Assembly (NCBI GenBank): GCA_003641745.1
Contig: QNAI01000006.1
Location: forward strand, 1-64,000
Source: Verrucomicrobiota bacterium
GTDB taxonomy: Bacteria; Verrucomicrobiota; Verrucomicrobiia; Opitutales; Opitutaceae
Direction of reading: 5' to 3'
DNA: 64,000 nucleotides
Shown: piece by piece, positions 1-64,000 of the stretch
Position numbering within the stretch: the first letter of the stretch is position 1
How the letters are laid out: every line of letters begins with the position of its first letter
Translations under genes and position numbers: made by a program
Notes under the pieces: model-generated
The model's input: the letters and a program-made list of their open reading frames with translations, nothing else
What the model was told of the DNA's origin: nothing
The model's database searches: none

Positions 1-441
1 TTCCGGCTTTCCGGTGCCACCATGGGCGCCGAGACCGGAACCGACAATCTACGCGGGGAATACTCCAGACGTTGTGCTCCGGGAATCGGTGCTGGAGGGG
101 AACCTGGTTTAGAGGCTGTCTTAAAAGTGCTGAAGCATGTCGCAGAGATTGATTTGGGGTGCTGGGCAAGGCAGGCGCGAGGCGCCCAGGCCCAAAGGCC
201 TTGGTCCTCGTGCCTGACGCCGGCCACGACCCAAAGCAACTCTGCCCGAAGGGTTTGGCCAGAAACGACCCCGGCGCGGCGTTCCATCCGAAAGGGATAG
301 CCCTACTGGTCCCGCGGCCGCGGGACCATTTAGGATGTGCCTTGCGGCGAGGCCTTTTCTGGCCAAACGACAGTTTTCATCACTTTTAAGACAGCCTCTA
401 TGAGACCGTCTCAAGAACGGGAAGAAGGGTTGCTGGAGGCG
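1..441. repeat. Intergenic region with an inverted-repeat-bounded element (111-399)
   Basis: No convincing gene precedes the URO-D-like gene. A 19-bp perfect inverted repeat (111-129 against 381-399) bounds about 289 bp, which suggests a small non-autonomous (MITE-like) element. Inside it lies a 20-bp perfect palindrome at 308-327 centred on a NotI site. The right end (about 346-399) resembles 43271-43325. The palindrome module recurs near 26835-26865. Bases 1-110 hold nothing I recognise. Confidence 0.6.
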
Positions 442-1596
442 ATGACTCCAAGAAAACGACTCCTCAATACCTTGCAGGGGAAACCGGTGGACCGGGTTCC
501 GGTTCACCCTCAGCTGCCGTTTGCACTGGGCCCCGATGGGTTTCGCCCGGGCGCTTTCCATGGTTACGGAGACCATGACGACTGGAGGGAGCAGGACCCG
601 CTCTACAGCGAGATCATCGATCGAGTGGAGAAGGAGTGTGACAGCTTTTTCATCTGGCGGCCTCCCTGCATGCTCTCCGAACCCTTCTTTGTTCCGCTTT
701 CCATGACCCGGTCCGAGCCGCCCGTGGAAATAGACGGAATGATTGTCACAACGAAAGTCCTGGAGACGCCGGGTGGGAGATTGAGCGCGGTTTCCGCAGT
801 ACGGCCCGGAACCGGACACACATGGGAAATCGAGCATTTTTGCAAATCCCCGAAAGACGCCAGAATGCTGATGGAGCTTCCATGGGAGGGACATCCGCCT
901 GAGATCGGAAACTATCATCAGCTCAAGGGATGGCTGGGAGACAAAGGCCTGATCTGGGTGACGATACCGTCACCTCTTCTGGTTGTCTGCCGGTTGTTTG
1001 ACCCCATGGAGTTCCTGATGATCATCCGTGACGAGGAGGCCCTTGTTTATGAATTGATGGATCTCGCGGCTGAGCGTATCGGCGCCAACCTTCTCGCTCT
1101 CCTTCAAGCCGGGGTCGGTCCCGTAATCCGATTCGGCGGCGCCGAGCACGCCACCCCTCCAATGATGTCGCCGGAGGACTTTGATCGTCTGGTCGTCAAT
1201 TATGACAAACCTCTCATGGATATGTGCCGGGACCATGGTTGCTTCGTTGCGGTTCATTGCCATGGGCACCTGCGCCACGCGCTCCAACGGTTTCGCGAAA
1301 TGGGCGTTGATCAGACCGATCCGGTGGAGTCCATTCCGGACGGCAATCTGACCCTGCGCAAGGCGAGGGCAATCGCTTCGGACAGGATCACCCTGACCGG
1401 CAATATTCAGATGCGGGAACTGCACACCGAAGAACCGGAAGCGATTGAAAAACGTGTCCGTCAGATCCTCGATGAGGCGGGTCCAGGAAAACTGGTTGTA
1501 TCCACAACGGGTACACCTCTGGAAAGGATCACGCCCAGACTTGCCGCCAATTACCACCGCTTGATTGATACTGTGCTGGAGTTCGGGCGGACATAA
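442..1596 (+). CDS. Uroporphyrinogen decarboxylase (URO-D) superfamily protein
   Basis: The 384-residue product has the layout of the URO-D/MtaA-like TIM-barrel family. It opens with an MTPRKRLLNTL helix and a GKPVDRVP turn. Later come a GGAEHATPP segment, an HCHGH metal-ligand-like stretch, a D-P-V-E-S motif and TGNIQ. Family members include haem-pathway decarboxylases and corrinoid-dependent methyltransferases. Catabolic members outside haem synthesis are common, and I cannot assign the substrate. The ATG at 442 has GGAGG just upstream and is preferred over the longer reading from 337, which would run into a repeat. There is no signal peptide, so it is cytoplasmic. It stands alone, convergent with the arylsulfatase gene. 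Confidence 0.8.
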   Translation: MTPRKRLLNTLQGKPVDRVPVHPQLPFALGPDGFRPGAFHGYGDHDDWREQDPLYSEIIDRVEKECDSFFIWRPPCMLSEPFFVPLSMTRSEPPVEIDGMIVTTKVLETPGGRLSAVSAVRPGTGHTWEIEHFCKSPKDARMLMELPWEGHPPEIGNYHQLKGWLGDKGLIWVTIPSPLLVVCRLFDPMEFLMIIRDEEALVYELMDLAAERIGANLLALLQAGVGPVIRFGGAEHATPPMMSPEDFDRLVVNYDKPLMDMCRDHGCFVAVHCHGHLRHALQRFREMGVDQTDPVESIPDGNLTLRKARAIASDRITLTGNIQMRELHTEEPEAIEKRVRQILDEAGPGKLVVSTTGTPLERITPRLAANYHRLIDTVLEFGRT

Positions 1597-1764
1597 TCGA
1601 TCGGTGAAAAAGACATTTCGGAAGAGGGCCGACCCCTTCCGATCCTGGTATTGCAGGGGAGGTGCCGGGGCACCGGCCATCACAATCAACAAGGGGTTGT
1701 TGTCCAATGCAGCAAGGCCACAGATCTGGACAACAACCCTGAACGGATACCGCGTCAGGCGGCC

Positions 1765-4128
1765 CTACTTCACATCCTTCACTTCGAGGGTGATTTTGCG
1801 GATCTTGCCGGTAAAGCGGGTCTCGTCGCGCCCGATACCGATGTCTTCGGCGACCGGTGTCTGGTTGTCGAGACCAACATCAGCCGTCTCATCCGCCGAG
1901 AAGATCAGGGGCTGGGTCTTTTCGATCCGACCCTCGGCGACAGTCTCTCCGTTGAAGGAGAGCGTGGCCAGGCCACCCTTGCCGAACCCGCCTCCATCGT
2001 AGGCGAAATCGAGCACGACCGTAGCGGCCCCGGCCGGAATCGCATCGGGCGATGCGACGGTATAGCGCTCGAGCCCGAGGAAGTTGTAGGTGTAGACCGG
2101 TTTGCCGTCCTTCATGTAGAGACACCAGCCACCGAAGCGGCCACCCTGAGCCAGAATCACGCCATTCGCTCCGTTCTCGGGAATCTTGACCTCGGCCGTG
2201 ATCGTCTTCGAGCGGTTCTTTACGTTGATGAAGGTGTTCTCGAGCATGCCGTTCATCCCGTCGTAGAGTGTGAGCGACATTCGGTCTCCCATGAGATCCG
2301 GGCGCCCCGCAATGGCGGGGTTGACGCGCTCGACCGTGCGGTCATCTATCGGCAGGGCGTGGTACTTCTCCGCCTCACTCATGAAAAGGGCCTTCAGTTC
2401 GCGGAGCTTCTCGGGCTGCTCAGCGGCCAGGTTCCTGGTCAGGCTGAAGTCCTCCCGAACGTTGTAGAGGTCCCAGATGTCGGATTCGAGCGGTGCCTGC
2501 TTGCTCGTCTGCCAGGGAGCTCGGTGCAGCGTTCGAGCGAGCCAACCCTCGTGATAGACGGCCCGGTTGCCGAACATCTCGAAGTACTGGGTGGTGTGTT
2601 TCTCAGCGGCTCCGGCGTCGTCGAAGGAGTAGTTCAGGCTGACCCCCTCGATCGGCGTCTGTGGAGTTCCATTGACCGTGGTGGGCTCCGGCAGACCTGC
2701 CGCCTCGAGGATGGTGGGGGCGATATCGATGACATGCGAGAACTGCGTGCGCAGTCCGCCCTTGTCCACAATCCCGTTCGGCCAGTGGATGACCATTCCG
2801 TTGCGCGTGCCACCAAAGTCCGAGGCAACCTGTTTGGTCCACGAGAAGGGTGCATCAAAGGCCACGGCCCAACCGGCGGCCATGTGCGGAAAGGTGTAGG
2901 GCCCACCCCACTCGTCAATCAGCGGGATGAGATCCTCGACCTTCTCCGTGACTTGGTTGAAATAGGTCATCTCGTTGTACATGCCGACGAAGCCGCCCTC
3001 GGCGCTCGTGCCGTTGTCGCCAGCGATGTAGATAAACAGGGTATTGTCCAGCTCGCCGATATCGTCCAGCGCTTCGACGAAGCGCCCGACCTCATGGTCG
3101 GTTTGTTCCATGAAGCCCGCAAACACCTCGGCCTGTCGAGCAAATAGCCGGCGATTGTCAGCCGGCAGTGAATCCCAGTCCGCGATGTCCTCAGGCTTTG
3201 ACGCCAGCTTGGTGCCGGCAGGGATGATGTCGAATTCCAGTTGGCGCGCGGTCGTCTCCTTGCGAACATGGTCCCAGCCCTTATCGAACTGTCCTTTGTA
3301 TTTGTCGGCCCACTCCTGGGGGACGTGGTGCGGTGCGTGGACGGCGCCGGTGGCGTAGTAGACAAAAAAGGGTTTGTCCGGCGTCATCGACTGTTGGGCC
3401 TTCACCCAGTTGATCGCCTGGTCGGTCATATCGATCGTAAAGTGATAGCCTTTCGTGTGTGGTGGGGTGATCCGGGTGACGCCGTCATAGATCAGCGGAT
3501 ACCACTGGTCCGTCTCGCCCCCGATGAAACCATAGAACTTGTCGAAGCCCTGGTGAGTGGGCCAACGATCATAGGGCCCCGAGACGCTGGTTTCCCAAGC
3601 GGCGGTTTCATGCCACTTGCCAAAGGCTCCGGTGCTGTAGCCGTTGAGCCGGAGCATCTCGGCCAGGGGCGCGACGCTGTTCGGGATCTGACCGGTATTG
3701 CCGGGGAAGGCCGTTGCGGTCTCCATGATCGAGCCCGTGTTGGTGGTGTGATGGTTGCGGCCGGTCTTGAGGGCGTTCCTGGTCGGTGAGCAGAGCGCCG
3801 TGGTGTGAAAATTATTGTAGCGCAACCCCATAGAAGCGAGTTTGTCGAGAGTTGGCGTCTGGATGGGACCGCCGAAGGTGCTGGTCGCGCCGAAACCGAC
3901 GTCGTCGATCAGCACGATGACGACATTTGGGGCTCCCTTGGGCGCTTTGACCTCGAACCTCGGCGGTGGCGCGGCGTTGCGCACGTCGAGTTCGCTATAG
4001 GTTGGTCTTTCGGGCTCCTGGAGTGGCAGGTTCGTGCGATCAAGCGCCTCCTCTGCAGAAGCACCCCCGGTCAAACAGGCAAGGACCGCCGCGAATGCGG
4101 AGATTGTTTTGGTGATAGAATGCTTCAT
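1765..4128 (-). CDS. Secreted arylsulfatase (Cys-type sulfatase)
   Basis: The 787-residue product hydrolyses sulfate esters. It starts with a clear Sec signal peptide (about residues 1-25, cleavage near ASA-EEA), so it acts in the periplasm or outside the cell. The sulfatase core begins with the metal-binding NVVIVLIDDVGFG stretch (about 68-80). It carries the C-S-P-T-R motif with Cys113 as the residue converted to formylglycine, followed by GRNHH. A GDNGTS segment supplies further metal ligands. The C-terminal 200 residues form a beta-rich extension typical of long bacterial arylsulfatases. The Met at 4128 is chosen because it directly precedes the signal peptide. A Cys-type motif implies FGE- or anSME-type maturation. 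The exact substrate cannot be read from the sequence. Confidence 0.92.
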   Translation of the reverse strand: MKHSITKTISAFAAVLACLTGGASAEEALDRTNLPLQEPERPTYSELDVRNAAPPPRFEVKAPKGAPNVVIVLIDDVGFGATSTFGGPIQTPTLDKLASMGLRYNNFHTTALCSPTRNALKTGRNHHTTNTGSIMETATAFPGNTGQIPNSVAPLAEMLRLNGYSTGAFGKWHETAAWETSVSGPYDRWPTHQGFDKFYGFIGGETDQWYPLIYDGVTRITPPHTKGYHFTIDMTDQAINWVKAQQSMTPDKPFFVYYATGAVHAPHHVPQEWADKYKGQFDKGWDHVRKETTARQLEFDIIPAGTKLASKPEDIADWDSLPADNRRLFARQAEVFAGFMEQTDHEVGRFVEALDDIGELDNTLFIYIAGDNGTSAEGGFVGMYNEMTYFNQVTEKVEDLIPLIDEWGGPYTFPHMAAGWAVAFDAPFSWTKQVASDFGGTRNGMVIHWPNGIVDKGGLRTQFSHVIDIAPTILEAAGLPEPTTVNGTPQTPIEGVSLNYSFDDAGAAEKHTTQYFEMFGNRAVYHEGWLARTLHRAPWQTSKQAPLESDIWDLYNVREDFSLTRNLAAEQPEKLRELKALFMSEAEKYHALPIDDRTVERVNPAIAGRPDLMGDRMSLTLYDGMNGMLENTFINVKNRSKTITAEVKIPENGANGVILAQGGRFGGWCLYMKDGKPVYTYNFLGLERYTVASPDAIPAGAATVVLDFAYDGGGFGKGGLATLSFNGETVAEGRIEKTQPLIFSADETADVGLDNQTPVAEDIGIGRDETRFTGKIRKITLEVKDVK

Positions 4129-4398
4129 CGGAGGATAATGGTTTTGGGTTGGCTGTTGATTCCTTCTGTTGACCGGGGTTTCGAGCAAACAGATTTATCA
4201 GGCCGCGAATCACGCGGTATCAGATCTGAAGTCGCACCGGGTCAGTTGGTTTTTTTCGTGTGTGATTGGAATGACTTGTGTCATCAAGGCTGAAACGAAC
4301 CGGGTCGGCGAAGTGAATCTGCCCATCACAGAAAGTCAAGAATCGCGGAAGAGGGTGGACTGTTGCCTTGACGGCGCTCCGGTGCAACCGGTGGTTGG

Positions 4399-5388
4399 TC
4401 AGCCGGAGTATCCGTCCGGGTGGTCGCGATGCCACTTCCAGGCGGTTTCGACGATTGATTCAATATCGCTGAACTTCACTTTCCAACCGAGGTCCTGCTT
4501 CGCCTTGGTGGAATCCGCATAGAGCGACGGCGGATCGCCGGCGCGCCGAGCCCCCTCGACCTGCGGCACTTTTTTTCCGCTCACGACTTCGATCGCGTTG
4601 ATGATCTCCCGGACTGAGTACGGGCGACCTGTTCCCAGGTTGTAGAAGAGCTGCGTGCCCGGATCGCTCAGTTCCTCAAAAACGGCGATATGCGCCCGGC
4701 TGAGATCGTCGACATGGACGTAATCGCGCAGGCAGGTTCCGTCCGGAGTCGGGTAGTCGGTGCCGAATACGGTGAAGTCCGGCCGTTTTCCCAGGACCAC
4801 ATCGATGGCCAAGGGGATTATGTGGGTCTCCGGATCGTGGGCTTCGCCGATCGATCCGTCTTCGGCCGCGCCGGCCGCATTGAAGTAGCGGAAGGCGGCA
4901 AAGCTCAGGCCGGTTGCGCGGGCGATGTTCTTGAGGGCATTTTCCACGTCCAGTTTTGTCTGGCCGTAGGGATTGATCGGCTTCTGGGGAAGATCTTCGG
5001 TGATGGGGAGGGTTTCCGGAACGCCAAAGGTGGCGCAGGTGGATGAAAACACGAATTTCATGACCTTGTTCCGGATCATGGTCCGCAGGAGGTGGAGGGT
5101 CGCGACGCTGTTATTGAAGTAGTATTTCAGGGGATCCTCGACCGATTCGCCGACATAGGCAAAAGCGGCAAAGTGCATAACCAGATCGATCTTTTCCTTC
5201 CGGAGAATCGATCCGACCGTTTCCTCGTCCCCAAGATCAGCATCGTAGAAGGCGATTTCAGGAAGCAGGGCGGCCCGGTGCCCGAAGACAAGGTTGTCCA
5301 GGACCACAGGGCGGTGACCCGCGGCGGTCAGCTGTCGCACGCAATGACTTCCGATATAACCCGCGCCACCAACGACTAGAACGTTCAT
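4399..5388 (-). CDS. galE: UDP-glucose 4-epimerase
   Basis: The 329-residue protein is full length for GalE, an extended short-chain dehydrogenase that interconverts UDP-glucose and UDP-galactose with tightly bound NAD. It shows the N-terminal GGAGYIGS nucleotide-binding loop (7-14), the FSSTCATFG strand with the active-site Ser/Thr, and the catalytic Tyr141-x3-Lys145 pair (NPYGQTK). The end contains LGWKVKFSDIE, as in GalE. It is transcribed away from the KAS gene, across a 193-bp divergent region. It probably feeds exopolysaccharide or LPS synthesis. Confidence 0.95.
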   Translation of the reverse strand: MNVLVVGGAGYIGSHCVRQLTAAGHRPVVLDNLVFGHRAALLPEIAFYDADLGDEETVGSILRKEKIDLVMHFAAFAYVGESVEDPLKYYFNNSVATLHLLRTMIRNKVMKFVFSSTCATFGVPETLPITEDLPQKPINPYGQTKLDVENALKNIARATGLSFAAFRYFNAAGAAEDGSIGEAHDPETHIIPLAIDVVLGKRPDFTVFGTDYPTPDGTCLRDYVHVDDLSRAHIAVFEELSDPGTQLFYNLGTGRPYSVREIINAIEVVSGKKVPQVEGARRAGDPPSLYADSTKAKQDLGWKVKFSDIESIVETAWKWHRDHPDGYSG

Positions 5389-5581
5389 GGAGCCAATTTA
5401 CCCCGAGGCGTCTGCGATTGGCTAGTCTGAATCGCAGAGGCCTCCGGTTGACGTGACAACCGGATGAAGCATCCATGAGGGTAAAGAAACGCCGCTATTG
5501 AGTTGACCCGGGGGACATGAGGGCAAAAAGGTTCCACCTTTGCATCCTCACTGCAGTCGCATCTGAAATCCGCCTCCTTCC

Positions 5582-6817
5582 ATGGAATTGAGTAGAATTG
5601 TGATCACCGGCATCGGGCTGACCTCGCCGAATGGCGATTCTTTGGCCGAATACCGCCGGAATCTTCTGGATGGCATATCGGGCATTGAGTGGATTGACAG
5701 GCGTTACATGGGTCGGGTCCCGGCCGGAGTCTGCCATTTCGATCCTCTTAAGTACCAGAAGAAGAAGGCCCTCCGCATCGGTACGCGGGCGGGCAGTATT
5801 GCGATCTACTGCGCCCGGGAGGCCATTGCCGACAGCGGTCTCGACCTTGAGGCTCTGGACCGGTCGCGGATCGGGATCTATGTCGGAACGACAGAACACG
5901 GTAACGTGGAGACTGAGAACGAGATACACAATATCTCGCAATTCGGGTTCGACACCCGCTATTGGTCGCATCACCACAACCCCCGAACGGTGGCCAATAA
6001 CCCGGCCGGAGAGGTATCTGTCACCCTGAAGATCACCGGACCCGCCTACACCATCGGCGCGGCCTGTGCGGCCGGCAACTGCGGCCTGATCCAGGCGACC
6101 CAGATGCTGCAACTCGGCGAAGTGGATCTGGCCCTCGGGGGCGGCGTATCTGAAAGTATCCACACATTTGGCATTTTTGCCGGATTCAAGAGCCAGGGCG
6201 CGCTCGGTATGCATGAAGACCCCACCAAGGCCAGTCGGCCGTTTGACCGGGATCGCAACGGTATCGTGGTCAGCGAAGGAGGATGTCTCTACACGCTTGA
6301 GCGTCTGGAGGACGCCAAGGCCAGGGGAGCCAGAATCATGGGCGAAGTGGTTGGTCACCACATCAATTCCGATTCGACGGACTATGTGCTCCCCAATGCC
6401 GAGCGGCAGGCCGAGTGCATGGAAGCCGCCCTCAAGCGTGCCGGCCTGCAGCCGGGTGAGATCGACATTGTGAGCTCCCATGCCACGGCCACGCCGCAGG
6501 GCGACATACACGAATGCGAGGCCATCCGGCGGGTTTTCTCGGACTGCCCGGACACCTCTGTCAACAACACCAAGAGCTTCATCGGACATACCATGGGGGC
6601 GGCCGGTGCCCTCGAATTGGCCGGAAACCTGCCTGCCTTTGAGGACGGCCTGGTTCACCCGACCATCAACCTTGAAAACCTGGATCCAGAGTGCAATTTG
6701 CCCAACCTCGTGGTGGGTCGACCTAAAGCGGCAAAACGGGTTGACGCGATTCTCAATAACTCCTTTGGTATGCTCGGAATCAACTCAGCAGTCATTATCA
6801 AACGCTTTTCAGACTGA
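5582..6817 (+). CDS. Beta-ketoacyl-ACP synthase II-like condensing enzyme
   Basis: This 411-residue thiolase-fold enzyme is of the FabF type, which condenses an acyl chain with malonyl-ACP. The active-site Cys162 sits in GAACAAGN. The two histidines are His300 (SSHATATPQGD) and His336 (IGHTMGAAGA), and Lys331 lies in the NTKS motif, so the Cys-His-His set is complete. The surroundings of the Cys differ from housekeeping FabF (AACAAGN rather than the usual TACASG-like loop). The gene is clustered with an ACP and desaturase-like flavoproteins rather than with core fatty-acid genes, which points to a dedicated secondary pathway. It is followed after 17 bp by the ACP gene, so it is surely cotranscribed. 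Confidence 0.92.
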   Translation: MELSRIVITGIGLTSPNGDSLAEYRRNLLDGISGIEWIDRRYMGRVPAGVCHFDPLKYQKKKALRIGTRAGSIAIYCAREAIADSGLDLEALDRSRIGIYVGTTEHGNVETENEIHNISQFGFDTRYWSHHHNPRTVANNPAGEVSVTLKITGPAYTIGAACAAGNCGLIQATQMLQLGEVDLALGGGVSESIHTFGIFAGFKSQGALGMHEDPTKASRPFDRDRNGIVVSEGGCLYTLERLEDAKARGARIMGEVVGHHINSDSTDYVLPNAERQAECMEAALKRAGLQPGEIDIVSSHATATPQGDIHECEAIRRVFSDCPDTSVNNTKSFIGHTMGAAGALELAGNLPAFEDGLVHPTINLENLDPECNLPNLVVGRPKAAKRVDAILNNSFGMLGINSAVIIKRFSD

Positions 6818-6834
6818 AGAACGAACAGACCCGT

Positions 6835-7089
6835 ATGACGAAGGACGAATGTAAGAAGATAGTTATCGAGATCATCGCGGACATCGCTCCCGATGAAGAT
6901 CTCAGCGACGTCAAACCTGATGTGCGCCTGCGGGACCAGCTTGAGCTCGATTCAATGGATTTCCTCGATATCGTAATGGAGTTACGCAAGCGCTACCAGA
7001 TCGAGGTGCCTGAGGCGGACTATATCCAGTTGGCCTCCCTGGACAGCTGTGCCGAGTACCTCACGCCCAAATTCGACGCCCTGGTTTGA
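6835..7089 (+). CDS. Acyl carrier protein
   Basis: The 84-residue acidic helical protein carries the phosphopantetheine attachment motif L-E-L-D-S-M-D, with Ser40 as the attachment site. It probably carries the growing chain for the condensing enzyme directly upstream. It is not placed with fabD (24340-25245), so it is probably a pathway-specific carrier. Its sequence is somewhat divergent (RLRDQLELDS instead of the usual DLGADSLD loop), in line with specialised ACPs. The next gene begins 66 bp downstream. Confidence 0.93.
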   Translation: MTKDECKKIVIEIIADIAPDEDLSDVKPDVRLRDQLELDSMDFLDIVMELRKRYQIEVPEADYIQLASLDSCAEYLTPKFDALV

Positions 7090-7155
7090 AATCGGCCCGG
7101 CTCTGAATTTCGGTCCAATCCGGTCCGGCCATCGCCGTCTGCTGAAACATTCGGG

Positions 7156-8565
7156 ATGAGCAAGGTCGATGTCGCCATCATTGGATGTGGTATGTCCGGA
7201 CTCGCAGCGGGCATCCGTCTCGCGCACTTCGGACGGGATGTCTGCATCTTCGAGCGCCACAATGCTCCCGGCGGGTTGAACAGTTTCTACAGCCTTGGCG
7301 GCCGCAAATTCGACGTGGGCCTGCACGCCATGACGAATTTCGTGCGTCCGGGCGTTCGCGGGAGTCCGCTGGGCAAGTTGCTGCGACAGCTTCGTATTGA
7401 CCGTGATGAATTGGACCTGGCCGAGCAGCGTCGATCCCGTATTGCCTTTGGTGGAACAAATCTGCTTTTCAGTAACGATTTCGAGCTCTTTGAATCCCAG
7501 ATCGCGGATCGCTTTCCCGGGCAGATGGACGGTTTTCGTCGCCTGATCCGGACCGTCCGGGACCACGACGATACCAAACTGGAGCAGGAAGAGATCTCGG
7601 CCCGGCAGGTCGTCGGAACCCACCTGCAGGATCCGCTCCTGATAGACATGCTGCTCTGTCCGTTGATGTACTACGGTAGTGCCTCGGAACTGGACATGGA
7701 CTGGACGCAATTCGTGACCATGGCGAAGTCGATCTATCTCGAGGGATTCTGCCGACCATTCGACGGCGTGCGCGTGGTGATACGGACGCTGCTGAACCGC
7801 TATCGGCAGGCCGGGGGGCAGCGCCGGATGAAATGCGGGGTTCGCAGGATTGAGACGGGTGACGGGCGGGTTCGAAGGCTGCTGCTGGACAACGGCGAAG
7901 AGGTCGAAGCCAACCACGTGATCTCCTCCATCGGCCTGGCGGAAACCGGCAGGCTGCTCGATCCGCCCGGTGACAGTCCAGTCACCGACAAGCCCGGGCA
8001 ACTTAGTTTCATAGAAACCATGACCGTCTTCCGGGAGCCGACCGAGGTCCTGGGATGGGGCGCGGATACCATAGTCTTCATCAATCACGGAGAGCGGTTC
8101 GAGTATGCCAGACCCGACGATCTCGTGGATCCAAGGAGCGGGGTCATTTGCTTCCCCAACAACTTCCAGTATGGTGACCGGGTTCCGAGTGAAGGGGTCT
8201 TGCGGGTGACCGCGCTGGCCAATCCCGAGGGTTGGATGACCCTGCCTGAAGATACCTACCGGGCAGAGAAGGCCGAGTGGTTCAAACGGATCCAGGAAAG
8301 TGCGCAAAAGGTGCTGCCGGCGCCGGCATTGAATCCGGCCGGATCGAGCGTTGCGACCGATATGTTCACCCCGCGAACCATCCGCAAATTCACCGGGCAC
8401 ATCAACGGGGCCGTCTACGGTTCTCCGCAGAAGACCCGTGACGGGCGAACCGGTTATTCGAACCTCATCCTTTGCGGCACAGACCAAGGATACCTGGGCA
8501 TTGTCGGCGCCCTGCTCAGCGGCATATCCATGGCCAATCTGCACGTGCTCAAACCGCAGGTTTGA
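7156..8565 (+). CDS. CrtI/phytoene-desaturase-like FAD-dependent oxidoreductase (first copy)
   Basis: The 469-residue flavoprotein has an N-terminal Rossmann loop (G10-C-G12-M-S-G15), the acidic end of beta-2 (FERHNAPGG), and a C-terminal FAD-binding region (GRTGYSNLILCGTDQGYLG). This is the amine-oxidase/CrtI layout used for desaturation, saturation or isomerisation of long hydrophobic chains. No carotenoid genes (crtB, crtE) are nearby. The neighbours are KAS, ACP, FabZ and FabI, so an acyl-chain or polyene substrate is more likely than phytoene. That is an inference. The last 32 bp of the gene form the left arm and part of the right arm of a perfect hairpin. Confidence 0.82.
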   Translation: MSKVDVAIIGCGMSGLAAGIRLAHFGRDVCIFERHNAPGGLNSFYSLGGRKFDVGLHAMTNFVRPGVRGSPLGKLLRQLRIDRDELDLAEQRRSRIAFGGTNLLFSNDFELFESQIADRFPGQMDGFRRLIRTVRDHDDTKLEQEEISARQVVGTHLQDPLLIDMLLCPLMYYGSASELDMDWTQFVTMAKSIYLEGFCRPFDGVRVVIRTLLNRYRQAGGQRRMKCGVRRIETGDGRVRRLLLDNGEEVEANHVISSIGLAETGRLLDPPGDSPVTDKPGQLSFIETMTVFREPTEVLGWGADTIVFINHGERFEYARPDDLVDPRSGVICFPNNFQYGDRVPSEGVLRVTALANPEGWMTLPEDTYRAEKAEWFKRIQESAQKVLPAPALNPAGSSVATDMFTPRTIRKFTGHINGAVYGSPQKTRDGRTGYSNLILCGTDQGYLGIVGALLSGISMANLHVLKPQV

Positions 8566-8580
8566 GCACGTGCAGATTGG
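8534..8580. terminator. Perfect 22-bp stem-loop across a stop codon
   Basis: Two 22-bp arms (8534-8555 and 8559-8580) are exact reverse complements separated by a 3-nt loop (GCA). The TGA stop of the first CrtI-like gene (8563-8565) lies inside the right arm. No T-run follows, so it is not a classical intrinsic terminator. It may block read-through or exonucleases between the + strand block and the convergent HtrA gene. It could also have arisen by inverted duplication of the gene end. Confidence 0.7.
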
Positions 8581-8700
8581 AAGTAAGAAGTGTGAAGTAA
8601 GAAGGCAGAAGTGGTGCATCCGATTCTCAGCAATAGCGTGCCATGGCGCGCTGCTTTCTCGATCGAACTTCTGCCTTCAAACTTCTTACTTCAAACTTCC
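8579..8700. repeat. Imperfect inverted repeat between CrtI-like and HtrA genes
   Basis: Two purine-rich arms pair. GAAGGCAGAAGT at 8601-8612 is the exact reverse complement of 8667-8678. The flanking GAAGTAAGAAG-type tracts on both sides extend the pairing imperfectly to about 34 bp. It follows the perfect hairpin immediately. No gene is encoded here. It looks like a small mobile intergenic repeat. Confidence 0.6.
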
Positions 8701-8703
8701 CCA

Positions 8704-10194
8704 TCAGGGTATCCTTACTGCAAAGTAGCCGGTTCTACCCCGGTCATAGATGTAGAACTTGTTGACGCCGCGATAGAGCAATTGTCTGGCCTGATCGAGG
8801 TCTGAGACCGGGCGATCGTTGATCTCGATCAGCACCATGCCTTCACGGAGGTACTGCCGAAGCGGTGATTCAGGGGACACGGAACTGATTGCCAGGCCGG
8901 TCAGTCCATCAGGCAGCCCATAGGTGGAACGAACGGCCTCCGAAAGCGGCGCCACCTCGACACCCTCAAGCAGAGTCCCGCCCGCATCGGACTCCTTCCC
9001 CTGGTCGAGGTCGGCGATCACCGCCGTCAGGGCAATGGGCTCTCCATCCCGCACTATATCAAAGACCAGTTCCGTGCCGGGAAGCGTCTGACCAAGCAGC
9101 AGACGGAACTCGTTGGCGTTCGGCATGGGCTTGCCGTTCACCTTCAGCACAATGTCTCCATGCCGGAGTTCGGCCTGGTCGGCCGGGCTGCCCGGTTCGA
9201 CTCGTTCGATCAGGACACCTTTGGTCGACGAAAGCCCAAATGCTTCGGCCAGGTCAGGGTTCAGATCCCCGAAACTGAAACCCAGCATGCCACGCCTGAC
9301 CTCCCCATGAGCCACCAATTGGGCCATGATGGTCACGATCAGGTTGCTGGGAATGGCGAATCCGATGCCGATGCTTCCGCCGGATTCGGACAGGATGGCG
9401 GAGTTGAGGCCGACCAGGCGGCCGTCGCTGTCGATAAGGGCACCGCCGGAATTGCCCGGGTTGATGGAGGCGTCCGTCTGGATGAAGCTCTCGTAACCTT
9501 CCTCGCCGTAAATACCCAATCGTCGCCGAGTCGCGGATACAATTCCCTGGGTCACGGTCAGGCCGACACCCAGCGGATTGCCGATCGCAAACACGATGTC
9601 GCCGACTTCGATCGTATCACTGTCGGAAATCTGAACCGTCGGGAGCCCGCTGACGTCGACCTTCAGGACGGCGACGTCGGTTTTCGGATCCCGACCGACA
9701 ATCCTGGCCGGGAGTTCACGGCCGTCATGAAGCTGGACCAGAATTTCATCGGCGGGACCACCGCGACCATCGCTGATCACATGGTTATTGGTGATGATGT
9801 AGCCGTCAGTCGTGACCACGACGCCGGACCCGATTCCTTGGGGCACGCGTCGTTCCTCGATGGTCGGATCCAGTCTTTCGGGCAGCGGCAGACCAAAGAA
9901 ACGCCGAAGCATTTCCTCCCTGGGCGAGATCCCCCTCCCTCCGCGCACAATTTTGACCACTCGGGCGGTATGGACGGAAATGACGGCCGGCGTAGCGCGT
10001 TTGAGAATATCCGAGTAGCTCGAAATTCTGGCCGGGTCATTTCGCTCGATCGATGCGTGGTCGATGGTGACCCGGAACTCGGGCTCCCGGTCCGGTTCCT
10101 CCCCACAGGCGACGGGACCCAGCAGGGCACCAGCGCTGACCAGGGCGACTCGGGAAAATCTTCTGTACATACTCTGACGGTTGGTTGTCATCAT
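8704..10194 (-). CDS. Trypsin-like serine protease, Do/HtrA family, with two PDZ domains
   Basis: The 496-residue protein is an envelope protease/chaperone of the DegP/DegQ type. The N terminus is hydrophobic and ends in GPVAC, possibly a lipobox with Cys30, otherwise a Sec signal. The triad is complete: His138 (TNNHVI), Asp173 (KTDVAVLK) and Ser249 (GNSGGAL). Two PDZ domains follow, roughly 295-385 and 400-490. It would degrade or refold damaged periplasmic proteins. It sits on the opposite strand between two blocks of a lipid-like cluster, divergent from the second CrtI-like gene with 103 bp between starts. Its role, if any, in that pathway is unknown. Confidence 0.93.
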   Translation of the reverse strand: MMTTNRQSMYRRFSRVALVSAGALLGPVACGEEPDREPEFRVTIDHASIERNDPARISSYSDILKRATPAVISVHTARVVKIVRGGRGISPREEMLRRFFGLPLPERLDPTIEERRVPQGIGSGVVVTTDGYIITNNHVISDGRGGPADEILVQLHDGRELPARIVGRDPKTDVAVLKVDVSGLPTVQISDSDTIEVGDIVFAIGNPLGVGLTVTQGIVSATRRRLGIYGEEGYESFIQTDASINPGNSGGALIDSDGRLVGLNSAILSESGGSIGIGFAIPSNLIVTIMAQLVAHGEVRRGMLGFSFGDLNPDLAEAFGLSSTKGVLIERVEPGSPADQAELRHGDIVLKVNGKPMPNANEFRLLLGQTLPGTELVFDIVRDGEPIALTAVIADLDQGKESDAGGTLLEGVEVAPLSEAVRSTYGLPDGLTGLAISSVSPESPLRQYLREGMVLIEINDRPVSDLDQARQLLYRGVNKFYIYDRGRTGYFAVRIP

Positions 10195-10297
10195 GAATTC
10201 CGGAAACCATCGACGGCATCCGGTCGGATCGCAAGAGGCGAAGCAGGGTGACTTCTGCCCTTGTCATTTTCTTGGGTGACAATTTAGTTCAGCGGCA

Positions 10298-11746
10298 ATG
10301 GCAAGAGACTGGCTAAAAGGCGTGCGCGACGACTACGACGTTATTGTCGTGGGCAGTGGCCTGGCAGGCCTGACCTCAGCCAACTCCCTGGCAAAATGCG
10401 GACATTCCGTGCTCCTGCTGGAGCATCATTACCAATTCGGCGGCCTGGCCACCTGGTTTCGAAGGCCGGGTGGACACATTTTTGATATCTCACTGCACGG
10501 ATTCCCGATCGGGATGATCAAATCCTGCCGCAAATACTGGACGCGTGAGATCGCGGATTCGATCGTTCAGCTCAAGGGGATCCGATTCGTCAACCCGCAA
10601 TTTGAAATCGAAACCACCTTTGATCGTCAGGACTTTACTCGTCTGTTGATCGAAAAGTTCGGTATTTCGGCAGAGACGGTCGAAGCCTTCTTCACCCATT
10701 TGAGGGGCATGAACTTCTACGATGACGACAAGCGCACGACCCGCGAGCTGTTCGAGGAATTCTTCCCCGGTCGCGACGACGTCGTGCGATTGTTGATGGA
10801 GCCGATCGCCTATGCGAACGGGTCGACCCTGGACGATCCGGCCATCACCTACGGCATTGTGTTCTCCAATTTCATGAGCAAGGGGGTCTTCACCTTCCGG
10901 GGCGGGACAGACGTCCTGATCAAGAAAATGGTGGCCGAACTGCGTCAGAATGGAGCCGACCTGCGCCGATGCGCCCTGGTTGAGAGGATCCTGATCGACG
11001 AGGGTCCGGACGGAACAAGGAGGATCAGCGGGGTAATCGCGAACGGAAGACGGATCGGTTGCCGTGCGGTGATGTCGAATTCGGGCCTCCGCGGCACGGT
11101 CCTGAACCTGGCCGGTCGGGAGAATTTCGATCCGGCTTATGTAAAGTCGGTCGAAAATGTGCGCCTGAACTCGAGTTCATGCCAGGTCTACATCGGTTTG
11201 AAGCCGGGCGAATCATTCGAGCAGATCGGCGACCTGATATTCACTTCGGAGTCGGAGAAATTCTCAAGCCGGGAACTCGTCGGTCTGCATACCCGCAGCC
11301 GCACCTTTTCCATCTACTACCCGGAGATCCGACCGGGGAAAGGTCGCTACACCGTGGTCGCCTCCCTGAACGGTCGCTACGACGAGTGGAGCTCTCTGAA
11401 CGACGAAGAGTATGAACGGGAAAAGAAGCGAATGATCGAGGAAAGCCTCAATTCCCTGGAGCGCTTTATCCCCGGTATCCGTTCGAAAGTGGAGCATGTG
11501 GAAGCGGCAACTCCCCGAACCATCGAACACTATACGCGACACCAGACTTCATTCGGTACCAAGTTCGAGGGGCTCGGTTGCTCGATGGACCTTCCCAGGC
11601 AACTCCCGGGCCTCTTCCATGCGGGTTCGGTTGGCATCATCATGTCGGGCTGGCTCGGTTCTATGAATTATGGCGTGATCGTTTCGAACAAAGTCGACAG
11701 CTATATCACCAGCCTGCGCGAAACCTCAGGATCCGCTGCCTGCTGA
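10298..11746 (+). CDS. CrtI/phytoene-desaturase-like FAD-dependent oxidoreductase (second copy)
   Basis: The 482-residue flavoprotein has the same architecture as the gene at 7156: Rossmann loop G19-S-G21-L-A-G24, LEHHYQFGG at the end of beta-2, and a C-terminal region (LFHAGSVGI) that closes over FAD. Overall similarity between the two copies seems low outside the FAD motifs, so they probably catalyse different steps. It opens the second block of the cluster and is followed after 28 bp by fabZ. CrtI-like proteins paired with FabF, FabZ and ACP genes are known from the proposed ladderane clusters of anammox bacteria. Confidence 0.82.
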
Positions 11747-11774
11747 ACAACGAATTCACCACCCCCGCACCTCC

Positions 11775-12233
11775 GTGGACGACGTCAAGAAATACATCCC
11801 GCACCGCCCCCCCTTTCTCTTTGTCGACGAGATCATTTCGGCAACCGAGGAGAGCCTGATCGCACAGCGCCGGATCCGGCCCGACGAGGATTTTTTTCAG
11901 GGACATTATCCCGGGAACCCAATCATGCCCGGCGTGCTGATCGCCGAGTCCGTTTTCCAAGCCGGTGCGATCCACCTTGTCAATACGCTGAGTGACGGCG
12001 CGGTGCCTCCAAACGCCGTTCCGGTCCTGGTTCGAATCAGCGACGCACGTTTCCGACAGGTCATTCGTCCGGGTGATGTCCTGACCATCGAGGTGCGCTT
12101 GAAAGAGAGGATGGGAAAATTCTTTTTCATGCACGGTCGCGTAACCAGCGAGGGCCGGCGCGTCATGACGGTCGACTTCGGCGTGGCCATGGAAGCCGGT
12201 GACGAGGAAGGGGCCTCCGGATCTCCAGCATGA
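11775..12233 (+). CDS. fabZ: 3-hydroxyacyl-ACP dehydratase, FabZ-like
   Basis: The 152-residue hot-dog-fold protein has the FabZ catalytic signature: His44 in [13 protein letters not shown] and Glu58 in VLIAES. It removes water from 3-hydroxyacyl-ACP to give trans-2-enoyl-ACP in the cytoplasm. It begins at GTG 11775 and overlaps the downstream fabI-like gene by 4 bp. No fabA, fabG or lpxA lies beside it, so this copy is probably dedicated to the local pathway. Confidence 0.92.
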
Positions 12234-13066
12234 ATTTCCTCGGACTCAAGGACAAGACCATCCTGGTCATGGGCACGGCCAATCGAAAGAGCGTCGCCTA
12301 CAGGGTTGCGGTGACGTTGGAGGAAGCCGGAGCGAAGGTTGTGCACAGTGTTCGTTCGGAGGCCCGGCGAGAGTCGACGGCCCGTCTGCTGGCGGACCGG
12401 CCGGTTTACATCTGTGACGTCGAGCGAACCGACGAGATCGAGCGACTGGCTCAGGACGTGGCGCGCGATCATGGTCAAATCGACGGCATCGTCCATTCCA
12501 TTGCATTCGCCAACTACGCTGACGGGTTCAAGCCCTTCCACGAAACCAGGCGGGAAGATTTCCTGCAGGCGACGGGTATTTCCTCCTTTTCGCTGGTGGA
12601 GATCGCCCGCGCCTTCAAGCCCCATCTGGCCCCAAAGGCGTCGGTTGTGGCCATAGGTATTTCGTCCGTGATCGTTACGGCCGAGAATTATGGATACATG
12701 TCACCGATCAAGGCGGCACTGGAGAGCACGGTTCGCTACCTGGCAAAGTCATTCAGCGCAGACTGCGAAGTGCGCTTCAATACCGTCAACCCGGCTCTGC
12801 TCAAAACCAGCGCGTCCGCCGGCATTCCCGGCTATCTCGAAAGTTACCTTTATGCCGAGAAGATGACTCTTCGCAAGCGGGCACTGGAAACGCAGGAGGT
12901 CGCGGACGTGGTCGCGTTTCTGCTCAGCGCGCGTTCGAGCGGAGTCAATGGTGCCGGGATCGTGGTCGACGCCGGGATGAGCCTGAACTACTTTGACCGG
13001 GAGCTGATCGAACTCGCCATGCGTCCCGAGAAAAAGGGGAATAAAGACGCAGACCGCCCGGCATGA
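12230..13066 (+). CDS. fabI: Enoyl-ACP reductase (NADH), FabI-like
   Basis: The 278-residue short-chain dehydrogenase is of the FabI type. The nucleotide-binding region reads [13 protein letters not shown], as in FabI. The catalytic pair Tyr154-x6-Lys161 has the FabI spacing rather than the Tyr-x3-Lys of ordinary SDRs. The expected reaction is reduction of trans-2-enoyl-ACP with NAD(P)H. The C-terminal 25 residues are more charged than usual. Both ends overlap neighbouring genes by 4 bp, so it is translationally coupled to fabZ and the OleA-like gene. Whether it also serves core fatty-acid synthesis cannot be told from this window. Confidence 0.88.
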
Positions 13067-14091
13067 AATTCCAGAACGTCGTCCTTGAATCCCTGGCTTA
13101 CGCGCAACCGCCCGAGGTGCTTTCCTCGGAGCAGTTGGAAGAACGTCTTCGCCCGCTCTATGAACGTCTGAAGCTCCCCTTTGGCCGCCTCGAATTGATG
13201 ACCGGAATCAAGGAACGGCGATTCTGGCCCTCCGACCACCGGCCATCTGCGGCCAGCGCCGAAGCCGGGCTGTCGGCCCTTGAGCGATCCGGCATCATGA
13301 GGGACCAGGTCGAGGTCCTGATCCATGCGAGTGTCTGTCGCGATATGCTCGAACCGGCCACCGCGGCGTTTGTCCACAAGGAACTCGGTCTCCGCGATGA
13401 TTGTCAGGTCTTCGACCTCTCGAATGCCTGCCTGGGATTTCTCAACAGCATGGTCCTGCTCGGTTCGATGATCGACAGTGGCCAGATCCGATGTGGCATG
13501 GTCACGGTGGGTGAAAACGGGCGGCCGCTGGTTGAGAAGACCCTGGCCGAGCTGCTCGAGAAACCACTGACCAGAAACGGGATCAAACCCTATTTTGCCA
13601 ACCTGACCATCGGTTCCGGCGCTTGTGCGGGGGTTCTATGTCATGAAGATCTGGCGCCCGGGGGGCACCGGCTCCTGGCCGGGGCGTGCCGAGCCGCGAC
13701 CCAACACAGCAATCTCTGCCTGGGCGACGCGTCTTCCGACGGCCTCGCCATGCAGACCGAGTCCGAACTGCTGCTTGATGCGGGAGTGGCTGTCGCCGCA
13801 GACACCTGGGAAGCCTTCAAACTGAATACCGACTGGGACGAACAGACACCCGACCGAATTGTCTGTCATCAGGTTGGCAGCGTCCATCGCCGCCGTCTTT
13901 ACGAGACCCTGAAACTGGATCCCAAACGCGACTTCTCCACCTTCGAAGCTTTCGGAAACACCGGATCCGCTGCATTGCCGGTCACGCTGGCGCGTGCAGT
14001 GGAGGAGGGTGCGATCAAGGTCGGAGATAGGGTGGCGCTCCTCGGAATCGGAAGCGGCATCAACTGTATGATGCTGGCCATGCAATGGTGA
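13063..14091 (+). CDS. oleA: OleA-type head-to-head acyl-condensing enzyme (KAS III fold)
   Basis: The 342-residue thiolase-superfamily protein resembles OleA more than FabH along its whole length. Cys123 (NACLGF) is the acylation site, with His269 (CHQVGS) and Asn299 (FGNTGSA). Glu97 in MLEPATA matches the glutamate that OleA uses to activate the second acyl chain and that FabH lacks. The positions agree with Xanthomonas OleA as I recall it (Cys143 and Glu117 in tagged numbering, offset 20). OleA joins two acyl-CoAs to a 2-alkyl-3-ketoacid. It overlaps fabI by 4 bp and the OleB-like gene by 7 bp. A divergent FabH is the alternative, but the Glu and the OleB neighbour argue against it. Confidence 0.85.
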
Positions 14092-14984
14092 TGGCCGACC
14101 GGACAATCAGAACACTCCCGGCATTCCTGCGCGCTCAATACCCGTTCGAGTCCCGCTTTCTGGATCTGGACGGCCACCGCCTCCATTATGTGGACGAAGG
14201 ATCCGGACCGGCGGTGCTCATGGTCCACGGAAACCCCACCTGGTCCTTCTTCTATCGGGACCTGATCAGGGAACTCAGCGCAACTCACAGGTGCATCGCA
14301 GTAGACCACCTTGGCTGCGGACTGTCGGACAAGCCGGCGGACCACACCTACAATCTGGCCTCGCATATCAAAAGCCTGCAGCGCCTGATCACCTCGCTGA
14401 ACCTGGAGTCGTTTGACCTGGTGGTGCATGACTGGGGAGGGCCGATCGGACTCGGAGCTGTCATGGAGGAACTTCACCGGGTAAACTCGGTGGTGATCAT
14501 GAACACGGCCGCGTTCCGATCCCCGTGGGTCCCATTGAGGATACGACTCTGTCGCGCACCGATGATCGGCACCCTCCTGGTCAGAGGACTCAATGGATTT
14601 TGTGGCCCCGCAATCCACATGGCAGTGAACCGGCGTCCACTTTCCTATGATGCCAGGCGCGGTTTTCTCTTTCCGTATCGAAGTTGGGCAGACCGGGTGG
14701 CGATCAGGGCGTTTATCGAGGATATCCCGGATCGGGAGCGCCATCCAAGCCATCCACTCCTGACCCGGATCGAAGAAAGCCTGACCGATCTGAACCAATC
14801 CAAGGTGCTGCTCGCTTGGGGCGGGGCGGACTTCTGCTTCCACCACGGGTTCCTGGCCCAATGGCAGGAAATTCTCCCGGATGCCCGGACCTTCCTCGTC
14901 CCGGATGCCGGCCACTATCTGCTCGAAGATGCCGGCGCGGAGATCATCCCGGAAATAAAAAGTTTCCTCCGGCAGACGCAATAA
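14085..14984 (+). CDS. oleB: OleB-like alpha/beta hydrolase (haloalkane-dehalogenase fold)
   Basis: The 299-residue protein has the dehalogenase-type alpha/beta hydrolase pattern. HGNPTWSF (48-55) forms the oxyanion region, Asp116 in VVHDWGGP is the nucleophile, and His277 in DAGHYLLED is the catalytic base. Asp249 is a candidate acid. OleB converts a cis-beta-lactone to an alkene and CO2 in long-chain olefin synthesis. Placement directly after the OleA-like gene (7-bp overlap) supports that over haloalkane dehalogenation. ATG 14085 or ATG 14091 may be the start. OleC and OleD homologues do not follow. The next gene is on the other strand. Confidence 0.78.
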   Translation: MVMADRTIRTLPAFLRAQYPFESRFLDLDGHRLHYVDEGSGPAVLMVHGNPTWSFFYRDLIRELSATHRCIAVDHLGCGLSDKPADHTYNLASHIKSLQRLITSLNLESFDLVVHDWGGPIGLGAVMEELHRVNSVVIMNTAAFRSPWVPLRIRLCRAPMIGTLLVRGLNGFCGPAIHMAVNRRPLSYDARRGFLFPYRSWADRVAIRAFIEDIPDRERHPSHPLLTRIEESLTDLNQSKVLLAWGGADFCFHHGFLAQWQEILPDARTFLVPDAGHYLLEDAGAEIIPEIKSFLRQTQ

Positions 14985-15132
14985 GGGGATTTCAGGAGGA
15001 TTCCCCCGGTCCCCGAGCAGGGTCAAAGCACAAGGGGACTGAGATATGGGTCCTTACGAGGGGATTCCGTTCACCGGGATGCCTCAGCTTCGAAGCAGGG
15101 GGGCGCACGGTTCGCGCCTTGCTCCGCACAGT

Positions 15133-16671
15133 TCATGATTTTCCTCCGCTTCGGCGATCATGAAGGTCGGCCAGTTCATTGAGGTAGTCCGCGCTTTCGC
15201 GCCGCAGTTTCTCCAGCTGGTCGGAGCGGTAGCGCCAGGACCAGTTTCCGGATGCCCGGCCGGGCGTGTTGAATCGAGCTTCGGATCCAAGGTTCAGGAG
15301 ATCCTGAAGCGGGAGAACAGCCATCCGGCAGACTGATGCGTAGGCCGATCGTATGAAGTCCCAGGCAATCTCATCGCCGTCGACCCGAAAATAGCGTCGG
15401 ACGTGATCCTGAACTTCGTTCGTCTCCGAATCGTACCAGCCCCGTGAGGTGTCATTATCGTGCGTGCCGGGATAGAGGACCGTGTTCCGGGTGAGATTAT
15501 GGGGCAGGTAGAGATTGTCAGACCCGCCCCCGAACGCAAACTGGGTGACGGCCATGCCGGGAAGGCCGGCCTTTTCCCTGAGCTCAACCACCGAGGGGAA
15601 CAGGTCGCCCAGGTCCTCGGCGATAATCCTGGCGTCGGGGAAGTGCTTCCTGATCGACTTGAGAAAGGGGAGTCCCGGTCCCGGTATCCATTCTCCAGTG
15701 ACGGCTGTTTTCGCCTCTTCGGGAATCGACCAATAGGTGTCGAAACCGCGAAAGTGATCGAGACGGACCACGTTGAAGAGGTCGAAATTCGCCGCCAGGC
15801 GCCGTCGCCACCATGCATAGTCGTCGGCCTGCATGATTTTCCAGTCGTAGAGCGGGTTTCCCCATAATTGCCCGTCCGCAGAAAAATAGTCGGGCGGACA
15901 CCCGGCCCGCTCGGCCAATACCCGGCGCTTTTGATCGATCTTGAACAGGTGGGGATCGGCCCAGAGATCGGCTGAATCGGGAGCCACGAAAATCGGCATG
16001 TCTCCGATGATGTCGATTTTCCGGCGGGTGGCGTACGAATGGATCTCGCTCCACTGTCCGTAGAACAGGTATTGGTTGAACTGGTGGGCCTCGATCTCGA
16101 GCGCGAGCTTCCTGCGCAGGGGCGACTTCAGGGCGATGCGGTAGTCGGCACATCCCATGGGCCAGGAGAGAAACGACCCGCCGCCAAAGTGGTCCTTCAG
16201 CGCCTGGAAGCAGGCATAGGGTTCCAGCCAGTCCGAATGCCGATCCCGGAACCGATCGAAATCCCCGTAGGGAAGTTCGAGGGTGCGGTCGCGCCGGTAA
16301 GCCTCGAAGGCCTGGCGCAGGATGGGCCGTTTGATCTGGTAGATTCTGCCGAAATCGACGTGATCACTCGACGGGTGGAAGAGTGGGGCGAGACCGTCCT
16401 CGGCCAGCAGACCGGCATTGGCCAGGGCCTCGACGTCGATCAGGTAAGGATTTCCAGCGAAGGCTGAAAACGATTGGTAGGGCGAGTCACCGTAACCGGT
16501 GGGTCCCAGCGGGCAAATCTGCCAATAGCGCATCCCGGCTTCGTGCAGGAAATCAATGAACGTCCGGGCTTCCTGACCGAGGGTGCCGATGCCATAGTCA
16601 CCGGGAAAGGCAGTGGGATGCAGAAGCACGCCGGTCGAACGTTTCCGCAGCCAATTGAAAAGTGGTTTCAT
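15133..16671 (-). CDS. malQ: 4-alpha-glucanotransferase (amylomaltase)
   Basis: The 512-residue protein is typical GH77 MalQ length. It transfers maltooligosaccharide segments between glucans in the cytoplasm. Family features include the N-terminal SGYGDSPYQSFSAFAGNPY-type stretch, VRLDHFRGFDTYW with the nucleophilic Asp, IIAEDLGD with the acid/base Glu, and GTHDNDT with the third acidic residue. It lies downstream of the membrane glycosyltransferase gene on the same strand, 213 bp away and separated by a repeat, so it may have its own promoter. It is convergent with the OleB-like gene across about 150 bp in which I see no clear terminator. Confidence 0.95.
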   Translation of the reverse strand: MKPLFNWLRKRSTGVLLHPTAFPGDYGIGTLGQEARTFIDFLHEAGMRYWQICPLGPTGYGDSPYQSFSAFAGNPYLIDVEALANAGLLAEDGLAPLFHPSSDHVDFGRIYQIKRPILRQAFEAYRRDRTLELPYGDFDRFRDRHSDWLEPYACFQALKDHFGGGSFLSWPMGCADYRIALKSPLRRKLALEIEAHQFNQYLFYGQWSEIHSYATRRKIDIIGDMPIFVAPDSADLWADPHLFKIDQKRRVLAERAGCPPDYFSADGQLWGNPLYDWKIMQADDYAWWRRRLAANFDLFNVVRLDHFRGFDTYWSIPEEAKTAVTGEWIPGPGLPFLKSIRKHFPDARIIAEDLGDLFPSVVELREKAGLPGMAVTQFAFGGGSDNLYLPHNLTRNTVLYPGTHDNDTSRGWYDSETNEVQDHVRRYFRVDGDEIAWDFIRSAYASVCRMAVLPLQDLLNLGSEARFNTPGRASGNWSWRYRSDQLEKLRRESADYLNELADLHDRRSGGKS

Positions 16672-16827
16672 GGGAAAAAGGGTCAGAGATGGGACACCCC
16701 ATCATTCTCCAACCAGCGTGTTTACTGGGAAGGGAATGTCCACCCCGGAGACGCCGCACCGGAAGGAGCGCAGCTGGTCCGGGCGCTTCGCTCTTCTTTC
16801 TTCACATCACGATTGTCGTCCCGATCG

Positions 16828-16887
16828 CCTTGCGGTTCCCGGTTTTCTGCAAAACGACAACCATCTCCAATTAATCCAAGGCCCTTA
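16828..16887. repeat. Half element of the AGGGCACT inverted-repeat family at the stop codon of the glycosyltransferase gene
   Basis: This stretch matches the right halves of the repeats at 22394-22500 and 26589-26935 (shared GGTTTTCTGCAAAACG, then CTCCAATTAATC). Its outer end, GGCCCTTA, overlaps the TAA stop (16885-16887, minus strand) of the adjacent gene. No left half is visible. Confidence 0.7.
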
Positions 16888-18591
16888 TTTCTCTTGAGCG
16901 GTTCGGTTGTCGATCAGCCGGTACTCATCGGTCTGACCGACCAGGTGGTAGCGGAAAGACTCGTCTCCGAATAGACCCGCGTAGCTTCGTTTGCGGACAA
17001 TGCAGACCACTCTATCCGGCCGCGACCATATCTCTCGAAAAGTGGCACCATCTACGAATCGACCGGAGTGATCCTCGCTTTTGCTCCCGAACTCCAGTTC
17101 TCCCAGAGATTCCACCGTTCCGGTCTGGGTGGCGGCATAGTAACTGAAATCGTAGAAGTAGTCGTGGTAGCAGAACACGGGAGTATCCTCCGGGTATTCG
17201 TCCGTGAACAATTGCGCCAGATCCCGGGTCGAGGGCCGCTGAACGATGGGAATAATGAAGGTCAGGCTGAAGTAGAATCCCACCGCCGTGAGCAGGATCA
17301 CACTCAATGCCATGCGGGTCCGGCCTCGTATTGAGCAGGCAAGGACACCGATCATTGAGGCGGCAAACAGGGCACCGGACAGAAGGGCGGGCACCAGGAC
17401 GGCCTCCTGGACTTCCCTTGGCCGGTCGAGGAAGGCAACAGTTGCGGCGGCTAGAAGAAGGAGGCAGATGCCAAGGTAGACCCGGAGTCCGATCTTGACC
17501 CGGGCAAACTGGCGTTCCTCCCAGACCCGGGCCAGGAAGACACCGATCAGAAGGGCCAGCGGCGGAAGCATGGGCAGGATGTAGGGCGGAAGCTTCGACC
17601 CGGAGACCGAAAAGAAGAAGAGGATGAATCCGGCCCAGACGAGCATGAATCGAAACGCAGATTGCGTCTCGAAACGGAAGGCCGGATCGAGGTTTTTTCT
17701 TCGGAGAGCCGGCCAGAGAAAGCACACCCAGGGGAAAAGACCTGCCAGGGCAATCGGTAAAAAAAACCAGAAGGGCTGCTGATGACCGTGGACCTTCGAA
17801 GTGAACCGGTCGAAGTGCGAATGGATGATATAGAACTGAAAGAAATCGTCGTTGGCCCGGGCGGCCAGGACATGCCAGGGCAGGGTGATGGCCAGGAAGA
17901 GCAGGGCGCCCGTGAACAGGTGGAAGGGCCGGAGCCGACGCCACTGGTGGGTGAGGAGAAGCCAGAAGAAAATGACCGCACCGGGGAGAACAAACCCGAT
18001 CAGGCCCTTGGTCAGGGTGGCCAGGGCCGCACCGGTATAGAGAAGGTAAAACCAGAACCGCCGGGTTCGACCCGGGGGCTCCCGTACCCCGATGATGAAG
18101 GCGAAAAGTGTCACCGATATCAGCGATGACACAATCATATCCAGTATCAGGATACGACTCAAGCCATAGTAGAGCAGGGAGGTTGCCAGCACAACGGCCC
18201 CGGCCAGTCCCGCCGACCGGCCAAAGAGTTTTCGCCCGGCAATATAGGTCATCAGGCAACCGGCCAGGGCAAAGAGCGCCGGCCACATCCTCAGGAACCA
18301 CTCGCTCGAGCCGAGAAAGCGGATCGATACGGCATTGAGCCAGTAGAGCATGGGGGGCTTCTCAAAATAAAGGACGCCGTTGAGGCGTGGAATCACGTAA
18401 TCACCGCGCTCGACCATCTCACGTGGCACCTCGGCATAACGTCCCTCATCCGGGTTGGCCAGGGGGTAGCTCCCGAGTCGGAAGCCGAAAAGGACACCCA
18501 GGGTGACAACGATAAATAACAGGTCGCGTCGCCATGACGCAGCCCCCACCGGTTTGATATTGGTATATTCCATCGAGCTATTGGAACCCAT
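16885..18591 (-). CDS. ArnT/PMT-type membrane glycosyltransferase (GT83-like)
   Basis: The 568-residue integral membrane protein is of the 4-amino-4-deoxy-L-arabinose/dolichyl-phosphate-mannose transferase type. After a short cytoplasmic N terminus and one membrane helix comes the signature loop NPDEGRYAEVPREM with its Asp-Glu pair, then YFEKPPMLYW. About ten further hydrophobic helices and a soluble C-terminal domain follow. Such enzymes move a sugar from a polyprenyl-phosphate donor to lipid A or protein on the periplasmic side. The Met at 18591 (or 18573) is chosen because the reading further upstream has no membrane-protein character and overlaps the divergent hydrolase gene. The acceptor is unknown. 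Confidence 0.85.
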   Translation of the reverse strand: MGSNSSMEYTNIKPVGAASWRRDLLFIVVTLGVLFGFRLGSYPLANPDEGRYAEVPREMVERGDYVIPRLNGVLYFEKPPMLYWLNAVSIRFLGSSEWFLRMWPALFALAGCLMTYIAGRKLFGRSAGLAGAVVLATSLLYYGLSRILILDMIVSSLISVTLFAFIIGVREPPGRTRRFWFYLLYTGAALATLTKGLIGFVLPGAVIFFWLLLTHQWRRLRPFHLFTGALLFLAITLPWHVLAARANDDFFQFYIIHSHFDRFTSKVHGHQQPFWFFLPIALAGLFPWVCFLWPALRRKNLDPAFRFETQSAFRFMLVWAGFILFFFSVSGSKLPPYILPMLPPLALLIGVFLARVWEERQFARVKIGLRVYLGICLLLLAAATVAFLDRPREVQEAVLVPALLSGALFAASMIGVLACSIRGRTRMALSVILLTAVGFYFSLTFIIPIVQRPSTRDLAQLFTDEYPEDTPVFCYHDYFYDFSYYAATQTGTVESLGELEFGSKSEDHSGRFVDGATFREIWSRPDRVVCIVRKRSYAGLFGDESFRYHLVGQTDEYRLIDNRTAQEK

Positions 18592-18741
18592 CCCAAGACC
18601 ACAGGTGATGCTGGTGCGAGCCAAAAAGGGAGTCATCCCTTCGCAGAGGGAGCCGGTCGAACGTTTTGGGTTCTCAAACCCTTGGGCTGCCCCCACAATC
18701 GGGATGAACTCTTTAAACCGGCAATCAACCCTGGCTCTCGA

Positions 18742-20850
18742 ATGACCGCGAAGAACGAATCTCCTCTGCCGCAGGCACCGATCCAGCCCCGGGATGATCT
18801 CCGGATGATGCTGCGAAACCACGTCGTTCGGCGCTCGCTCAAGTGCATGCGAGCGGCGGATGCCCGACGACAACGCGCGATCGAATCGGGCCGCCTGGAG
18901 GATTATCGGAGCCGGATCCGGGCGGCGGTTCTGAATTCCCACGGTGTCCTGCCAACCGGTCCGGACACGGAACGACCCCGCGCCATAGGAGTGAGCACCC
19001 ATGAGAAGGAGGGTTATCGGATTGAGAACGTGCTCTTCGAGTCGTTCCCGGGATGGGAAATCAATGCCACCGTCTATGTGCCGCTCGATTTCAGGCCGCC
19101 TTTCAGAGCCGTGGTGGTCCCGGTCGGTCATTCCGGCAAACAGTTCAGCAACTACCAGCTCCCGTGCCAGTTCTTCGCCCGGTCCGGCTTCCTTACCATC
19201 ACATTTGATCCACCCGGGCAGGCAGGCGAGAAACAGCACGGGAACGATCATTTCCGAGACGGCGTCCGCTGTTACCTGGTGGGCGAGACTTCAAGTCGGT
19301 ATTTCGTGGCGGATGCACTCCGGTGTATCGACTATTTGGAGACTCGAACCGATGTCGATCTCGATTCGGGAGTGGCCATGACCGGGGTCTCGGGCGGCGG
19401 GACCACCACCATCTTTGCCGGTCTGCTCGATCCGCGGATCAGGGTCACCGGGCCTTCCTGCTGCCTGAGCCCGCTCGAAGACCTGGCCATCCGGCAATGC
19501 TACTCGAGTTGCCCGGAAGGCCGCATGTGGCGCCGCTATGCCGACGGTATCGACTACGTGGACCTGATATGTGCCGGCGCGCCCAATCCGGTTCTCGTCA
19601 TGGCAGGGAAGGGCGACGAGGTGTTCCGGATGGAGGACACCGAAGCCCTGGTCGGGACAGCGAGCGATTTCTATCGGGCCAGTGGCTGGCAGGATCGTTT
19701 CGAATTCTTCGCCGACGACAGTGGCCATGCCTATACGCTGACCCAGGCGAGGCGCTTTGTCCGATTTCTGGACCGGTGGTTCGGAGGGAAAGACACGGCC
19801 GCCGACCACATACGACCCGATCTTCCGAGCGAAAGCTTCCGGATGAATCCCGAGTCCGAGCTGCAGTGCCGCCCGAGTCAGGCGGTGAACATGATGACCT
19901 TGAGCCGGGACCGTGCCATTGACCTTCGAGTCGAACGGAAGGCACGGGCAGGCGATCCGGGAGATGCCGCCGCGAAACTCTGCGGGTGGACTCCGGGGTA
20001 TTGGGACCAGGTCCGGGTCGAAGTCGGCGGTCCATTTCCGGCCTGGGTGCACGATTTCCGTCAAGTCCGGCTCCTGACGGAAAAAGATATTGAAATATTC
20101 GGATCGCTACTCACGCCAATCGCCCGGACAGGCGCTCCAACCGTGCTTCATTTCGATGATCAGGGCAGAAACCGCCTTCTCGAGGCCGGAGGTTTACTTG
20201 GGCGGGTCATTCGATTCGTCGATCGCGAAAATCCGATCTTCGCCTGTTTCTCGGTGGATCTGCGAGGGTGGGGCGACTCACGACCGTGCCTCTTGCCCTT
20301 TGAAATCCCCAGTTGGGGCTCAACCAACCGTTTTCTTGCCTATTCGACCGCCGCCCTGGGCGACGGGTCCATGCATATGCGGGTTCGCGACGGCCTGGCG
20401 GCCCTGGCGTTTCTGCGGGCACATCCGTTGACCAGCGAATCGCCCGTGATCGTATCGGGATGCGGATTGGGGGGGGTCGTGGCCTCTCATGTGGCTGCGA
20501 TTGATCGGGAGCTCCGAGGCGTCGTAATTTGGGACTGCCTGCGGTCGTTCGAGGACCTGCTCAATGCAGATGACAGCCAGTGGTCGCCTGAGGTCTTCAT
20601 GCCGCAGACCCTCAATCACTACGATCTTCCGGAATTGCTGGGAGCGGTCACTTGCCCGGTTCATTGCATCAATCCACTCGACGCCATGAAGAGGCCTTTC
20701 GCAGACCCTGATCTCCGGGAACTGCAAGAATGGATTGGCAGTCACGTACGGATCGAGAATGGGGATGAGGAAACGGTCTGCGCAGTTTTGCAGGAACTGC
20801 TGGAAGCTGCGGACCTAAATAACAGACAACCCGCATCATCTAGATGGTGA
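18742..20850 (+). CDS. Large two-lobed alpha/beta hydrolase, acetyl-xylan-esterase-like
   Basis: The 702-residue protein has no signal peptide. The first half resembles acetyl esterase/dipeptidyl-peptidase-like hydrolases: GHSGKQF near 127, nucleophile elbow GVSGGG with Ser217, and DSGHAYT with His329. The second half (about 430-690) looks like another alpha/beta hydrolase domain, with DLRGWGDS and an elbow G-C-G-L-G-G whose central residue is Cys574 instead of Ser. It may be an esterase acting on acetylated sugars, with a second lobe that is degenerate or Cys-dependent. The start at 18742 avoids most of the divergent glycosyltransferase promoter region. Confidence 0.75.
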   Translation: MTAKNESPLPQAPIQPRDDLRMMLRNHVVRRSLKCMRAADARRQRAIESGRLEDYRSRIRAAVLNSHGVLPTGPDTERPRAIGVSTHEKEGYRIENVLFESFPGWEINATVYVPLDFRPPFRAVVVPVGHSGKQFSNYQLPCQFFARSGFLTITFDPPGQAGEKQHGNDHFRDGVRCYLVGETSSRYFVADALRCIDYLETRTDVDLDSGVAMTGVSGGGTTTIFAGLLDPRIRVTGPSCCLSPLEDLAIRQCYSSCPEGRMWRRYADGIDYVDLICAGAPNPVLVMAGKGDEVFRMEDTEALVGTASDFYRASGWQDRFEFFADDSGHAYTLTQARRFVRFLDRWFGGKDTAADHIRPDLPSESFRMNPESELQCRPSQAVNMMTLSRDRAIDLRVERKARAGDPGDAAAKLCGWTPGYWDQVRVEVGGPFPAWVHDFRQVRLLTEKDIEIFGSLLTPIARTGAPTVLHFDDQGRNRLLEAGGLLGRVIRFVDRENPIFACFSVDLRGWGDSRPCLLPFEIPSWGSTNRFLAYSTAALGDGSMHMRVRDGLAALAFLRAHPLTSESPVIVSGCGLGGVVASHVAAIDRELRGVVIWDCLRSFEDLLNADDSQWSPEVFMPQTLNHYDLPELLGAVTCPVHCINPLDAMKRPFADPDLRELQEWIGSHVRIENGDEETVCAVLQELLEAADLNNRQPASSRW

Positions 20851-20904
20851 TGGGTGCCGCAGGAGAGGTCTGTACGCCCAAGCGACACCAACACCCATCA
20901 GCAA

Positions 20905-21040
20905 CCCTGAACATTTTGTCAAAAACTGAAAAGCAGGGTATCCCTGATCCAACCCCTCAGCGACCCAGTCGATAACCAGCCGCTCAGCCCGACACCCCTG
21001 AACATTATGTCAAAAACTGAAAAGCAGGGTATCCCTGATC
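20905..21040. repeat. Direct repeat, two 45-bp copies 91 bp apart
   Basis: Bases 20905-20949 and 20996-21040 are identical except one T/A difference. The unit contains TGTCAAAAACTGAAAAGC and ends in GGGTATCCCTGATC. It fills the 276-bp gap between the convergent hydrolase and lepB genes. No gene is found there. The function is unknown. Confidence 0.85.
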
Positions 21041-21126
21041 TTCAGTATTAGACATAATGTATATTGTGCGAAGTAAAGGCCAGGGCGGTAAAATCGTGGA
21101 AACCCTGAAGAAAATCCAATCCCGGG

Positions 21127-22380
21127 TTACCTTGTAGGTCCCCAGCGGCGGGTAAATGGATAATAGATGAACAGCGGCCGACCAACCACTTCAGCGGCCG
21201 GCACGAATCCCCACATCCGACCGTCCTCGCTGTTGTTTGAATTATCTCCCATGGCAAAGAAGTTCGCTTCAGGCACGGTCACGGTCTTTCCGGGAGCCAG
21301 GCGACCGAGCGCCGCGTAGCCCTGATAGCGTTTCTCCTGTCGGGCATTGTATTCAAAAGCGCGTGAACCGGATATGGCTTCACCGTTCCGATTGAGAACC
21401 GGTTCGCGGACCTCAAGGGTATCGCCCGGGACACCCACCAGTCGCTTGATATAGTATTTGTCGCCCAGGCCGGCAATGTTGCGGGTCCGGAAAACAAACC
21501 CGTCTCCGACGTCCGGCCGGATGAAATGGTAGCTGATGCGATCAACGAAGAGTTGGTCTCCGGTCAGGATGTCAAACGAGACCATGCGGTCTCCCTTTTT
21601 CACCATATGGCCGGTGGGCAATGCAACCCGTCCATCGTCGGATCCTAAGAAATCTCTCTGCCTCAAGCGGGTGCCCAGGTAAGATCTCCAAGCCTCGCGA
21701 TCGCCAAACCAGATCTCGGAAAGAATGGGCTCCAATTGGAAATCCGCCGGCACCTTGATCGAAACGATCTCGTTTCCGACCTGGAAGGAATATTCTTTCA
21801 CCATGGTTCGCAGAACCAGCCAGCGCCTTCCCGGAACCATCCGGTAAAGCTGAACGTTGTCACTGCGATTGGATCCGATCAGCCACAGCACTTCTCCGTC
21901 GGCGGGCGCATCCACCCGTCGCGAAGTGGCGCCGTGAGCGACGAAACGGAACCCTCTCCCCAGGACACCGGGCTCATCGTCCTTTGTGGCGTAAATCTCG
22001 TCGGTCATGCCGTAGAACGACGGCCACATCGAATTGGTTGGAATCTTGAACGGTTGCAGGATGAAGGCCCGGATGCCGAGGAAGAGAATGGCCGCAACCA
22101 GGAAGAATTCGACGTATTCGACAACGGTCGACTTCGGATAGAACGTGCCTCCTGATTGGCGCAGGCACGGCTCGAGTCCCTCGATGGCGAGTTTGAGCAT
22201 ACTGGCATCGGCCCGGGCCTTGAGTTTCTGCCGCAGGTTTCCGCGTTCCTGGGCCAACGACGCCAATTCGGGCTCGGTCAGTCGGTCGCGACGAAAATGA
22301 TACACCTTGTCAGCCAGGTGCAGCCAGTTGCGGGCGTTGCGCCGCATCCGGGCGTTCTCAGAGAAATAGTAAAGAATCAC
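21127..22380 (-). CDS. lepB: Signal peptidase I
   Basis: The 417-residue membrane serine protease releases Sec and Tat signal peptides at the periplasmic face. A membrane helix (about 92-108) is followed by the catalytic Ser117 in PTNSMWPS. The general base is Lys312 in YYIKRLVGVPGD. The box MGDNSNNSEDGR and the closing FIYYP segment are also typical. It is longer than E. coli LepB, with a charged cytoplasmic N terminus (1-90) and a large insertion between boxes (about 130-260). It is downstream of lepA, the usual lepA-lepB order, separated by a repeat element. Confidence 0.95.
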   Translation of the reverse strand: MILYYFSENARMRRNARNWLHLADKVYHFRRDRLTEPELASLAQERGNLRQKLKARADASMLKLAIEGLEPCLRQSGGTFYPKSTVVEYVEFFLVAAILFLGIRAFILQPFKIPTNSMWPSFYGMTDEIYATKDDEPGVLGRGFRFVAHGATSRRVDAPADGEVLWLIGSNRSDNVQLYRMVPGRRWLVLRTMVKEYSFQVGNEIVSIKVPADFQLEPILSEIWFGDREAWRSYLGTRLRQRDFLGSDDGRVALPTGHMVKKGDRMVSFDILTGDQLFVDRISYHFIRPDVGDGFVFRTRNIAGLGDKYYIKRLVGVPGDTLEVREPVLNRNGEAISGSRAFEYNARQEKRYQGYAALGRLAPGKTVTVPEANFFAMGDNSNNSEDGRMWGFVPAAEVVGRPLFIYYPFTRRWGPTR

Positions 22381-22393
22381 GGTTTCTTCGTTT

Positions 22394-22500
22394 AGGGCAC
22401 TTCGATTAATTCGAGACGGTCAGCGCGGCAAGGATTTGGGCTTTGCGGTCCCTGGTTTTCTGCAAAACGATGACATTCTCCAATTCATCAAAGTGCCCTT
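22394..22500. repeat. Complete AGGGCACT-family inverted repeat between lepB and lepA
   Basis: The ends AGGGCACTTCGATTAATTC and the reverse complement of ATTCATCAAAGTGCCCTT pair imperfectly over about 33 bp, giving a 107-bp foldable element. The right edge adjoins and overlaps the lepA stop codon (TAA, 22499-22501, minus strand). Related copies: 16828-16887, 26589-26935, 51964-52016, 58329-58388. Confidence 0.8.
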
Positions 22501-24295
22501 AATTGGACTTGAGCACCTGAATAAAGGCGTCGGGCGGTATTGATATCCGCCCGACCTGCTTCATCTTCCGCTTACCTTCCTTCTGTTTTTCCAGCAGCTT
22601 CCGCTTGCGGGAGATGTCGCCGCCATAACATTTCGCGGTCACATCCTTGCGCATGGCGCGCACATTGTCCCGGGCCACGATTTGCCCGCCGACAGCCGCC
22701 TGGACGGCAATCTTGAACATATGAGGCGGTATGATCTCGGCCAGGCGTTCGCAGATTTCGCGACCCTTGTACGGGGCCTTGTCCCGATGGACGATCGAAG
22801 CAAAGGCATCGACCGGCTCGCCGTTGACCAGGATGTCCATCCGGGTCAGCGGCGAGGGCTGGTAATTGCCCAGTTCGTAGTCCATCGAGCCATATCCACG
22901 GGTCAGGCTTTTCAAACGGTCGTTGAAGTCCACCAGAATCTCGTTCAACGGCAAGGTGCAGATGAGCATGAGACGCTGGGTGTCGAGCGTCTCGGTATGG
23001 TCCACCGTACCGCGTTTGTCCATGACCAGGCCCATCATGTCACCCAGGCATTCATTCGGCATGTGAATGGTGGCTCTGATCGTGGGCTCCAGGATGGCCT
23101 CGATCGAACTTGGATCAGGCAGGTTGATCGGATTGTCGATCTCGATCTCCCCTCCCCCCACAAGCTGAATCTTGTATACAACACTTGGATACGTGGAGAT
23201 GATGTCGACGTCATATTCACGTCGGATGCGTTCCTGGATTATCTCCATATGGAGCAATCCGAGAAAGCCGCAACGAAAGCCGAATCCAAGGGCGACCGAC
23301 GATTCCTGCTGAAAGACAAAGGCCGAGTCGTTCAATCGAAGCCTCGCCAGGCTCGCCTTGAGCTTCTCATAGTCCGAGGTCTCCAGAGGATAGAGCCCGG
23401 TGAACACCATCGGGCGCACCTCCTTGTACCCGGGCAGCATCTCCACCGCCGGGTTCCGGACTGATGAAATCGTATCGCCGATTTTGATGTCGGCCACGTT
23501 CTTGATATTGCAGACCAGGTAGCCGACATCCCCGGCCTCGAGCCGGTCGACCTTGGACATGCCCGGCGTGAAGACGCCGACTTCCTTCACCTCGGTCCGG
23601 GAATTGTCGCTCATCATGACGATCTGCTCGCCCGAGCGCATGGAACCCGAGAAGACACGGACGTAGATGATGACGCCGCGGTAGGCGTCGTAGATACAGT
23701 CAAAAATCAGGACCCGGGTCTCCTCGCAATCGGTCCAGCGCGGCTCTGGAAGACGGGAAACGACAGCCTCCAGTATGTCCTCGATCCCCTCCCCTGTCTT
23801 GCCGCTGGCCAGGATGGCCTCCTCCGACGGGATGGCCAGGATATCCTCGAGTTGTTGGGCGCAGAGATCGAGGTTGGCACTGGGCAGGTCGATCTTGTTG
23901 ATGACCGGAATGACCTTCAGCTCCTGGTCAAAGGCGAGTTGAGCATTGGCCACGGTCTGGGCTTCAACCCCCTGAGCAGCGTCGATCAGCAGAATGGCGC
24001 CCTCACAGGCAGCCAGGCTGCGGCTGACCTCGTAGGAGAAATCCACATGGCCGGGAGTGTCCATGAGGTTGAGCTTGTAGACCTGGCCGTCCCCGGCCGT
24101 GTATTTCATGGTGACCGGGTGACTCTTTATGGTGATGCCCCTCTCCCGTTCCAGATCCATCGAGTCGAGGAACTGTTCCTTCATCATGCGCTGGGTCACC
24201 GTATGGGTATGCTCGAGCAGCCGATCCGACAGGGTTGTCTTCCCGTGATCGACGTGGGCGATGATGCAGAAATTACGTGTGTGTGTGACGGACAT
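22499..24295 (-). CDS. lepA: Elongation factor 4 (back-translocating GTPase)
   Basis: The 598-residue protein is full-length EF-4/LepA. G1 is AHVDHGKT (13-20). GITIKSHPV lies in switch I, DTPGHVDF is G3 and NKIDLP is G4. The C-terminal LepA-specific domain carries the KRKLLEKQKEGKKRMK-like basic stretch and ends IPPDAFIQVLK, typical of the family. It binds ribosomes and acts in initiation and elongation quality control. The Met at 24295 is chosen since MSVTHTRNFCIIAHVDHG matches family starts. The upstream extension lies in the 44-bp gap after fabD. Confidence 0.96.
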   Translation of the reverse strand: MSVTHTRNFCIIAHVDHGKTTLSDRLLEHTHTVTQRMMKEQFLDSMDLERERGITIKSHPVTMKYTAGDGQVYKLNLMDTPGHVDFSYEVSRSLAACEGAILLIDAAQGVEAQTVANAQLAFDQELKVIPVINKIDLPSANLDLCAQQLEDILAIPSEEAILASGKTGEGIEDILEAVVSRLPEPRWTDCEETRVLIFDCIYDAYRGVIIYVRVFSGSMRSGEQIVMMSDNSRTEVKEVGVFTPGMSKVDRLEAGDVGYLVCNIKNVADIKIGDTISSVRNPAVEMLPGYKEVRPMVFTGLYPLETSDYEKLKASLARLRLNDSAFVFQQESSVALGFGFRCGFLGLLHMEIIQERIRREYDVDIISTYPSVVYKIQLVGGGEIEIDNPINLPDPSSIEAILEPTIRATIHMPNECLGDMMGLVMDKRGTVDHTETLDTQRLMLICTLPLNEILVDFNDRLKSLTRGYGSMDYELGNYQPSPLTRMDILVNGEPVDAFASIVHRDKAPYKGREICERLAEIIPPHMFKIAVQAAVGGQIVARDNVRAMRKDVTAKCYGGDISRKRKLLEKQKEGKRKMKQVGRISIPPDAFIQVLKSN

Positions 24296-24339
24296 GGTTG
24301 CGGTTGACCGGGTTACTGACGCCTGGTCGGGCCTGGCAT

Positions 24340-25245
24340 TCAAATAGCGAGGTCGGGAGCCTCCGAGAACGATCGGGTCACCCATGACTTGTCGGTGCGC
24401 CGGGCGAGCCCGGACAGGACGGAGCCCGAACCGAGTTCCCAGAATGTGTCAATGCCCTGAGCGGCCGCCTTCCTCATGCAATCCTCCCATAGCACCGGTG
24501 AGACCACCTGGCGAATCAGGGCTTCCCGGATCGTATCCGCCGACGACACGGCTGCCCCGGTGGTGTTGCTGAGGACAGTCATTTGCGGTTCGGAAAATGG
24601 TATGTCGACCAGGAAGCCCGCAAAGGCTTCCCGGGCAGGCTCCATGAGGCGACTGTGGTAAGCGCCGGCCACGTTGAGCGGAATGACCCGCCTGAAACCG
24701 CGTTCCCGTCCGGCATCGACGGCGGACAGCACGCTCTCTTTTTCGCCCGAGATTACGATCTGTCCGGGGCAGTTCAGGTTCGCGATCTGAACGTTGCAGT
24801 CGTCGCAGAGGGCCTGAACGGCTTCACGGGTTTCACCGATGATGCTGGCCATTGTACCGACGGTCTGCTCGCAAGCCTGTTGCATCAAACGGCCCCGTTC
24901 TGCCACCACCCGAAGCCCGGTTTCGAAGTCGAAGACGGCCGCGGCGGTCAGGGCGGTGATTTCACCGAGGCTGAGCCCGATTGCCATGACGACATCGTCG
25001 AGGCGGTTCTGCTTTTTGAGACTGGTAAGAAGGGCAAATCCGTGCACGAAGAGTGCGGGCTGGCAGACCCGGGTCTCTACCAGGGTTTCCTCGGGCCCGT
25101 TGAAGCTGATCCCCGACAGGTCCCATCCCAGCACCTCATTGGCGCGATGATAGAGTTCTTTTGATGATGAGTCATTGTCATACAAGGACTTACCCATGCC
25201 CACTTTCTGGGCGCCCTGTCCTGAAAACATGAGTGCTGTTGCCAT
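24340..25245 (-). CDS. fabD: Malonyl-CoA:ACP transacylase
   Basis: The 301-residue enzyme loads malonyl groups onto ACP. It begins MATALMFSGQGAQ, as in FabD. Ser92 lies in GLSLGEITAL and His197 in AGAYHSRLM. The nucleophile motif reads G-L-S-L-G, where most FabD proteins have G-H-S-L-G, so the residue before Ser92 is Leu. It is the first gene before lepA-lepB on the minus strand and is not linked to other core fatty-acid genes here. It may supply malonyl-ACP both to core synthesis and to the cluster at 5.6-15 kb. Confidence 0.93.
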   Translation of the reverse strand: MATALMFSGQGAQKVGMGKSLYDNDSSSKELYHRANEVLGWDLSGISFNGPEETLVETRVCQPALFVHGFALLTSLKKQNRLDDVVMAIGLSLGEITALTAAAVFDFETGLRVVAERGRLMQQACEQTVGTMASIIGETREAVQALCDDCNVQIANLNCPGQIVISGEKESVLSAVDAGRERGFRRVIPLNVAGAYHSRLMEPAREAFAGFLVDIPFSEPQMTVLSNTTGAAVSSADTIREALIRQVVSPVLWEDCMRKAAAQGIDTFWELGSGSVLSGLARRTDKSWVTRSFSEAPDLAI

Positions 25246-25452
25246 GAAACCTAGCAAGGTGAACGGAAGGATACGGCGGGTCGAGACCGAAAAATGGGTC
25301 GGATCCTGACGCAGGAAGGCGTGGCTGGTCTACCTCCCAGCAGGTCACGGCGCATCCCGCGATCGCGGGGGAAGACGGACGGCCCCCTCCGTCGCTCAAG
25401 CTATGGAGGGCACGCGGCGGTCCGTCCCTACCTCAATCTGAGGGCCCGACCA
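25246..25452. other. Intergenic region with GC-rich foldable stretch
   Basis: The region between fabD and the PilT-like gene contains GGACGGCCCCCTCCGT and a later GGCGGTCCGTCCCTACCT, which can pair in part. Sequences ending in GTCCCTACC or GTAGGG recur near 46870 and 55010. No gene is seen. Confidence 0.4.
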
Positions 25453-26553
25453 TCAACCGATGATGCGGCGTCCTTCGTTCAGGAAGATACCCTTCAGGTT
25501 CATCTCGAGAGCCTTTGCATTCGGAGATGCCTTCATGGCGTCCGATTTGGACACCTCGCCGGCCTTCACCAGGCGAAGAAGATCCTGGTTGAAGGAGTGG
25601 GACCCCGAGTTGCTGGTGACATCGAGGAGGGATGGGATCTTCTCGAATTCGCCTTCGAGGATCAGGTTGCCCACCAGAGAGTCAGCGACCAGGATCTCAA
25701 GCGCGGGAACACGTCCCCCACCCTCGAGGGCCGGAAGGAGGCGTTGAACAATAACGGCACGCAGGGACGCCGCCAATTGCCGCCGGGCTTGGATCTGTTG
25801 TTCCGGAGGGAAGAACTCGAAGAGGCGGACGATGGCCTGATGGGCGGTGCCGGCATGCAGGGTGGAAAGGACCAGGTGGCCGGTTTCAGACGCAGAAAGT
25901 GCGGTCTCAAAGGTAATCCGATCACGCATCTCACCGATGAAGATTATGTCCGGGTTCTGGCGGAGAACCGCCTTCAGGGCCAATTCGTAACTTGGGGCAT
26001 CCACGCCGATCTCGCGTTGGTTGAACAGGCTCTTGTTATCCGTAAAACTGAATTCGATCGGATCTTCCATCGTGACAATGTGCTTGTCCGCATTGTGGTT
26101 GATCCAGTTGAGCATGCAGGCGAGCGTGGAACTCTTGCCGGCACCGGTGGCACCGCAGACCAGAATAATACCGTCCTTGGCGCCGGAGATATTGATCAGC
26201 GTCTCCTCGGCCAGATTGAGTTCGCTGAAAGTCGGAATCTGGCTCTTGACGTATCGGAAGACGATACTGATGGATCCGCGCTGCTTGAAGCCATTGACGC
26301 GGAAACGGCCGATATTGCCGAGACTGTAGGCAAAATCGATCTGCCCCTCGAGTTCCATCTGCTCCCTCAGAAATTCGGGTACATTCTCCTCAACAAATGA
26401 TGCAAGAAGCTCCATATCAAGAGGTTCCATCTCAACAGGCTTCAGTCGTCCATTCAGACGGAGAAACCCGGGTTTGTCGGACTTGATCAGGATGTCACTG
26501 GCCCCGTTCTCAACTCCGAGTCGGAGGAGATCGTCGATAATCTGATTATTCAT
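25453..26553 (-). CDS. PilT/PilU-type pilus retraction ATPase
   Basis: The 366-residue secretion-superfamily ATPase has Walker A GATGAGKS (134-141), ASP-box residues around TMEDPIEF, Walker B IIFIGEMRD, and the His-box SETGHLVLSTLHAGTA typical of PilT. It powers type IV pilus retraction as a cytoplasmic hexamer. The shorter C terminus and EIGVDAPSYELALKAVLRQ resemble PilU or PilT-like paralogues. The ATG at 26553 has AGGTG 7 nt upstream and is preferred over GTG 26562. No other pilus genes lie in the window. Confidence 0.9.
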   Translation of the reverse strand: MNNQIIDDLLRLGVENGASDILIKSDKPGFLRLNGRLKPVEMEPLDMELLASFVEENVPEFLREQMELEGQIDFAYSLGNIGRFRVNGFKQRGSISIVFRYVKSQIPTFSELNLAEETLINISGAKDGIILVCGATGAGKSSTLACMLNWINHNADKHIVTMEDPIEFSFTDNKSLFNQREIGVDAPSYELALKAVLRQNPDIIFIGEMRDRITFETALSASETGHLVLSTLHAGTAHQAIVRLFEFFPPEQQIQARRQLAASLRAVIVQRLLPALEGGGRVPALEILVADSLVGNLILEGEFEKIPSLLDVTSNSGSHSFNQDLLRLVKAGEVSKSDAMKASPNAKALEMNLKGIFLNEGRRIIG

Positions 26554-26588
26554 CACTTTCACCTATCGGAATGGGGAGGAAACACCTT

Positions 26589-26935
26589 AGGGCACTTTGA
26601 TGAATTCGAGACGGTCAGCGCGGCAAGGATTTGGGCGTCGGGCAAGGCCCTCCTTCGCATAAAGCTTCCGTCTTCGCTTGGCTACGCCGTGACATGCCGG
26701 CGGGTAGACTGGTCGGGCCCGTGGGCATACCCGGTGGGTATGTCCCGGCCCGGACAACGCAGCCCCACGTCCAAATCCTTGTCGCCCTCCGGGTTATGCA
26801 GAAATTCCACGCCCGCGGCGTTGGTTGGATCGAGGATAGCCCTACAGGTCCCGCGGCCGCGGGATCGACACGACCGCCTTGCGGTTCCTGGTTTTCTGCA
26901 GAACGCTGACAATCTCCAATTAATCAAAGTGCCCC
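26589..26935. repeat. Long AGGGCACT-family inverted repeat element
   Basis: The left end, AGGGCACTTTGATGAATTC, pairs with the right end before GTGCCCC at 26934. Both ends match the 107-bp copy at 22394-22500, but about 240 bp are inserted in the middle. The insert holds a GATAGCCCTACAGGTCCCG module with a 16-bp palindrome (26849-26864) that is shared with 295-327. It is a mosaic, nested intergenic repeat. The rest of the gap up to dapA at 27135 shows no gene. Confidence 0.75.
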
Positions 26936-27134
26936 TTTATGGATTATGAATGCAGAATGATGAGTGGGTTGGATCTGGAGACAGGAACTTTCCCGGTTCG
27001 GAAGGTTGGTTTCCACATCAGCGCGCCCTTGGCACAAGTCCCACGCAAAAACAAATCTTGGAACCTCACGCGGTTCTGTTTTCCATGACACCTCACAAAC
27101 GCCTGCCCCTTTTTGCTCCAATCTCCTTTCAATC

Positions 27135-28028
27135 ATGAGCGCACCATCATTCACCGGCACCCTGACCGCACTCATAACTCCTTTTCGCGACAGCCATGTC
27201 GTTTTTGATGACCTTGAGGCCCTGGTCAACCGGCAGATTGAGGCCGGAATAGACGGGCTTGTCCCTTGCGGGACGACCGGTGAATCCCCGACGCTCAACC
27301 ACGAAGAACATATCGATGTGATTCGAGCGGTCGTATCCGCGGCCCAGGGACGGGTTCCGGTCATCGCCGGGTGCGGGTCCAACTCGACCCGCGAGGCTGT
27401 CTGCCTGACCCGCCTCGCCCACGAGGCCGATGTGGATGGGGTCCTTCAGGTGGCTCCCTACTACAACAAGCCGAGCGCCGAGGGTTTATTTCGGCACTTT
27501 TCGGCCGTGGCGGAGCAGACGGACAAGCCGATCGTGCTCTACTCAATTCCTTCACGCTGCGGAATTGAAATACCCGTCTCAACGGTTGCCCGCCTGCGCA
27601 GTGCCCATCCGAACGTAAACCATATCAAGGAGGCGGGTGGTTCCTGTGACCGCATGGATCAACTGACTCAAAGCCTGGGCGACTCCATCACGATTCTCAG
27701 CGGCGATGACGCCCTGACCCTGCCCTTCATGGCCATGGGGGCCAAAGGAGTGATAAGCGTCGCCTCCAATCTCTATCCCGGTGAGATACGCAATATGGTT
27801 CAAGCCTTCGCCCGGTCGGATATTGAAACGGCGCTCAAACTGCACCAGAGGTTTTATCCCCTCTTCAAGGCCCTCTTCTGCGAGCCCAATCCCGTCCCCA
27901 TCAAGTGCGCGATGCACCACCTCGGCTTAATCGGCGCACTGGACGTGCGCCGACCCCTCTGTGAAATGACACCGGAAAACCGCTCGGAGCTCCTGTCAGT
28001 CATCGAAACAACCGGTCGCCCCGCCTGA
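27135..28028 (+). CDS. dapA: 4-hydroxy-tetrahydrodipicolinate synthase
   Basis: The 297-residue TIM-barrel enzyme condenses pyruvate with aspartate semialdehyde in lysine and peptidoglycan-precursor synthesis. Schiff-base Lys165 lies in NHIKEAGG and Tyr136 in VLYSIPSR. The GTTGESPTL loop (47-55) binds the substrate carboxylate. The start at 27135 gives a normal DapA N terminus (FTGTLTALITPF), while the longer reading runs into repeat DNA. It is followed after 34 bp by dapB, forming a dapA-dapB-ruvA operon. Confidence 0.96.
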   Translation: MSAPSFTGTLTALITPFRDSHVVFDDLEALVNRQIEAGIDGLVPCGTTGESPTLNHEEHIDVIRAVVSAAQGRVPVIAGCGSNSTREAVCLTRLAHEADVDGVLQVAPYYNKPSAEGLFRHFSAVAEQTDKPIVLYSIPSRCGIEIPVSTVARLRSAHPNVNHIKEAGGSCDRMDQLTQSLGDSITILSGDDALTLPFMAMGAKGVISVASNLYPGEIRNMVQAFARSDIETALKLHQRFYPLFKALFCEPNPVPIKCAMHHLGLIGALDVRRPLCEMTPENRSELLSVIETTGRPA

Positions 28029-28062
28029 GAGACGGTCATAGAAGTCTCTGAGAGAATACGAC

Positions 28063-28800
28063 ATGCAAAGTATGAAGATCACTATAAACGGATCAAACGG
28101 ACGGATGGGCCAGGCAATAGCTGCGGCGGCCGATGAAGAGGGAGTTGAGGTCGTGGGCCGATGCGACCTGGGGGGAGACCTCAAAGCTGAGGCACGGGAT
28201 GCAGATGTCATCGTCGATTTCAGTTTTCACGAGACCACCGAAGCCGTAATCGAGACGGCAAAGGAGATGGGGAAGCGGCTTGTCATCGGGACCACCGGTC
28301 ACACCGACAAACGTCGGACAGACCTGCGGAAGCGGGCCGGTGAAATCCCCACCGTCTGGGCCGGGAATTATTCAATCGGGGTCAATCTGCTCTTTTTTCT
28401 GACCCGGCGCGCCGCATCGATTCTCGATGAAACCTATGATGCGGAGGTCGTCGAATTGCACCATCGACTGAAGAAGGATGCGCCCAGCGGTACCGCGGCC
28501 GATCTCTATGAGATCATCCTGAAAGAACGGGGGCTTGGTTTTGAAGCACTCCGGCACGGCCGTTCCGGGGTAATCGGAGAGCGTTCGACCAGGGAAGTGG
28601 GCGTGCATGCCCTGCGCGGCGGGGATGTCATCGGAGATCACACGGTCCTTTTTGCCGGACCGGGTGAACGTATCGAGTTGACCCACCGGGCTTCCAACCG
28701 GCGGATCTATTCTACAGGTGCCTTGCGAGCCGCACGTTGGATCATGGACCGGACGGCAGGTGTCTATGACATGCAGGATGTGCTGGGATTCAGGAGTTGA
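28063..28800 (+). CDS. dapB: 4-hydroxy-tetrahydrodipicolinate reductase
   Basis: The 245-residue NAD(P)H-dependent reductase carries out the step after DapA. It shows the N-terminal NGSNGRMGQAI nucleotide loop, GTTGH in the middle, and the DapB signature VVELHHRLKKDAPSGTA with the catalytic His and Lys. ATG 28063 is used, but ATG 28072 would also fit family starts. Only 3 bp separate it from ruvA, so the three genes are probably one transcript. Confidence 0.95.
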   Translation: MQSMKITINGSNGRMGQAIAAAADEEGVEVVGRCDLGGDLKAEARDADVIVDFSFHETTEAVIETAKEMGKRLVIGTTGHTDKRRTDLRKRAGEIPTVWAGNYSIGVNLLFFLTRRAASILDETYDAEVVELHHRLKKDAPSGTAADLYEIILKERGLGFEALRHGRSGVIGERSTREVGVHALRGGDVIGDHTVLFAGPGERIELTHRASNRRIYSTGALRAARWIMDRTAGVYDMQDVLGFRS

Positions 28801-28803
28801 TCG

Positions 28804-29421
28804 ATGATCGTCAGCATTGAAGGCATCCTGATCTCGGCCACCCCGCTTCAAGCCATCGTTGAAGTTGGCGGGATCGGGTACGAGGTGAATATCCCGGTCA
28901 CCACGGCGGAGCACCTCCCGGGCACCAGCCAGACGGTAAAACTTCATACCCACGCAGTCTACCGCGACGATGCTCAGACTCTCTACGGGTTCACAGCCAT
29001 CGAAGAGCGCGATTTCTTTCGGTTGATGATCGAAAAGGTCTCCGGAGTCGGTCCCAAGGTGGCCTTGAGCATCATGAGTAAATTGGCTCTGCCCGTGCTC
29101 CGGTCGGCCATTGTCAACGGCGATGTCAGCCTTCTCGCCAAATCGCCGGGTATCGGAAAGAAAACGGCCGAACGGCTGGTGGTTGAACTCCGCGACAAGC
29201 TTGGTCCCGCCGGCATGACGACTGGCGGTTCTGTGCCGGGTGGGTCATCCGCAGGTCTCGCCTCGGCAGATTCACCGGCCGGGCGCCAACGGGACGCGGT
29301 TCTGGCTCTGACCGCACTCGGATACAAGGTTGCCGACGCTGACAAGGCGGTTCGTCAGGCAATGCAGGAGTTGGGATCCGACGCCACAACCGAAGTGCTG
29401 ATCAAAACAGCTCTGGGGTGA
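28804..29421 (+). CDS. ruvA: Holliday junction branch migration protein RuvA
   Basis: The 205-residue protein has the N-terminal OB fold (MIVSIEGIL...GYEVNIP). Two helix-hairpin-helix motifs follow (VSGVGPKVALSIMS and SPGIGKKTAERLVVEL), then a flexible Gly/Ser-rich linker. The C-terminal domain III (ALTALGYKVADADKAV) contacts RuvB. It binds four-way junctions as a tetramer. ruvB and ruvC are not adjacent. It is convergent with the anti-sigma-like gene across 54 bp. Confidence 0.95.
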   Translation: MIVSIEGILISATPLQAIVEVGGIGYEVNIPVTTAEHLPGTSQTVKLHTHAVYRDDAQTLYGFTAIEERDFFRLMIEKVSGVGPKVALSIMSKLALPVLRSAIVNGDVSLLAKSPGIGKKTAERLVVELRDKLGPAGMTTGGSVPGGSSAGLASADSPAGRQRDAVLALTALGYKVADADKAVRQAMQELGSDATTEVLIKTALG

Positions 29422-29475
29422 CCTGAATCCATCACCCACACACCACCGCTTCGCGGCAGGCGTGGCAGATCCCCG

Positions 29476-30183
29476 CTACTTCTGAAACTGAAACCCGGCC
29501 GTCTGGTAAGCGCTGGTCCGATGGTTGCCGGATGGAAGACCTCGGTAAACACGGTATTCACCTTGGAGCGATACGCTTTCCGGGTAGGTGATCCGAGGCG
29601 GCGTATCCCACCGAATGCCATCGAATGCGGGCCAGGCCACCGGTGCGACCCTTTGGTTCAGGAACTCTCCGCGCAGACTGATCTCAGGATTCCAGGCGGC
29701 GGGAACCAGGGTTCCATCACTGCTTGGCACAAGTACAAAGGTATCGGTATCTGCGTTGAAAGACTGTATCATGGGCGGCACGGCGACGACTGAGGTTGAC
29801 CCTGTTCCCTGCACGGGATTCAAGGCGATCTCTTCCATTATCTCTCTGCCGCCACCCGGCTGCATCAGCAGCACAGAGCCGGTCACGAGAACAATCGCCG
29901 CAGCCATGCCACTGGCGACAATCGCCAGGCGACCTGATCTCGCGGCCGGAAACCACCCCAGAACACCCGTTCGGCTTCGGTCCGGGATCTTTTCCGGGGG
30001 TGCATGCATCCGGAACCGTTCGTAGATCAGCCGAGATCCGCGGTGCAACCGGCAATACTGATTGTAGATTCTCTGCGCCTCCGCATCTCTGCTGATCATC
30101 TGTTCGAGTCGACGAACACCCTCAGGGTCGATCTCACCATCAACATATAGGTTCAGCAGTTCGATGAACTTACGTCGATTCAT
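29476..30183 (-). CDS. Membrane anti-sigma factor-like protein
   Basis: The 235-residue protein has an N-terminal helical region (1-62) like anti-sigma domains (RKFIELLNLYVDGEIDPEG...LEQMISRDAEAQRIYNQ). One membrane helix follows at about 86-107, then a beta-type periplasmic part ending FQFQK. The zinc-binding H-x3-C-x2-C motif of ZAS anti-sigma factors is absent, with only Cys44 in that part. It overlaps the upstream sigma gene by 4 bp, which strongly suggests it controls that sigma factor. The signal sensed is unknown. Confidence 0.72.
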   Translation of the reverse strand: MNRRKFIELLNLYVDGEIDPEGVRRLEQMISRDAEAQRIYNQYCRLHRGSRLIYERFRMHAPPEKIPDRSRTGVLGWFPAARSGRLAIVASGMAAAIVLVTGSVLLMQPGGGREIMEEIALNPVQGTGSTSVVAVPPMIQSFNADTDTFVLVPSSDGTLVPAAWNPEISLRGEFLNQRVAPVAWPAFDGIRWDTPPRITYPESVSLQGEYRVYRGLPSGNHRTSAYQTAGFQFQK

Positions 30184-30782
30184 TGCAACTCGTTGCCCAT
30201 CTTCCCGCGCAGGCTTTCTCGAGCCCGAGCGATACGGCTCTTCACTGTTCCCACACTGATATTCAGAATTGAGGCGATTTCCTCGTAGGAGTGGTTCTGC
30301 GCGTTTCTGAGGGTCAGGATCTCACGGTGCTTTTCGTTCAACATCTCCATGCACTCGGCAATCCGGTCGACGAATTCCTGAGTGATGGTCGCATCCTGCG
30401 GCGTTTCGGTTCCCGCCGGGAAGACTTCAGCCAAAGTCGTCTGGCTGTCCGCGGTCAGGGGCTGATCGAACGACACGGAACGATCCCGCTTTCGCCGCCA
30501 CCAATACCAATACCTGTTGCGAGCCAGGTTCGTGGCAATCTGGTAGAGCCAGGTGGAAAACGACGAATCGCCTCTGAATTTGTCCAAGCCACGATGCGCC
30601 CGGATAAACGCATCCTGGGTCACTTCTTCGGCATCCTGGGTATTCCGGAGCAATTGGTTCACCATTGCGTAGATCCGATCCCAGTACCGACTGACCATTT
30701 CGTTGAATGCGCTCTGGTCCCCCGATTTGAAACGATCCACCAAGAGGCGATCAATCGCTACTTCCTGTGCCTTAAGTGTCAT
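30180..30782 (-). CDS. ECF-type RNA polymerase sigma factor
   Basis: The roughly 200-residue protein has sigma region 2 (FNEMVSRYWDRIYAMVNQLL...DAEEVTQDAFIRAHRGLDKFRGDSSFSTWLYQIATNLARN) and region 4 (LTLRNAQNHSYEEIASILNISVGTVKSRIARARESLR). Region 3 is lacking, as in ECF factors. It directs core polymerase to a small regulon, probably under control of the overlapping downstream anti-sigma-like gene. ATG 30782 is used. A TTG at 30827 would add 15 residues. Confidence 0.88.
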   Translation of the reverse strand: MTLKAQEVAIDRLLVDRFKSGDQSAFNEMVSRYWDRIYAMVNQLLRNTQDAEEVTQDAFIRAHRGLDKFRGDSSFSTWLYQIATNLARNRYWYWWRRKRDRSVSFDQPLTADSQTTLAEVFPAGTETPQDATITQEFVDRIAECMEMLNEKHREILTLRNAQNHSYEEIASILNISVGTVKSRIARARESLRGKMGNELQ

Positions 30783-31233
30783 ACGCTCAGCACCGGTTTG
30801 ACGCGTGTATTCCTGAATTGTTCCCAAGGAGTGTTCCTATTTTTAGTGTGATAACAAGTTCAGACGATCGATCCGTCGTATCGGTTCAATCTTTGCTCAG
30901 GCATCCGGTGAGAGGCGTCGCAATCCGGAGAATTCCCGTACGGCGCCCCATCAGGCAATATGAGGGCAGGGGCGGCCATGTGACAGGGGTGCTGAATTCC
31001 GGTGAGTTCATCAATCCAAGACGAGTTACTACTGGATACGCACCCAGGCTCACCAAAGTTTCAGAAATCCACCATCCCAGTGGATGAACCAGGAGGCCGT
31101 CAGGTGAAATCTGAGCGGTGCATGGAAGGCGGGAGAAAGCTGGTCTGCGCCCTCCGAATATCCGTTGCCCCTCGATGGCCGGTCGGTTCGGGGGGCAAAC
31201 CCTCTCCTGCCAACCCCGTAATTTCAGGGTGCC
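30783..31233. other. Intergenic region without recognised gene
   Basis: These 450 bp upstream of the sigma gene and downstream of the nuclease gene have no good ORF. The right end reads CAGGGTGCCCTAAAG, which resembles the outer end of the AGGGCACT repeat family and overlaps the TAG stop (31234-31236) of the nuclease gene. The sigma gene's promoter should lie at the left end, but I see no clear -35/-10 pair. Confidence 0.5.
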
Positions 31234-31728
31234 CTAAAGCCCGGTCTTTGGAAGCCACTGCTTCCATAATCCCCGCCGCTTGTCCTGGGCAATGGTCTGC
31301 GCCGCCTCATAGGAAACTTCATCCGGCGCAAGCTTGAGCACCCAGACCGCGTAACCCTCTTTGAGAAGTTCTTCGGCCAGATCCCGGTTTCCATCGAAGA
31401 ATACCCGGCACAGGAGGCGCCCATCGCTGGTCCTGGCCTTCACGTTTGCGGTGACGATTTCTCCCTCCACGAGGCGGGCCGTGTATTTCCGCGCACGTTG
31501 TCCCGTCTTGTTGTTAATCTCAGGACTGTCGATTCCCCAGAGATTGAGAGGGATCTCACGATTGTCTTCGGTGCGGAGGAGAATGGAGTCACCGCTGGTC
31601 ACCTCGACAATCACGCCAGTCAGTGTCTTGGAAGCGGTGCCGGACGCCGCCTGACATGGGTTGCCGAAAAAGCCCAAAACAACAGTCATCGCCACCAGGC
31701 ATGGAAGATTACGAATCAGAAAGGTCAT
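31234..31728 (-). CDS. Secreted staphylococcal-nuclease-like (SNase) protein, copy 1
   Basis: The 164-residue protein has a Sec signal peptide (about 1-28) and one SNase (TNase) OB-fold domain. Visible parts are GVIVEVTSGDSILL, IPLNLWGIDSPEIN with the Asp/Glu cluster, GQRARKYTARLV, and DGRLLCRVFFDG. Typical thermonucleases use two Arg and one Glu for phosphodiester cleavage, and the match around the second Arg (GRLLCRV) is acceptable. It probably acts in the periplasm or outside the cell. A paralogue of the same size lies at 33679-34173. Confidence 0.82.
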   Translation of the reverse strand: MTFLIRNLPCLVAMTVVLGFFGNPCQAASGTASKTLTGVIVEVTSGDSILLRTEDNREIPLNLWGIDSPEINNKTGQRARKYTARLVEGEIVTANVKARTSDGRLLCRVFFDGNRDLAEELLKEGYAVWVLKLAPDEVSYEAAQTIAQDKRRGLWKQWLPKTGL

Positions 31729-32321
31729 ATCACGGGACGAAACGTCCGTGAGCAGCTATAAAACGGGAATGCCCATCTTCGCGAGACAATTGAATACCCT
31801 TGTCGTGTCTCTCAGATTCGCTTGTCGAATATGGAGCCACCATGGGACGATGGGAGGGCGGGCAGGAAGGAACCATCGCGTAGCCGACCTGGCTCTGCGG
31901 AACGTCGGCACCCTCCTTCCCTGAAGCTGAGGCCCCACAATAAATGGATTCCTCTTCCATGGGTGCCTGACATCACCATTCGGTCAGGCTCTCTTTTTGC
32001 CCTCAGTCGCGTTACCGGCTGCTTCGATTCGTTGAGCCCGGAACATGGCGTCGGGTGCGAATATGCTCTTAGGGGCCGTAACGAAATAAGTTATCAAATA
32101 TGCGCAGGATTTTCGGGGAGCAACAAGGCGGGTTCGGGCGAATAGTGCGGGCGATTTGAGCCGGAATCCAGCACCATTGCCCGCCGAAAAGACCAGTAGA
32201 TCTGTGTGAGTTATTTTGTTACGGTCCCTTAGCGCTCCCCTTTCCTCTCGCCTAAAGGTCCTCTTCTGTGCACCTTCCTGCCCGTCTCTGCAATGTCCAC
32301 TTTTTCGCCCAGACACGTCCT
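31729..32321. other. Intergenic region with a GC-rich repeat and a terminator-like hairpin
   Basis: About 590 bp without a credible gene. Bases 31845-31925 resemble an intergenic repeat (GGAGGGCGGGCAGG ... CCGACCTGGCTCTGCGG ... CACCCTCCTTCC) whose ends can pair. At 31965-31998 a 7-bp stem (GCCTGAC/GTCAGGC) is followed by TCTCTTTTT, which looks like a + strand intrinsic terminator although no + strand gene precedes it. The rest is the leader of the ACT-domain gene. Confidence 0.45.
31965..31998 (+). terminator. Possible intrinsic terminator without an upstream gene
   Basis: A 7-bp perfect stem (31965-31971 and 31983-31989) with an 11-nt loop is followed by a T-rich tail. No + strand gene ends before it, so it may end a small RNA or be coincidental. 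Confidence 0.35.
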
Positions 32322-32846
32322 ATGCCCTCGAATCTCGTGATGACAATCATCGGCCCCGACCGTTCAGGTCTGGTCGAGTCCCTGGCATCCACCATCGCCG
32401 CCCATGGCGGAAACTGGCTGGAAAGCCGGATGGGACACCTCGGCGGTCAATTCGCCGGTATCCTGAGTGTTCAGGTTCCCGAAGAGTCGATTGAACCCAT
32501 GACTCGGGCACTGCGTGAACTTGAGTCAAACCAGGTAAGTGTTGTCGTGAACCGCGGCGCTTCATCCGAGGTTGCCGATTCAACGCAGACGGCTTTGAAT
32601 CTCGAGGTCATTGGACACGATCGCCCCGGGATCGTGTCCGAGATCACCCGGGTGCTTGCGGGATTCAAGATCAACGTCGCCGAACTCGAGACCGAATGCC
32701 TGAGCGCACCCATGAGTGGCGAAATGATGTTTCAGGCCCGGGCCCGGATTTCCCTGCCGCAGTCCTGTGATGAGGGCGATGTCCGGGCCGAACTCGAACA
32801 CATCGCATCGGACCTGATGGTCGAACTGCGGTTGGAACCGGAGTAG
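32322..32846 (+). CDS. ACT-domain regulatory protein, GcvR-like
   Basis: The 174-residue protein consists of two tandem ACT domains (about 3-75 and 92-172). Each starts with a typical strand and ligand loop (MTIIGPDRSGLVESL and LEVIGHDRPGIVSEI). This is the architecture of GcvR, the glycine-cleavage repressor partner, and of related amino-acid-sensing proteins. There is no DNA-binding domain, so it would act through another protein. The ATG at 32322 matches family starts. The physiological ligand is not readable. Its 3' end is followed by two short direct repeats and a bidirectional terminator. Confidence 0.82.
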   Translation: MPSNLVMTIIGPDRSGLVESLASTIAAHGGNWLESRMGHLGGQFAGILSVQVPEESIEPMTRALRELESNQVSVVVNRGASSEVADSTQTALNLEVIGHDRPGIVSEITRVLAGFKINVAELETECLSAPMSGEMMFQARARISLPQSCDEGDVRAELEHIASDLMVELRLEPE

Positions 32847-32944
32847 AAACAGGCACGAACGGCGGGGTCATTCCTTCGAATGGCATCCTCTATACGGCCC
32901 ATCACCAACCAACGGGAAACAGGCACGAACGGCGGGGTCATTCC
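32846..32944. repeat. Direct repeat, two 29-bp copies 70 bp apart
   Basis: Bases 32846-32874 and 32916-32944 are identical (contain CAGGCACGAACGGCGGGG). The first copy begins at the end of the ACT-domain gene stop codon. The function is unknown. Confidence 0.85.
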
Positions 32945-33017
32945 GTCAAATCATGCATGCAATGCAGGATTTCCGGTTTGACCCCTGCTTCAAACCCTCC
33001 ATTGCCATCGCCAAAGA

Positions 33018-33045
33018 GAAAGGCCCGGACGAATCCGGGCCTTTC
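33018..33045. terminator. Bidirectional intrinsic terminator
   Basis: A 12-bp perfect stem (33018-33029 with 33034-33045, GAAAGGCCCGGA-type) has a 4-nt CGAA loop. A and T residues flank it on the two sides. It lies between the convergent ACT-domain and rhodanese genes and can serve both. Confidence 0.8.
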
Positions 33046-33069
33046 TGATGAGATGGCGGAACAGGTGGA

Positions 33070-33459
33070 CTATCCTTTTTCTACCGATTCCCCTGCCTCT
33101 TTCCAGCCCTCGATCCCCCGAGAATAATGGGCAACATTGGTGTATCCCAGATCAACCGCCACCTTGGCAGCTCTCTGGTAGGCACCACAGTGCACATTGG
33201 CACAATAGGCGACGATGAGCGCCTCCTTATCGGCGGGCAATGCACCGGCCAGATCCGCCTTGTTTGCCTGAAAATCGATTGCACCCGGAATATGGCCCTT
33301 ATCGTAACTCCGGGTGCCGTTCACGTCGATCAGGGTCACCGTGCCATCGGCGATCGCCTCTTTCAGTGAATCATGTGAAATATCAGTGTATCTGCCGGAA
33401 CCCGCCTGGGCGGTAACGACAGTGGCAAACGCGACGACGATTGATAGGAGTGATTTCAT
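33070..33459 (-). CDS. Periplasmic rhodanese-like protein
   Basis: The 129-residue protein has a Sec signal peptide (1-19) and a single rhodanese domain: LIDVNGTRSYDKGHIPGAIDF, then the active-site loop C86-A-N-V-H-C-G. Single-domain rhodaneses transfer sulfane sulfur or act as sulfur carriers. The loop holds a second Cys (Cys91), which could form a disulfide. It would be located in the periplasm. Confidence 0.88.
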   Translation of the reverse strand: MKSLLSIVVAFATVVTAQAGSGRYTDISHDSLKEAIADGTVTLIDVNGTRSYDKGHIPGAIDFQANKADLAGALPADKEALIVAYCANVHCGAYQRAAKVAVDLGYTNVAHYSRGIEGWKEAGESVEKG

Positions 33460-33678
33460 ACTTTACCGTAAGATGTTGGTTTTCAATGACCCTGAGTCTG
33501 CCGACCAGAGATCGGGCAGGTAAGCTCTCCAGTTTGAGTAATCAGATCACTCGCTATTCCCCCGATCCCGCCGAACCGATCATTTTTTTTAATTACGAAC
33601 ATCGGAAATTATTGCGTGACAGGAGGGTTCTTCGAGCGGGCGCTTGCCCATCTGCCGACTTGGGTAGAGAATCCCGGG

Positions 33679-34173
33679 GTGATCCGGTCATTCATACGCA
33701 ATTCCATGGGCCTGATCGCGGTTCTCGCTCTCTCCCTGTCGGTTGGGCATTCTCAGGTTGAAGATGAGATCCTCATCGGAAAAGTCCTCGCCGTCGGCGA
33801 TGGCGACACCTTTTACCTGCGCACGCATGACGGGCGTGAGTTGTGGATCGCCCTCTGGGGCGTGGAGTGCCCGGACGTGGGCGAAAAAGTAGGACAGAAG
33901 GCCCGCAGGTACGCACAAAAAACCGTTCTGGGAAAGGAAATCGGTTTCCAGATGAAGGTTCCGCGAGAAGAAACCGAGCGTTCCTATGGCAGGGTGGTCC
34001 ATAGGGGCTCGGAGGATCTGGCCCTCTATCTGTTGCGCCACGGGATGGCGGTCTACCTGGAGTCCGTCGCCCCGGAGGCCATCGAATATGCAGAGGCCGA
34101 GAAACTCGCCCAGGAAGAACGTCTCGGTGTCTGGAAAATGCTGATGCCCGAAGACGAAGAAGAAGAGGGATGA
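33679..34173 (+). CDS. Secreted staphylococcal-nuclease-like (SNase) protein, copy 2
   Basis: The protein is 164 residues long if it starts at GTG 33679, which gives a classic signal peptide (M-I-R-S-F-I-R-N-S-M then a hydrophobic stretch ending GHSQ). A GTG at 33616 would add 21 residues. The SNase fold shows VLAVGDGDTFYLRTHDG, LWIALWGVECPDVGE and GQKARRYAQKTV, and a later R-SYGRVV. The C terminus is very acidic (DEEEEEG). It has the same size and organisation as the protein at 31234-31728, so an old duplication is likely. Nuclease activity is inferred. Confidence 0.78.
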   Translation: MIRSFIRNSMGLIAVLALSLSVGHSQVEDEILIGKVLAVGDGDTFYLRTHDGRELWIALWGVECPDVGEKVGQKARRYAQKTVLGKEIGFQMKVPREETERSYGRVVHRGSEDLALYLLRHGMAVYLESVAPEAIEYAEAEKLAQEERLGVWKMLMPEDEEEEG

Positions 34174-34225
34174 TAAAGGTTGGACCGGCCCGGGTGGTAA
34201 CCCACCCCGTCGCTGCCAATCGGCT

Positions 34226-34861
34226 CTACAGGACCTTCCTGCCCTTCAGATCCTTGATCACGACATTCACCAGACCTTTGATCGCCTTGTTGGGATCATT
34301 CATATTCTTGCTGTCAATCATGGCTGTATAGACCAGCGTCTCGCCCTTGACCGCGTAGATGTTTGTTTCGACCCGGATCCGGTCGACGTTTACGACCCGG
34401 GTCTGGTCCTGGACGGTGAAACGCTGCGGAGCATAATACGAAGTCCACGAATAGTAGGTTGCGGTCTGGACGACATGCGTTTCGCCACCCTCGAGTTGCG
34501 GGCCTGATTCCACATCCCTTATTTTCCCGAGAACGACGCCGTCAAAGCCGAGTTCGATGATCTTCTGCTTGGCCGCTTCGAGATCTTCGGGTTGGGAATC
34601 CTCAGGTGCCTGTTCGGTAAAAATCTTGTAGGCAGGCATGCAACTATAGCCGGCCTCCTCCAGCGTGGCAACGAAGGTGTCTTCCCAGAGTTTCACGTTC
34701 TGGGGATTCTGGCCGAGGCCGACGATGAGGATACTCTTGAGAGGGCCTCCCCTGTAGTCACCGTTCAACCACGAGTTGTCGATCTTAACGCCGGAGTTGC
34801 TCGAACACGCGGTCAGGAAAAAGACGGCCAGGGTGACCGGTATCAATCGAAAATATTTCAC
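34226..34861 (-). CDS. Lipoprotein of unknown function
   Basis: The 211-residue protein has a lipoprotein signal peptide with lipobox LTAC (Cys19). The mature part starts with an alpha/beta stretch (SILIVGLGQNPQN, then W-E-D-T-F) and a helix-rich segment mentioning GFDGVVLGKI, similar in layout to lipoproteins that form a Rossmann-like half domain. I do not recognise a named family with certainty. It is the last of three consecutive minus-strand lipoprotein genes, 22 bp from the next, so they are probably cotranscribed. Confidence 0.75.
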   Translation of the reverse strand: MKYFRLIPVTLAVFFLTACSSNSGVKIDNSWLNGDYRGGPLKSILIVGLGQNPQNVKLWEDTFVATLEEAGYSCMPAYKIFTEQAPEDSQPEDLEAAKQKIIELGFDGVVLGKIRDVESGPQLEGGETHVVQTATYYSWTSYYAPQRFTVQDQTRVVNVDRIRVETNIYAVKGETLVYTAMIDSKNMNDPNKAIKGLVNVVIKDLKGRKVL

Positions 34862-34883
34862 TTTCAGTGGAGGGGGTTCGGTT

Positions 34884-35567
34884 TTAAGTTCCAGGGACTG
34901 GCGTCACTACAGCATTGCCCGGTCCGGCGTGGACCGCAACCGGGAACCGGGCCAGGACCTGCTGGATGGTGGTACGCACTCGATCCATATCCGGCCCATC
35001 CTTCTCCATGCGACCGGTTGCCCAGCCCACCCAAGCCAATTCCTTGGTAAAGGCATCGTAGGCTTCGATCGCAAGAGTTCCTTCATCGTATTCGTCGACG
35101 GTGACGGTACTGCCAAAGCCGACACCCACTCCGTATCCGCCGTATCCACCATAGCCGCCGTAGCCACCGTAGGGATATCGGTGTGCCCACCCGCCGTGGC
35201 CGTAGGGATATCCACCCATTCCGTAGTACCCGCCGAATCCGGAATCAGTCACGCTCATCTTCGGAATGGAATTACCTTGGATATTGATCGCGATGTCCGC
35301 TTTTTCCACGTCCCCGACCGGGATATAGCCCAATCGCTGCATATTGTGCTGGATCTCCAGCACGATCGATTCACCGACGCGCAGGAGAGCCCCGGGATTC
35401 GTGCCCTGCATGCTTTCCTCCGTGTAGGGAAGAATGGTGAACGTCCGGAACTGGGCGAAGTCAACCGCTCGATTGACCTGACTGTCGATCTTGGGCGGTG
35501 AGGTACCGCAGCCGGCCATGAGAAGGACAAGACCGGTCAGCGTGAATCCCTGGATAAAAAAGCGCAT
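34884..35567 (-). CDS. DUF4136-like lipoprotein with a Gly/Tyr-rich insert
   Basis: The 227-residue protein has lipobox LMAGC (Cys20). Its DUF4136-like fold starts VDFAQFRTFTILPY and ends with DAFTKELAWVGWATG and a helical tail. Between about residues 108 and 150 lies a low-complexity insert rich in Gly and Tyr (repeated YGGYGG). The family is found in the Gram-negative envelope with unknown function. It is 60 bp from a second DUF4136-like gene upstream. Confidence 0.78.
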   Translation of the reverse strand: MRFFIQGFTLTGLVLLMAGCGTSPPKIDSQVNRAVDFAQFRTFTILPYTEESMQGTNPGALLRVGESIVLEIQHNMQRLGYIPVGDVEKADIAINIQGNSIPKMSVTDSGFGGYYGMGGYPYGHGGWAHRYPYGGYGGYGGYGGYGVGVGFGSTVTVDEYDEGTLAIEAYDAFTKELAWVGWATGRMEKDGPDMDRVRTTIQQVLARFPVAVHAGPGNAVVTPVPGT

Positions 35568-35627
35568 GGTGGAATCTGGAATCGGGCCGTTGCCCGCTCA
35601 AGCCTATTCTCGGGCAGGTATTCTGAT

Positions 35628-36197
35628 TCAGCCGCCGGAATCTTGCGCCGGAAACTGTGTGATGATGTCGCTCAGGGCCGTTGCCGCACCCTGGAAATAC
35701 TCCAATTTGTCCGGTTGGTTCTGGTATCCCTTGCTTTTTGCCCAGCCAAGCCAGGCGATCTTCTCGGTCTCGAGAGCGTAGCAGATGACCATGATTGTGG
35801 TCGACTCCTCATTCACACTGGACGTTCCCCAAGGTGTGCCCGACAACCATGTTCCCGATCCATAGGTGCCGAACTGCGCCCCCGCGATACTCGTTGTCGG
35901 GACTGCTCGACCGCGGGGAACGAGCACGAAATCGGCCTCCTCCAGCGTGTCGGCTTTGGTGTAGCCTTTCTCAGTCAGGATTGACTCGATATAGCCTTCG
36001 ATCGTCGAAAGGATCTGTCTGGCAGCATCATCCAATGCCGGATTGTCCCGGGGGAATTCGTCGACATAAAACGTTTCGAACCGGGACACATTGATCGAAG
36101 GATCACCGGAGAATTGAGCCTTGGGGGCCGTTTGACATCCTGCGAAGAACAGGGCGGAGACGAGAATTGGAAACAGGCGAAGGGAATACTTGATCAT
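35628..36197 (-). CDS. DUF4136-like lipoprotein
   Basis: The 189-residue protein has lipobox FAGC (Cys21). The mature protein has INVSRFETFYVDEFP near the start, ADFVLVPRGRAV in the centre, and LETEKIAWLGWAKSKG before a helical end, which parallels the gene at 34884. It is first in the lipoprotein gene group and divergent from the PPIase gene. Confidence 0.75.
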   Translation of the reverse strand: MIKYSLRLFPILVSALFFAGCQTAPKAQFSGDPSINVSRFETFYVDEFPRDNPALDDAARQILSTIEGYIESILTEKGYTKADTLEEADFVLVPRGRAVPTTSIAGAQFGTYGSGTWLSGTPWGTSSVNEESTTIMVICYALETEKIAWLGWAKSKGYQNQPDKLEYFQGAATALSDIITQFPAQDSGG

Positions 36198-36336
36198 GAT
36201 GGTGCTGGGCCGTTCTGAGCGTGTAACCGGGCTGCGTCAAGAGCCGCTTTTCCAGTAAATTGGCTTGCCGCGACCCGCAAGCAATCAAAGCGTCGATCGC
36301 TCTGCACATCGACACGGCATCATTGCATTCCCAATC

Positions 36337-37278
36337 ATGAAATCCAAAAACGGCCCCGGAATGGTCCGCCGCATTATCAGGGAGCCCTTGATTCAATTTC
36401 TGGCCATAGGCGCCCTGCTCTTCGTTTTGAACGGCACCAACCGGTTCCGCAGCACGCCCATGCCGATCGAAACACCCGCTCGCGTGATCACGATCACTGA
36501 AGTTGACCTGGCCCGATTGGAGGAGTTGTGGGTCATGCAATGGAGGCGTCCGCCGACACCCGAGGAACTCAAAGGATCCCTTGACGGGTATATCCGCGAG
36601 GAGATCCTTTATCGCGAAGCATTGCTGCTCGGGCTCGAAAAGAACGATACCATCATCCGGCGCCGCTTGTCCCAGAAAATGGAATTTCTGTCCAGCGACC
36701 TGGCCGATATGTCCAACCCGACCGCATCCGAACTCGAAGTGTTCTATCAGGACAATGCCGAGGACTACCTCGACCCCACACGCTATACATTCACCCAGTT
36801 CTTCCTGAGTCCGGACCGACGGGGCGAAACGGCGACCGACGACGCAGGACGGCTCATTGAGGATCTGAATGCAGGAAGTCTTTCAACCGTAGAGATCGCC
36901 GAAAGAACCGATCGGTTTATGCTGCCGAGGGAGTTCATCAACCAGTCAGCGACCCAGATCGGTCGAACCTTCGGGACCGGGTTCGCGGATGGGTTTGAAA
37001 ATCTGCCCATCGAAAAATGGACGGGACCCTTTCGCTCAGGCTATGGTCTGCACGTCGTTCGGATCGAATCAAAGACCAAAGAAAGTCAGCCGTCACTGGA
37101 ATCAATCGAAGACCGCGTCCGTCAGGATTTCACATTCCGACGTCGCAGAGATATGAATGACGCCGTTTTCGATAAACTTGCTCAATCCTATGAGATCCGG
37201 TTTGACCTGCCGGACGATGCACAGGTTGTGGATCCTGCGGGTCCGATCGAAGACAACGAACTGTCTCAGGCTGAATAA
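36337..37278 (+). CDS. Membrane-anchored peptidyl-prolyl isomerase, parvulin type
   Basis: The 313-residue protein has an N-terminal membrane anchor (about 16-34) and a long helical SurA-N-like region. The parvulin-like part spans about 165-270 (YTFTQFFLS..., EFINQSATQIGRTFG, GPFRSGYGLHVVRIESK). The G-P-F-x-S-x-Y-G-x-H-V-V motif is the typical parvulin end. It would fold periplasmic proteins. It is directly followed by the HupE/UreJ-like gene (1 bp between stop and start). The pair PPIase plus HupE-like recurs in other bacteria, which suggests that they work together on one membrane system. ATG 36337 is preferred over 36265. Confidence 0.85.
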   Translation: MKSKNGPGMVRRIIREPLIQFLAIGALLFVLNGTNRFRSTPMPIETPARVITITEVDLARLEELWVMQWRRPPTPEELKGSLDGYIREEILYREALLLGLEKNDTIIRRRLSQKMEFLSSDLADMSNPTASELEVFYQDNAEDYLDPTRYTFTQFFLSPDRRGETATDDAGRLIEDLNAGSLSTVEIAERTDRFMLPREFINQSATQIGRTFGTGFADGFENLPIEKWTGPFRSGYGLHVVRIESKTKESQPSLESIEDRVRQDFTFRRRRDMNDAVFDKLAQSYEIRFDLPDDAQVVDPAGPIEDNELSQAE

Positions 37279-37279
37279 G

Positions 37280-38284
37280 ATGGCGCACTTCCGGAATTTC
37301 ATTCTCCCGGTCCTTGGCCTGGTAATCGGGGCAGCCGGGACCATGCATGGGCACGAGGTCCGCCCGGCCTATCTAGAGTTGGCCGAGCAACCGAACGGGT
37401 TGATCGATGTCACTTGGAAAGTCCCGCTCTTTCAAGGCCGTCCGGTCCAGATCGAACCACAATTCCCCGACAACTGGCAGGATGTTTCCGGAAAGACGGT
37501 CAGCCGGCTTCCCGTTGCAATCGTTCAGCGATGGCAGGTCATGCCCGGACAGGACGCACTCGACGGTGCAAAGATCACCGTCCTCGGTCTGCCGACCAAG
37601 ATCCTGGACGTTCTCTTCCGGCTTGAAACGGCCGATGGCGAGGCCTCGGTCGTCATCCTTCGACCCGAATCACCCTCCCACGTCATCTCTCTCGATTCGC
37701 GTTCCGGGAGCACGTGGAATTACGGTATACTGGGAATCGAGCACATCCTCCTGGGCATCGACCACCTGCTCTTTGTTCTCGGTCTGCTGCTCATCGTGAA
37801 GGATCGCTGGATGTTGCTGAAGACGATCACCTCATTTACCATTGCACACAGCATCACCCTCGCCCTGGCCACTCTGGGCTATGCCTCCGCACCGATCGAG
37901 CCGCTCAACGCCGCCATCGCGCTGAGCATTCTCTTCCTCGGTCCGGAGATCGTCCGGTCATGGCGGGGGGAATCCAGCTTCACCCTCAGACACCCATGGG
38001 TGGTTGCCTTCGCTTTCGGGCTGTTGCACGGTTTCGGATTCGCAAGCGGCCTGTCCACCACCGGTCTGCCGCCCTCGGAGATCCCCCTCGCCCTCTTGCT
38101 CTTCAACGTCGGGGTCGAAATAGGCCAGATCGCTTTCGTCGGGTTGGTCTTTGCGATCCTGTCCGCGTTCCGACGCATCGAGGTCAACTGGCCGTTGTGG
38201 GTGCGCCGCATCCCGGGATACGCAGTCGGCGCACTCGGCGCCTTCTGGACCATCGATCGGGTCGCCTTTATGATGCGGATGTAA
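37280..38284 (+). CDS. HupE/UreJ-like membrane protein
   Basis: The 334-residue protein starts with a signal-like helix and an N-terminal domain (HEVRPAYLELAEQ...). About six to seven membrane helices follow, starting near LLGIDHLLFVLGLLLI with the HxxxxxDH motif (H-I-L-L-G-I-D-H). The HupE/UreJ family has been linked to nickel or cobalt uptake, but many members are uncharacterised. Further motifs: HSITLALATLG and FLLHGFGFASGL. It starts one base after the PPIase stop. Confidence 0.82.
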   Translation: MAHFRNFILPVLGLVIGAAGTMHGHEVRPAYLELAEQPNGLIDVTWKVPLFQGRPVQIEPQFPDNWQDVSGKTVSRLPVAIVQRWQVMPGQDALDGAKITVLGLPTKILDVLFRLETADGEASVVILRPESPSHVISLDSRSGSTWNYGILGIEHILLGIDHLLFVLGLLLIVKDRWMLLKTITSFTIAHSITLALATLGYASAPIEPLNAAIALSILFLGPEIVRSWRGESSFTLRHPWVVAFAFGLLHGFGFASGLSTTGLPPSEIPLALLLFNVGVEIGQIAFVGLVFAILSAFRRIEVNWPLWVRRIPGYAVGALGAFWTIDRVAFMMRM

Positions 38285-38665
38285 GACGCATTCATCACTT
38301 TTTAGACCGCCTCCAAGAACGCCCAGGTCATCACGTCCCCAACGGCACGTGCCCAGAACAAGCACGACCCTGGCAAGGATCGCCACGAGTGGAAGGAAAC
38401 AGGATAAACGTGCAGACATGGTCTTTTTCCCGACTTCAACGTTGCTCGTCAGTCACGAATCTACGGATTCGCTCCTTCCTCGCGCCTTGAACTCCGAAAA
38501 AACTCCACGTCCATAAGTGCCAATCTGTTTGGCGGACTACACCAGTCATCGACGGAACCAAGACGGGGACTGTCGGCATCCCAGGCGCCAGCGGCGCTGG
38601 GTTCATCCGAGACCGCCAGTCAAAACGAGACTTGACGTTATAACATAAGTAATTACATTTCTGGC
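38285..38665. other. Intergenic region before the toxin-antitoxin genes
   Basis: About 380 bp. Bases 38291-38314 resemble the right end of the repeat at 381-399 and 43300-43325 (ATCACTTTTTAGA..GCCTCC). A GC-rich inverted pair (GGCGCCAGCGGCGCTGG, 38585-38601) is present. No gene is seen. The 3' end holds the antitoxin promoter and operator. Confidence 0.5.
38632..38656 (+). promoter_or_regulatory. Candidate promoter and twin-palindrome operator of the toxin-antitoxin operon
   Basis: A TTGACG box (38632-38637) precedes two perfect 8-bp palindromes: GTTATAAC (38637-38644) and GTAATTAC (38649-38656). Their centres are 12 bp apart, about one helical turn. An AbrB/MazE-type antitoxin dimer pair could bind here to repress the operon. 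The antitoxin ATG is at 38666, so the leader is very short. Confidence 0.55.
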
Positions 38666-38893
38666 ATGACACTGAAACTCAAGGTTCGCAGGGTGGGTAA
38701 TTCGCTCGGTATCGTGCTGCCCAAGGAGGCCCTTGTACAGCTCAATGTGCAGGAAGGTGACACACTTACTCTGACCGCTGCTCAGGACGGAGTCAGGTTG
38801 ACAGCCACAGACCCGGAATTCTCAAGATCAATGGCGGTCTTCGAGTCTCTCAATCAACGTTATCGAAACACTCTTCGTGAGCTTTCCAAGTGA
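38666..38893 (+). CDS. AbrB/MazE-type antitoxin
   Basis: The 75-residue protein has the swapped-hairpin DNA-binding fold: LKVRRVGNSLGIVLPKEAL (about 5-23), then LNVQEGDTLTL. The C-terminal 25 residues (MAVFESLNQRYRNTLRELSK) would wrap around the toxin. It overlaps the following Doc gene by 4 bp (GTGA). It neutralises the toxin and probably autoregulates the operon through the palindromes upstream. Confidence 0.88.
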   Translation: MTLKLKVRRVGNSLGIVLPKEALVQLNVQEGDTLTLTAAQDGVRLTATDPEFSRSMAVFESLNQRYRNTLRELSK

Positions 38894-39270
38894 AGGAACC
38901 CTATTGGTTTTCGCTGGAAGAGTGTCTCGCGGTGCACGATATGATACTGTCTCAATACGGTGGTGCCACCGGACTCAGGGACGAGGGTCTGCTCGAATCC
39001 GCACTCGCCCGCCCGCTCAATCGCTTTTCATACGGTGAAACCGACCTCTGCGTCCTGGCAGCTTCGTACGCTTCAGGTATCATTCTGAATCATCCCCTCG
39101 TCGATGGTAACAAGAGAACAGGGTTCATGCTTGGCGCCGCGTTTCTGGAAAGGAACGGTCTCACGTTCACCGCCGCTGAAGCAGACGCTGTAATGCAAAC
39201 GCTCTCGTTGGCCGCAGGCGATTCGACGGAGGAAGATTACGCAACCTGGCTGCAATCAAACAGCAGATGA
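38890..39270 (+). CDS. Doc/Fic-family toxin
   Basis: The 126-residue protein has the Fic-like motif H68-P-L-V-D-G-N-K-R-T-G78. The His, Asp and Lys needed for phosphoryl transfer are all present. Doc toxins phosphorylate EF-Tu and stop translation. The start is GTG 38890, inside the end of the antitoxin gene. The neighbour is an AbrB/MazE-type antitoxin rather than Phd, a known alternative pairing for Doc-like toxins. Confidence 0.9.
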   Translation: MKEPYWFSLEECLAVHDMILSQYGGATGLRDEGLLESALARPLNRFSYGETDLCVLAASYASGIILNHPLVDGNKRTGFMLGAAFLERNGLTFTAAEADAVMQTLSLAAGDSTEEDYATWLQSNSR

Positions 39271-39318
39271 CTGGATGGAGGGTTTCTTTTCAGGCAGCCC
39301 TCATCTCAACCTGAAAAC

Positions 39319-39346
39319 CGGATGCTCTGAATCCTCAGAGCATCCG
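39319..39346. terminator. Stem-loop after the toxin-antitoxin operon
   Basis: A perfect 12-bp stem (39319-39330 and 39335-39346) has an ATCC loop. There is no clear T-run, so it may act as a weak terminator or a transcript-end stabiliser for the antitoxin-toxin mRNA. Confidence 0.55.
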
Positions 39347-39382
39347 CGATATCGGGGCCATTCTCGATTGACCCCTGATTAG

Positions 39383-39439
39383 GATTGCAAATTTCGGCAT
39401 GACTATTTTTTATAATTATAAAATCAAAGTTTCTCTATC
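39383..39439 (+). promoter_or_regulatory. AT-rich promoter region of the PL6 lyase gene
   Basis: An AT-rich island (39401-39425, about 25 bp, including TATAATTATA at 39411) breaks the GC-rich background directly upstream of the lyase. The TATAAT box at 39411-39416 is a perfect -10. A TTGCAA at 39385 is 20 bp away, which is long for a -35. Confidence 0.5.
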
Positions 39440-42400
39440 ATGAAGACCCGAGTCCTGACCCTCCTGGCGTCCGTTATCTCTGTCACTGCCCTGCAGGCGC
39501 AGACTTACTACGAGAACGACTTCGAGTCGGACACGGTGGGGGCACAGCCTGCCGGCGACATCACTTTCTCACCTGGAAGCAATACGGCGGAAAACGGGGC
39601 GGTGGTCATCGACAGCGCCTCGACGCCGGCCAATCCACTTACCGGACAGTCTCTCTACGTGTATGACCTCAATGGTGACGGCGCCAGTGGCGTGTCCACC
39701 CATATGCGTTTCCCGTTCAACGGGGGGACCAACGTCTCGAATGTCCGGGTCGATTTTGATTTCCAGCGCGGGTACGCTGCGGCGTCGGTTGATGACACGG
39801 ACACCCGGGTTCATTTCGCCGTGGCCCGGGCCGGTGACAAATTGAACAACTCCGATTTCCGTCCCTTCGAGATCAGGATCCTGAACAACGGGAACCTGGT
39901 TGTTAATTCGGTCGCGGGTTCCGTAACCGAGGGCGCTTACCTGACCGACGCGCCCAATCATCTCAGTGTGCTTATCAATTCACATGATACCAACCCGGTC
40001 GACTACGACGATTCCGAACTGGGGACGGGTACCCTGGCGCCGAATAACCTCCATGTCTTCCTGAACAATACCCTGGTGGGCGAGTACACCTTCCACCAGA
40101 CCCCCGATCCCGCCAATGCGCCCCAGATCGACTTTTACGCCGAGGACAACGATCTCGGTCAATTCGCGTTCTACCAGGACAGCAAGCGCCAGGGAGGACT
40201 GGTCATCGACAACCTGGTGATCAAAAGCCTGGTCGCTGAGATCGGAGGCCTGCCTGCTCCAACCGAACTTTCCGCCACGGCGGATTCCTCGATCCAAATC
40301 AGCCTGACTTGGACCGACAACGCCGATGCCGAAGATGCCTACGTGGTTGAGAGAAAATCGGGATCCGAAGATTTCGCCGTTGTGGCCGAACTCGACGCCG
40401 ATGCTGAGGCCTACACCGACGGAGGCGTGCTTCCGGAGATCACCTACACCTACCGGGTCAAGGCGACCACAAGTGCGGTCGAATCGGACCCTTCCAATGA
40501 AGCGGAAGCGACCACGCCCGAACAGGTCGAACCCCTGATCATCGGGACCGATACCCAGGAGCTTGTAGTAGCCGGCAACACCACGTTCGCGTCGGTTACA
40601 TCCCTTGGCCGTGAACCGCTGACTTACCAGTGGTACAACGGTCAATCCGGCGATACCTCCGATCCGATCGGGGGAGGCACCGGTTCGTCCGTGACGATAA
40701 CAACCACCAACCAGGATATGTCGGTCTGGGTAAGGGTCACCAATTCAAGTGGTTCCTCCGACAGTGACTCGATCGCAATCAAGGTCCACGAACCGATTAC
40801 AACGGTCGTGAACAACGCAGCGGAACTGGAAGAGGCAATTTCAACCGCCCTGCTTGGAGACACCATACTCCTCAAGAATGGGACCTGGGAAAATCTCGTG
40901 ATCCAGTTCACTGCTGAGGGCAACGAAGCCGGTAAGATCACCCTGGGCGCCGAGACAGCGGGCAGAGTCAGCCTGACCGGCGAATCCCGGATCGAAATCG
41001 GCGGCCGACACCTGGTGGTCAGAGACCTCAGTTTTGAAGGCGCCTATTCCGGAAATGACGACGAAGTCATCCAATTCCGCCAAGGCAGCGGCAATCTCGC
41101 CCACAACTGCCGGGTGACCAATATCAGTATGGTCGACTATGTCCCCGAGACCGGCGCCAAGACCGTCTGGGTATCCCTCTACGGAACCAACAACCGGGTC
41201 GACCACTGCTATTTCAAGGGGCATGACGTGCTCGGTGTCACCGTGGTCGTTTGGCTGGGCGACAGCCCGAACGACCACCGTATCGACCACAACCACTTCG
41301 CCGACCGGATGAGCGGCGGCGGTGAGAATGGCTGGGAAACGATTCGGATCGGAACGAGTGAGAACTCGATGAGCAATTCGCGCACCACGGTGGACTACAA
41401 TCTCTTCACCCGGGTCGACGGCGAGATCGAGATCATCTCCAATAAATCCGGGGAGAACATCTATCGATACAATGCGTTCGTGGAATCCCAGGGAACCCTC
41501 ACCCTCAGGCACGGCAACCGCTGTACCGTTGATTCCAATACGTTCATCGGAAGGAACCGCGCGGAGACCGGGGGTATTCGGGTGATCGGTGAGGATCATC
41601 TCATCATCAACAACTACTTCCACGGGACCACGGCGCGTGACGGCGCGGCCATCACGGTATACGCCGGAGTGCCCAACTCGCCCCTTAACGAATACTTCGC
41701 CGCTCACGGTGCGACCATCGCATTCAACACATTTGTGGACAACCAGGGCGCCCTGATCGAGATCGCCGCCGGTTACGGGGAAAGAGACCGCACCGTGCTT
41801 CCGATGAATATCACGGTGGCCAATAACCTGATGGCACAGACCGAATCGGGAGAGACCTCATATGTCATCGGTGAAAATCCGACCGACCAGACCTGGAAGA
41901 CGAACCTGATCCACAACGGCGAGGCCGGAATCGAAGTTGAAGGCGGTTTTCTGATCGGCGACCCGAAACTCGCAGTCAACCTGATCCGCCAGCTGATCCT
42001 CCCGGGTGTTGACGGAGCGGTCGCGGATGCGGCCACCACCGGGATCCTGACCCTGGCCGCAGATATCGAAGGACTCGGACGCGGTTCGACGCCCGATATT
42101 GGTTCTCATGAAGTCACGTCAACCGGTGCGCCGACCCAGGTCGGACCGGTGACCGCGGTCGATACCGGCCCCTCCTATCTCGGTCCCCAGCGCGACCCCA
42201 ATGTGCCGAACCTGCGCCTGATCAACAACTCCACCCGTGCCATTTCAGACATCGGAGAAGCCCTGATGATCAACGGTTTTGTGATCGGCGGAGATAGTCC
42301 CAAGTCCGTTCTTGTGCGGGCGGTGGGTCCCGGCCTGGCTCTCTACAGCATAACCGACCCGATGCCCCAACCGGTATTGAAGCTGTTTGATTCCGACCAG

Positions 42401-43018
42401 AACGAAATCGCCATGAACACAGGTTGGCAGACCGGACCCGAGGCGGACCTGATCGAAGCATCCAATCTGGTGGGGGCATTTCCTCTGCAGGGTGGTTCGC
42501 TCGATTCGGCCCTTCTCATCGGGCTTCCTGCGGGTCCGTACACCGCGCAGGTGACACCGGCTGAAGGAACAGTAGGGACCGTTCTGGTCGAAGTCTACGA
42601 TATCACCCAGGGCAGCGGGACGATGACAAACCAATCGTCACGTGGATTTGTCGGCGACGGGCAGGAAGTCCTCATCACCGGATTTGTGGTTGAGGGAACC
42701 GCCCCTCGACAGGTGCTCGTCCGCGGAGCCGGGCCCGCCCTGACCGACTTGGGAGTGACCACCGCAATCGCTGATCCCACCCTCGCAATCTTCGACCAGG
42801 AAAGTGGGGAGATCGCGGAGAACGACAACTGGTCGGACAACTCCAATGCCTCCGAGATCAAAACGACCGCCGTAGAGGTGGGAGCGTTCCCGTTCGCAGA
42901 CGGATCGGCCGATGCCGCCATTCTCATGACGCTGGAACCGGGGCCCTATACGGCCCGCATTTCCGGTGTGAGTGGCGGAACCGGCACGACATTGGTGGAG
43001 GTTTACCTGGTGGATTGA
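39440..43018 (+). CDS. Secreted PL6-type polysaccharide lyase with FN3-like and duplicated C-terminal modules
   Basis: The 1192-residue protein has a Sec signal peptide (1-20). An N-terminal beta-sandwich lies at about 21-265, an FN3-like domain at about 272-360, and an Ig-like domain at about 365-450. A right-handed beta-helix (about 455-890) is of the PL6 (chondroitinase B/alginate lyase) type. Catalytic Lys669 (SNKS) and Arg690 (LTLRHG) are in place, and Glu662, Glu664 and Asn668 are candidate Ca ligands. Two C-terminal modules of about 130 residues (926-1055 and 1063-1192) share GFV(I/V)xG, VLVRAxGP, GAFP and GPYTA. The substrate is probably a uronic-acid polymer. It is preceded by its own promoter. 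Confidence 0.87.
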   Translation: MKTRVLTLLASVISVTALQAQTYYENDFESDTVGAQPAGDITFSPGSNTAENGAVVIDSASTPANPLTGQSLYVYDLNGDGASGVSTHMRFPFNGGTNVSNVRVDFDFQRGYAAASVDDTDTRVHFAVARAGDKLNNSDFRPFEIRILNNGNLVVNSVAGSVTEGAYLTDAPNHLSVLINSHDTNPVDYDDSELGTGTLAPNNLHVFLNNTLVGEYTFHQTPDPANAPQIDFYAEDNDLGQFAFYQDSKRQGGLVIDNLVIKSLVAEIGGLPAPTELSATADSSIQISLTWTDNADAEDAYVVERKSGSEDFAVVAELDADAEAYTDGGVLPEITYTYRVKATTSAVESDPSNEAEATTPEQVEPLIIGTDTQELVVAGNTTFASVTSLGREPLTYQWYNGQSGDTSDPIGGGTGSSVTITTTNQDMSVWVRVTNSSGSSDSDSIAIKVHEPITTVVNNAAELEEAISTALLGDTILLKNGTWENLVIQFTAEGNEAGKITLGAETAGRVSLTGESRIEIGGRHLVVRDLSFEGAYSGNDDEVIQFRQGSGNLAHNCRVTNISMVDYVPETGAKTVWVSLYGTNNRVDHCYFKGHDVLGVTVVVWLGDSPNDHRIDHNHFADRMSGGGENGWETIRIGTSENSMSNSRTTVDYNLFTRVDGEIEIISNKSGENIYRYNAFVESQGTLTLRHGNRCTVDSNTFIGRNRAETGGIRVIGEDHLIINNYFHGTTARDGAAITVYAGVPNSPLNEYFAAHGATIAFNTFVDNQGALIEIAAGYGERDRTVLPMNITVANNLMAQTESGETSYVIGENPTDQTWKTNLIHNGEAGIEVEGGFLIGDPKLAVNLIRQLILPGVDGAVADAATTGILTLAADIEGLGRGSTPDIGSHEVTSTGAPTQVGPVTAVDTGPSYLGPQRDPNVPNLRLINNSTRAISDIGEALMINGFVIGGDSPKSVLVRAVGPGLALYSITDPMPQPVLKLFDSDQNEIAMNTGWQTGPEADLIEASNLVGAFPLQGGSLDSALLIGLPAGPYTAQVTPAEGTVGTVLVEVYDITQGSGTMTNQSSRGFVGDGQEVLITGFVVEGTAPRQVLVRGAGPALTDLGVTTAIADPTLAIFDQESGEIAENDNWSDNSNASEIKTTAVEVGAFPFADGSADAAILMTLEPGPYTARISGVSGGTGTTLVEVYLVD

Positions 43019-43485
43019 GAGGTTACCCCGGGGCCCGTTCGAAGTGGCCATTTCAAAACAAACCGTAGCAACTGTGTTGCCCGAGCAAGCTTGTTTTACG
43101 GATATCGCTATGTCTGCAACCCCTGCGGCTGCCCGGAAGGACAGCCCTCCACAGAGAATCCAGTTGGAGGGTCGTGCTCCCGCGCGACCGCCCGAAGTCC
43201 AAACACTCAAACAAACCATTGCACTACGGTTTGTTTTCCCTCCAAAAACAATACGTAGTGTTTTCGCCTGGCGACGAGGCTTTTCTGGCCAAACGACACA
43301 TTCCATTACTTTTTAGAGAGCCTCTAAGGCACTCCACATGAACGAAGACGATTACCGAATTAACGCCATCTACTACGACGAGGCCTATGATTCCGTCGGG
43401 GCCACATCCTGCTGCCGGGACACATCCGCCGAATGATCGCATGGTATTGCAAAATGCCTGCGCATTGATAAACAGCATCTCAGAT
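43019..43485. repeat. Intergenic region with repeat end (43271-43325)
   Basis: About 470 bp without a gene. The segment 43271-43325 (GAGGCTTTTCTGGCCAAACG ... CCTCT) matches 346-399 of the window, including the terminal inverted-repeat side. Other parts (AAACAAACCGTAGCAA and TTGCACTACGGTTTGTTT, 43060-43235) form a long-range imperfect inverted pair. It is likely a decayed mobile repeat. Confidence 0.6.
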
Positions 43486-44277
43486 ATGAGGACGTTTCTT
43501 CGGGAGAGAAAACCCGGGTCGAAAACCCGCAGGATCTGGATCGCGGCGTTTGGCGTATTTGCGATGGTCTGCACAGGCTCGAAGGCATCCGATCCGGACC
43601 CGAAAGAACTGATCCGTGCCGCCATGGATCAGTGGCGAGGGACGACCTCCCGGTCGGTAATGACGATGACCATTCATCGCCCGGGTTGGGAACGGAAGAT
43701 GTCGATGCGGGCCTGGACCGAGGGCGACAAGAAGTCCCTCGTACGAGTCACCGCACCCAGGAAGGATGCCGGCAACGGCACGCTCCTGGATGACAAGAAT
43801 ATGTGGACCTTTTCACCCAAGATCAACCGGATCATCAAGGTGCCGTCGTCCATGATGAGTCAGAGCTGGCTGGGCAGCGATTTCTCAAACAAGGACATCA
43901 GCAAGTCCACCGACATCATCCACCAATATGATCACACCCTGGTCGAAATCCGAGAGAATGACGGTCACAGCGAATACTTGATCGAGGCGATTCCCCACGA
44001 GGATGCCGCTGTTGTCTGGGGCAAGGAGGTCCTGGTGATCCGGGACGACAAGGTCCTGCTCAAAGAGGAATATTGGGACCAGGGGGGACTCCTGGTCAAA
44101 GAGATGGAGACAACTGAAATCGCAGAGATGGGCGGTCGGACGGTGGCCAGGACCATGCGCATGAGCAAGGTGGACGCACCGGAGAAGTGGACGGAGATGA
44201 CGGTCGACGACATCGAATTCGACCTCGATCTGGCGGCCAATGTCTTTACGCTTTCGAACCTGCGGAATCCTCGCCAA
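43486..44277 (+). CDS. LolA-like outer-membrane lipoprotein-sorting protein
   Basis: The protein is about 264 residues (stop at 44278-44280). It has a positively charged N terminus, a hydrophobic signal helix (about 17-33) and a mature LolA-like half-barrel: MDQWRGTTSRSVMTMTIHRPGW..., MWTFSPKINRIIKVP, NDKDISKSTD-like and EEYWDQGGLLVKEMETTEI. LolA_like proteins (PF17131-type, by recollection) carry lipids or lipoproteins across the periplasm. ATG 43486 is chosen over 43387. The stop overlaps the start of the ABC permease gene (ATGA), so translation is coupled. Confidence 0.8.
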
Positions 44278-45506
44278 TGACGGTTGTAATCCGCCTTGCC
44301 TGGCGCAACCTCTGGCGCCATCGCCGCCGCACCTGGCTGACCATCGGATCGATGGTTTTCTCGAACATCCTGCTCGTGTTCATGATCTCCCTGCAGTTGG
44401 GATCATACCGGATGATGATCGACAATTCGCTGCGCGCCTTCACGGGGCATTTCCAGATCCAGGCGCCGGGATACAACGAGGACCCGAAGCTCCGTCTGAC
44501 GGTGCCCAGTGCGATCGAAGCGTCGGCACGACTCCGAAATGAGCTCGAGCTGGATGGAGTCGCCGCCCGCGGAATCGGCTTTGCGCTACTCTCCAGCGAT
44601 GAACGTTCCTACGGTGTTCAGATCGTGGGCACCGAGCCCGGGCACGAGGCGTCTGTATCCACGCTTCCGGGACTCATGCTGGAGGGCCGTTACTTTACCG
44701 ACTCCCGGGCGGACGAAATCGTGATCGGCAGTGTTCTGGCCCGCAATCTGAAGATCGGGGTCGGAGATGAACTGACCCTGCTGGGTAGCGGCAAGGACGG
44801 CAGCTTCGCTGCTGCGGTCCCAACCGTGACCGGCATCTTCGAATCCGGGATGATCGATCTCGACCGCGGCATGGCCCAGATGCCGCTGGGTACGTTTCAG
44901 GATGTCTTTGCCATGGGGGACGCGGCCAATTCAATCGTTGTGGTCACTCCCGATGTCACCGCTCTATCGGTTTGGCAACCCGGGTTTGACGCCTTCCTGG
45001 CCGACAATCCGGATCTGGTACTGGTGGACTGGGTGCATCTGCAACCGGGCCTCAGGGAAGCCATTCAGGCTGACATGTCCAGTGCCTGGTTCATGTACGG
45101 AGTCCTCATCATACTGGTCGCTTTCAGCGTGTTGAACACACAGTTGATGTCGGTCATGGAACGGACGCGCGAATTCGGAACCATCCTCGCCCTCGGCCTT
45201 CGACCCGGCCGGCTGAGCCTGCTGGTCATGGTTGAGTCCGCGTTCATGGCCGCGATTGGACTGATCATCGGAATACTCCTTGGGGTCGCCATTTCCCTCT
45301 ACTACCAGAAGGTCGGTTTTGCCTATCCGGGCATGGGTGAGATGGCGGATAAATTCAACCTGCCCGATCGCATGTACCCGAGTCTTTCAGCCCTCTCCAT
45401 CCTCCTCGGGCCGATGGTTGTTTACCTCGGCTGCCTGGCGGCGGCTCTCTACCCCGCCCTTCGTCTGCGACGCCTGGAGCCGTTTGAGGCCATGAGGGCC
45501 GTCTGA
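44277..45506 (+). CDS. ABC transporter permease, LolC/MacB type (first)
   Basis: The 409-residue protein has four membrane helices and a large periplasmic domain: helix 1 at about 21-43, periplasmic core 55-265 (MacB-PCD-like), then three helices at the end (YGVLIILVAFSVLNTQLMSVMERTREFGTILALGLRP is the coupling segment). It overlaps the LolA-like gene by 4 bp. Together with the second permease and the ATPase it should form a mechanotransmission-type exporter, driving periplasmic or outer-membrane lipid steps rather than import. Confidence 0.88.
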   Translation: MTVVIRLAWRNLWRHRRRTWLTIGSMVFSNILLVFMISLQLGSYRMMIDNSLRAFTGHFQIQAPGYNEDPKLRLTVPSAIEASARLRNELELDGVAARGIGFALLSSDERSYGVQIVGTEPGHEASVSTLPGLMLEGRYFTDSRADEIVIGSVLARNLKIGVGDELTLLGSGKDGSFAAAVPTVTGIFESGMIDLDRGMAQMPLGTFQDVFAMGDAANSIVVVTPDVTALSVWQPGFDAFLADNPDLVLVDWVHLQPGLREAIQADMSSAWFMYGVLIILVAFSVLNTQLMSVMERTREFGTILALGLRPGRLSLLVMVESAFMAAIGLIIGILLGVAISLYYQKVGFAYPGMGEMADKFNLPDRMYPSLSALSILLGPMVVYLGCLAAALYPALRLRRLEPFEAMRAV

Positions 45507-45562
45507 ATGGGATGTCAGGTCCATCCACAGCTCTACGGTCGGCCCGGAGGTCCACCCCTGCC

Positions 45563-46792
45563 ATGAACCTGCTTCGTGTCCTGCTCACCCTGTCCTGGCG
45601 GAATCTGTGGCGAAATCACCGCCGGACCCTGGTCATGCTGGCGGCGATCACCACCGGGGTCTGGGCCATGATTTTCATGACCGCGCTGATGCGGGGCATG
45701 GTTGACGACATGATTTCCGACGGTATCGGGAACCTGCCTGGTCATGTGCAGGTGCATCATCCCCTGTTTCGCGACGACCCGAGCATCGTAAACAGTTTTC
45801 CCCGTCCGGAAGGCCGGTTTCTCGACACTCTGAACAGTCCGATAGTCGTGGCATGGACAAGTCGGATTCGGGTACCCGCGGTGATCTCAAGCGAACGCGA
45901 CACCCGGGGTGTCACCCTGATCGGTGTCGATCCTGAATCGGAGCGGAGAGTCAGCTTCGAAGCCGACCAGATCATCGATGGACGTTTTCTCAACCAACCC
46001 TCCGACAAGGGACTCGTGGTGGGCGCGAAGCTTCTGGAACGCCTCGAAACGAAGATGGGCCGACGTCTGGTGGTGATGAGTCAGGACCCGGAGAACAATA
46101 TCGTTGATCGAGGATTCCGCATCGTCGGAGTCTATAAGGCCAAGCTGGAGGCCCTCGAGGAGACATTTGTATTCACCGGTCGGGAGGTCCTGGAAAACAT
46201 GCTCGGGATTCCCGGGAAAATTTCCGAGGTTGCCGTGCTTGGCCGGGACTACCGGGACATCGAGTCGCTCTATCGCACAGTCGCCGAGGCCGCGGACTCT
46301 GACCTCGAAGCACTGCCCTGGTACGAGCTCGATACCTATCTGGGAACCATGCTGAACGTGATGGACGGTTTCGTCCTGGTCTGGATGGTCGTCGTCTTTC
46401 TCGCCCTTTCCTTCGGCCTCGCCAATACGCTGAGCATGGCTGTCTTCGAGCGTGTCCGCGAGATCGGCCTGATTCAGGCCCTGGGCATGCGCCCATCCGC
46501 CATCATCACGCAGATCCTGATCGAGTCTTTCTTCCTCCTCGCGATCGGGCTGGTCATCGGCAACCTGCTGGCCATCCTGTCCATCAAACCGCTCGAGGGC
46601 GGTATCGATATTTCCGTCGTGGCCAAGGGAATGGAAATGATGGGTTCGGGAAGCATCCTATACCCGGCCCTTAAGCTACCCGATATGGTCATGGCCAATA
46701 TCGTCGTTATCGTCCTCGGATTCCTGACCGGTCTTCTGCCCGCCTGGCGCGCGTCACGCTTTGACCCCGTGGAAGCCATCAACAAGACATGA
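45563..46792 (+). CDS. ABC transporter permease, LolC/MacB type (second)
   Basis: The 409-residue protein has the same design as the preceding permease: N-terminal helix after WRNLWRNHRRTLVMLAAI, periplasmic domain, and three C-terminal helices with ERVREIGLIQALGMRP as coupling loop. The identical length and arrangement suggest they came from duplication and now form a heterodimer. The GGAGGT Shine-Dalgarno (45546-45551) lies 11 nt before the ATG and belongs to a repeat-like stretch that also occurs at 46807-46850. Confidence 0.88.
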   Translation: MNLLRVLLTLSWRNLWRNHRRTLVMLAAITTGVWAMIFMTALMRGMVDDMISDGIGNLPGHVQVHHPLFRDDPSIVNSFPRPEGRFLDTLNSPIVVAWTSRIRVPAVISSERDTRGVTLIGVDPESERRVSFEADQIIDGRFLNQPSDKGLVVGAKLLERLETKMGRRLVVMSQDPENNIVDRGFRIVGVYKAKLEALEETFVFTGREVLENMLGIPGKISEVAVLGRDYRDIESLYRTVAEAADSDLEALPWYELDTYLGTMLNVMDGFVLVWMVVVFLALSFGLANTLSMAVFERVREIGLIQALGMRPSAIITQILIESFFLLAIGLVIGNLLAILSIKPLEGGIDISVVAKGMEMMGSGSILYPALKLPDMVMANIVVIVLGFLTGLLPAWRASRFDPVEAINKT

Positions 46793-46964
46793 TTGAATCA
46801 ACCCGGCAGCTATGGTTCTTACGGCTGGGCCGGAGGTCCAGCCCTACCCCGGTTATCGCATCTCATTTGGTAGGGCGTGACGTCCCGGCGCGCCGGGACG
46901 TCCTTATATACCGATCGGCGCTTCGTCACATCCTGGCTCCCTGAGACACTGACCTCTATAGAAA
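46793..46964. repeat. Intergenic repeats between permease and ATPase genes
   Basis: Bases 46807-46850 resemble 45528-45562 (shared CAGCT, then CCGGAGGTCCA and CCCTACC or CCCTGCC). A 24-bp perfect palindrome (46879-46902, centre GGCGCGCC) follows. This 172-bp gap interrupts an otherwise tightly packed operon. Confidence 0.7.
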
Positions 46965-47669
46965 ATGAGTGCAATCGTATGCCATAACCTTCGCAAGACC
47001 TTCACCCAGGGTGAAGAGACCATCATCGGTCTCGATGAAGTCGCCATCACGATCGAGAAAGGAGAATTTGTCTGTCTTTCGGGCCCGTCCGGATCCGGCA
47101 AGACGACCCTGCTCAACGCCATGGGCGGCCTCATTACCCCGGATCACGGTTCAATCATGATTGGAACGAAGCGAATCGACCAGCTCGGCAAGGGAGCATT
47201 GGCTGATATGCGCCTGGAAGAAATCGGCTTCGTCTTCCAAGCCTACAATCTGATCCCGGTCCTGAGCGCCCGCGAAAATGTGGAATTCGTGATGCAGGTC
47301 CAGGGTCTGACGGCCCACGAACGAAAACAGCGCTCAGAGACCGTGCTGAATGAGGTCGGTCTGGAGGGCATGGCAGACCGCCTGCCCTCGCAGATGTCCG
47401 GCGGCCAGCAACAGCGGGTCGCGGTGGCACGCGCGATCGTGGCCAACCCCACCCTGGTCCTTGCTGACGAGCCGACCGCAAATCTCGATTCAAAGACGGC
47501 GACCCAGCTCATGGATGCCTTTGTCGATCTGAACCGGAAACACGCCATCACGTTCGTGATCGCCACCCACGACGAGCGCATCATGGCCTATGCAAAACGG
47601 TTGATCCGGATGCAGGACGGCAGGATCGTGAGCGACGATGCGCAGGAACCCGGGGTGGTTGTTGAATGA
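46965..47669 (+). CDS. ABC transporter ATP-binding protein, LolD/MacB type
   Basis: The 234-residue ATPase has Walker A GPSGSGKT (40-47), signature SGGQQQ (145-150) and Walker B LVLADEP (164-170), followed by TANLDSKT. This is the LolD/MacB/FtsE subgroup that pairs with four-helix permeases. It energises the permeases at 44277 and 45563. It overlaps the following beta-barrel gene by 4 bp. Confidence 0.93.
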   Translation: MSAIVCHNLRKTFTQGEETIIGLDEVAITIEKGEFVCLSGPSGSGKTTLLNAMGGLITPDHGSIMIGTKRIDQLGKGALADMRLEEIGFVFQAYNLIPVLSARENVEFVMQVQGLTAHERKQRSETVLNEVGLEGMADRLPSQMSGGQQQRVAVARAIVANPTLVLADEPTANLDSKTATQLMDAFVDLNRKHAITFVIATHDERIMAYAKRLIRMQDGRIVSDDAQEPGVVVE

Positions 47670-48928
47670 ATGCGATTTCTCGCGCCCTCCTTCTCTGCCT
47701 TCTCCTGCTCCCGTCTTCACGTGCCCAGACTTTGAATACTGGGGGGCATTTGAAATACCGCTTTCAATATACCGACTATCCGACGGACAGCTATTTCCAA
47801 TCTCTGACCGGCAGTTCTTCAGCCGACCACGCCCTCAGTTTCCGCTATTATCTGGGCGCCCGATACGAGGGTTGGGACGCCCGGATCGACTACCAGTTCC
47901 AGGCGATCTACGGCGATACCGTCCAATTCTCGCGGGACCTCCCCGATATCCCTTTGATTCCGGATCGCCTGCCCAACGATGATCATCGTCTCTTCAATCT
48001 GACCCACATCATCACCGACGTGGACAAACGGGCTGCCCTTTACCGGCTCGATCGACTCTCTGTGGGATACACCACCGACCATGCGGTCATCCGTTTCGGT
48101 CGACAGGCTGTCAGTTGGGGCAACGGGATGATCTTTGCCCCGATGGACTTCTTCAATCCTTTCGATCCGGCCGCGATCGACAAGGAATACAAGACAGGTG
48201 ACGACATGCTTTATGGTCAGTATCTCCAGTCGAATGGAAACGACCTGCAGGGTGTATGGGTTGTCCGGCGCGATGAATCCGGCGCTGTCACCTCGGAAGT
48301 CGACTCGATCGCGCTCAAATACCATGGATTCGCATCGGACACCGAATACGACCTCCTCGCAGCTCGACATTTCGGCGACGAGATCGTGGGTGGCGGCGTC
48401 ATCTTCAATCCGGGTGGCGGCGTTCTGCGAGGAGACCTCATGCTCACCCGCACCGATGGCGACACCGTGTTCAGCGGAGTCGCCAGTTATTCCTATTCCT
48501 GGGTCTGGTGGAACCGGAACATCAGTGGCCTGGCCGAAGTTTTCTACAACGGGTTTGGCCAACCCGGCGGCGACTACAGCCCCGAATCGCTGGCTGGGAA
48601 CCAGGACCTTCTGGAGCGGGTCGCCCGGGGAGAACTCTTTACCCTCGGGCGCGAGTATCTGGCCCTTTCAGCCATGGTTGAAGTGACCCCTCTGTGGATG
48701 CTGACGCCGAACGCCTTTATCAACCTCTCAGATGGCTCAGCCATGTTTCAGGTCGTCAGCCAGCATGATGTCGCCCAGGACTGGCAGGTTCTGGCTGCAC
48801 TTGACGTTCCGATCGGCCGTCCCGGAACCGAATACGGAGGGATTGAAACCGGCATTGAGAACAATGGGGGACCGACCTATCTGAGCACCAATTGGAGCTT
48901 CACCTTCCAACTGGCGTGGTATTTCTGA
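47666..48928 (+). CDS. Outer-membrane beta-barrel protein, porin-like
   Basis: The 420-residue protein has a Sec signal peptide (about 1-20, ending SRAQ) and alternating amphipathic strands: LKYRFQYTDYP, ALSFRYYLGARYEG, WDARIDYQFQAIYG and others. It ends in FTFQLAWYF with a terminal Phe, the outer-membrane insertion signal. DRLSVGYTTDHAVIRFGRQAVSWGNG resembles DUF1302-like and alginate-export-like barrels. Linked to the LolA-like protein and ABC exporter (4-bp overlap with the ATPase), it may be the outer-membrane end of the same transport route. Confidence 0.8.
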   Translation: MNAISRALLLCLLLLPSSRAQTLNTGGHLKYRFQYTDYPTDSYFQSLTGSSSADHALSFRYYLGARYEGWDARIDYQFQAIYGDTVQFSRDLPDIPLIPDRLPNDDHRLFNLTHIITDVDKRAALYRLDRLSVGYTTDHAVIRFGRQAVSWGNGMIFAPMDFFNPFDPAAIDKEYKTGDDMLYGQYLQSNGNDLQGVWVVRRDESGAVTSEVDSIALKYHGFASDTEYDLLAARHFGDEIVGGGVIFNPGGGVLRGDLMLTRTDGDTVFSGVASYSYSWVWWNRNISGLAEVFYNGFGQPGGDYSPESLAGNQDLLERVARGELFTLGREYLALSAMVEVTPLWMLTPNAFINLSDGSAMFQVVSQHDVAQDWQVLAALDVPIGRPGTEYGGIETGIENNGGPTYLSTNWSFTFQLAWYF

Positions 48929-49374
48929 TGCGGATTTCCCTCTCACCGAACCCAGAATGGGATTGGGCAGGTCTCTTTTGAACAGAAGCACGCCAAGATC
49001 ACATAGGGGGTGGAATTAGGAATTAGGATTTAAGAATTTTGATTTAAGAATTGGATACAGGGGTGGGCTTCCAGGATTGTTTTTGGACAGGATCTACGGG
49101 ACGGGAGCTGGAATTAGGAATTAACCCTAACGTTTCAAAAAAACCACAGAGGACACAGAGAGCACAGAGGCAGGAAGAGTGAGATTGCCTGGATTCTCTG
49201 TGCTCTCAGTGTCCTCTGTGGTTAATGAGTGACTACCCTCTGTATTTTCACTTTTTGTGACCTTATGATCTCAGCTATACTCTGAATTAACTCATTGCAG
49301 ATCCAGTCCTTATGGACAATTCAGTCTGATTTATTGAGACTATGAGGTTAAGGTGAAGGACGCTGGATCCCTGC
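48929..49374. repeat. Intergenic region with AATTAGGA-type and CACAGAGGACACAGAG-type repeats
   Basis: About 446 bp without a gene. Bases 49014-49130 hold several GGAATTAGGA/GATTTAAGAATT units. At 49141-49168 and 49195-49222, two 28-nt arms (of the ACCACAGAGGACACAGAG kind) are reverse complements with one mismatch and a 26-nt loop. Repeats of this kind are common in planctomycete and verrucomicrobial intergenic DNA. Confidence 0.75.
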
Positions 49375-49881
49375 CTACTCCCCGATCCCGTATTTCGTGC
49401 GCAGTTCGGTTTCGACCACGGCCACGTCGAGTGCCTCCGGATCGCCCGGATCTTCCCGGTAGCACTTGATCTCGTATCGGTATTGGCAGATGAACCTTGT
49501 ATCCACCGTTCGCGACCCGGTGAGAGTGTCTTGACCACCAGCCCAACTGGAACTGGTTTGTGTCGTTTGAACACCGCTGAATGATGTTCCCTGGAGATTG
49601 TGGCCGCTCTCGTCAACCTTCTCGGTGACAACGAACCATTGGAAGGCGGCTTTCTGAGCGACCTCGGCGCTCCTGAGAAGAGTCAGGTCACGAACCGTGC
49701 TTCCGGTCATTTTTCGGTCACCGGTATAACGAATCGCCCAGGTATCGATACCTCGCCTCAGTTCAGAATACCCACCGTCGATTCCTGCGACGGCACCCAC
49801 CTCGCCATAGTGAACATCGGTCGGAACCGTAGAACATGCAGTCAGGAATGCGGCAACAGTAAGGACAGAGATCACTTTCAT
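49375..49881 (-). CDS. Small lipoprotein of the CC0125/CC1285 type
   Basis: The 168-residue protein has lipobox FLTAC (Cys16). Its mature region reads GGYSELRRGIDTWAIRYTGDRKMTGSTVRDLTLLRSAEVAQKAAFQWFVV in overall pattern (G-G-Y-S-E, a W-x-x-x-F/Y-x-G core, and L-L-R-x-A-E-x-A), as in this family of proteobacterial-style lipoproteins. The function is unknown. The Met at 49881 directly precedes the signal peptide. It is divergent from the EamA transporter gene, 153 bp away. Confidence 0.75.
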   Translation of the reverse strand: MKVISVLTVAAFLTACSTVPTDVHYGEVGAVAGIDGGYSELRRGIDTWAIRYTGDRKMTGSTVRDLTLLRSAEVAQKAAFQWFVVTEKVDESGHNLQGTSFSGVQTTQTSSSWAGGQDTLTGSRTVDTRFICQYRYEIKCYREDPGDPEALDVAVVETELRTKYGIGE

Positions 49882-50034
49882 TGGGCGAAATATCAGGGAA
49901 ACCATGTACAGCGTCAACAATCGGCGTGAGATTTCGTCCTTCACGCCATCCAATTTACAATTCCTGATGGCGGATGTTTCAGGCAAGGACTCGGAATCCG
50001 TTTGGGATCGACGGACCCACCGGGACCGACCAAG

Positions 50035-50991
50035 ATGAGGATACCCCATTTGCCGCACCGCGGCATCGCCCCAGCTGTGGACCCCTCACCTGACAGACAC
50101 CGCCAGGGTCTGATCACGACCCTTCAGACCCTGATTGCACTGATTGCGTTCGCCGCAAACTCAGTTCTCTGCCGCATGGCGCTTGGAAATGGAGCCATCG
50201 ACGCCGCCAGTTTTACCTCTGTCCGATTGCTCTCGGGAGCCGTCACACTCCTGGTAATTCTATTGCTCAGCGGTGGCCGGTCTTCTGCCTGGTCCACCGG
50301 CGGCTGGCTGTCCCCATTTCTGCTCGCGGCCTATGCCATCGCTTTTTCCTTCGCCTATCTCACCTTGAGCACCGGTACCGGGGCGTTGATTCTCTTCGGA
50401 TCCGTTCAGATGACCATGATCCTCTGGGCGCTGAGATCCGGGGAAAGGCCCTCTCGATTCGAGTGGGCCGGTCTGCTGCTGGCTTTCGCCGGAATGGCCT
50501 ATCTTGTTTCGCCGGGATTTGAGGCACCTTCTTTCGGCGGTGCATTCCTGATGGCGGTCGCCGGGGTTTCGTGGGGATTCTACACTGTGCGTGGGCGTGG
50601 CCGGTCGAACCCCCTGGCGGCGACAACCGGAAACTTCATCCTGGCGGTTCCGTTCGCGCTGGCGACGAGTGCGCTCACCTTCAGATCGGTGGAACTCTCC
50701 ACCTCGGGCCTTGTGCTGGGCATATTGTCGGGATCACTGGCCTCTGGATGCGGTTATGTTGTCTGGTATGCCGCCCTCAGGCACCTCACTTCCACCCGGG
50801 CCGCTGTGGTTCAGCTCTCGGTACCCATGATCGCTGCAATGGGCGGAGTTCTATTTGTGAGCGAAGCCGTATCGTTTCGGCTTGTTCTTTCCAGTGTGTT
50901 GATCCTGGGGGGCGTCGGTTTGGCTATTGGAGGGCGTAGGCCGAAGGGAACAAACCCTGAGGAGCTGTTGCCCAAATCGACAGAAATATGA
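50035..50991 (+). CDS. EamA/DMT-family transporter (first)
   Basis: The roughly 318-residue inner-membrane protein has ten predicted helices in two EamA repeats (about 22-155 and 165-300). The second repeat includes GSLASGCGYVVWYAALRHLTSTRAAVVQLSVPMIAAMGGVLF, which is typical. Such proteins export amino acids or metabolites. The substrate is unknown. The ATG at 50035 or an earlier one at 50002 could be the start. Confidence 0.85.
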   Translation: MRIPHLPHRGIAPAVDPSPDRHRQGLITTLQTLIALIAFAANSVLCRMALGNGAIDAASFTSVRLLSGAVTLLVILLLSGGRSSAWSTGGWLSPFLLAAYAIAFSFAYLTLSTGTGALILFGSVQMTMILWALRSGERPSRFEWAGLLLAFAGMAYLVSPGFEAPSFGGAFLMAVAGVSWGFYTVRGRGRSNPLAATTGNFILAVPFALATSALTFRSVELSTSGLVLGILSGSLASGCGYVVWYAALRHLTSTRAAVVQLSVPMIAAMGGVLFVSEAVSFRLVLSSVLILGGVGLAIGGRRPKGTNPEELLPKSTEI

Positions 50992-51295
50992 GGTGATCAG
51001 AACAGAGTAATCTTCGTCGTGGTTTCCCATATCGACGGCGTCGGACATTCTGACACTCATGCGCACAGCATTAAGCAGATTGTAGAAATAGGCGCTACCC
51101 GACGCACTCTTGTGATCCAGCGATCAGTTCAAGCACCAAGGCTGAAAACTTCCCAATGGTGCCGGATCTATCGCTTTCCGGCAACAGCCTGCAAACTCTG
51201 ACCCACTTCGCCGGGTCGACCGCAATTAGCACGTCCAGACTCCATGTCATCCTCCAATGGCCATGGTCGCTTCATATTTTGGGAGTGCTTCCAAT
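50992..51295. other. Intergenic region without recognised gene
   Basis: About 304 bp of fairly neutral sequence. A short reading frame (51019-51201) has no RBS and no recognisable motif. I see no RNA gene. The region separates the convergent EamA and MsrB genes. Confidence 0.5.
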
Positions 51296-51889
51296 CTACT
51301 TTTGCTTCTCTTTCTCAAAGAGCTCCAAGTATTCGCCATAACCCTCCACTTCCAGCTTCTCGACCGGGATGAAACGGAGCGATGCCGAATTCACGCAATA
51401 GCGAAGCCCGGTCGGTCGCGGACCGTCGTCGAACACGTGCCCCAGGTGGGCGTCGCTGGTCTTGGACCGGACTTCAGTTCTGACCATGCCGAGTTTGCGA
51501 TCCACCTTCTCCTCGACCTCTTCCGCGTCCAATGGCCGGGTGAAACTCGGCCAGCCCGAACCCGACTTGTATTTATCGACCGAGGAAAACAGCGGTCTGC
51601 CTGAGATCACATCGACATAGATGCCCGGCTTCTTATTATCCCAATACTCGTTCTGGAAAGGCGGTTCCGTTCCGTCCTGGCAGGTTACATAGTACTGGAG
51701 ATCGCTCAGTTCCTTCTTCAGCTCAGCCTCGCTCAGTTTCGACCGATCCACCGTCATCTCCTCCTCATCCGACCCCGGATCAGCCTTTTCCGAGTTGTCC
51801 ACGGCCAACCCCACCTGGGCCAACACCGGCAGCAAAATAACTGACGTTGTCAGAAAGAAACCAATTCGAAGATGGGCAAACATGCTCAT
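51296..51889 (-). CDS. msrB: Periplasmic peptide-methionine (R)-S-oxide reductase
   Basis: The 197-residue protein has an N-terminal signal (about 1-29) and a SelR/MsrB domain: [38 protein letters not shown] and catalytic Cys165 in [12 protein letters not shown]. The two CxxC pairs that bind zinc in many MsrB proteins are absent, so it is the zinc-free type. It repairs oxidised methionines, here in the periplasm because of the signal. Confidence 0.93.
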
Positions 51890-51963
51890 GGGATGCCGGA
51901 AACCTTCCCCTAATTCCCGTTCATTGCAAGTCAGGCAGGATGAGTCCGGAAATGGAGGAATTC

Positions 51964-52016
51964 AGGGCACCTTGAACAGTTTGAGCATGTCAGTCTCCTC
52001 TTTCTCAAGGCGCCCT
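51964..52016. repeat. Short hairpin related to the AGGGCACT family
   Basis: AGGGCACCTTGA at 51964 pairs with TCAAGGCGCCCT at 52005-52016 with one mismatch. The left arm resembles the outer end of the repeat family at 22394-22500. It lies between the divergent MsrB and PIG-L genes. Confidence 0.55.
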
Positions 52017-52082
52017 TGACTGTTGATGGATTCGCCCTCTCCTACAGATTCGCTTGAATGAAAACCCGAAACTTTTGAAAGC

Positions 52083-52922
52083 ATGACGAATCCACTCCGC
52101 ATCCTGGTATTCGGCGCCCACCCCGATGACTGTGAATTCAAATGCGCCGGATCGGCTGCGCGGTGGTCGAAGGCGGGGCACGTGGTCAGATTCGTCAGCG
52201 TGACGGATGGTCGGAACGGGCACCACCAGATTGAGCCCGACCGACTGGTCACCATCCGGTCGAAGGAAGCCGCCGCCGCCGCCGGGGTCCTCGGCATCGA
52301 ATCGGAGGTGCTCCCCTTCCCCGATGGCGCTCTCGAGCCCAACCTCGAGCTACGGCGGGAGATCATCCGGATCGAGCGGGAGTTTCGACCGGATGTGATC
52401 ATGACCCACCGACCGAACGACTATCATCCCGACCACCGCTACACCTCGCAGGTCGTCCAGGATTCGGCCTATATGGTGACGGTGCCCCATGTGCTCCCGG
52501 GAATTCCCGCCCTGCGCCGAAACCCGGCCATCTTCTATCTCTCGGACCACTTTCAGAGACCGTATCCATTTACGCCTGACGCAATAGTCCCGATCGATGA
52601 TGTGTTGGACGCGAAGATCGACGCATTGGCCTGCCACGAAAGCCAGGTCTTTGAGTGGATACCCTACATCAAAGGCGGGAACGAAGTTCCAGATGAAGCG
52701 ACGGAGCGGCGGGAGTGGCTGGCTGACTGGGTCAGCGGCGAAGGCCGGCATCTTGTCAGTCGTTTTCCGGTCACAATTCGCACTGCGTTGGACATGAAGT
52801 CGGGTGCCCGCGTCGAAGGAATAGAGGCCTTTGAAGCCTGTGAATACGGCAGCCTGCTTTCGCCCGACGATTTCCGGAGACTGTTCGGTCATGCCCCCCT
52901 GCCCCGACAGTCCTCTGTTTGA
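52083..52922 (+). CDS. PIG-L family deacetylase
   Basis: The 279-residue protein has the zinc site His13-Pro-Asp15-Asp16 (GAHPDDCEF) and the later THRPNDYHPDH motif, as in LmbE/PIG-L N-acetylglucosaminyl deacetylases. No signal peptide is seen, so it is cytoplasmic. It deacetylates N-acetyl sugars or related conjugates. The immediate neighbour is a Ser-type sulfatase (64 bp), which suggests breakdown of a sulfated, N-acetylated glycan. The actual substrate is not known. Confidence 0.88.
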   Translation: MTNPLRILVFGAHPDDCEFKCAGSAARWSKAGHVVRFVSVTDGRNGHHQIEPDRLVTIRSKEAAAAAGVLGIESEVLPFPDGALEPNLELRREIIRIEREFRPDVIMTHRPNDYHPDHRYTSQVVQDSAYMVTVPHVLPGIPALRRNPAIFYLSDHFQRPYPFTPDAIVPIDDVLDAKIDALACHESQVFEWIPYIKGGNEVPDEATERREWLADWVSGEGRHLVSRFPVTIRTALDMKSGARVEGIEAFEACEYGSLLSPDDFRRLFGHAPLPRQSSV

Positions 52923-52986
52923 TATCGCCGATCCGTGGAATTGGTGATCGGATTGGCATCCATGACGAACCGGCGAATCTGACCCT

Positions 52987-54360
52987 ATGGCCCACCCCAA
53001 CATCGTCCTCATCGTCACTGACAACCAGGCCCCCTGGACCCTGGGCTGCTACGGCAACGAAGAGATCAGGACTCCCGCCATTGATCGATTGGCGACAGAT
53101 GGTATGCGGATGACAAATACTTTCTGCTCAAACCCGGTCAGCTCCCCCAACCGCGCCACTCTTCTCACCGGCCTCATGCCGTCGCAGCATGGCGTCCACA
53201 GTTATCTCTCGACCGAAGAACCCGATGCCCAGATGGGCCCGGATGCCTATTGCACCATCGCGGAATTTCCCAATCTCCCCCAGATGCTTGCCGATGCCGG
53301 TTATGGGTGCGGCATGTCGGGCAAGTGGCACCTCGGAGACAGCCTTCACCCCCAGCTTGGTTTTCAGTCGTGGCTGGCCAAACCTGACGGCCATACGGCC
53401 ACCTTTTACGATGTGCCCCTGATACGTGATGGCCGGATCACCCGTGAGCCTCGATACACGACTGAGGCGATCGCCGATCACGCGGTCTCATTTCTGCACC
53501 AAGCCGACGACCACCCCAGTTTTCTCTATGTCGGTTTCAATGGTCCCTATGGCCTCGACGGCGACACTCTGACCGGTCACCGGAATCGCCATGCCGCCTT
53601 CTATGCCGACCAGGAACTCGCCTGCTTTCCCCGAGAGCCAACCCACCCCTGGCTTCGCCAATACCGGGACCGCATGGACAACCCGACCGCTCGGCGAAGC
53701 TATGCTGCCGCCGTCAGCGGGGTCGACGACGGAGTCGACGTCATCATCCGGGCGATCAGCGAATTGGGGATGACGGAGAACACCCTCGTGATCTTTACTT
53801 CGGATCACGGATTCTGCGGCGGGCACCACGGTATGTGGGGCATGGGGGATCACTCGCGCCCCACCCATCTCTACCAGCAGAATCTGAGAATCCCTCTGCT
53901 GATGCGATATCCGGCCCGAATTCCTGCGGGTAGAGCGTGGCGAAAGATCAACAGCAACTATGACCTCTTTCCCACCCTGCTCGATCTTCTCGGACTCGCT
54001 CATCCCACACAGGAGAGCCCGGAATATCCCGGTCGCAGTTACGCCGATGCTCTACTGGGGAAGGCATGCAACCGGGAGCGGGAGATGGCCTTCCACGAAT
54101 ATGAGAACACGCGATGCGTGCAGACTCCGGAGTGGAAGCTTGTCAGGCGGCATCCGGACGGCCCGGATGAGCTCTACCAGATCGGGACGGATCCTGAGGA
54201 GCGTCGCAACCGCATCGACGATGCCTCCTGCCATGGGGTGGTTGCACACCTGGCCGAAGAACTCACAGTTTTCTTTGACCGGTATTCAGACCCTCAATAT
54301 GACCGCTGGAAGGGAGGGCGCAGCAAAGCCGGGGAACTCGCCGATCTGGAGCCGATCTGA
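52987..54360 (+). CDS. Ser-type sulfatase without signal peptide
   Basis: The 457-residue sulfatase starts HPNIVLIVTDNQ, a metal-binding strand, with no signal peptide. The formylglycine motif is S52-S-P-N-R56 followed by ATLLTG, so Ser52, not Cys, would be converted. Ser-type sulfatases need the radical-SAM enzyme anSME, which is not in this window. FTSDHGFCGGHHGMWG carries other metal and substrate residues. It probably acts on intracellular or periplasmic sulfated glycans. Together with the upstream PIG-L gene it may form a small glycan-degradation operon. Confidence 0.9.
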   Translation: MAHPNIVLIVTDNQAPWTLGCYGNEEIRTPAIDRLATDGMRMTNTFCSNPVSSPNRATLLTGLMPSQHGVHSYLSTEEPDAQMGPDAYCTIAEFPNLPQMLADAGYGCGMSGKWHLGDSLHPQLGFQSWLAKPDGHTATFYDVPLIRDGRITREPRYTTEAIADHAVSFLHQADDHPSFLYVGFNGPYGLDGDTLTGHRNRHAAFYADQELACFPREPTHPWLRQYRDRMDNPTARRSYAAAVSGVDDGVDVIIRAISELGMTENTLVIFTSDHGFCGGHHGMWGMGDHSRPTHLYQQNLRIPLLMRYPARIPAGRAWRKINSNYDLFPTLLDLLGLAHPTQESPEYPGRSYADALLGKACNREREMAFHEYENTRCVQTPEWKLVRRHPDGPDELYQIGTDPEERRNRIDDASCHGVVAHLAEELTVFFDRYSDPQYDRWKGGRSKAGELADLEPI

Positions 54361-54365
54361 AAAAT

Positions 54366-54716
54366 ATGAGCACGAAAATCTACTACAATCCGCGCTGCAG
54401 CAAATGCCGCCAGACCCTGACCCTGATTCGGAAGCGCGGCATCGAACCGACCATCATCGCCTATCTCGAAACGCCACCGAGCAAGCGGGCACTTGGCGAT
54501 ATCATCAGGAAACTGGGCTCGGACCCGATAGAACTCATCCGATTCAAGGAGCCCGCTGCAAAGAAACTGGGACTGGGCCGCAAGGATGAGCGGAGCAAGG
54601 CGGAATGGATCGAGGTCTTGACGAAAAACCCGGAACTGCTCGAACGCCCCATCGTGGTACGCGGTGACCGGGCGGTTTTGTGCAGGCCGCCAGAAAATGT
54701 TCTCGCAATATTGTAG
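54366..54716 (+). CDS. arsC: ArsC/Spx-family arsenate reductase-like protein
   Basis: The 116-residue thioredoxin-fold protein has Cys11 in NPRCSKCRQ and the ArsC region RPIVVRGDRAVLCRPPE near the end. ArsC reduces arsenate to arsenite with glutathione or glutaredoxin. No ars efflux gene is nearby, so a YffB/Spx-like redox role is possible. It begins only 5 bp after the sulfatase. Confidence 0.87.
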   Translation: MSTKIYYNPRCSKCRQTLTLIRKRGIEPTIIAYLETPPSKRALGDIIRKLGSDPIELIRFKEPAAKKLGLGRKDERSKAEWIEVLTKNPELLERPIVVRGDRAVLCRPPENVLAIL

Positions 54717-55041
54717 AGGGATTATTCTCGCGCAGAGACGCGGAGGTCCTGACCAGGTTTGTGAAATGATGCTCTATTTTTTGCGAAAAGGAACCCACAG
54801 GATTGAATGACCCAACCAGCTGAATCCACTTCGTGTCTGGGTGAGAGATGGGTTCTCCAACCATCACTCAGCTCGAATCATTCCCTCTGCGTCTCCGCGT
54901 CTCCGCGTCTCTGCGTCTCTGCGCGAGAAAACCTATCCAGAAGTTAATCAATCGCTGCGGGAGTCTTGATTTTATCGGACAATCCAATTGACATGAAAGG
55001 CTTTGGGCGCACGCAAGGCACGCCCCTACCAATTCAGACAC
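54717..55041. repeat. Intergenic region with CAGAGACGCGGAG inverted repeats
   Basis: The left arm TCTCGCGCAGAGACGCGGAG (54726-54745) is the inverse of part of 54901-54928 (CTCCGCGTCTCTGCG...GCGCGAGA). A short tandem array (CTCCGCGT/CTCTGCGT) precedes the right arm. The arms lie about 150 bp apart with no gene between them. Confidence 0.75.
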
Positions 55042-55746
55042 ATGAAAGGTCAGATCATAGCCATGGGTGGCGGGAGTTTCCTGATGGAACCCGAGAATCC
55101 GCTCCTCGACCAATATATCCTCTCGCAGTCAACGAGCGACCGACCCTCGATCTGTTTCCTCCCGCATGCGACGGACGATGCGCAACGCCAGACCGTCGCC
55201 TTCTTCAAGGCCTATTCAAAGCTTCCGGCTGAGCCCACTTATCTTTCCCTCTTTGCGCCACATACAGCGGATATCGAAGGGTTTCTTTTCGACCAGAATA
55301 TCATCTATGTCGGCGGTGGAAACACCAAGAGCATGCTTGCTCTCTGGCGTGAGTGGGGTCTGGACCGGATCCTGACCGAGGCGTGTGAAAACGGCACCGT
55401 GCTGGCGGGGGTCAGCGCCGGAGCCAATTGTTGGTTTGAATCCTGCACCACTGATTCCCTTCCCGGCAAGCTCAGTGCCCTGCCCTGCCTTGGCCTGTTG
55501 AAGGGCAGCTTTACGCCGCACTACGATGGGGAACCTGAACGACGTCCGACCCTCCATCAAATGCTTCAGGAGGGACAGATAGTGGGTGGGTTGGCGGCTG
55601 ACGATGGCGTGGCCGCCCATTTCATTGACGGGAAATCCGGCCCCGTGGTCTCGTCACGTGCCGAGGCTCGGGCCTATCGCGTCGCACTCGAAAATGGCCT
55701 GGTAGTCGAAGAGGTGGTAGAGACCCGTTTCCTGGGAGAATCTTAG
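55042..55746 (+). CDS. Peptidase E/S51-like, class I glutamine amidotransferase-like protein
   Basis: The 234-residue protein has the alpha/beta fold of the S51 family: IIAMGGGSF at the start, GGGNTKSML and the nucleophile elbow GVSAGAN with Ser126. Such peptidases cleave Asp-X dipeptides, and relatives include cyanophycinase. No signal peptide is seen. The start at 55042 (after a repeat-like CACGCCCCTACC) gives the normal N terminus. Confidence 0.88.
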   Translation: MKGQIIAMGGGSFLMEPENPLLDQYILSQSTSDRPSICFLPHATDDAQRQTVAFFKAYSKLPAEPTYLSLFAPHTADIEGFLFDQNIIYVGGGNTKSMLALWREWGLDRILTEACENGTVLAGVSAGANCWFESCTTDSLPGKLSALPCLGLLKGSFTPHYDGEPERRPTLHQMLQEGQIVGGLAADDGVAAHFIDGKSGPVVSSRAEARAYRVALENGLVVEEVVETRFLGES

Positions 55747-55820
55747 CAGCAGCGCCGCTCTGTAAGCGTTCTTCCATTCATTCAGCGAAACGGCGCGTCC
55801 GGCGGCCACGCCCTACCTGC

Positions 55821-58304
55821 CTACAGATCCCAGCGCACGCCGAGCGTGGCCCGCCATGCGTTTATTCTCAGGTAGGTCGGATATCTGGGATCTGCCTCGT
55901 AGTGATCCATTGAGGCAGAACTGGTGATATTGTCGACCTCGGCGATCAACTTCACCCCGGACATCACCTCGTAGGTGGTGTCGATATCGACGCGGGTCCG
56001 ACCCGCGTCAAATCTGTCGGTCCGGGGGGTATCACCGACATCCTCAAGCAGGTCACTGCTGCGCACCACCTCAACCTGACCGAAAAACCAGGCTTTTTCA
56101 TAGGAAAAGGTAACCGTCAGTTCCTCGTTTGGCAGGCCGGCCAAGGGCAATGTCTCGTCCGGTCGGGTCGGATATTCAATCGAGCTTTTTCGCCAGATAT
56201 AGTTGATATTGAATGCCATCGGCGAAAACCAGTCATGCACAACGCCCAGTTCCTGAGCCCAGGTCAATTCGAACCCCGAGACTGTGGCATCGGAACCGTT
56301 TTCCCGACGCCACCGCTCATACCCGGCATAGGGTCCGTCCGGTACAATCGATCGCTGATTGTAAACATAATCCCTCACCTGCTTCGCGAACAGTTCGAAA
56401 GAGAGGAGTCCTCTCCCCGGAGTCACCAAATCCATGGCGAGATCGATATTAGAGAACAGGGTTGGCTTGAGTTCCGGGTTGCCTTCCTCGACTTCCCTGT
56501 CCTCGCGATTGACGTGGCGGTAGGGTACAAGATGGTGATAGTGGGGTCGCTTGATGGTCTCCGTCCACGACCCGATCAGGGTGATTCGGTCGTTGAACCG
56601 GTATGCGCCGTGGATACCGGGAAAGAGGTTCCCATAGGAACTGGATCCCGTGTGGATATGAGTGGTTTCGTATTCGCCGTCTTCATCGATGATCACTTCC
56701 CGACCCGTGTAGTCGATGTCGGTCTGCTCATAACGCACACCGGCCAGGAACCTGAGCGGTCCCGTCTCATACGAGCCCATCCCGTAACCGGAGGTGATCC
56801 GTTCACTGGCATCGTAGGTGCCGGGATCGGAATTTTCGCGGGTGCGACGTTCGTTCAAGACAAACCGGTCATGGTTGGCATTTCGGAATTCCGGGGCCTC
56901 CGGCCAGCCGGCCGCCGGGTCCAGCCTGTATCGCCCGTCAAAATAGGCATCGTCGCGGTAGTCACTGAGGACGTCATTCAGCCGATAGTCTCCGGCATAG
57001 CCATCGTGCAGCAGGCTGTCCGCCCGTTGGTCAAGCTCGCGGGAACGCACTTTGCCGCCGATCTTCCAAAATCCGTTTTCCGGCTTCCCCAGGCCATGCT
57101 TGAATTTCATATTGAGCGTCCCGATCACGTCACCGCCTTTGCGTGACCATGCCTCGCTCACCATTTCATCGAACACGAACTCTTCGGGATCGTAGATCGT
57201 ATTGCCGTCTGTCTGCTTGAAGGTCGGGAAATCACGATCCGCAAGGTCGTAGGACAGATCGACATCGTCCTGTTCGAAATTGATGATGAAAAAGTCCGGC
57301 TCGCTGTAGTCGAATCGTTCATACGAAAATCGGAAATCCGCATCCACTTTCCCGGTAACGAAATACCCGCCCACCGCCGATGTCCATTCCAAGCCTCTGT
57401 GTTCAAATGCCATCAGGTTTCGCTTGACCCGGGCACCCTCCACTTCGCCTGATTCGTCATCCACCCGGATGAACTCACCCTCATCGAATCGCAAATCCAG
57501 CTGCGGATTGTAGATCTTGCCCGGGTCCTGTTGGTAGTTGCCACGAAAATAGAGCGAAAGCGATTCGTTGACCCGGTGATCGAAAACGCCCGACAGCTCC
57601 AGTTCGCGTTCATGATTATGCCATTGATCGAGACGCATACGCGTGAGCGCATGAACCTCGCCGTCCGGGGTGTCAATCGGCGTCCAGTCCAGTGAACGAT
57701 TGTAGGATCCGCGGATTTCATCGGTGGCCGTGAGGGTAAAGAGGGCACCCCATTGGCGTTCCTCGCCGAAGGCATTCCCAAGGGTCAGGGTGCCGACCGT
57801 GCTGATCGCGTCCACGGACGAGCGGTATTCGGCGGTGAGCCGGCCCTGGACGGTTCTCCGGGGCTGTTCAAAGGCCGGCTTCGACTGAACGCTGACCGAT
57901 CCGCCGAGCGTGTCCGCGTCGATGTCCGGAGTGACCGCCTTGAGGACCTCAACCGTGTCCACCGCGGAGGACGACATGGACTCCAGCGACACATTACTCT
58001 TCTGTCCATCGACGGTCACATTTCCGAATCGCAGGTCCGGTCGACGCTGCAGGGCATCGGCTACTGTACCGTCTTCCTGCAATTCGACTTCGCTCTTTTC
58101 GCTGGTGATCGAATCGGTGGATCGGGTCGCCGGGTTGGCTTCCGAAGAGACCTCATTGTTGTCAATCGACGGCGAGGCGCCTTGATCCTGAGCAATGAGC
58201 GGGAGCCCGGCGACCAGTCCGTACATGGCAAATCCGATCAGGCTTTGCCCGATCATCGCCGTAAAATGGCGAAAGCAGCGCCTTGAAAAGAATCCTCTCA
58301 CCAT
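55821..58304 (-). CDS. TonB-dependent outer-membrane receptor with a compact plug
   Basis: The 827-residue protein has an N-terminal signal (about 15-38). A plug-like region holds ADALQRRPDLRF...VTVDGQ...AVDTVEVLKAVTPDIDADTLGGSVSV, followed by a 22-strand type barrel ending ATLGVRWDL. The plug is shorter than usual: the RG-containing central part between the ADALQ and VDGQ motifs is missing. It imports a large ligand such as an oligosaccharide, powered by TonB. No SusD-like partner is adjacent. It is the last member of a minus-strand run, before the HpcH gene. Confidence 0.88.
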   Translation of the reverse strand: MVRGFFSRRCFRHFTAMIGQSLIGFAMYGLVAGLPLIAQDQGASPSIDNNEVSSEANPATRSTDSITSEKSEVELQEDGTVADALQRRPDLRFGNVTVDGQKSNVSLESMSSSAVDTVEVLKAVTPDIDADTLGGSVSVQSKPAFEQPRRTVQGRLTAEYRSSVDAISTVGTLTLGNAFGEERQWGALFTLTATDEIRGSYNRSLDWTPIDTPDGEVHALTRMRLDQWHNHERELELSGVFDHRVNESLSLYFRGNYQQDPGKIYNPQLDLRFDEGEFIRVDDESGEVEGARVKRNLMAFEHRGLEWTSAVGGYFVTGKVDADFRFSYERFDYSEPDFFIINFEQDDVDLSYDLADRDFPTFKQTDGNTIYDPEEFVFDEMVSEAWSRKGGDVIGTLNMKFKHGLGKPENGFWKIGGKVRSRELDQRADSLLHDGYAGDYRLNDVLSDYRDDAYFDGRYRLDPAAGWPEAPEFRNANHDRFVLNERRTRENSDPGTYDASERITSGYGMGSYETGPLRFLAGVRYEQTDIDYTGREVIIDEDGEYETTHIHTGSSSYGNLFPGIHGAYRFNDRITLIGSWTETIKRPHYHHLVPYRHVNREDREVEEGNPELKPTLFSNIDLAMDLVTPGRGLLSFELFAKQVRDYVYNQRSIVPDGPYAGYERWRRENGSDATVSGFELTWAQELGVVHDWFSPMAFNINYIWRKSSIEYPTRPDETLPLAGLPNEELTVTFSYEKAWFFGQVEVVRSSDLLEDVGDTPRTDRFDAGRTRVDIDTTYEVMSGVKLIAEVDNITSSASMDHYEADPRYPTYLRINAWRATLGVRWDL

Positions 58305-58328
58305 GGCACATCACCGGAAACACAAATA

Positions 58329-58388
58329 AGGGGCACCTTGAAAAAATGGAGACTGTCATTGTCAGGCAGAATGCCACGATTGGCAAGG
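58329..58388. repeat. Half element of the AGGGCACT family
   Basis: The start AGGGGCACCTTGA, then ATGGAGACTGTCATTGTCAGGCAGA, follows the reverse complement of the right half of the repeat at 26883-26934, with divergence. It lies between the TonB receptor and HpcH genes. Confidence 0.55.
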
Positions 58389-58509
58389 CACCTTCGACGG
58401 ACACACATGCTTTCCCCGTCGCCCGATGGACTTCCGGGTTCGCGTGCGACGCCGGGACACGATGGAGAACTCGGCCGGGCAGGCACTCCCTGCTCCGCTC
58501 CCGTTTCGT

Positions 58510-59286
58510 TCAGTCCTCGCCCAAGACCTCGTTGAGGATGGCTCCAGCCGCGGCCATGCCGCTCATGATCCAGGTGAACTCGCCGCCCAATATCACGAAT
58601 CTTGCACCGAGTTCCAGGATTACCTCCAGATCCTCCTTCGAACCCACCGGTCGACCCCAGACCTTCCCGTGGTCCGCTGCAGCCCGGGCCACCTTCCGCT
58701 GAGCTTCCAACATCTTCGGATCGCCGGCTGCCGGCGAGCACCCCAACCTCAATGACATGTCACCGGGTCCGATGAAGAGCACGTCAACGCCCTCGACCGC
58801 CGCGATGGCATCGGCGTTCTCGAGAGCCTGGGATGTTTCCAACTGAACCGAGACCGACGTCTCCCGGTTGCAGTCTTCGGTATATTCAAAAGATTGAAAC
58901 CGGAGCCCGCAATCGAGACCGACACCGTCAAACCCCCGATCACCAATCGGCGGGAACTTGGTCGCCTCGACAATGGCTGCTGCTTTTTCCGGGGTCGAAA
59001 CATGAGGTATGATCACACCGGCCGCCCCATCCTCCAACAGGCGGTAGAGCCCGGTTTTCTCCAAGGTGGGCGGCCTCCAGAGACAGTCGATGTCCGCGAT
59101 ATGGTGAAAAGCGATCATGGCCTGAGCCTCGCGATGATCCCACGCCCGGTGCTCACCATCGATCCAAACACCGTCGTACCCGGCCAATGCGGCCTGCATG
59201 GGCGCATATGGCAGGTAGTGCCCGATATTACAGATCCGCGCCACTTTCCCACTTCGTATCTTCTCCAATACTTTTGACCGCCTCAT
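58510..59286 (-). CDS. HpcH/HpaI-family aldolase
   Basis: The 258-residue TIM-barrel class II aldolase has DGVWIDGEHR near the start, GAAGVIIPHVSTPEKA, and the metal-ligand segment VQLETSQAL, followed by VDVLFIGPGDMSLRLG. Family members split 4-hydroxy-2-oxoacids to pyruvate and an aldehyde. The specific substrate is unknown. It is divergent from the YheT-like gene. Confidence 0.88.
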   Translation of the reverse strand: MRRSKVLEKIRSGKVARICNIGHYLPYAPMQAALAGYDGVWIDGEHRAWDHREAQAMIAFHHIADIDCLWRPPTLEKTGLYRLLEDGAAGVIIPHVSTPEKAAAIVEATKFPPIGDRGFDGVGLDCGLRFQSFEYTEDCNRETSVSVQLETSQALENADAIAAVEGVDVLFIGPGDMSLRLGCSPAAGDPKMLEAQRKVARAAADHGKVWGRPVGSKEDLEVILELGARFVILGGEFTWIMSGMAAAGAILNEVLGED

Positions 59287-59460
59287 GGGGATGGGGATGT
59301 GCCCGAATAAGGCCTGCAGGACAAGGGAATACGACTGTTTCCCGGTTGAAGTGAACGATTTCGAGTCGGAGCCAGAGAGTCAAAAAGAGACTTCTGACAA
59401 CTGGACCCGGCCCTTAAGGGCACTTTAAGATCCAGTGATGGAGAGAATTCCGACCGCACG

Positions 59461-60465
59461 ATGCCCATAGTCCCGTCCAGCTATCGATCGCCCTGGTGGC
59501 TTCCCGGAGGCCATCTGCAGACGCTGGCTCCTGCCCTCTTCGGAAGTCGAAGGAATCCCGGCTATCGAAGACAAAGGGTCGAACTGCCCGACGGTGACTT
59601 CCTCGACCTGGACTGGTTGCGCAATGGATCCTCGCATCTGGCAATTCTCGTTCACGGACTAGAAGGATCATCCTTCTCTCCCTACATGACGGGCATGGCC
59701 CGCGCGCTCCGAAGCGCGGATCACGCCTGGGATGTCCTGTCCATCAATCTGCGCGGTTGCGGTGGAGAACCGAACCGCACGCTCCGTTTTTATCATAGCG
59801 GAGAGACCGGTGATCTGAGGACGATCCTCAAAACCAACACAGCTCCTTATTCGTCGGTCGCCCTGATCGGATTCAGCCTGGGCGGAAACGTTGTCCTCAA
59901 ATATCTGGGCGAAGCGCCCGATGAAGTCGATTCGAAGATTGCAGCCGCAATCGCCTTTTCGGTCCCCTGCCATCTGGCGACCAGTGCGGAAGTCCTGGCC
60001 CGCCCGATCAATCGGATCTACATGTTTCGGTTCCTGCGCACCCTGATCGCAAAGATCAGGCATCAGGCTCACCGACTTCCGCAAGCCATCGATCTGACCG
60101 GTATCGGAAGCATACGGACGTTCAAGGCCTTTGACGGACGCTTTACCGGCCCCCTGCATGGCTTTCGTGACGCGGAAGATTATTGGGCAAAGTGCAGCTC
60201 CCGCCAATTCCTGCCCGCGATCCGGATCCCGACCCTCCTGGTGAACGCTCGGAACGACCCCTTCCTGAGTCCCGAGTGTTTTCCGGAAGATGAAGCCCGA
60301 AGCCACCGCCGGCTTTTTCTGGAATGTCCGGCCTCCGGCGGCCATCTGGGATTTCCGGGCTGGAAAACAGGATCGCCCAGCTGGATCGAAGAGAGGGTGC
60401 TCAGTTTTCTGGATACGGTGGTGGAGAATCCCAAAACAGATCTCGATCCTCGACGGATTGAGTAG
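59461..60465 (+). CDS. YheT-like alpha/beta hydrolase
   Basis: The 334-residue hydrolase starts SPWWLPGGHLQTL, the family signature. It has VHGLEGSSFS (oxyanion) and Ser139 in GFSLGGNVVLKYLGE. The late SGGHLGF segment holds the His. YheT proteins (ABHD1/3-like) are putative carboxylesterases. There is no signal peptide. Activity on a particular ester is not known. Confidence 0.9.
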   Translation: MPIVPSSYRSPWWLPGGHLQTLAPALFGSRRNPGYRRQRVELPDGDFLDLDWLRNGSSHLAILVHGLEGSSFSPYMTGMARALRSADHAWDVLSINLRGCGGEPNRTLRFYHSGETGDLRTILKTNTAPYSSVALIGFSLGGNVVLKYLGEAPDEVDSKIAAAIAFSVPCHLATSAEVLARPINRIYMFRFLRTLIAKIRHQAHRLPQAIDLTGIGSIRTFKAFDGRFTGPLHGFRDAEDYWAKCSSRQFLPAIRIPTLLVNARNDPFLSPECFPEDEARSHRRLFLECPASGGHLGFPGWKTGSPSWIEERVLSFLDTVVENPKTDLDPRRIE

Positions 60466-60580
60466 CAGACCTGCTTGGCAATAGAAACAAACCTTCAAAC
60501 TTGGACACTTAGCTCCGCACGGAGGCGATCTCTTTTGCCAAAGTGCTCTCGGTCGATAACCTATTATTGTTGGCTTCGTT

Positions 60581-61630
60581 ATGAAGCTCGGAGTAATAGT
60601 TCAGGGTTTGCTGATCATCGCATCGACCGCCATGATTCGTGCGGACGTCGCTGATCTGATGGCTGAAGCCAGGTGCGGGGATGCCCAAGCTCAATACCTG
60701 CTCGGTTGCGCGTGGATCCGCGGCGACATCGATGGGACCAGCGATCTGAAGGAGGCGATCGCCTGTCTGCGCCAATCGTCGGAACAGGACCATCCCTCTG
60801 CTCAGGGCCTGCTTGGCTTCGTGCTTCTCCAAACGACCCTTTCCGACGAGGAACTCACGGAGGCAGTGACCTGCATGCAGAAGGCCGCTGACGGAGGATG
60901 CGCCTTGGGTATGACCGGACTGGCCCTGGCCTATCTCAACGGCTGGGGTGTCGACCGTGATCTCGAAATCGCTTTCGAGTATTTCAAGCAAGCGGCCGAG
61001 AGCGGGGACCCGTTCGGTCAATTCGGTTTCAGCCAGGTCCTTGAGTACGGAATCGGCAGTGCTGCCGATCCTGCCGAAGCCAATCGGTGGCTGGAGACAG
61101 CGACCCAGCACCGATTCGACCCGGCAGAAACAGATCTGGGTCTGCATTGTTGGCACGGGACCGGCCAGGAGGTTGACGCCATTTCCGCTCTCATACATCT
61201 GACCAACACGGCGGATTCAGGTTATGCCCCGGCTCAATTTCATCTCGCCGCCCTCATCTGGTCAGGGGATGCACTCAGACCCGATCAGGGGAAAGCGATC
61301 CAATGGCTGAGAAAATCGGCCCAAAAAGAATATGCGCCTTCGATACGTGTTCTGGGTATTCTCCATGCAAGGGGAATTGGTCTCGAGCAGAATATCGATC
61401 AGGCGGAAACCTACCTGAACCAGGCATCGGACCTGGGGGACGAGCTGGCATCGCTGGCTTTGGCCAATCGGATATGGGAGTCGAAGTCTGACACGCTACC
61501 CGACGATGTCTGGCAGGCTCCCGAGATCCCGGACCGCGTATTGTTCGTCCGGGGCGGCGCACCTGACAACGACATCAACACCGTGGTCAATTTCCTGGCC
61601 GCCAGAGAACTGCTGGCCTCGAGCTACTAG
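60581..61630 (+). CDS. Sel1-repeat protein with signal peptide
   Basis: The 349-residue protein has a signal peptide (about 1-22) and seven to eight Sel1-like (TPR-related) repeats from about residue 25 to 305, seen as A-x-x-x-L-G-x-x-x-x-x-G patterns. Such solenoids bind proteins and scaffold complexes, here probably in the periplasm. The stop codon TAG (61628-61630) is part of a CTAGTGGAGC repeat end. Confidence 0.85.
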   Translation: MKLGVIVQGLLIIASTAMIRADVADLMAEARCGDAQAQYLLGCAWIRGDIDGTSDLKEAIACLRQSSEQDHPSAQGLLGFVLLQTTLSDEELTEAVTCMQKAADGGCALGMTGLALAYLNGWGVDRDLEIAFEYFKQAAESGDPFGQFGFSQVLEYGIGSAADPAEANRWLETATQHRFDPAETDLGLHCWHGTGQEVDAISALIHLTNTADSGYAPAQFHLAALIWSGDALRPDQGKAIQWLRKSAQKEYAPSIRVLGILHARGIGLEQNIDQAETYLNQASDLGDELASLALANRIWESKSDTLPDDVWQAPEIPDRVLFVRGGAPDNDINTVVNFLAARELLASSY

Positions 61631-61656
61631 TGGAGCGGCAACCGTGAAATGATGGG
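61627..61656. repeat. CTAGTGGAGC-family repeat end at the Sel1 stop codon
   Basis: CTAGTGGAGC, followed by TGAAATGATGGG, matches the left end of the inverted-repeat element at 62778-62947. It overlaps the TAG stop of the Sel1 gene. Confidence 0.65.
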
Positions 61657-61715
61657 CGACTTCCATACGGCGGACGCGGAAGTCCGCCCTCCGAGGTTCC
61701 GAAGCGGACCGCCAG

Positions 61716-62699
61716 TCAGTCAGCCGGCCAGCGAACCACACCCATATGGTAACGCTGGTGTGTCTCCAGGCCTTTGCAGTAGTAGGCGGTGACGATCGTT
61801 CCATCGGCCACCTGGACACTCGAAGGATAGCCTCCATCCGTATCGGCATGGTAATTGACGATGACCCTGGGTGCGCCCCAGGTCTTGCCACTGTCATCAC
61901 TCAGGCGAATTGCGACCCCGTGGAGACCCTTATTGCGCAGTCCGTAGGAGAGTAGTATTCGTCCGTCCTCCAGAGCGAGAAGGTGACCGGGAATCTGACC
62001 GATCATGGTGACGGGCCCCATAGGCAACCATGTCGCACCCAGGTCCGTCGACCGATGAAGCTCAAGGTGTTGGTTGATCCGGGTGCGTGCCGCGACCAGT
62101 AGCGACCCATCGGCCAGAACGAGCGGCGTCGTCTCGTTGCTGTTGATCCCCTCTATGGTCCCTTTCTGTTTCCAGTTTCGTCCGTCATCCTCGCTGGAAT
62201 AATAGCGGGAATGACTTCCCCCGGTCGAACCACCGTAGATACATGCCCCCAGACCGCCGTCCGGATGCCTCACAATGTCTCCAAACGGGATCCCTCGATA
62301 TCCCTCTTCGTCTGGCAGGGAGATCGCCTCGGCTTGTTCCCAGATCCGCCCCCCGTCTGATGACCGGCAGACCCAGGGCGCCAAAACTTTCCCTTCGTGG
62401 GGACTTGAATAATCGCCCGGTTTATTGCGACGGTCCCAGCCCGAGGCCAGGACGACGAGCGAACCGTCGTGGGCCAGACCCGCAGCCACATTCATGCGAT
62501 TGGTCCCCGGGGTATGTGGGGCCGGAACGCCCCGCAGATGCCAGGTTCGACCATCATCGGTGCTGGCCCAACACTCGACGTCTCCTTCCCAGCCGCCGTG
62601 CGTGGGTTGATTGAAGATGGTGGCAAGAATCGTCCCGTCGGATAGTCGGGTCAGATTCGGCCAGGCGCAGACATTGTCGACAGCAATAAATCGTTCCAT
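61716..62699 (-). CDS. Sialidase/BNR-repeat-family protein
   Basis: The 327-residue protein has several Asp-box (S-x-D-x-G-x-x-W) motifs: STDDGRTW, SSDGGRIW, SEDDGRNW, STDLGATW and SDDSGKTW, five in all. This is a six-bladed beta-propeller typical of exo-alpha-sialidases. There is no signal peptide, so it is probably cytoplasmic. Active-site residues cannot be assigned with certainty. Other activities on charged glycans are possible. Confidence 0.82.
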   Translation of the reverse strand: MERFIAVDNVCAWPNLTRLSDGTILATIFNQPTHGGWEGDVECWASTDDGRTWHLRGVPAPHTPGTNRMNVAAGLAHDGSLVVLASGWDRRNKPGDYSSPHEGKVLAPWVCRSSDGGRIWEQAEAISLPDEEGYRGIPFGDIVRHPDGGLGACIYGGSTGGSHSRYYSSEDDGRNWKQKGTIEGINSNETTPLVLADGSLLVAARTRINQHLELHRSTDLGATWLPMGPVTMIGQIPGHLLALEDGRILLSYGLRNKGLHGVAIRLSDDSGKTWGAPRVIVNYHADTDGGYPSSVQVADGTIVTAYYCKGLETHQRYHMGVVRWPAD

Positions 62700-62777
62700 A
62701 ATTTTTCCTTCCGATGACAGCAGAGATGATCCACGCTTCGCACGCGAACCCAAAGCCATCCAATCGAACGGATCGGC

Positions 62778-62947
62778 CTAGTGGAGCATCACGCATGAAA
62801 TGATGGGTAAGGGTGGAGAGGGTTTATCCCTCGATGGCCAGTTTGATCGAGGCGTAAAGCCTCTCCTACAAGAAGAAAAATGGTTGATCCCTGAGTCGGA
62901 GGATGATCTCTCGGGACCCCATCATTTCACCTGTGTCGGTCCACTAG
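62778..62947. repeat. Complete CTAGTGGAGC-family inverted-repeat element
   Basis: The ends CTAGTGGAGC ... TGAAATGATGGG and CCCATCATTTCA ... TCCACTAG pair imperfectly over about 30 bp, giving a 170-bp element. A related single end is at 61627-61656. The rest of the 62700-63142 gap has a 17-nt hairpin (63105-63121) and no gene. Confidence 0.75.
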
Positions 62948-63142
62948 TGTCCGATCTCACATATGAGCTTGCCAATACCAGAGCTATTTTCGGCCTCAGA
63001 AACAGGAGACGCCCTCGAATGCATGAATAGGTGGGGATTCTGTGTCATCACCAAGATGATCGAGTCGCTGCCAAAACACCTGAAGAGTTACGCCGACGGG
63101 TATACGAGCCATCATGGCTCGTGGCGTGGGGACGACTGAATC

Positions 63143-64000
63143 GTGGAGGCCTACCAGGGTGAGATTTTCTCGGTCGTCTGTGCCTTGATCTGGGCAATTT
63201 CGGTGATCTTTCTGCGAACCGCGTCCGCCAGCGTGCCGGCGCTTGAACTGAATATTCTCAAGAACGCGATCGGGACCGGTCTGTTTGCATTGACGCTTAT
63301 CATTATGGGTAGCGGTCAGTTCGCTGGGCTGACCGTTGGCACTCTCGGGTTGCTCGGCATTTCTGCCGTATTGGGCATCACCATCGCGGACACCTGCTTC
63401 CTGAAAGCTCTCAATCTGCTTGGTGCCGGTCGCAATGCAGTCCTGGATTGCCTCTACAGCCCGTTCGTCATCGTTCTCTCCGTGATTTTTCTCCAGGAGT
63501 CGTTCGGACTGAAACAGGCCATGGGATTCGTCCTGATTGTTGGTGGCGTCCTCATGGCGACGGCGAGTTCTCAAAGGGATCCCATCTCGAAATCCAAACT
63601 CTGGCGCGGCCTCGGCTACGGCAGTTTGAGCATGCTCTTCATGGCGATCGGGGTCGTAATCTCGAAACCCCTGCTTGCGGATACCTCACCGATTGCGGTT
63701 TCGGCCTGGCGACTCCTCATCGGTCTTCTGGGCGGGGTGGTCTGGGTCGTGGTCTCAGGTCGTTCGCGCCGTTCAATCGCGGTTTTCCGGGGCCCGCTGC
63801 CCTGGGTCAGTATCACCATGGGGGCTGTGCTGGGGGCCTGGCTCGCCCTGATGGTCTGGATGGCCGGATTCAAGTACACCGAGGCGTCGACCGCCTCGAT
63901 CCTGAATCAAACTTCGGTCATCTTCATTGTTGTCCTCGCCGCCATCTTCCTGCGCGAACCCGTTGGCTGGAAAAAAGCCGGCGGCATTGTTCTCGGGTTC
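63143..64000 (+). CDS. EamA/DMT-family transporter (second), cut by the window end
   Basis: The reading frame is open from GTG 63143 to the end of the window (286 codons seen), so the C terminus is missing. At least nine hydrophobic helices are visible in two EamA-like halves: VVCALIWAISVIFLRTAS at the start, then IADTCFLKALNLLGAGRNAVLDCLYSPFVIVLSVIFLQE, and in the second half TEASTASILNQTSVIFIVVLAAIFLRE. This is a drug/metabolite transporter with unknown cargo. A TGA stop lies two codons upstream of the GTG. Confidence 0.82.
   Translation, partial: MEAYQGEIFSVVCALIWAISVIFLRTASASVPALELNILKNAIGTGLFALTLIIMGSGQFAGLTVGTLGLLGISAVLGITIADTCFLKALNLLGAGRNAVLDCLYSPFVIVLSVIFLQESFGLKQAMGFVLIVGGVLMATASSQRDPISKSKLWRGLGYGSLSMLFMAIGVVISKPLLADTSPIAVSAWRLLIGLLGGVVWVVVSGRSRRSIAVFRGPLPWVSITMGAVLGAWLALMVWMAGFKYTEASTASILNQTSVIFIVVLAAIFLREPVGWKKAGGIVLGF

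Follow-up and report, generated by a model that had tools for sequence, protein, structure and literature searches.

Olefin synthesis by OleABCD is described from Xanthomonas, Shewanella and Micrococcus, and the four genes usually form one cluster (PMC7158056). Surveys of the pathway have set conditions on gene neighbourhood: one accepted an OleA only with ole neighbours within 5 kb (PMC7158056), and another reserved its high-confidence set for cases with two or more flanking genes (PMC7064751). Among the Verrucomicrobiota, an oleABCD set called one operon has already been reported in freshwater Opitutae (PMC5673642), and the lineages found to carry olefin genes in an Arctic lake include Opitutaceae (PMC10176705). 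In Shewanella and Photobacterium a Pfa synthase is linked to oleABCD, and OleA is reported to take chains from the Pfa synthase ACP (PMC6463001). In anammox bacteria and in Desulfotalea psychrophila, which produces C31:8 and C31:9 hydrocarbons, additional FabF, ACP, FabZ and phytoene-desaturase-like genes occur clustered together (PMC2649909, PMC4790861).

The locus described here shares with the OleABCD systems all four enzymes, as judged by profile, motif or homology. Unlike the usual single cluster, it is one of two loci, oleA-oleB and oleC-oleD, that lie far apart. It shares both pathway and bacterial group with the freshwater Opitutae; here, however, oleA-oleB sit with fab genes instead. 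It differs from known oleABCD in this split arrangement and in an order-wide oleA-oleB-fab operon, the latter a modest residue of interest. No earlier report of the operon was found in the literature searched, mainly papers outside subscription.

Materials and methods

The source genome (G000) comprises 4.31 Mb in 307 contigs and is 83% complete with 6.09% contamination. The window, meaning the whole stretch of 64 kb that was analysed, lies on its contig C6. Genes were surveyed in 57 genomes of the order (the source genome plus relatives from the same family and order), with OleC and OleD counted at E <= 1e-40. Two sets of loci were used for gene order: 40 ole loci of the order, each with up to 20 kb around oleA-oleB, and loci in named records, 44 of which have at least 9 kb of upstream sequence usable for the upstream genes. 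The nearest named genomes belong to the Opitutaceae and other Opitutales (Verrucomicrobiota), and the host is a verrucomicrobium near the Opitutaceae. A planctomycete host, suggested by the likeness of the gene set to ladderane-type clusters, was rejected in view of these named relatives.

Results

A preliminary description of the window placed OleA and OleB homologues at 13063-14984. These coordinates proved exact, and profile, structure and motif all support the assignment. The 342-residue OleA scores 458.8 bits against the NCBIfam model NF006720 (cut-off 285) and aligns over its full length with the solved structure 3row (E 1.7e-68), which we take to be Xanthomonas campestris OleA. The Cys-His-Asn triad and the glutamate are present (Glu97, Cys123, His269 and Asn299), and residues 97-124 match the pattern EPxx[AS]x(14,18)DxxNACL, applied to OleA in an earlier survey (PMC7158056). 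By profile cut-off and catalytic residues the protein is an OleA, predicted to condense two long acyl chains.

The adjoining oleB is presumed, from its homology, to encode a beta-lactone decarboxylase. The protein retains the catalytic Asp116 (in HDW) and His277. It shows 41% identity to its counterpart in the canonical oleABCD of one relative (L115, genome G028) and has the HDW and AGH..LEDAGAE motifs in common with it. Its NCBIfam matches are dehalogenase models, below cut-off, and the set contains no OleB-specific model. Directly downstream of oleA, oleB is found in 72/74 named loci. The next gene lies on the minus strand, as the preliminary description had said of the gene following the OleB-like one.

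Upstream of oleA the window encodes a set of fatty-acid and CrtI-like enzymes (Table 1). Overlaps of 4 bp (fabZ-fabI), 4 bp (fabI-oleA) and 7 bp (oleA-oleB) suggest that fabZ-fabI-oleA-oleB form one translationally coupled operon. This order is kept in 37 of the 40 loci of the order and in most named loci, with fabI directly upstream of oleA in 64/72 of the latter. The best NCBIfam models for the FabI-like protein are FabI models, but the scores are below cut-off. The operon contains no dedicated ketoreductase.

The genes further upstream are less constant. Among the 44 named loci with 9 kb or more of upstream sequence, Crt2 precedes fabZ in 36, the ketosynthase (KS) is present in 28 (one of them, L204, with only 36% identity), and Crt1 and the ACP are each present in 27. 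The KS has Cys-His-His catalytic motifs at about 161, 300 and 336 and is 65-76% identical in relatives; it is distinct from the housekeeping FabF (G000:C9:52688-53905), to which it is 35% identical. The ACP is 80-89% identical in relatives where found. An HtrA-like protease gene between Crt1 and Crt2 was seen in none of the ole loci examined in relatives and is probably not part of the module. In other groups of the phylum, Crt2-like oxidoreductases (53-59% identical) are encoded with no ole or fab genes beside them (L100, L109 and similar loci), and these copies rule out Crt2 as an exclusive marker of the module.

Table 1. Genes of the two ole loci in the source genome, with the support for each assignment.
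Feature	Contig	Position	Strand	Assignment and support
KS	C6 (window)	5582-6817	+	FabF-like ketosynthase; TIGR03150 312 bits, below cut-off of 493.75
ACP	C6 (window)	6835-7089	+	Acyl carrier protein (84 aa; the listed ORF is longer); sequence reading, PF00550 40.9 bits
Crt1	C6 (window)	7156-8565	+	Second CrtI-like FAD oxidoreductase; PF01593 72.6 bits
HtrA-like	C6 (window)	8704-10194	-	Protease; sequence reading
Crt2	C6 (window)	10298-11746	+	CrtI/CrtD/CrtISO-like FAD oxidoreductase; PF01593; TIGR02733 101.8 bits, below cut-off
fabZ	C6 (window)	11775-12233	+	3-hydroxyacyl-ACP dehydratase; NF000582 114.6 bits, cut-off 113
fabI	C6 (window)	12230-13066	+	FabI-like enoyl-ACP reductase; PF13561 194.7 bits; Yx6K at 154
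oleA	C6 (window)	13063-14091	+	Head-to-head (non-decarboxylative Claisen) condensing thiolase; NF006720, 3row, motifs
oleB	C6 (window)	14085-14984	+	Alpha/beta hydrolase, haloalkane-dehalogenase type, 299 aa
ORF	C6 (window)	15133-16671	-	4-alpha-glucanotransferase-like; name from sequence reading
oleD	C4	16430-17467	-	3Beta_HSD gene; NF042422 best model
oleC	C4	17467-19152	-	AMP-binding gene; NF006754

Elsewhere in the window, 18682-20850 encodes a 722-residue protein with an acetyl-xylan-esterase-like alpha/beta hydrolase region, the second half of which is also alpha/beta hydrolase-like. A 1192-residue protein with a chondroitinase B domain (39440-43018) and, 10 kb beyond it, a sulfatase (52987-54360) suggest the use of sulfated polysaccharides.

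According to the preliminary description, the 64 kb hold neither an AMP-ligase nor an OleD-type dehydrogenase, and whole-genome domain searches uphold this. No AMP-binding domain was detected on contig C6, and the sole 3Beta_HSD match there (24 bits) falls inside a GalE-like gene at 4399-5388, so that neither oleC nor oleD lies in the 64 kb. The description had considered that OleC and OleD might lie elsewhere, and held that finding them in the full genome would make the pathway an ordinary one. That search located both genes, side by side with a 4 bp overlap, on contig C4 of the same genome, and OleC and OleD are also present in nearly all relatives.

OleC scores 624.1 bits against NF006754 (cut-off 478), the next best models being two for olefin beta-lactone synthetases, and by this curated profile cut-off it is a member of the family. 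Two stricter models, for the beta-lactone synthetases of Xanthomonas and Shewanella, give 490.8 and 451.4 bits, below their cut-offs of 900 and 850. For OleD the 2-alkyl-3-oxoalkanoate reductase model NF042422 is clearly the best (380.7 bits, below the cut-off of 580), followed by NF042423 with 333.8 bits; the best unrelated model gives 135.7. The canonical OleC of G028 also falls under the strict equivalog cut-offs, as do OleC and OleD of a contiguous set described below (L211), whose OleD behaves like the C4 protein (371.8 bits).

The division into two loci is the rule in the order. OleC is present in 53 and OleD in 51 of the 57 genomes, and the two are adjacent in 38 of the 51 genomes having both. 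None of the 40 loci of the order contains oleC or oleD within up to 20 kb of oleA-oleB; the 'OleD' matches in these loci are 23-26% identical, lie on the other strand and stand beside the KS, the place of the GalE-like epimerase in the window. The four genes of the source genome lack the adjacency of an oleABCD cluster, as C6 carries oleA-oleB and C4 carries oleC-oleD. Seven relatives have oleA and oleC on a single contig, separated by 26 kb to 3.2 Mb. The records Opitutia Tous-C4FEB and Tous-C1TDCM, probably genomes of the freshwater study (PMC5673642), have oleA-oleB beside fab genes, with neither oleC nor oleD within 10 kb; oleC lies on separate contigs there. Cultured relatives that show the arrangement include Cephaloticoccus primus CAG34, strain IMCC26134 and strain DG1235.

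Four near-complete genomes (G040, G042, G043 and G051) lack OleA, OleC, OleD, FabI and Crt2. The special KS is missing too, as their ketosynthases are only 31-35% identical to that of the window. The two loci are linked by this pattern of being present or absent as a set; the shared ancestry of the four may be part of the cause. A Fisher value of 7e-6 was obtained for 40 versus 4 genomes, which ignores shared ancestry and is not taken as a probability. Genome G053 has neither OleA nor FabI, and its Crt2-FabZ lies at a contig end (L118).

A single run of fabZ-fabI-oleA-oleB-oleC-oleD is found on contig L211 (labelled Planctomycetota bacterium nwagbin3), where OleA, OleC and OleD match the same models as the Opitutales proteins. 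A block divided in Opitutales is thus found in one piece elsewhere. Within the survey, G028 has, besides the split set, a Pfa-type synthase together with a contiguous oleABCD of canonical form on its own contig C4 (L115, L116). PfaA scores above cut-off only in G028, on the same contig as this second oleA-oleB-oleC-oleD, and a long PKS gene directly precedes the canonical oleA.

Discussion

The oleC and oleD genes occur elsewhere in the genome; the pathway is therefore complete and ordinary, and the window very probably holds the oleA-oleB half of a head-to-head olefin pathway, with the oleC-oleD half on another contig. Its steps are known from other species and are assigned here by family membership. 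OleA would condense two fatty-acyl thioesters to a 2-alkyl-3-keto acid, which OleD would reduce; OleC would then close the beta-lactone, from which OleB would remove CO2 to leave a long-chain olefin.

As to the source of the acyl chains, we lean, without great confidence, towards the fab, KS, ACP and Crt genes being a supply line that provides OleA with dedicated acyl-ACP. In this view KS-ACP-FabZ-FabI, perhaps with the CrtI-like enzymes, would act as a secondary type II fatty-acid system and hand its chains to OleA. By analogy, such a line would be comparable to the Pfa synthase beside the canonical oleABCD of G028, and it resembles the Pfa systems linked to oleABCD in Shewanella and Photobacterium (PMC6463001) as an apparently dedicated chain-building system encoded near oleA. 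The Pfa systems, however, are type I synthases, whereas the window encodes a type II set with separate KS, ACP, FabZ and FabI. A Pfa synthase is rejected as chain supplier in the source genome, where PfaA (TIGR02813) has no match at E 1e-100.

There is a real, if lesser, possibility that OleABCD is ordinary in this respect also, with OleA drawing on the general acyl-CoA or acyl-ACP pool and the fab and crt genes being conserved neighbours from lipid metabolism that make a separate product. The olefins of Xanthomonas and Stenotrophomonas derive from the core FAS (PMC6463001). The linkage to oleA is not constant, since KS-ACP-Crt1 and Crt2 lie away from it in some genomes and Crt2 stands alone in other groups of the phylum; these observations count against a supply role. 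On the other hand, fabZ and fabI belong to the overlapping run with oleA and accompany it throughout the order, KS, Crt2 and FabI are missing together with the ole genes, and the oleABCD of L211 is also preceded by fabZ-fabI.

A more specific form of the supply line, in which KS-ACP-Crt-FabZ-FabI would be a type II, Pfa-independent machine feeding polyunsaturated acyl-ACP to OleA, we regard as rather unlikely. The clusters of Desulfotalea and the anammox bacteria likewise bring together extra FabF, ACP, FabZ and CrtI-like genes, a likeness of gene content. Those clusters contain radical SAM genes, whereas there is none among the genes between 5582 and 14984, all of which are assigned, and the region does not qualify as a ladderane/PUHC-type FASII cluster. 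Were the proposal true, most Opitutales would make polyunsaturated long-chain hydrocarbons by an undescribed route related to the one suspected in Desulfotalea.

The preliminary description had also raised the options that the pathway ends in a ketone or that the OleB-like hydrolase has another role, and both are very improbable. OleA alone yields ketones in other species (PMC6463001), and oleC and oleD are not beside oleA in the order. Against this, both genes are in the genome and co-occur with oleA, leaving the ketone option unsupported; the identity to OleB of a canonical oleABCD speaks in the same way against another role for the hydrolase, and in another lineage (L211) all four genes follow fabZ-fabI without interruption.

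That contig C4 is itself a contaminant, with oleC and oleD lacking from the genome, is extremely improbable: the bin has the contamination given above and a foreign-looking partial copy on C170, but the tetranucleotide composition of C4 agrees with that of the window (r 0.97) and four single-contig relatives (G003, G004, G013 and G020) carry both halves. The C170 copy is a second, partial oleC with oleD (G000:C170:3203-7774, L052), 72-73% identical to the C4 copies and adjoined, as they are, by a RarD-like transporter gene. Its deviating composition (r 0.855 versus 0.936-0.958 for window pieces of equal size) suggests that it probably comes from a relative that contaminates the bin.

With the two halves brought together, the apparent gap in the olefin pathway is removed. 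Surveys that demand ole neighbours of OleA may undercount producers with a split arrangement, as in this order. The oleA-fab operon, for its part, offers a concrete candidate for supplying precursors independently of Pfa.
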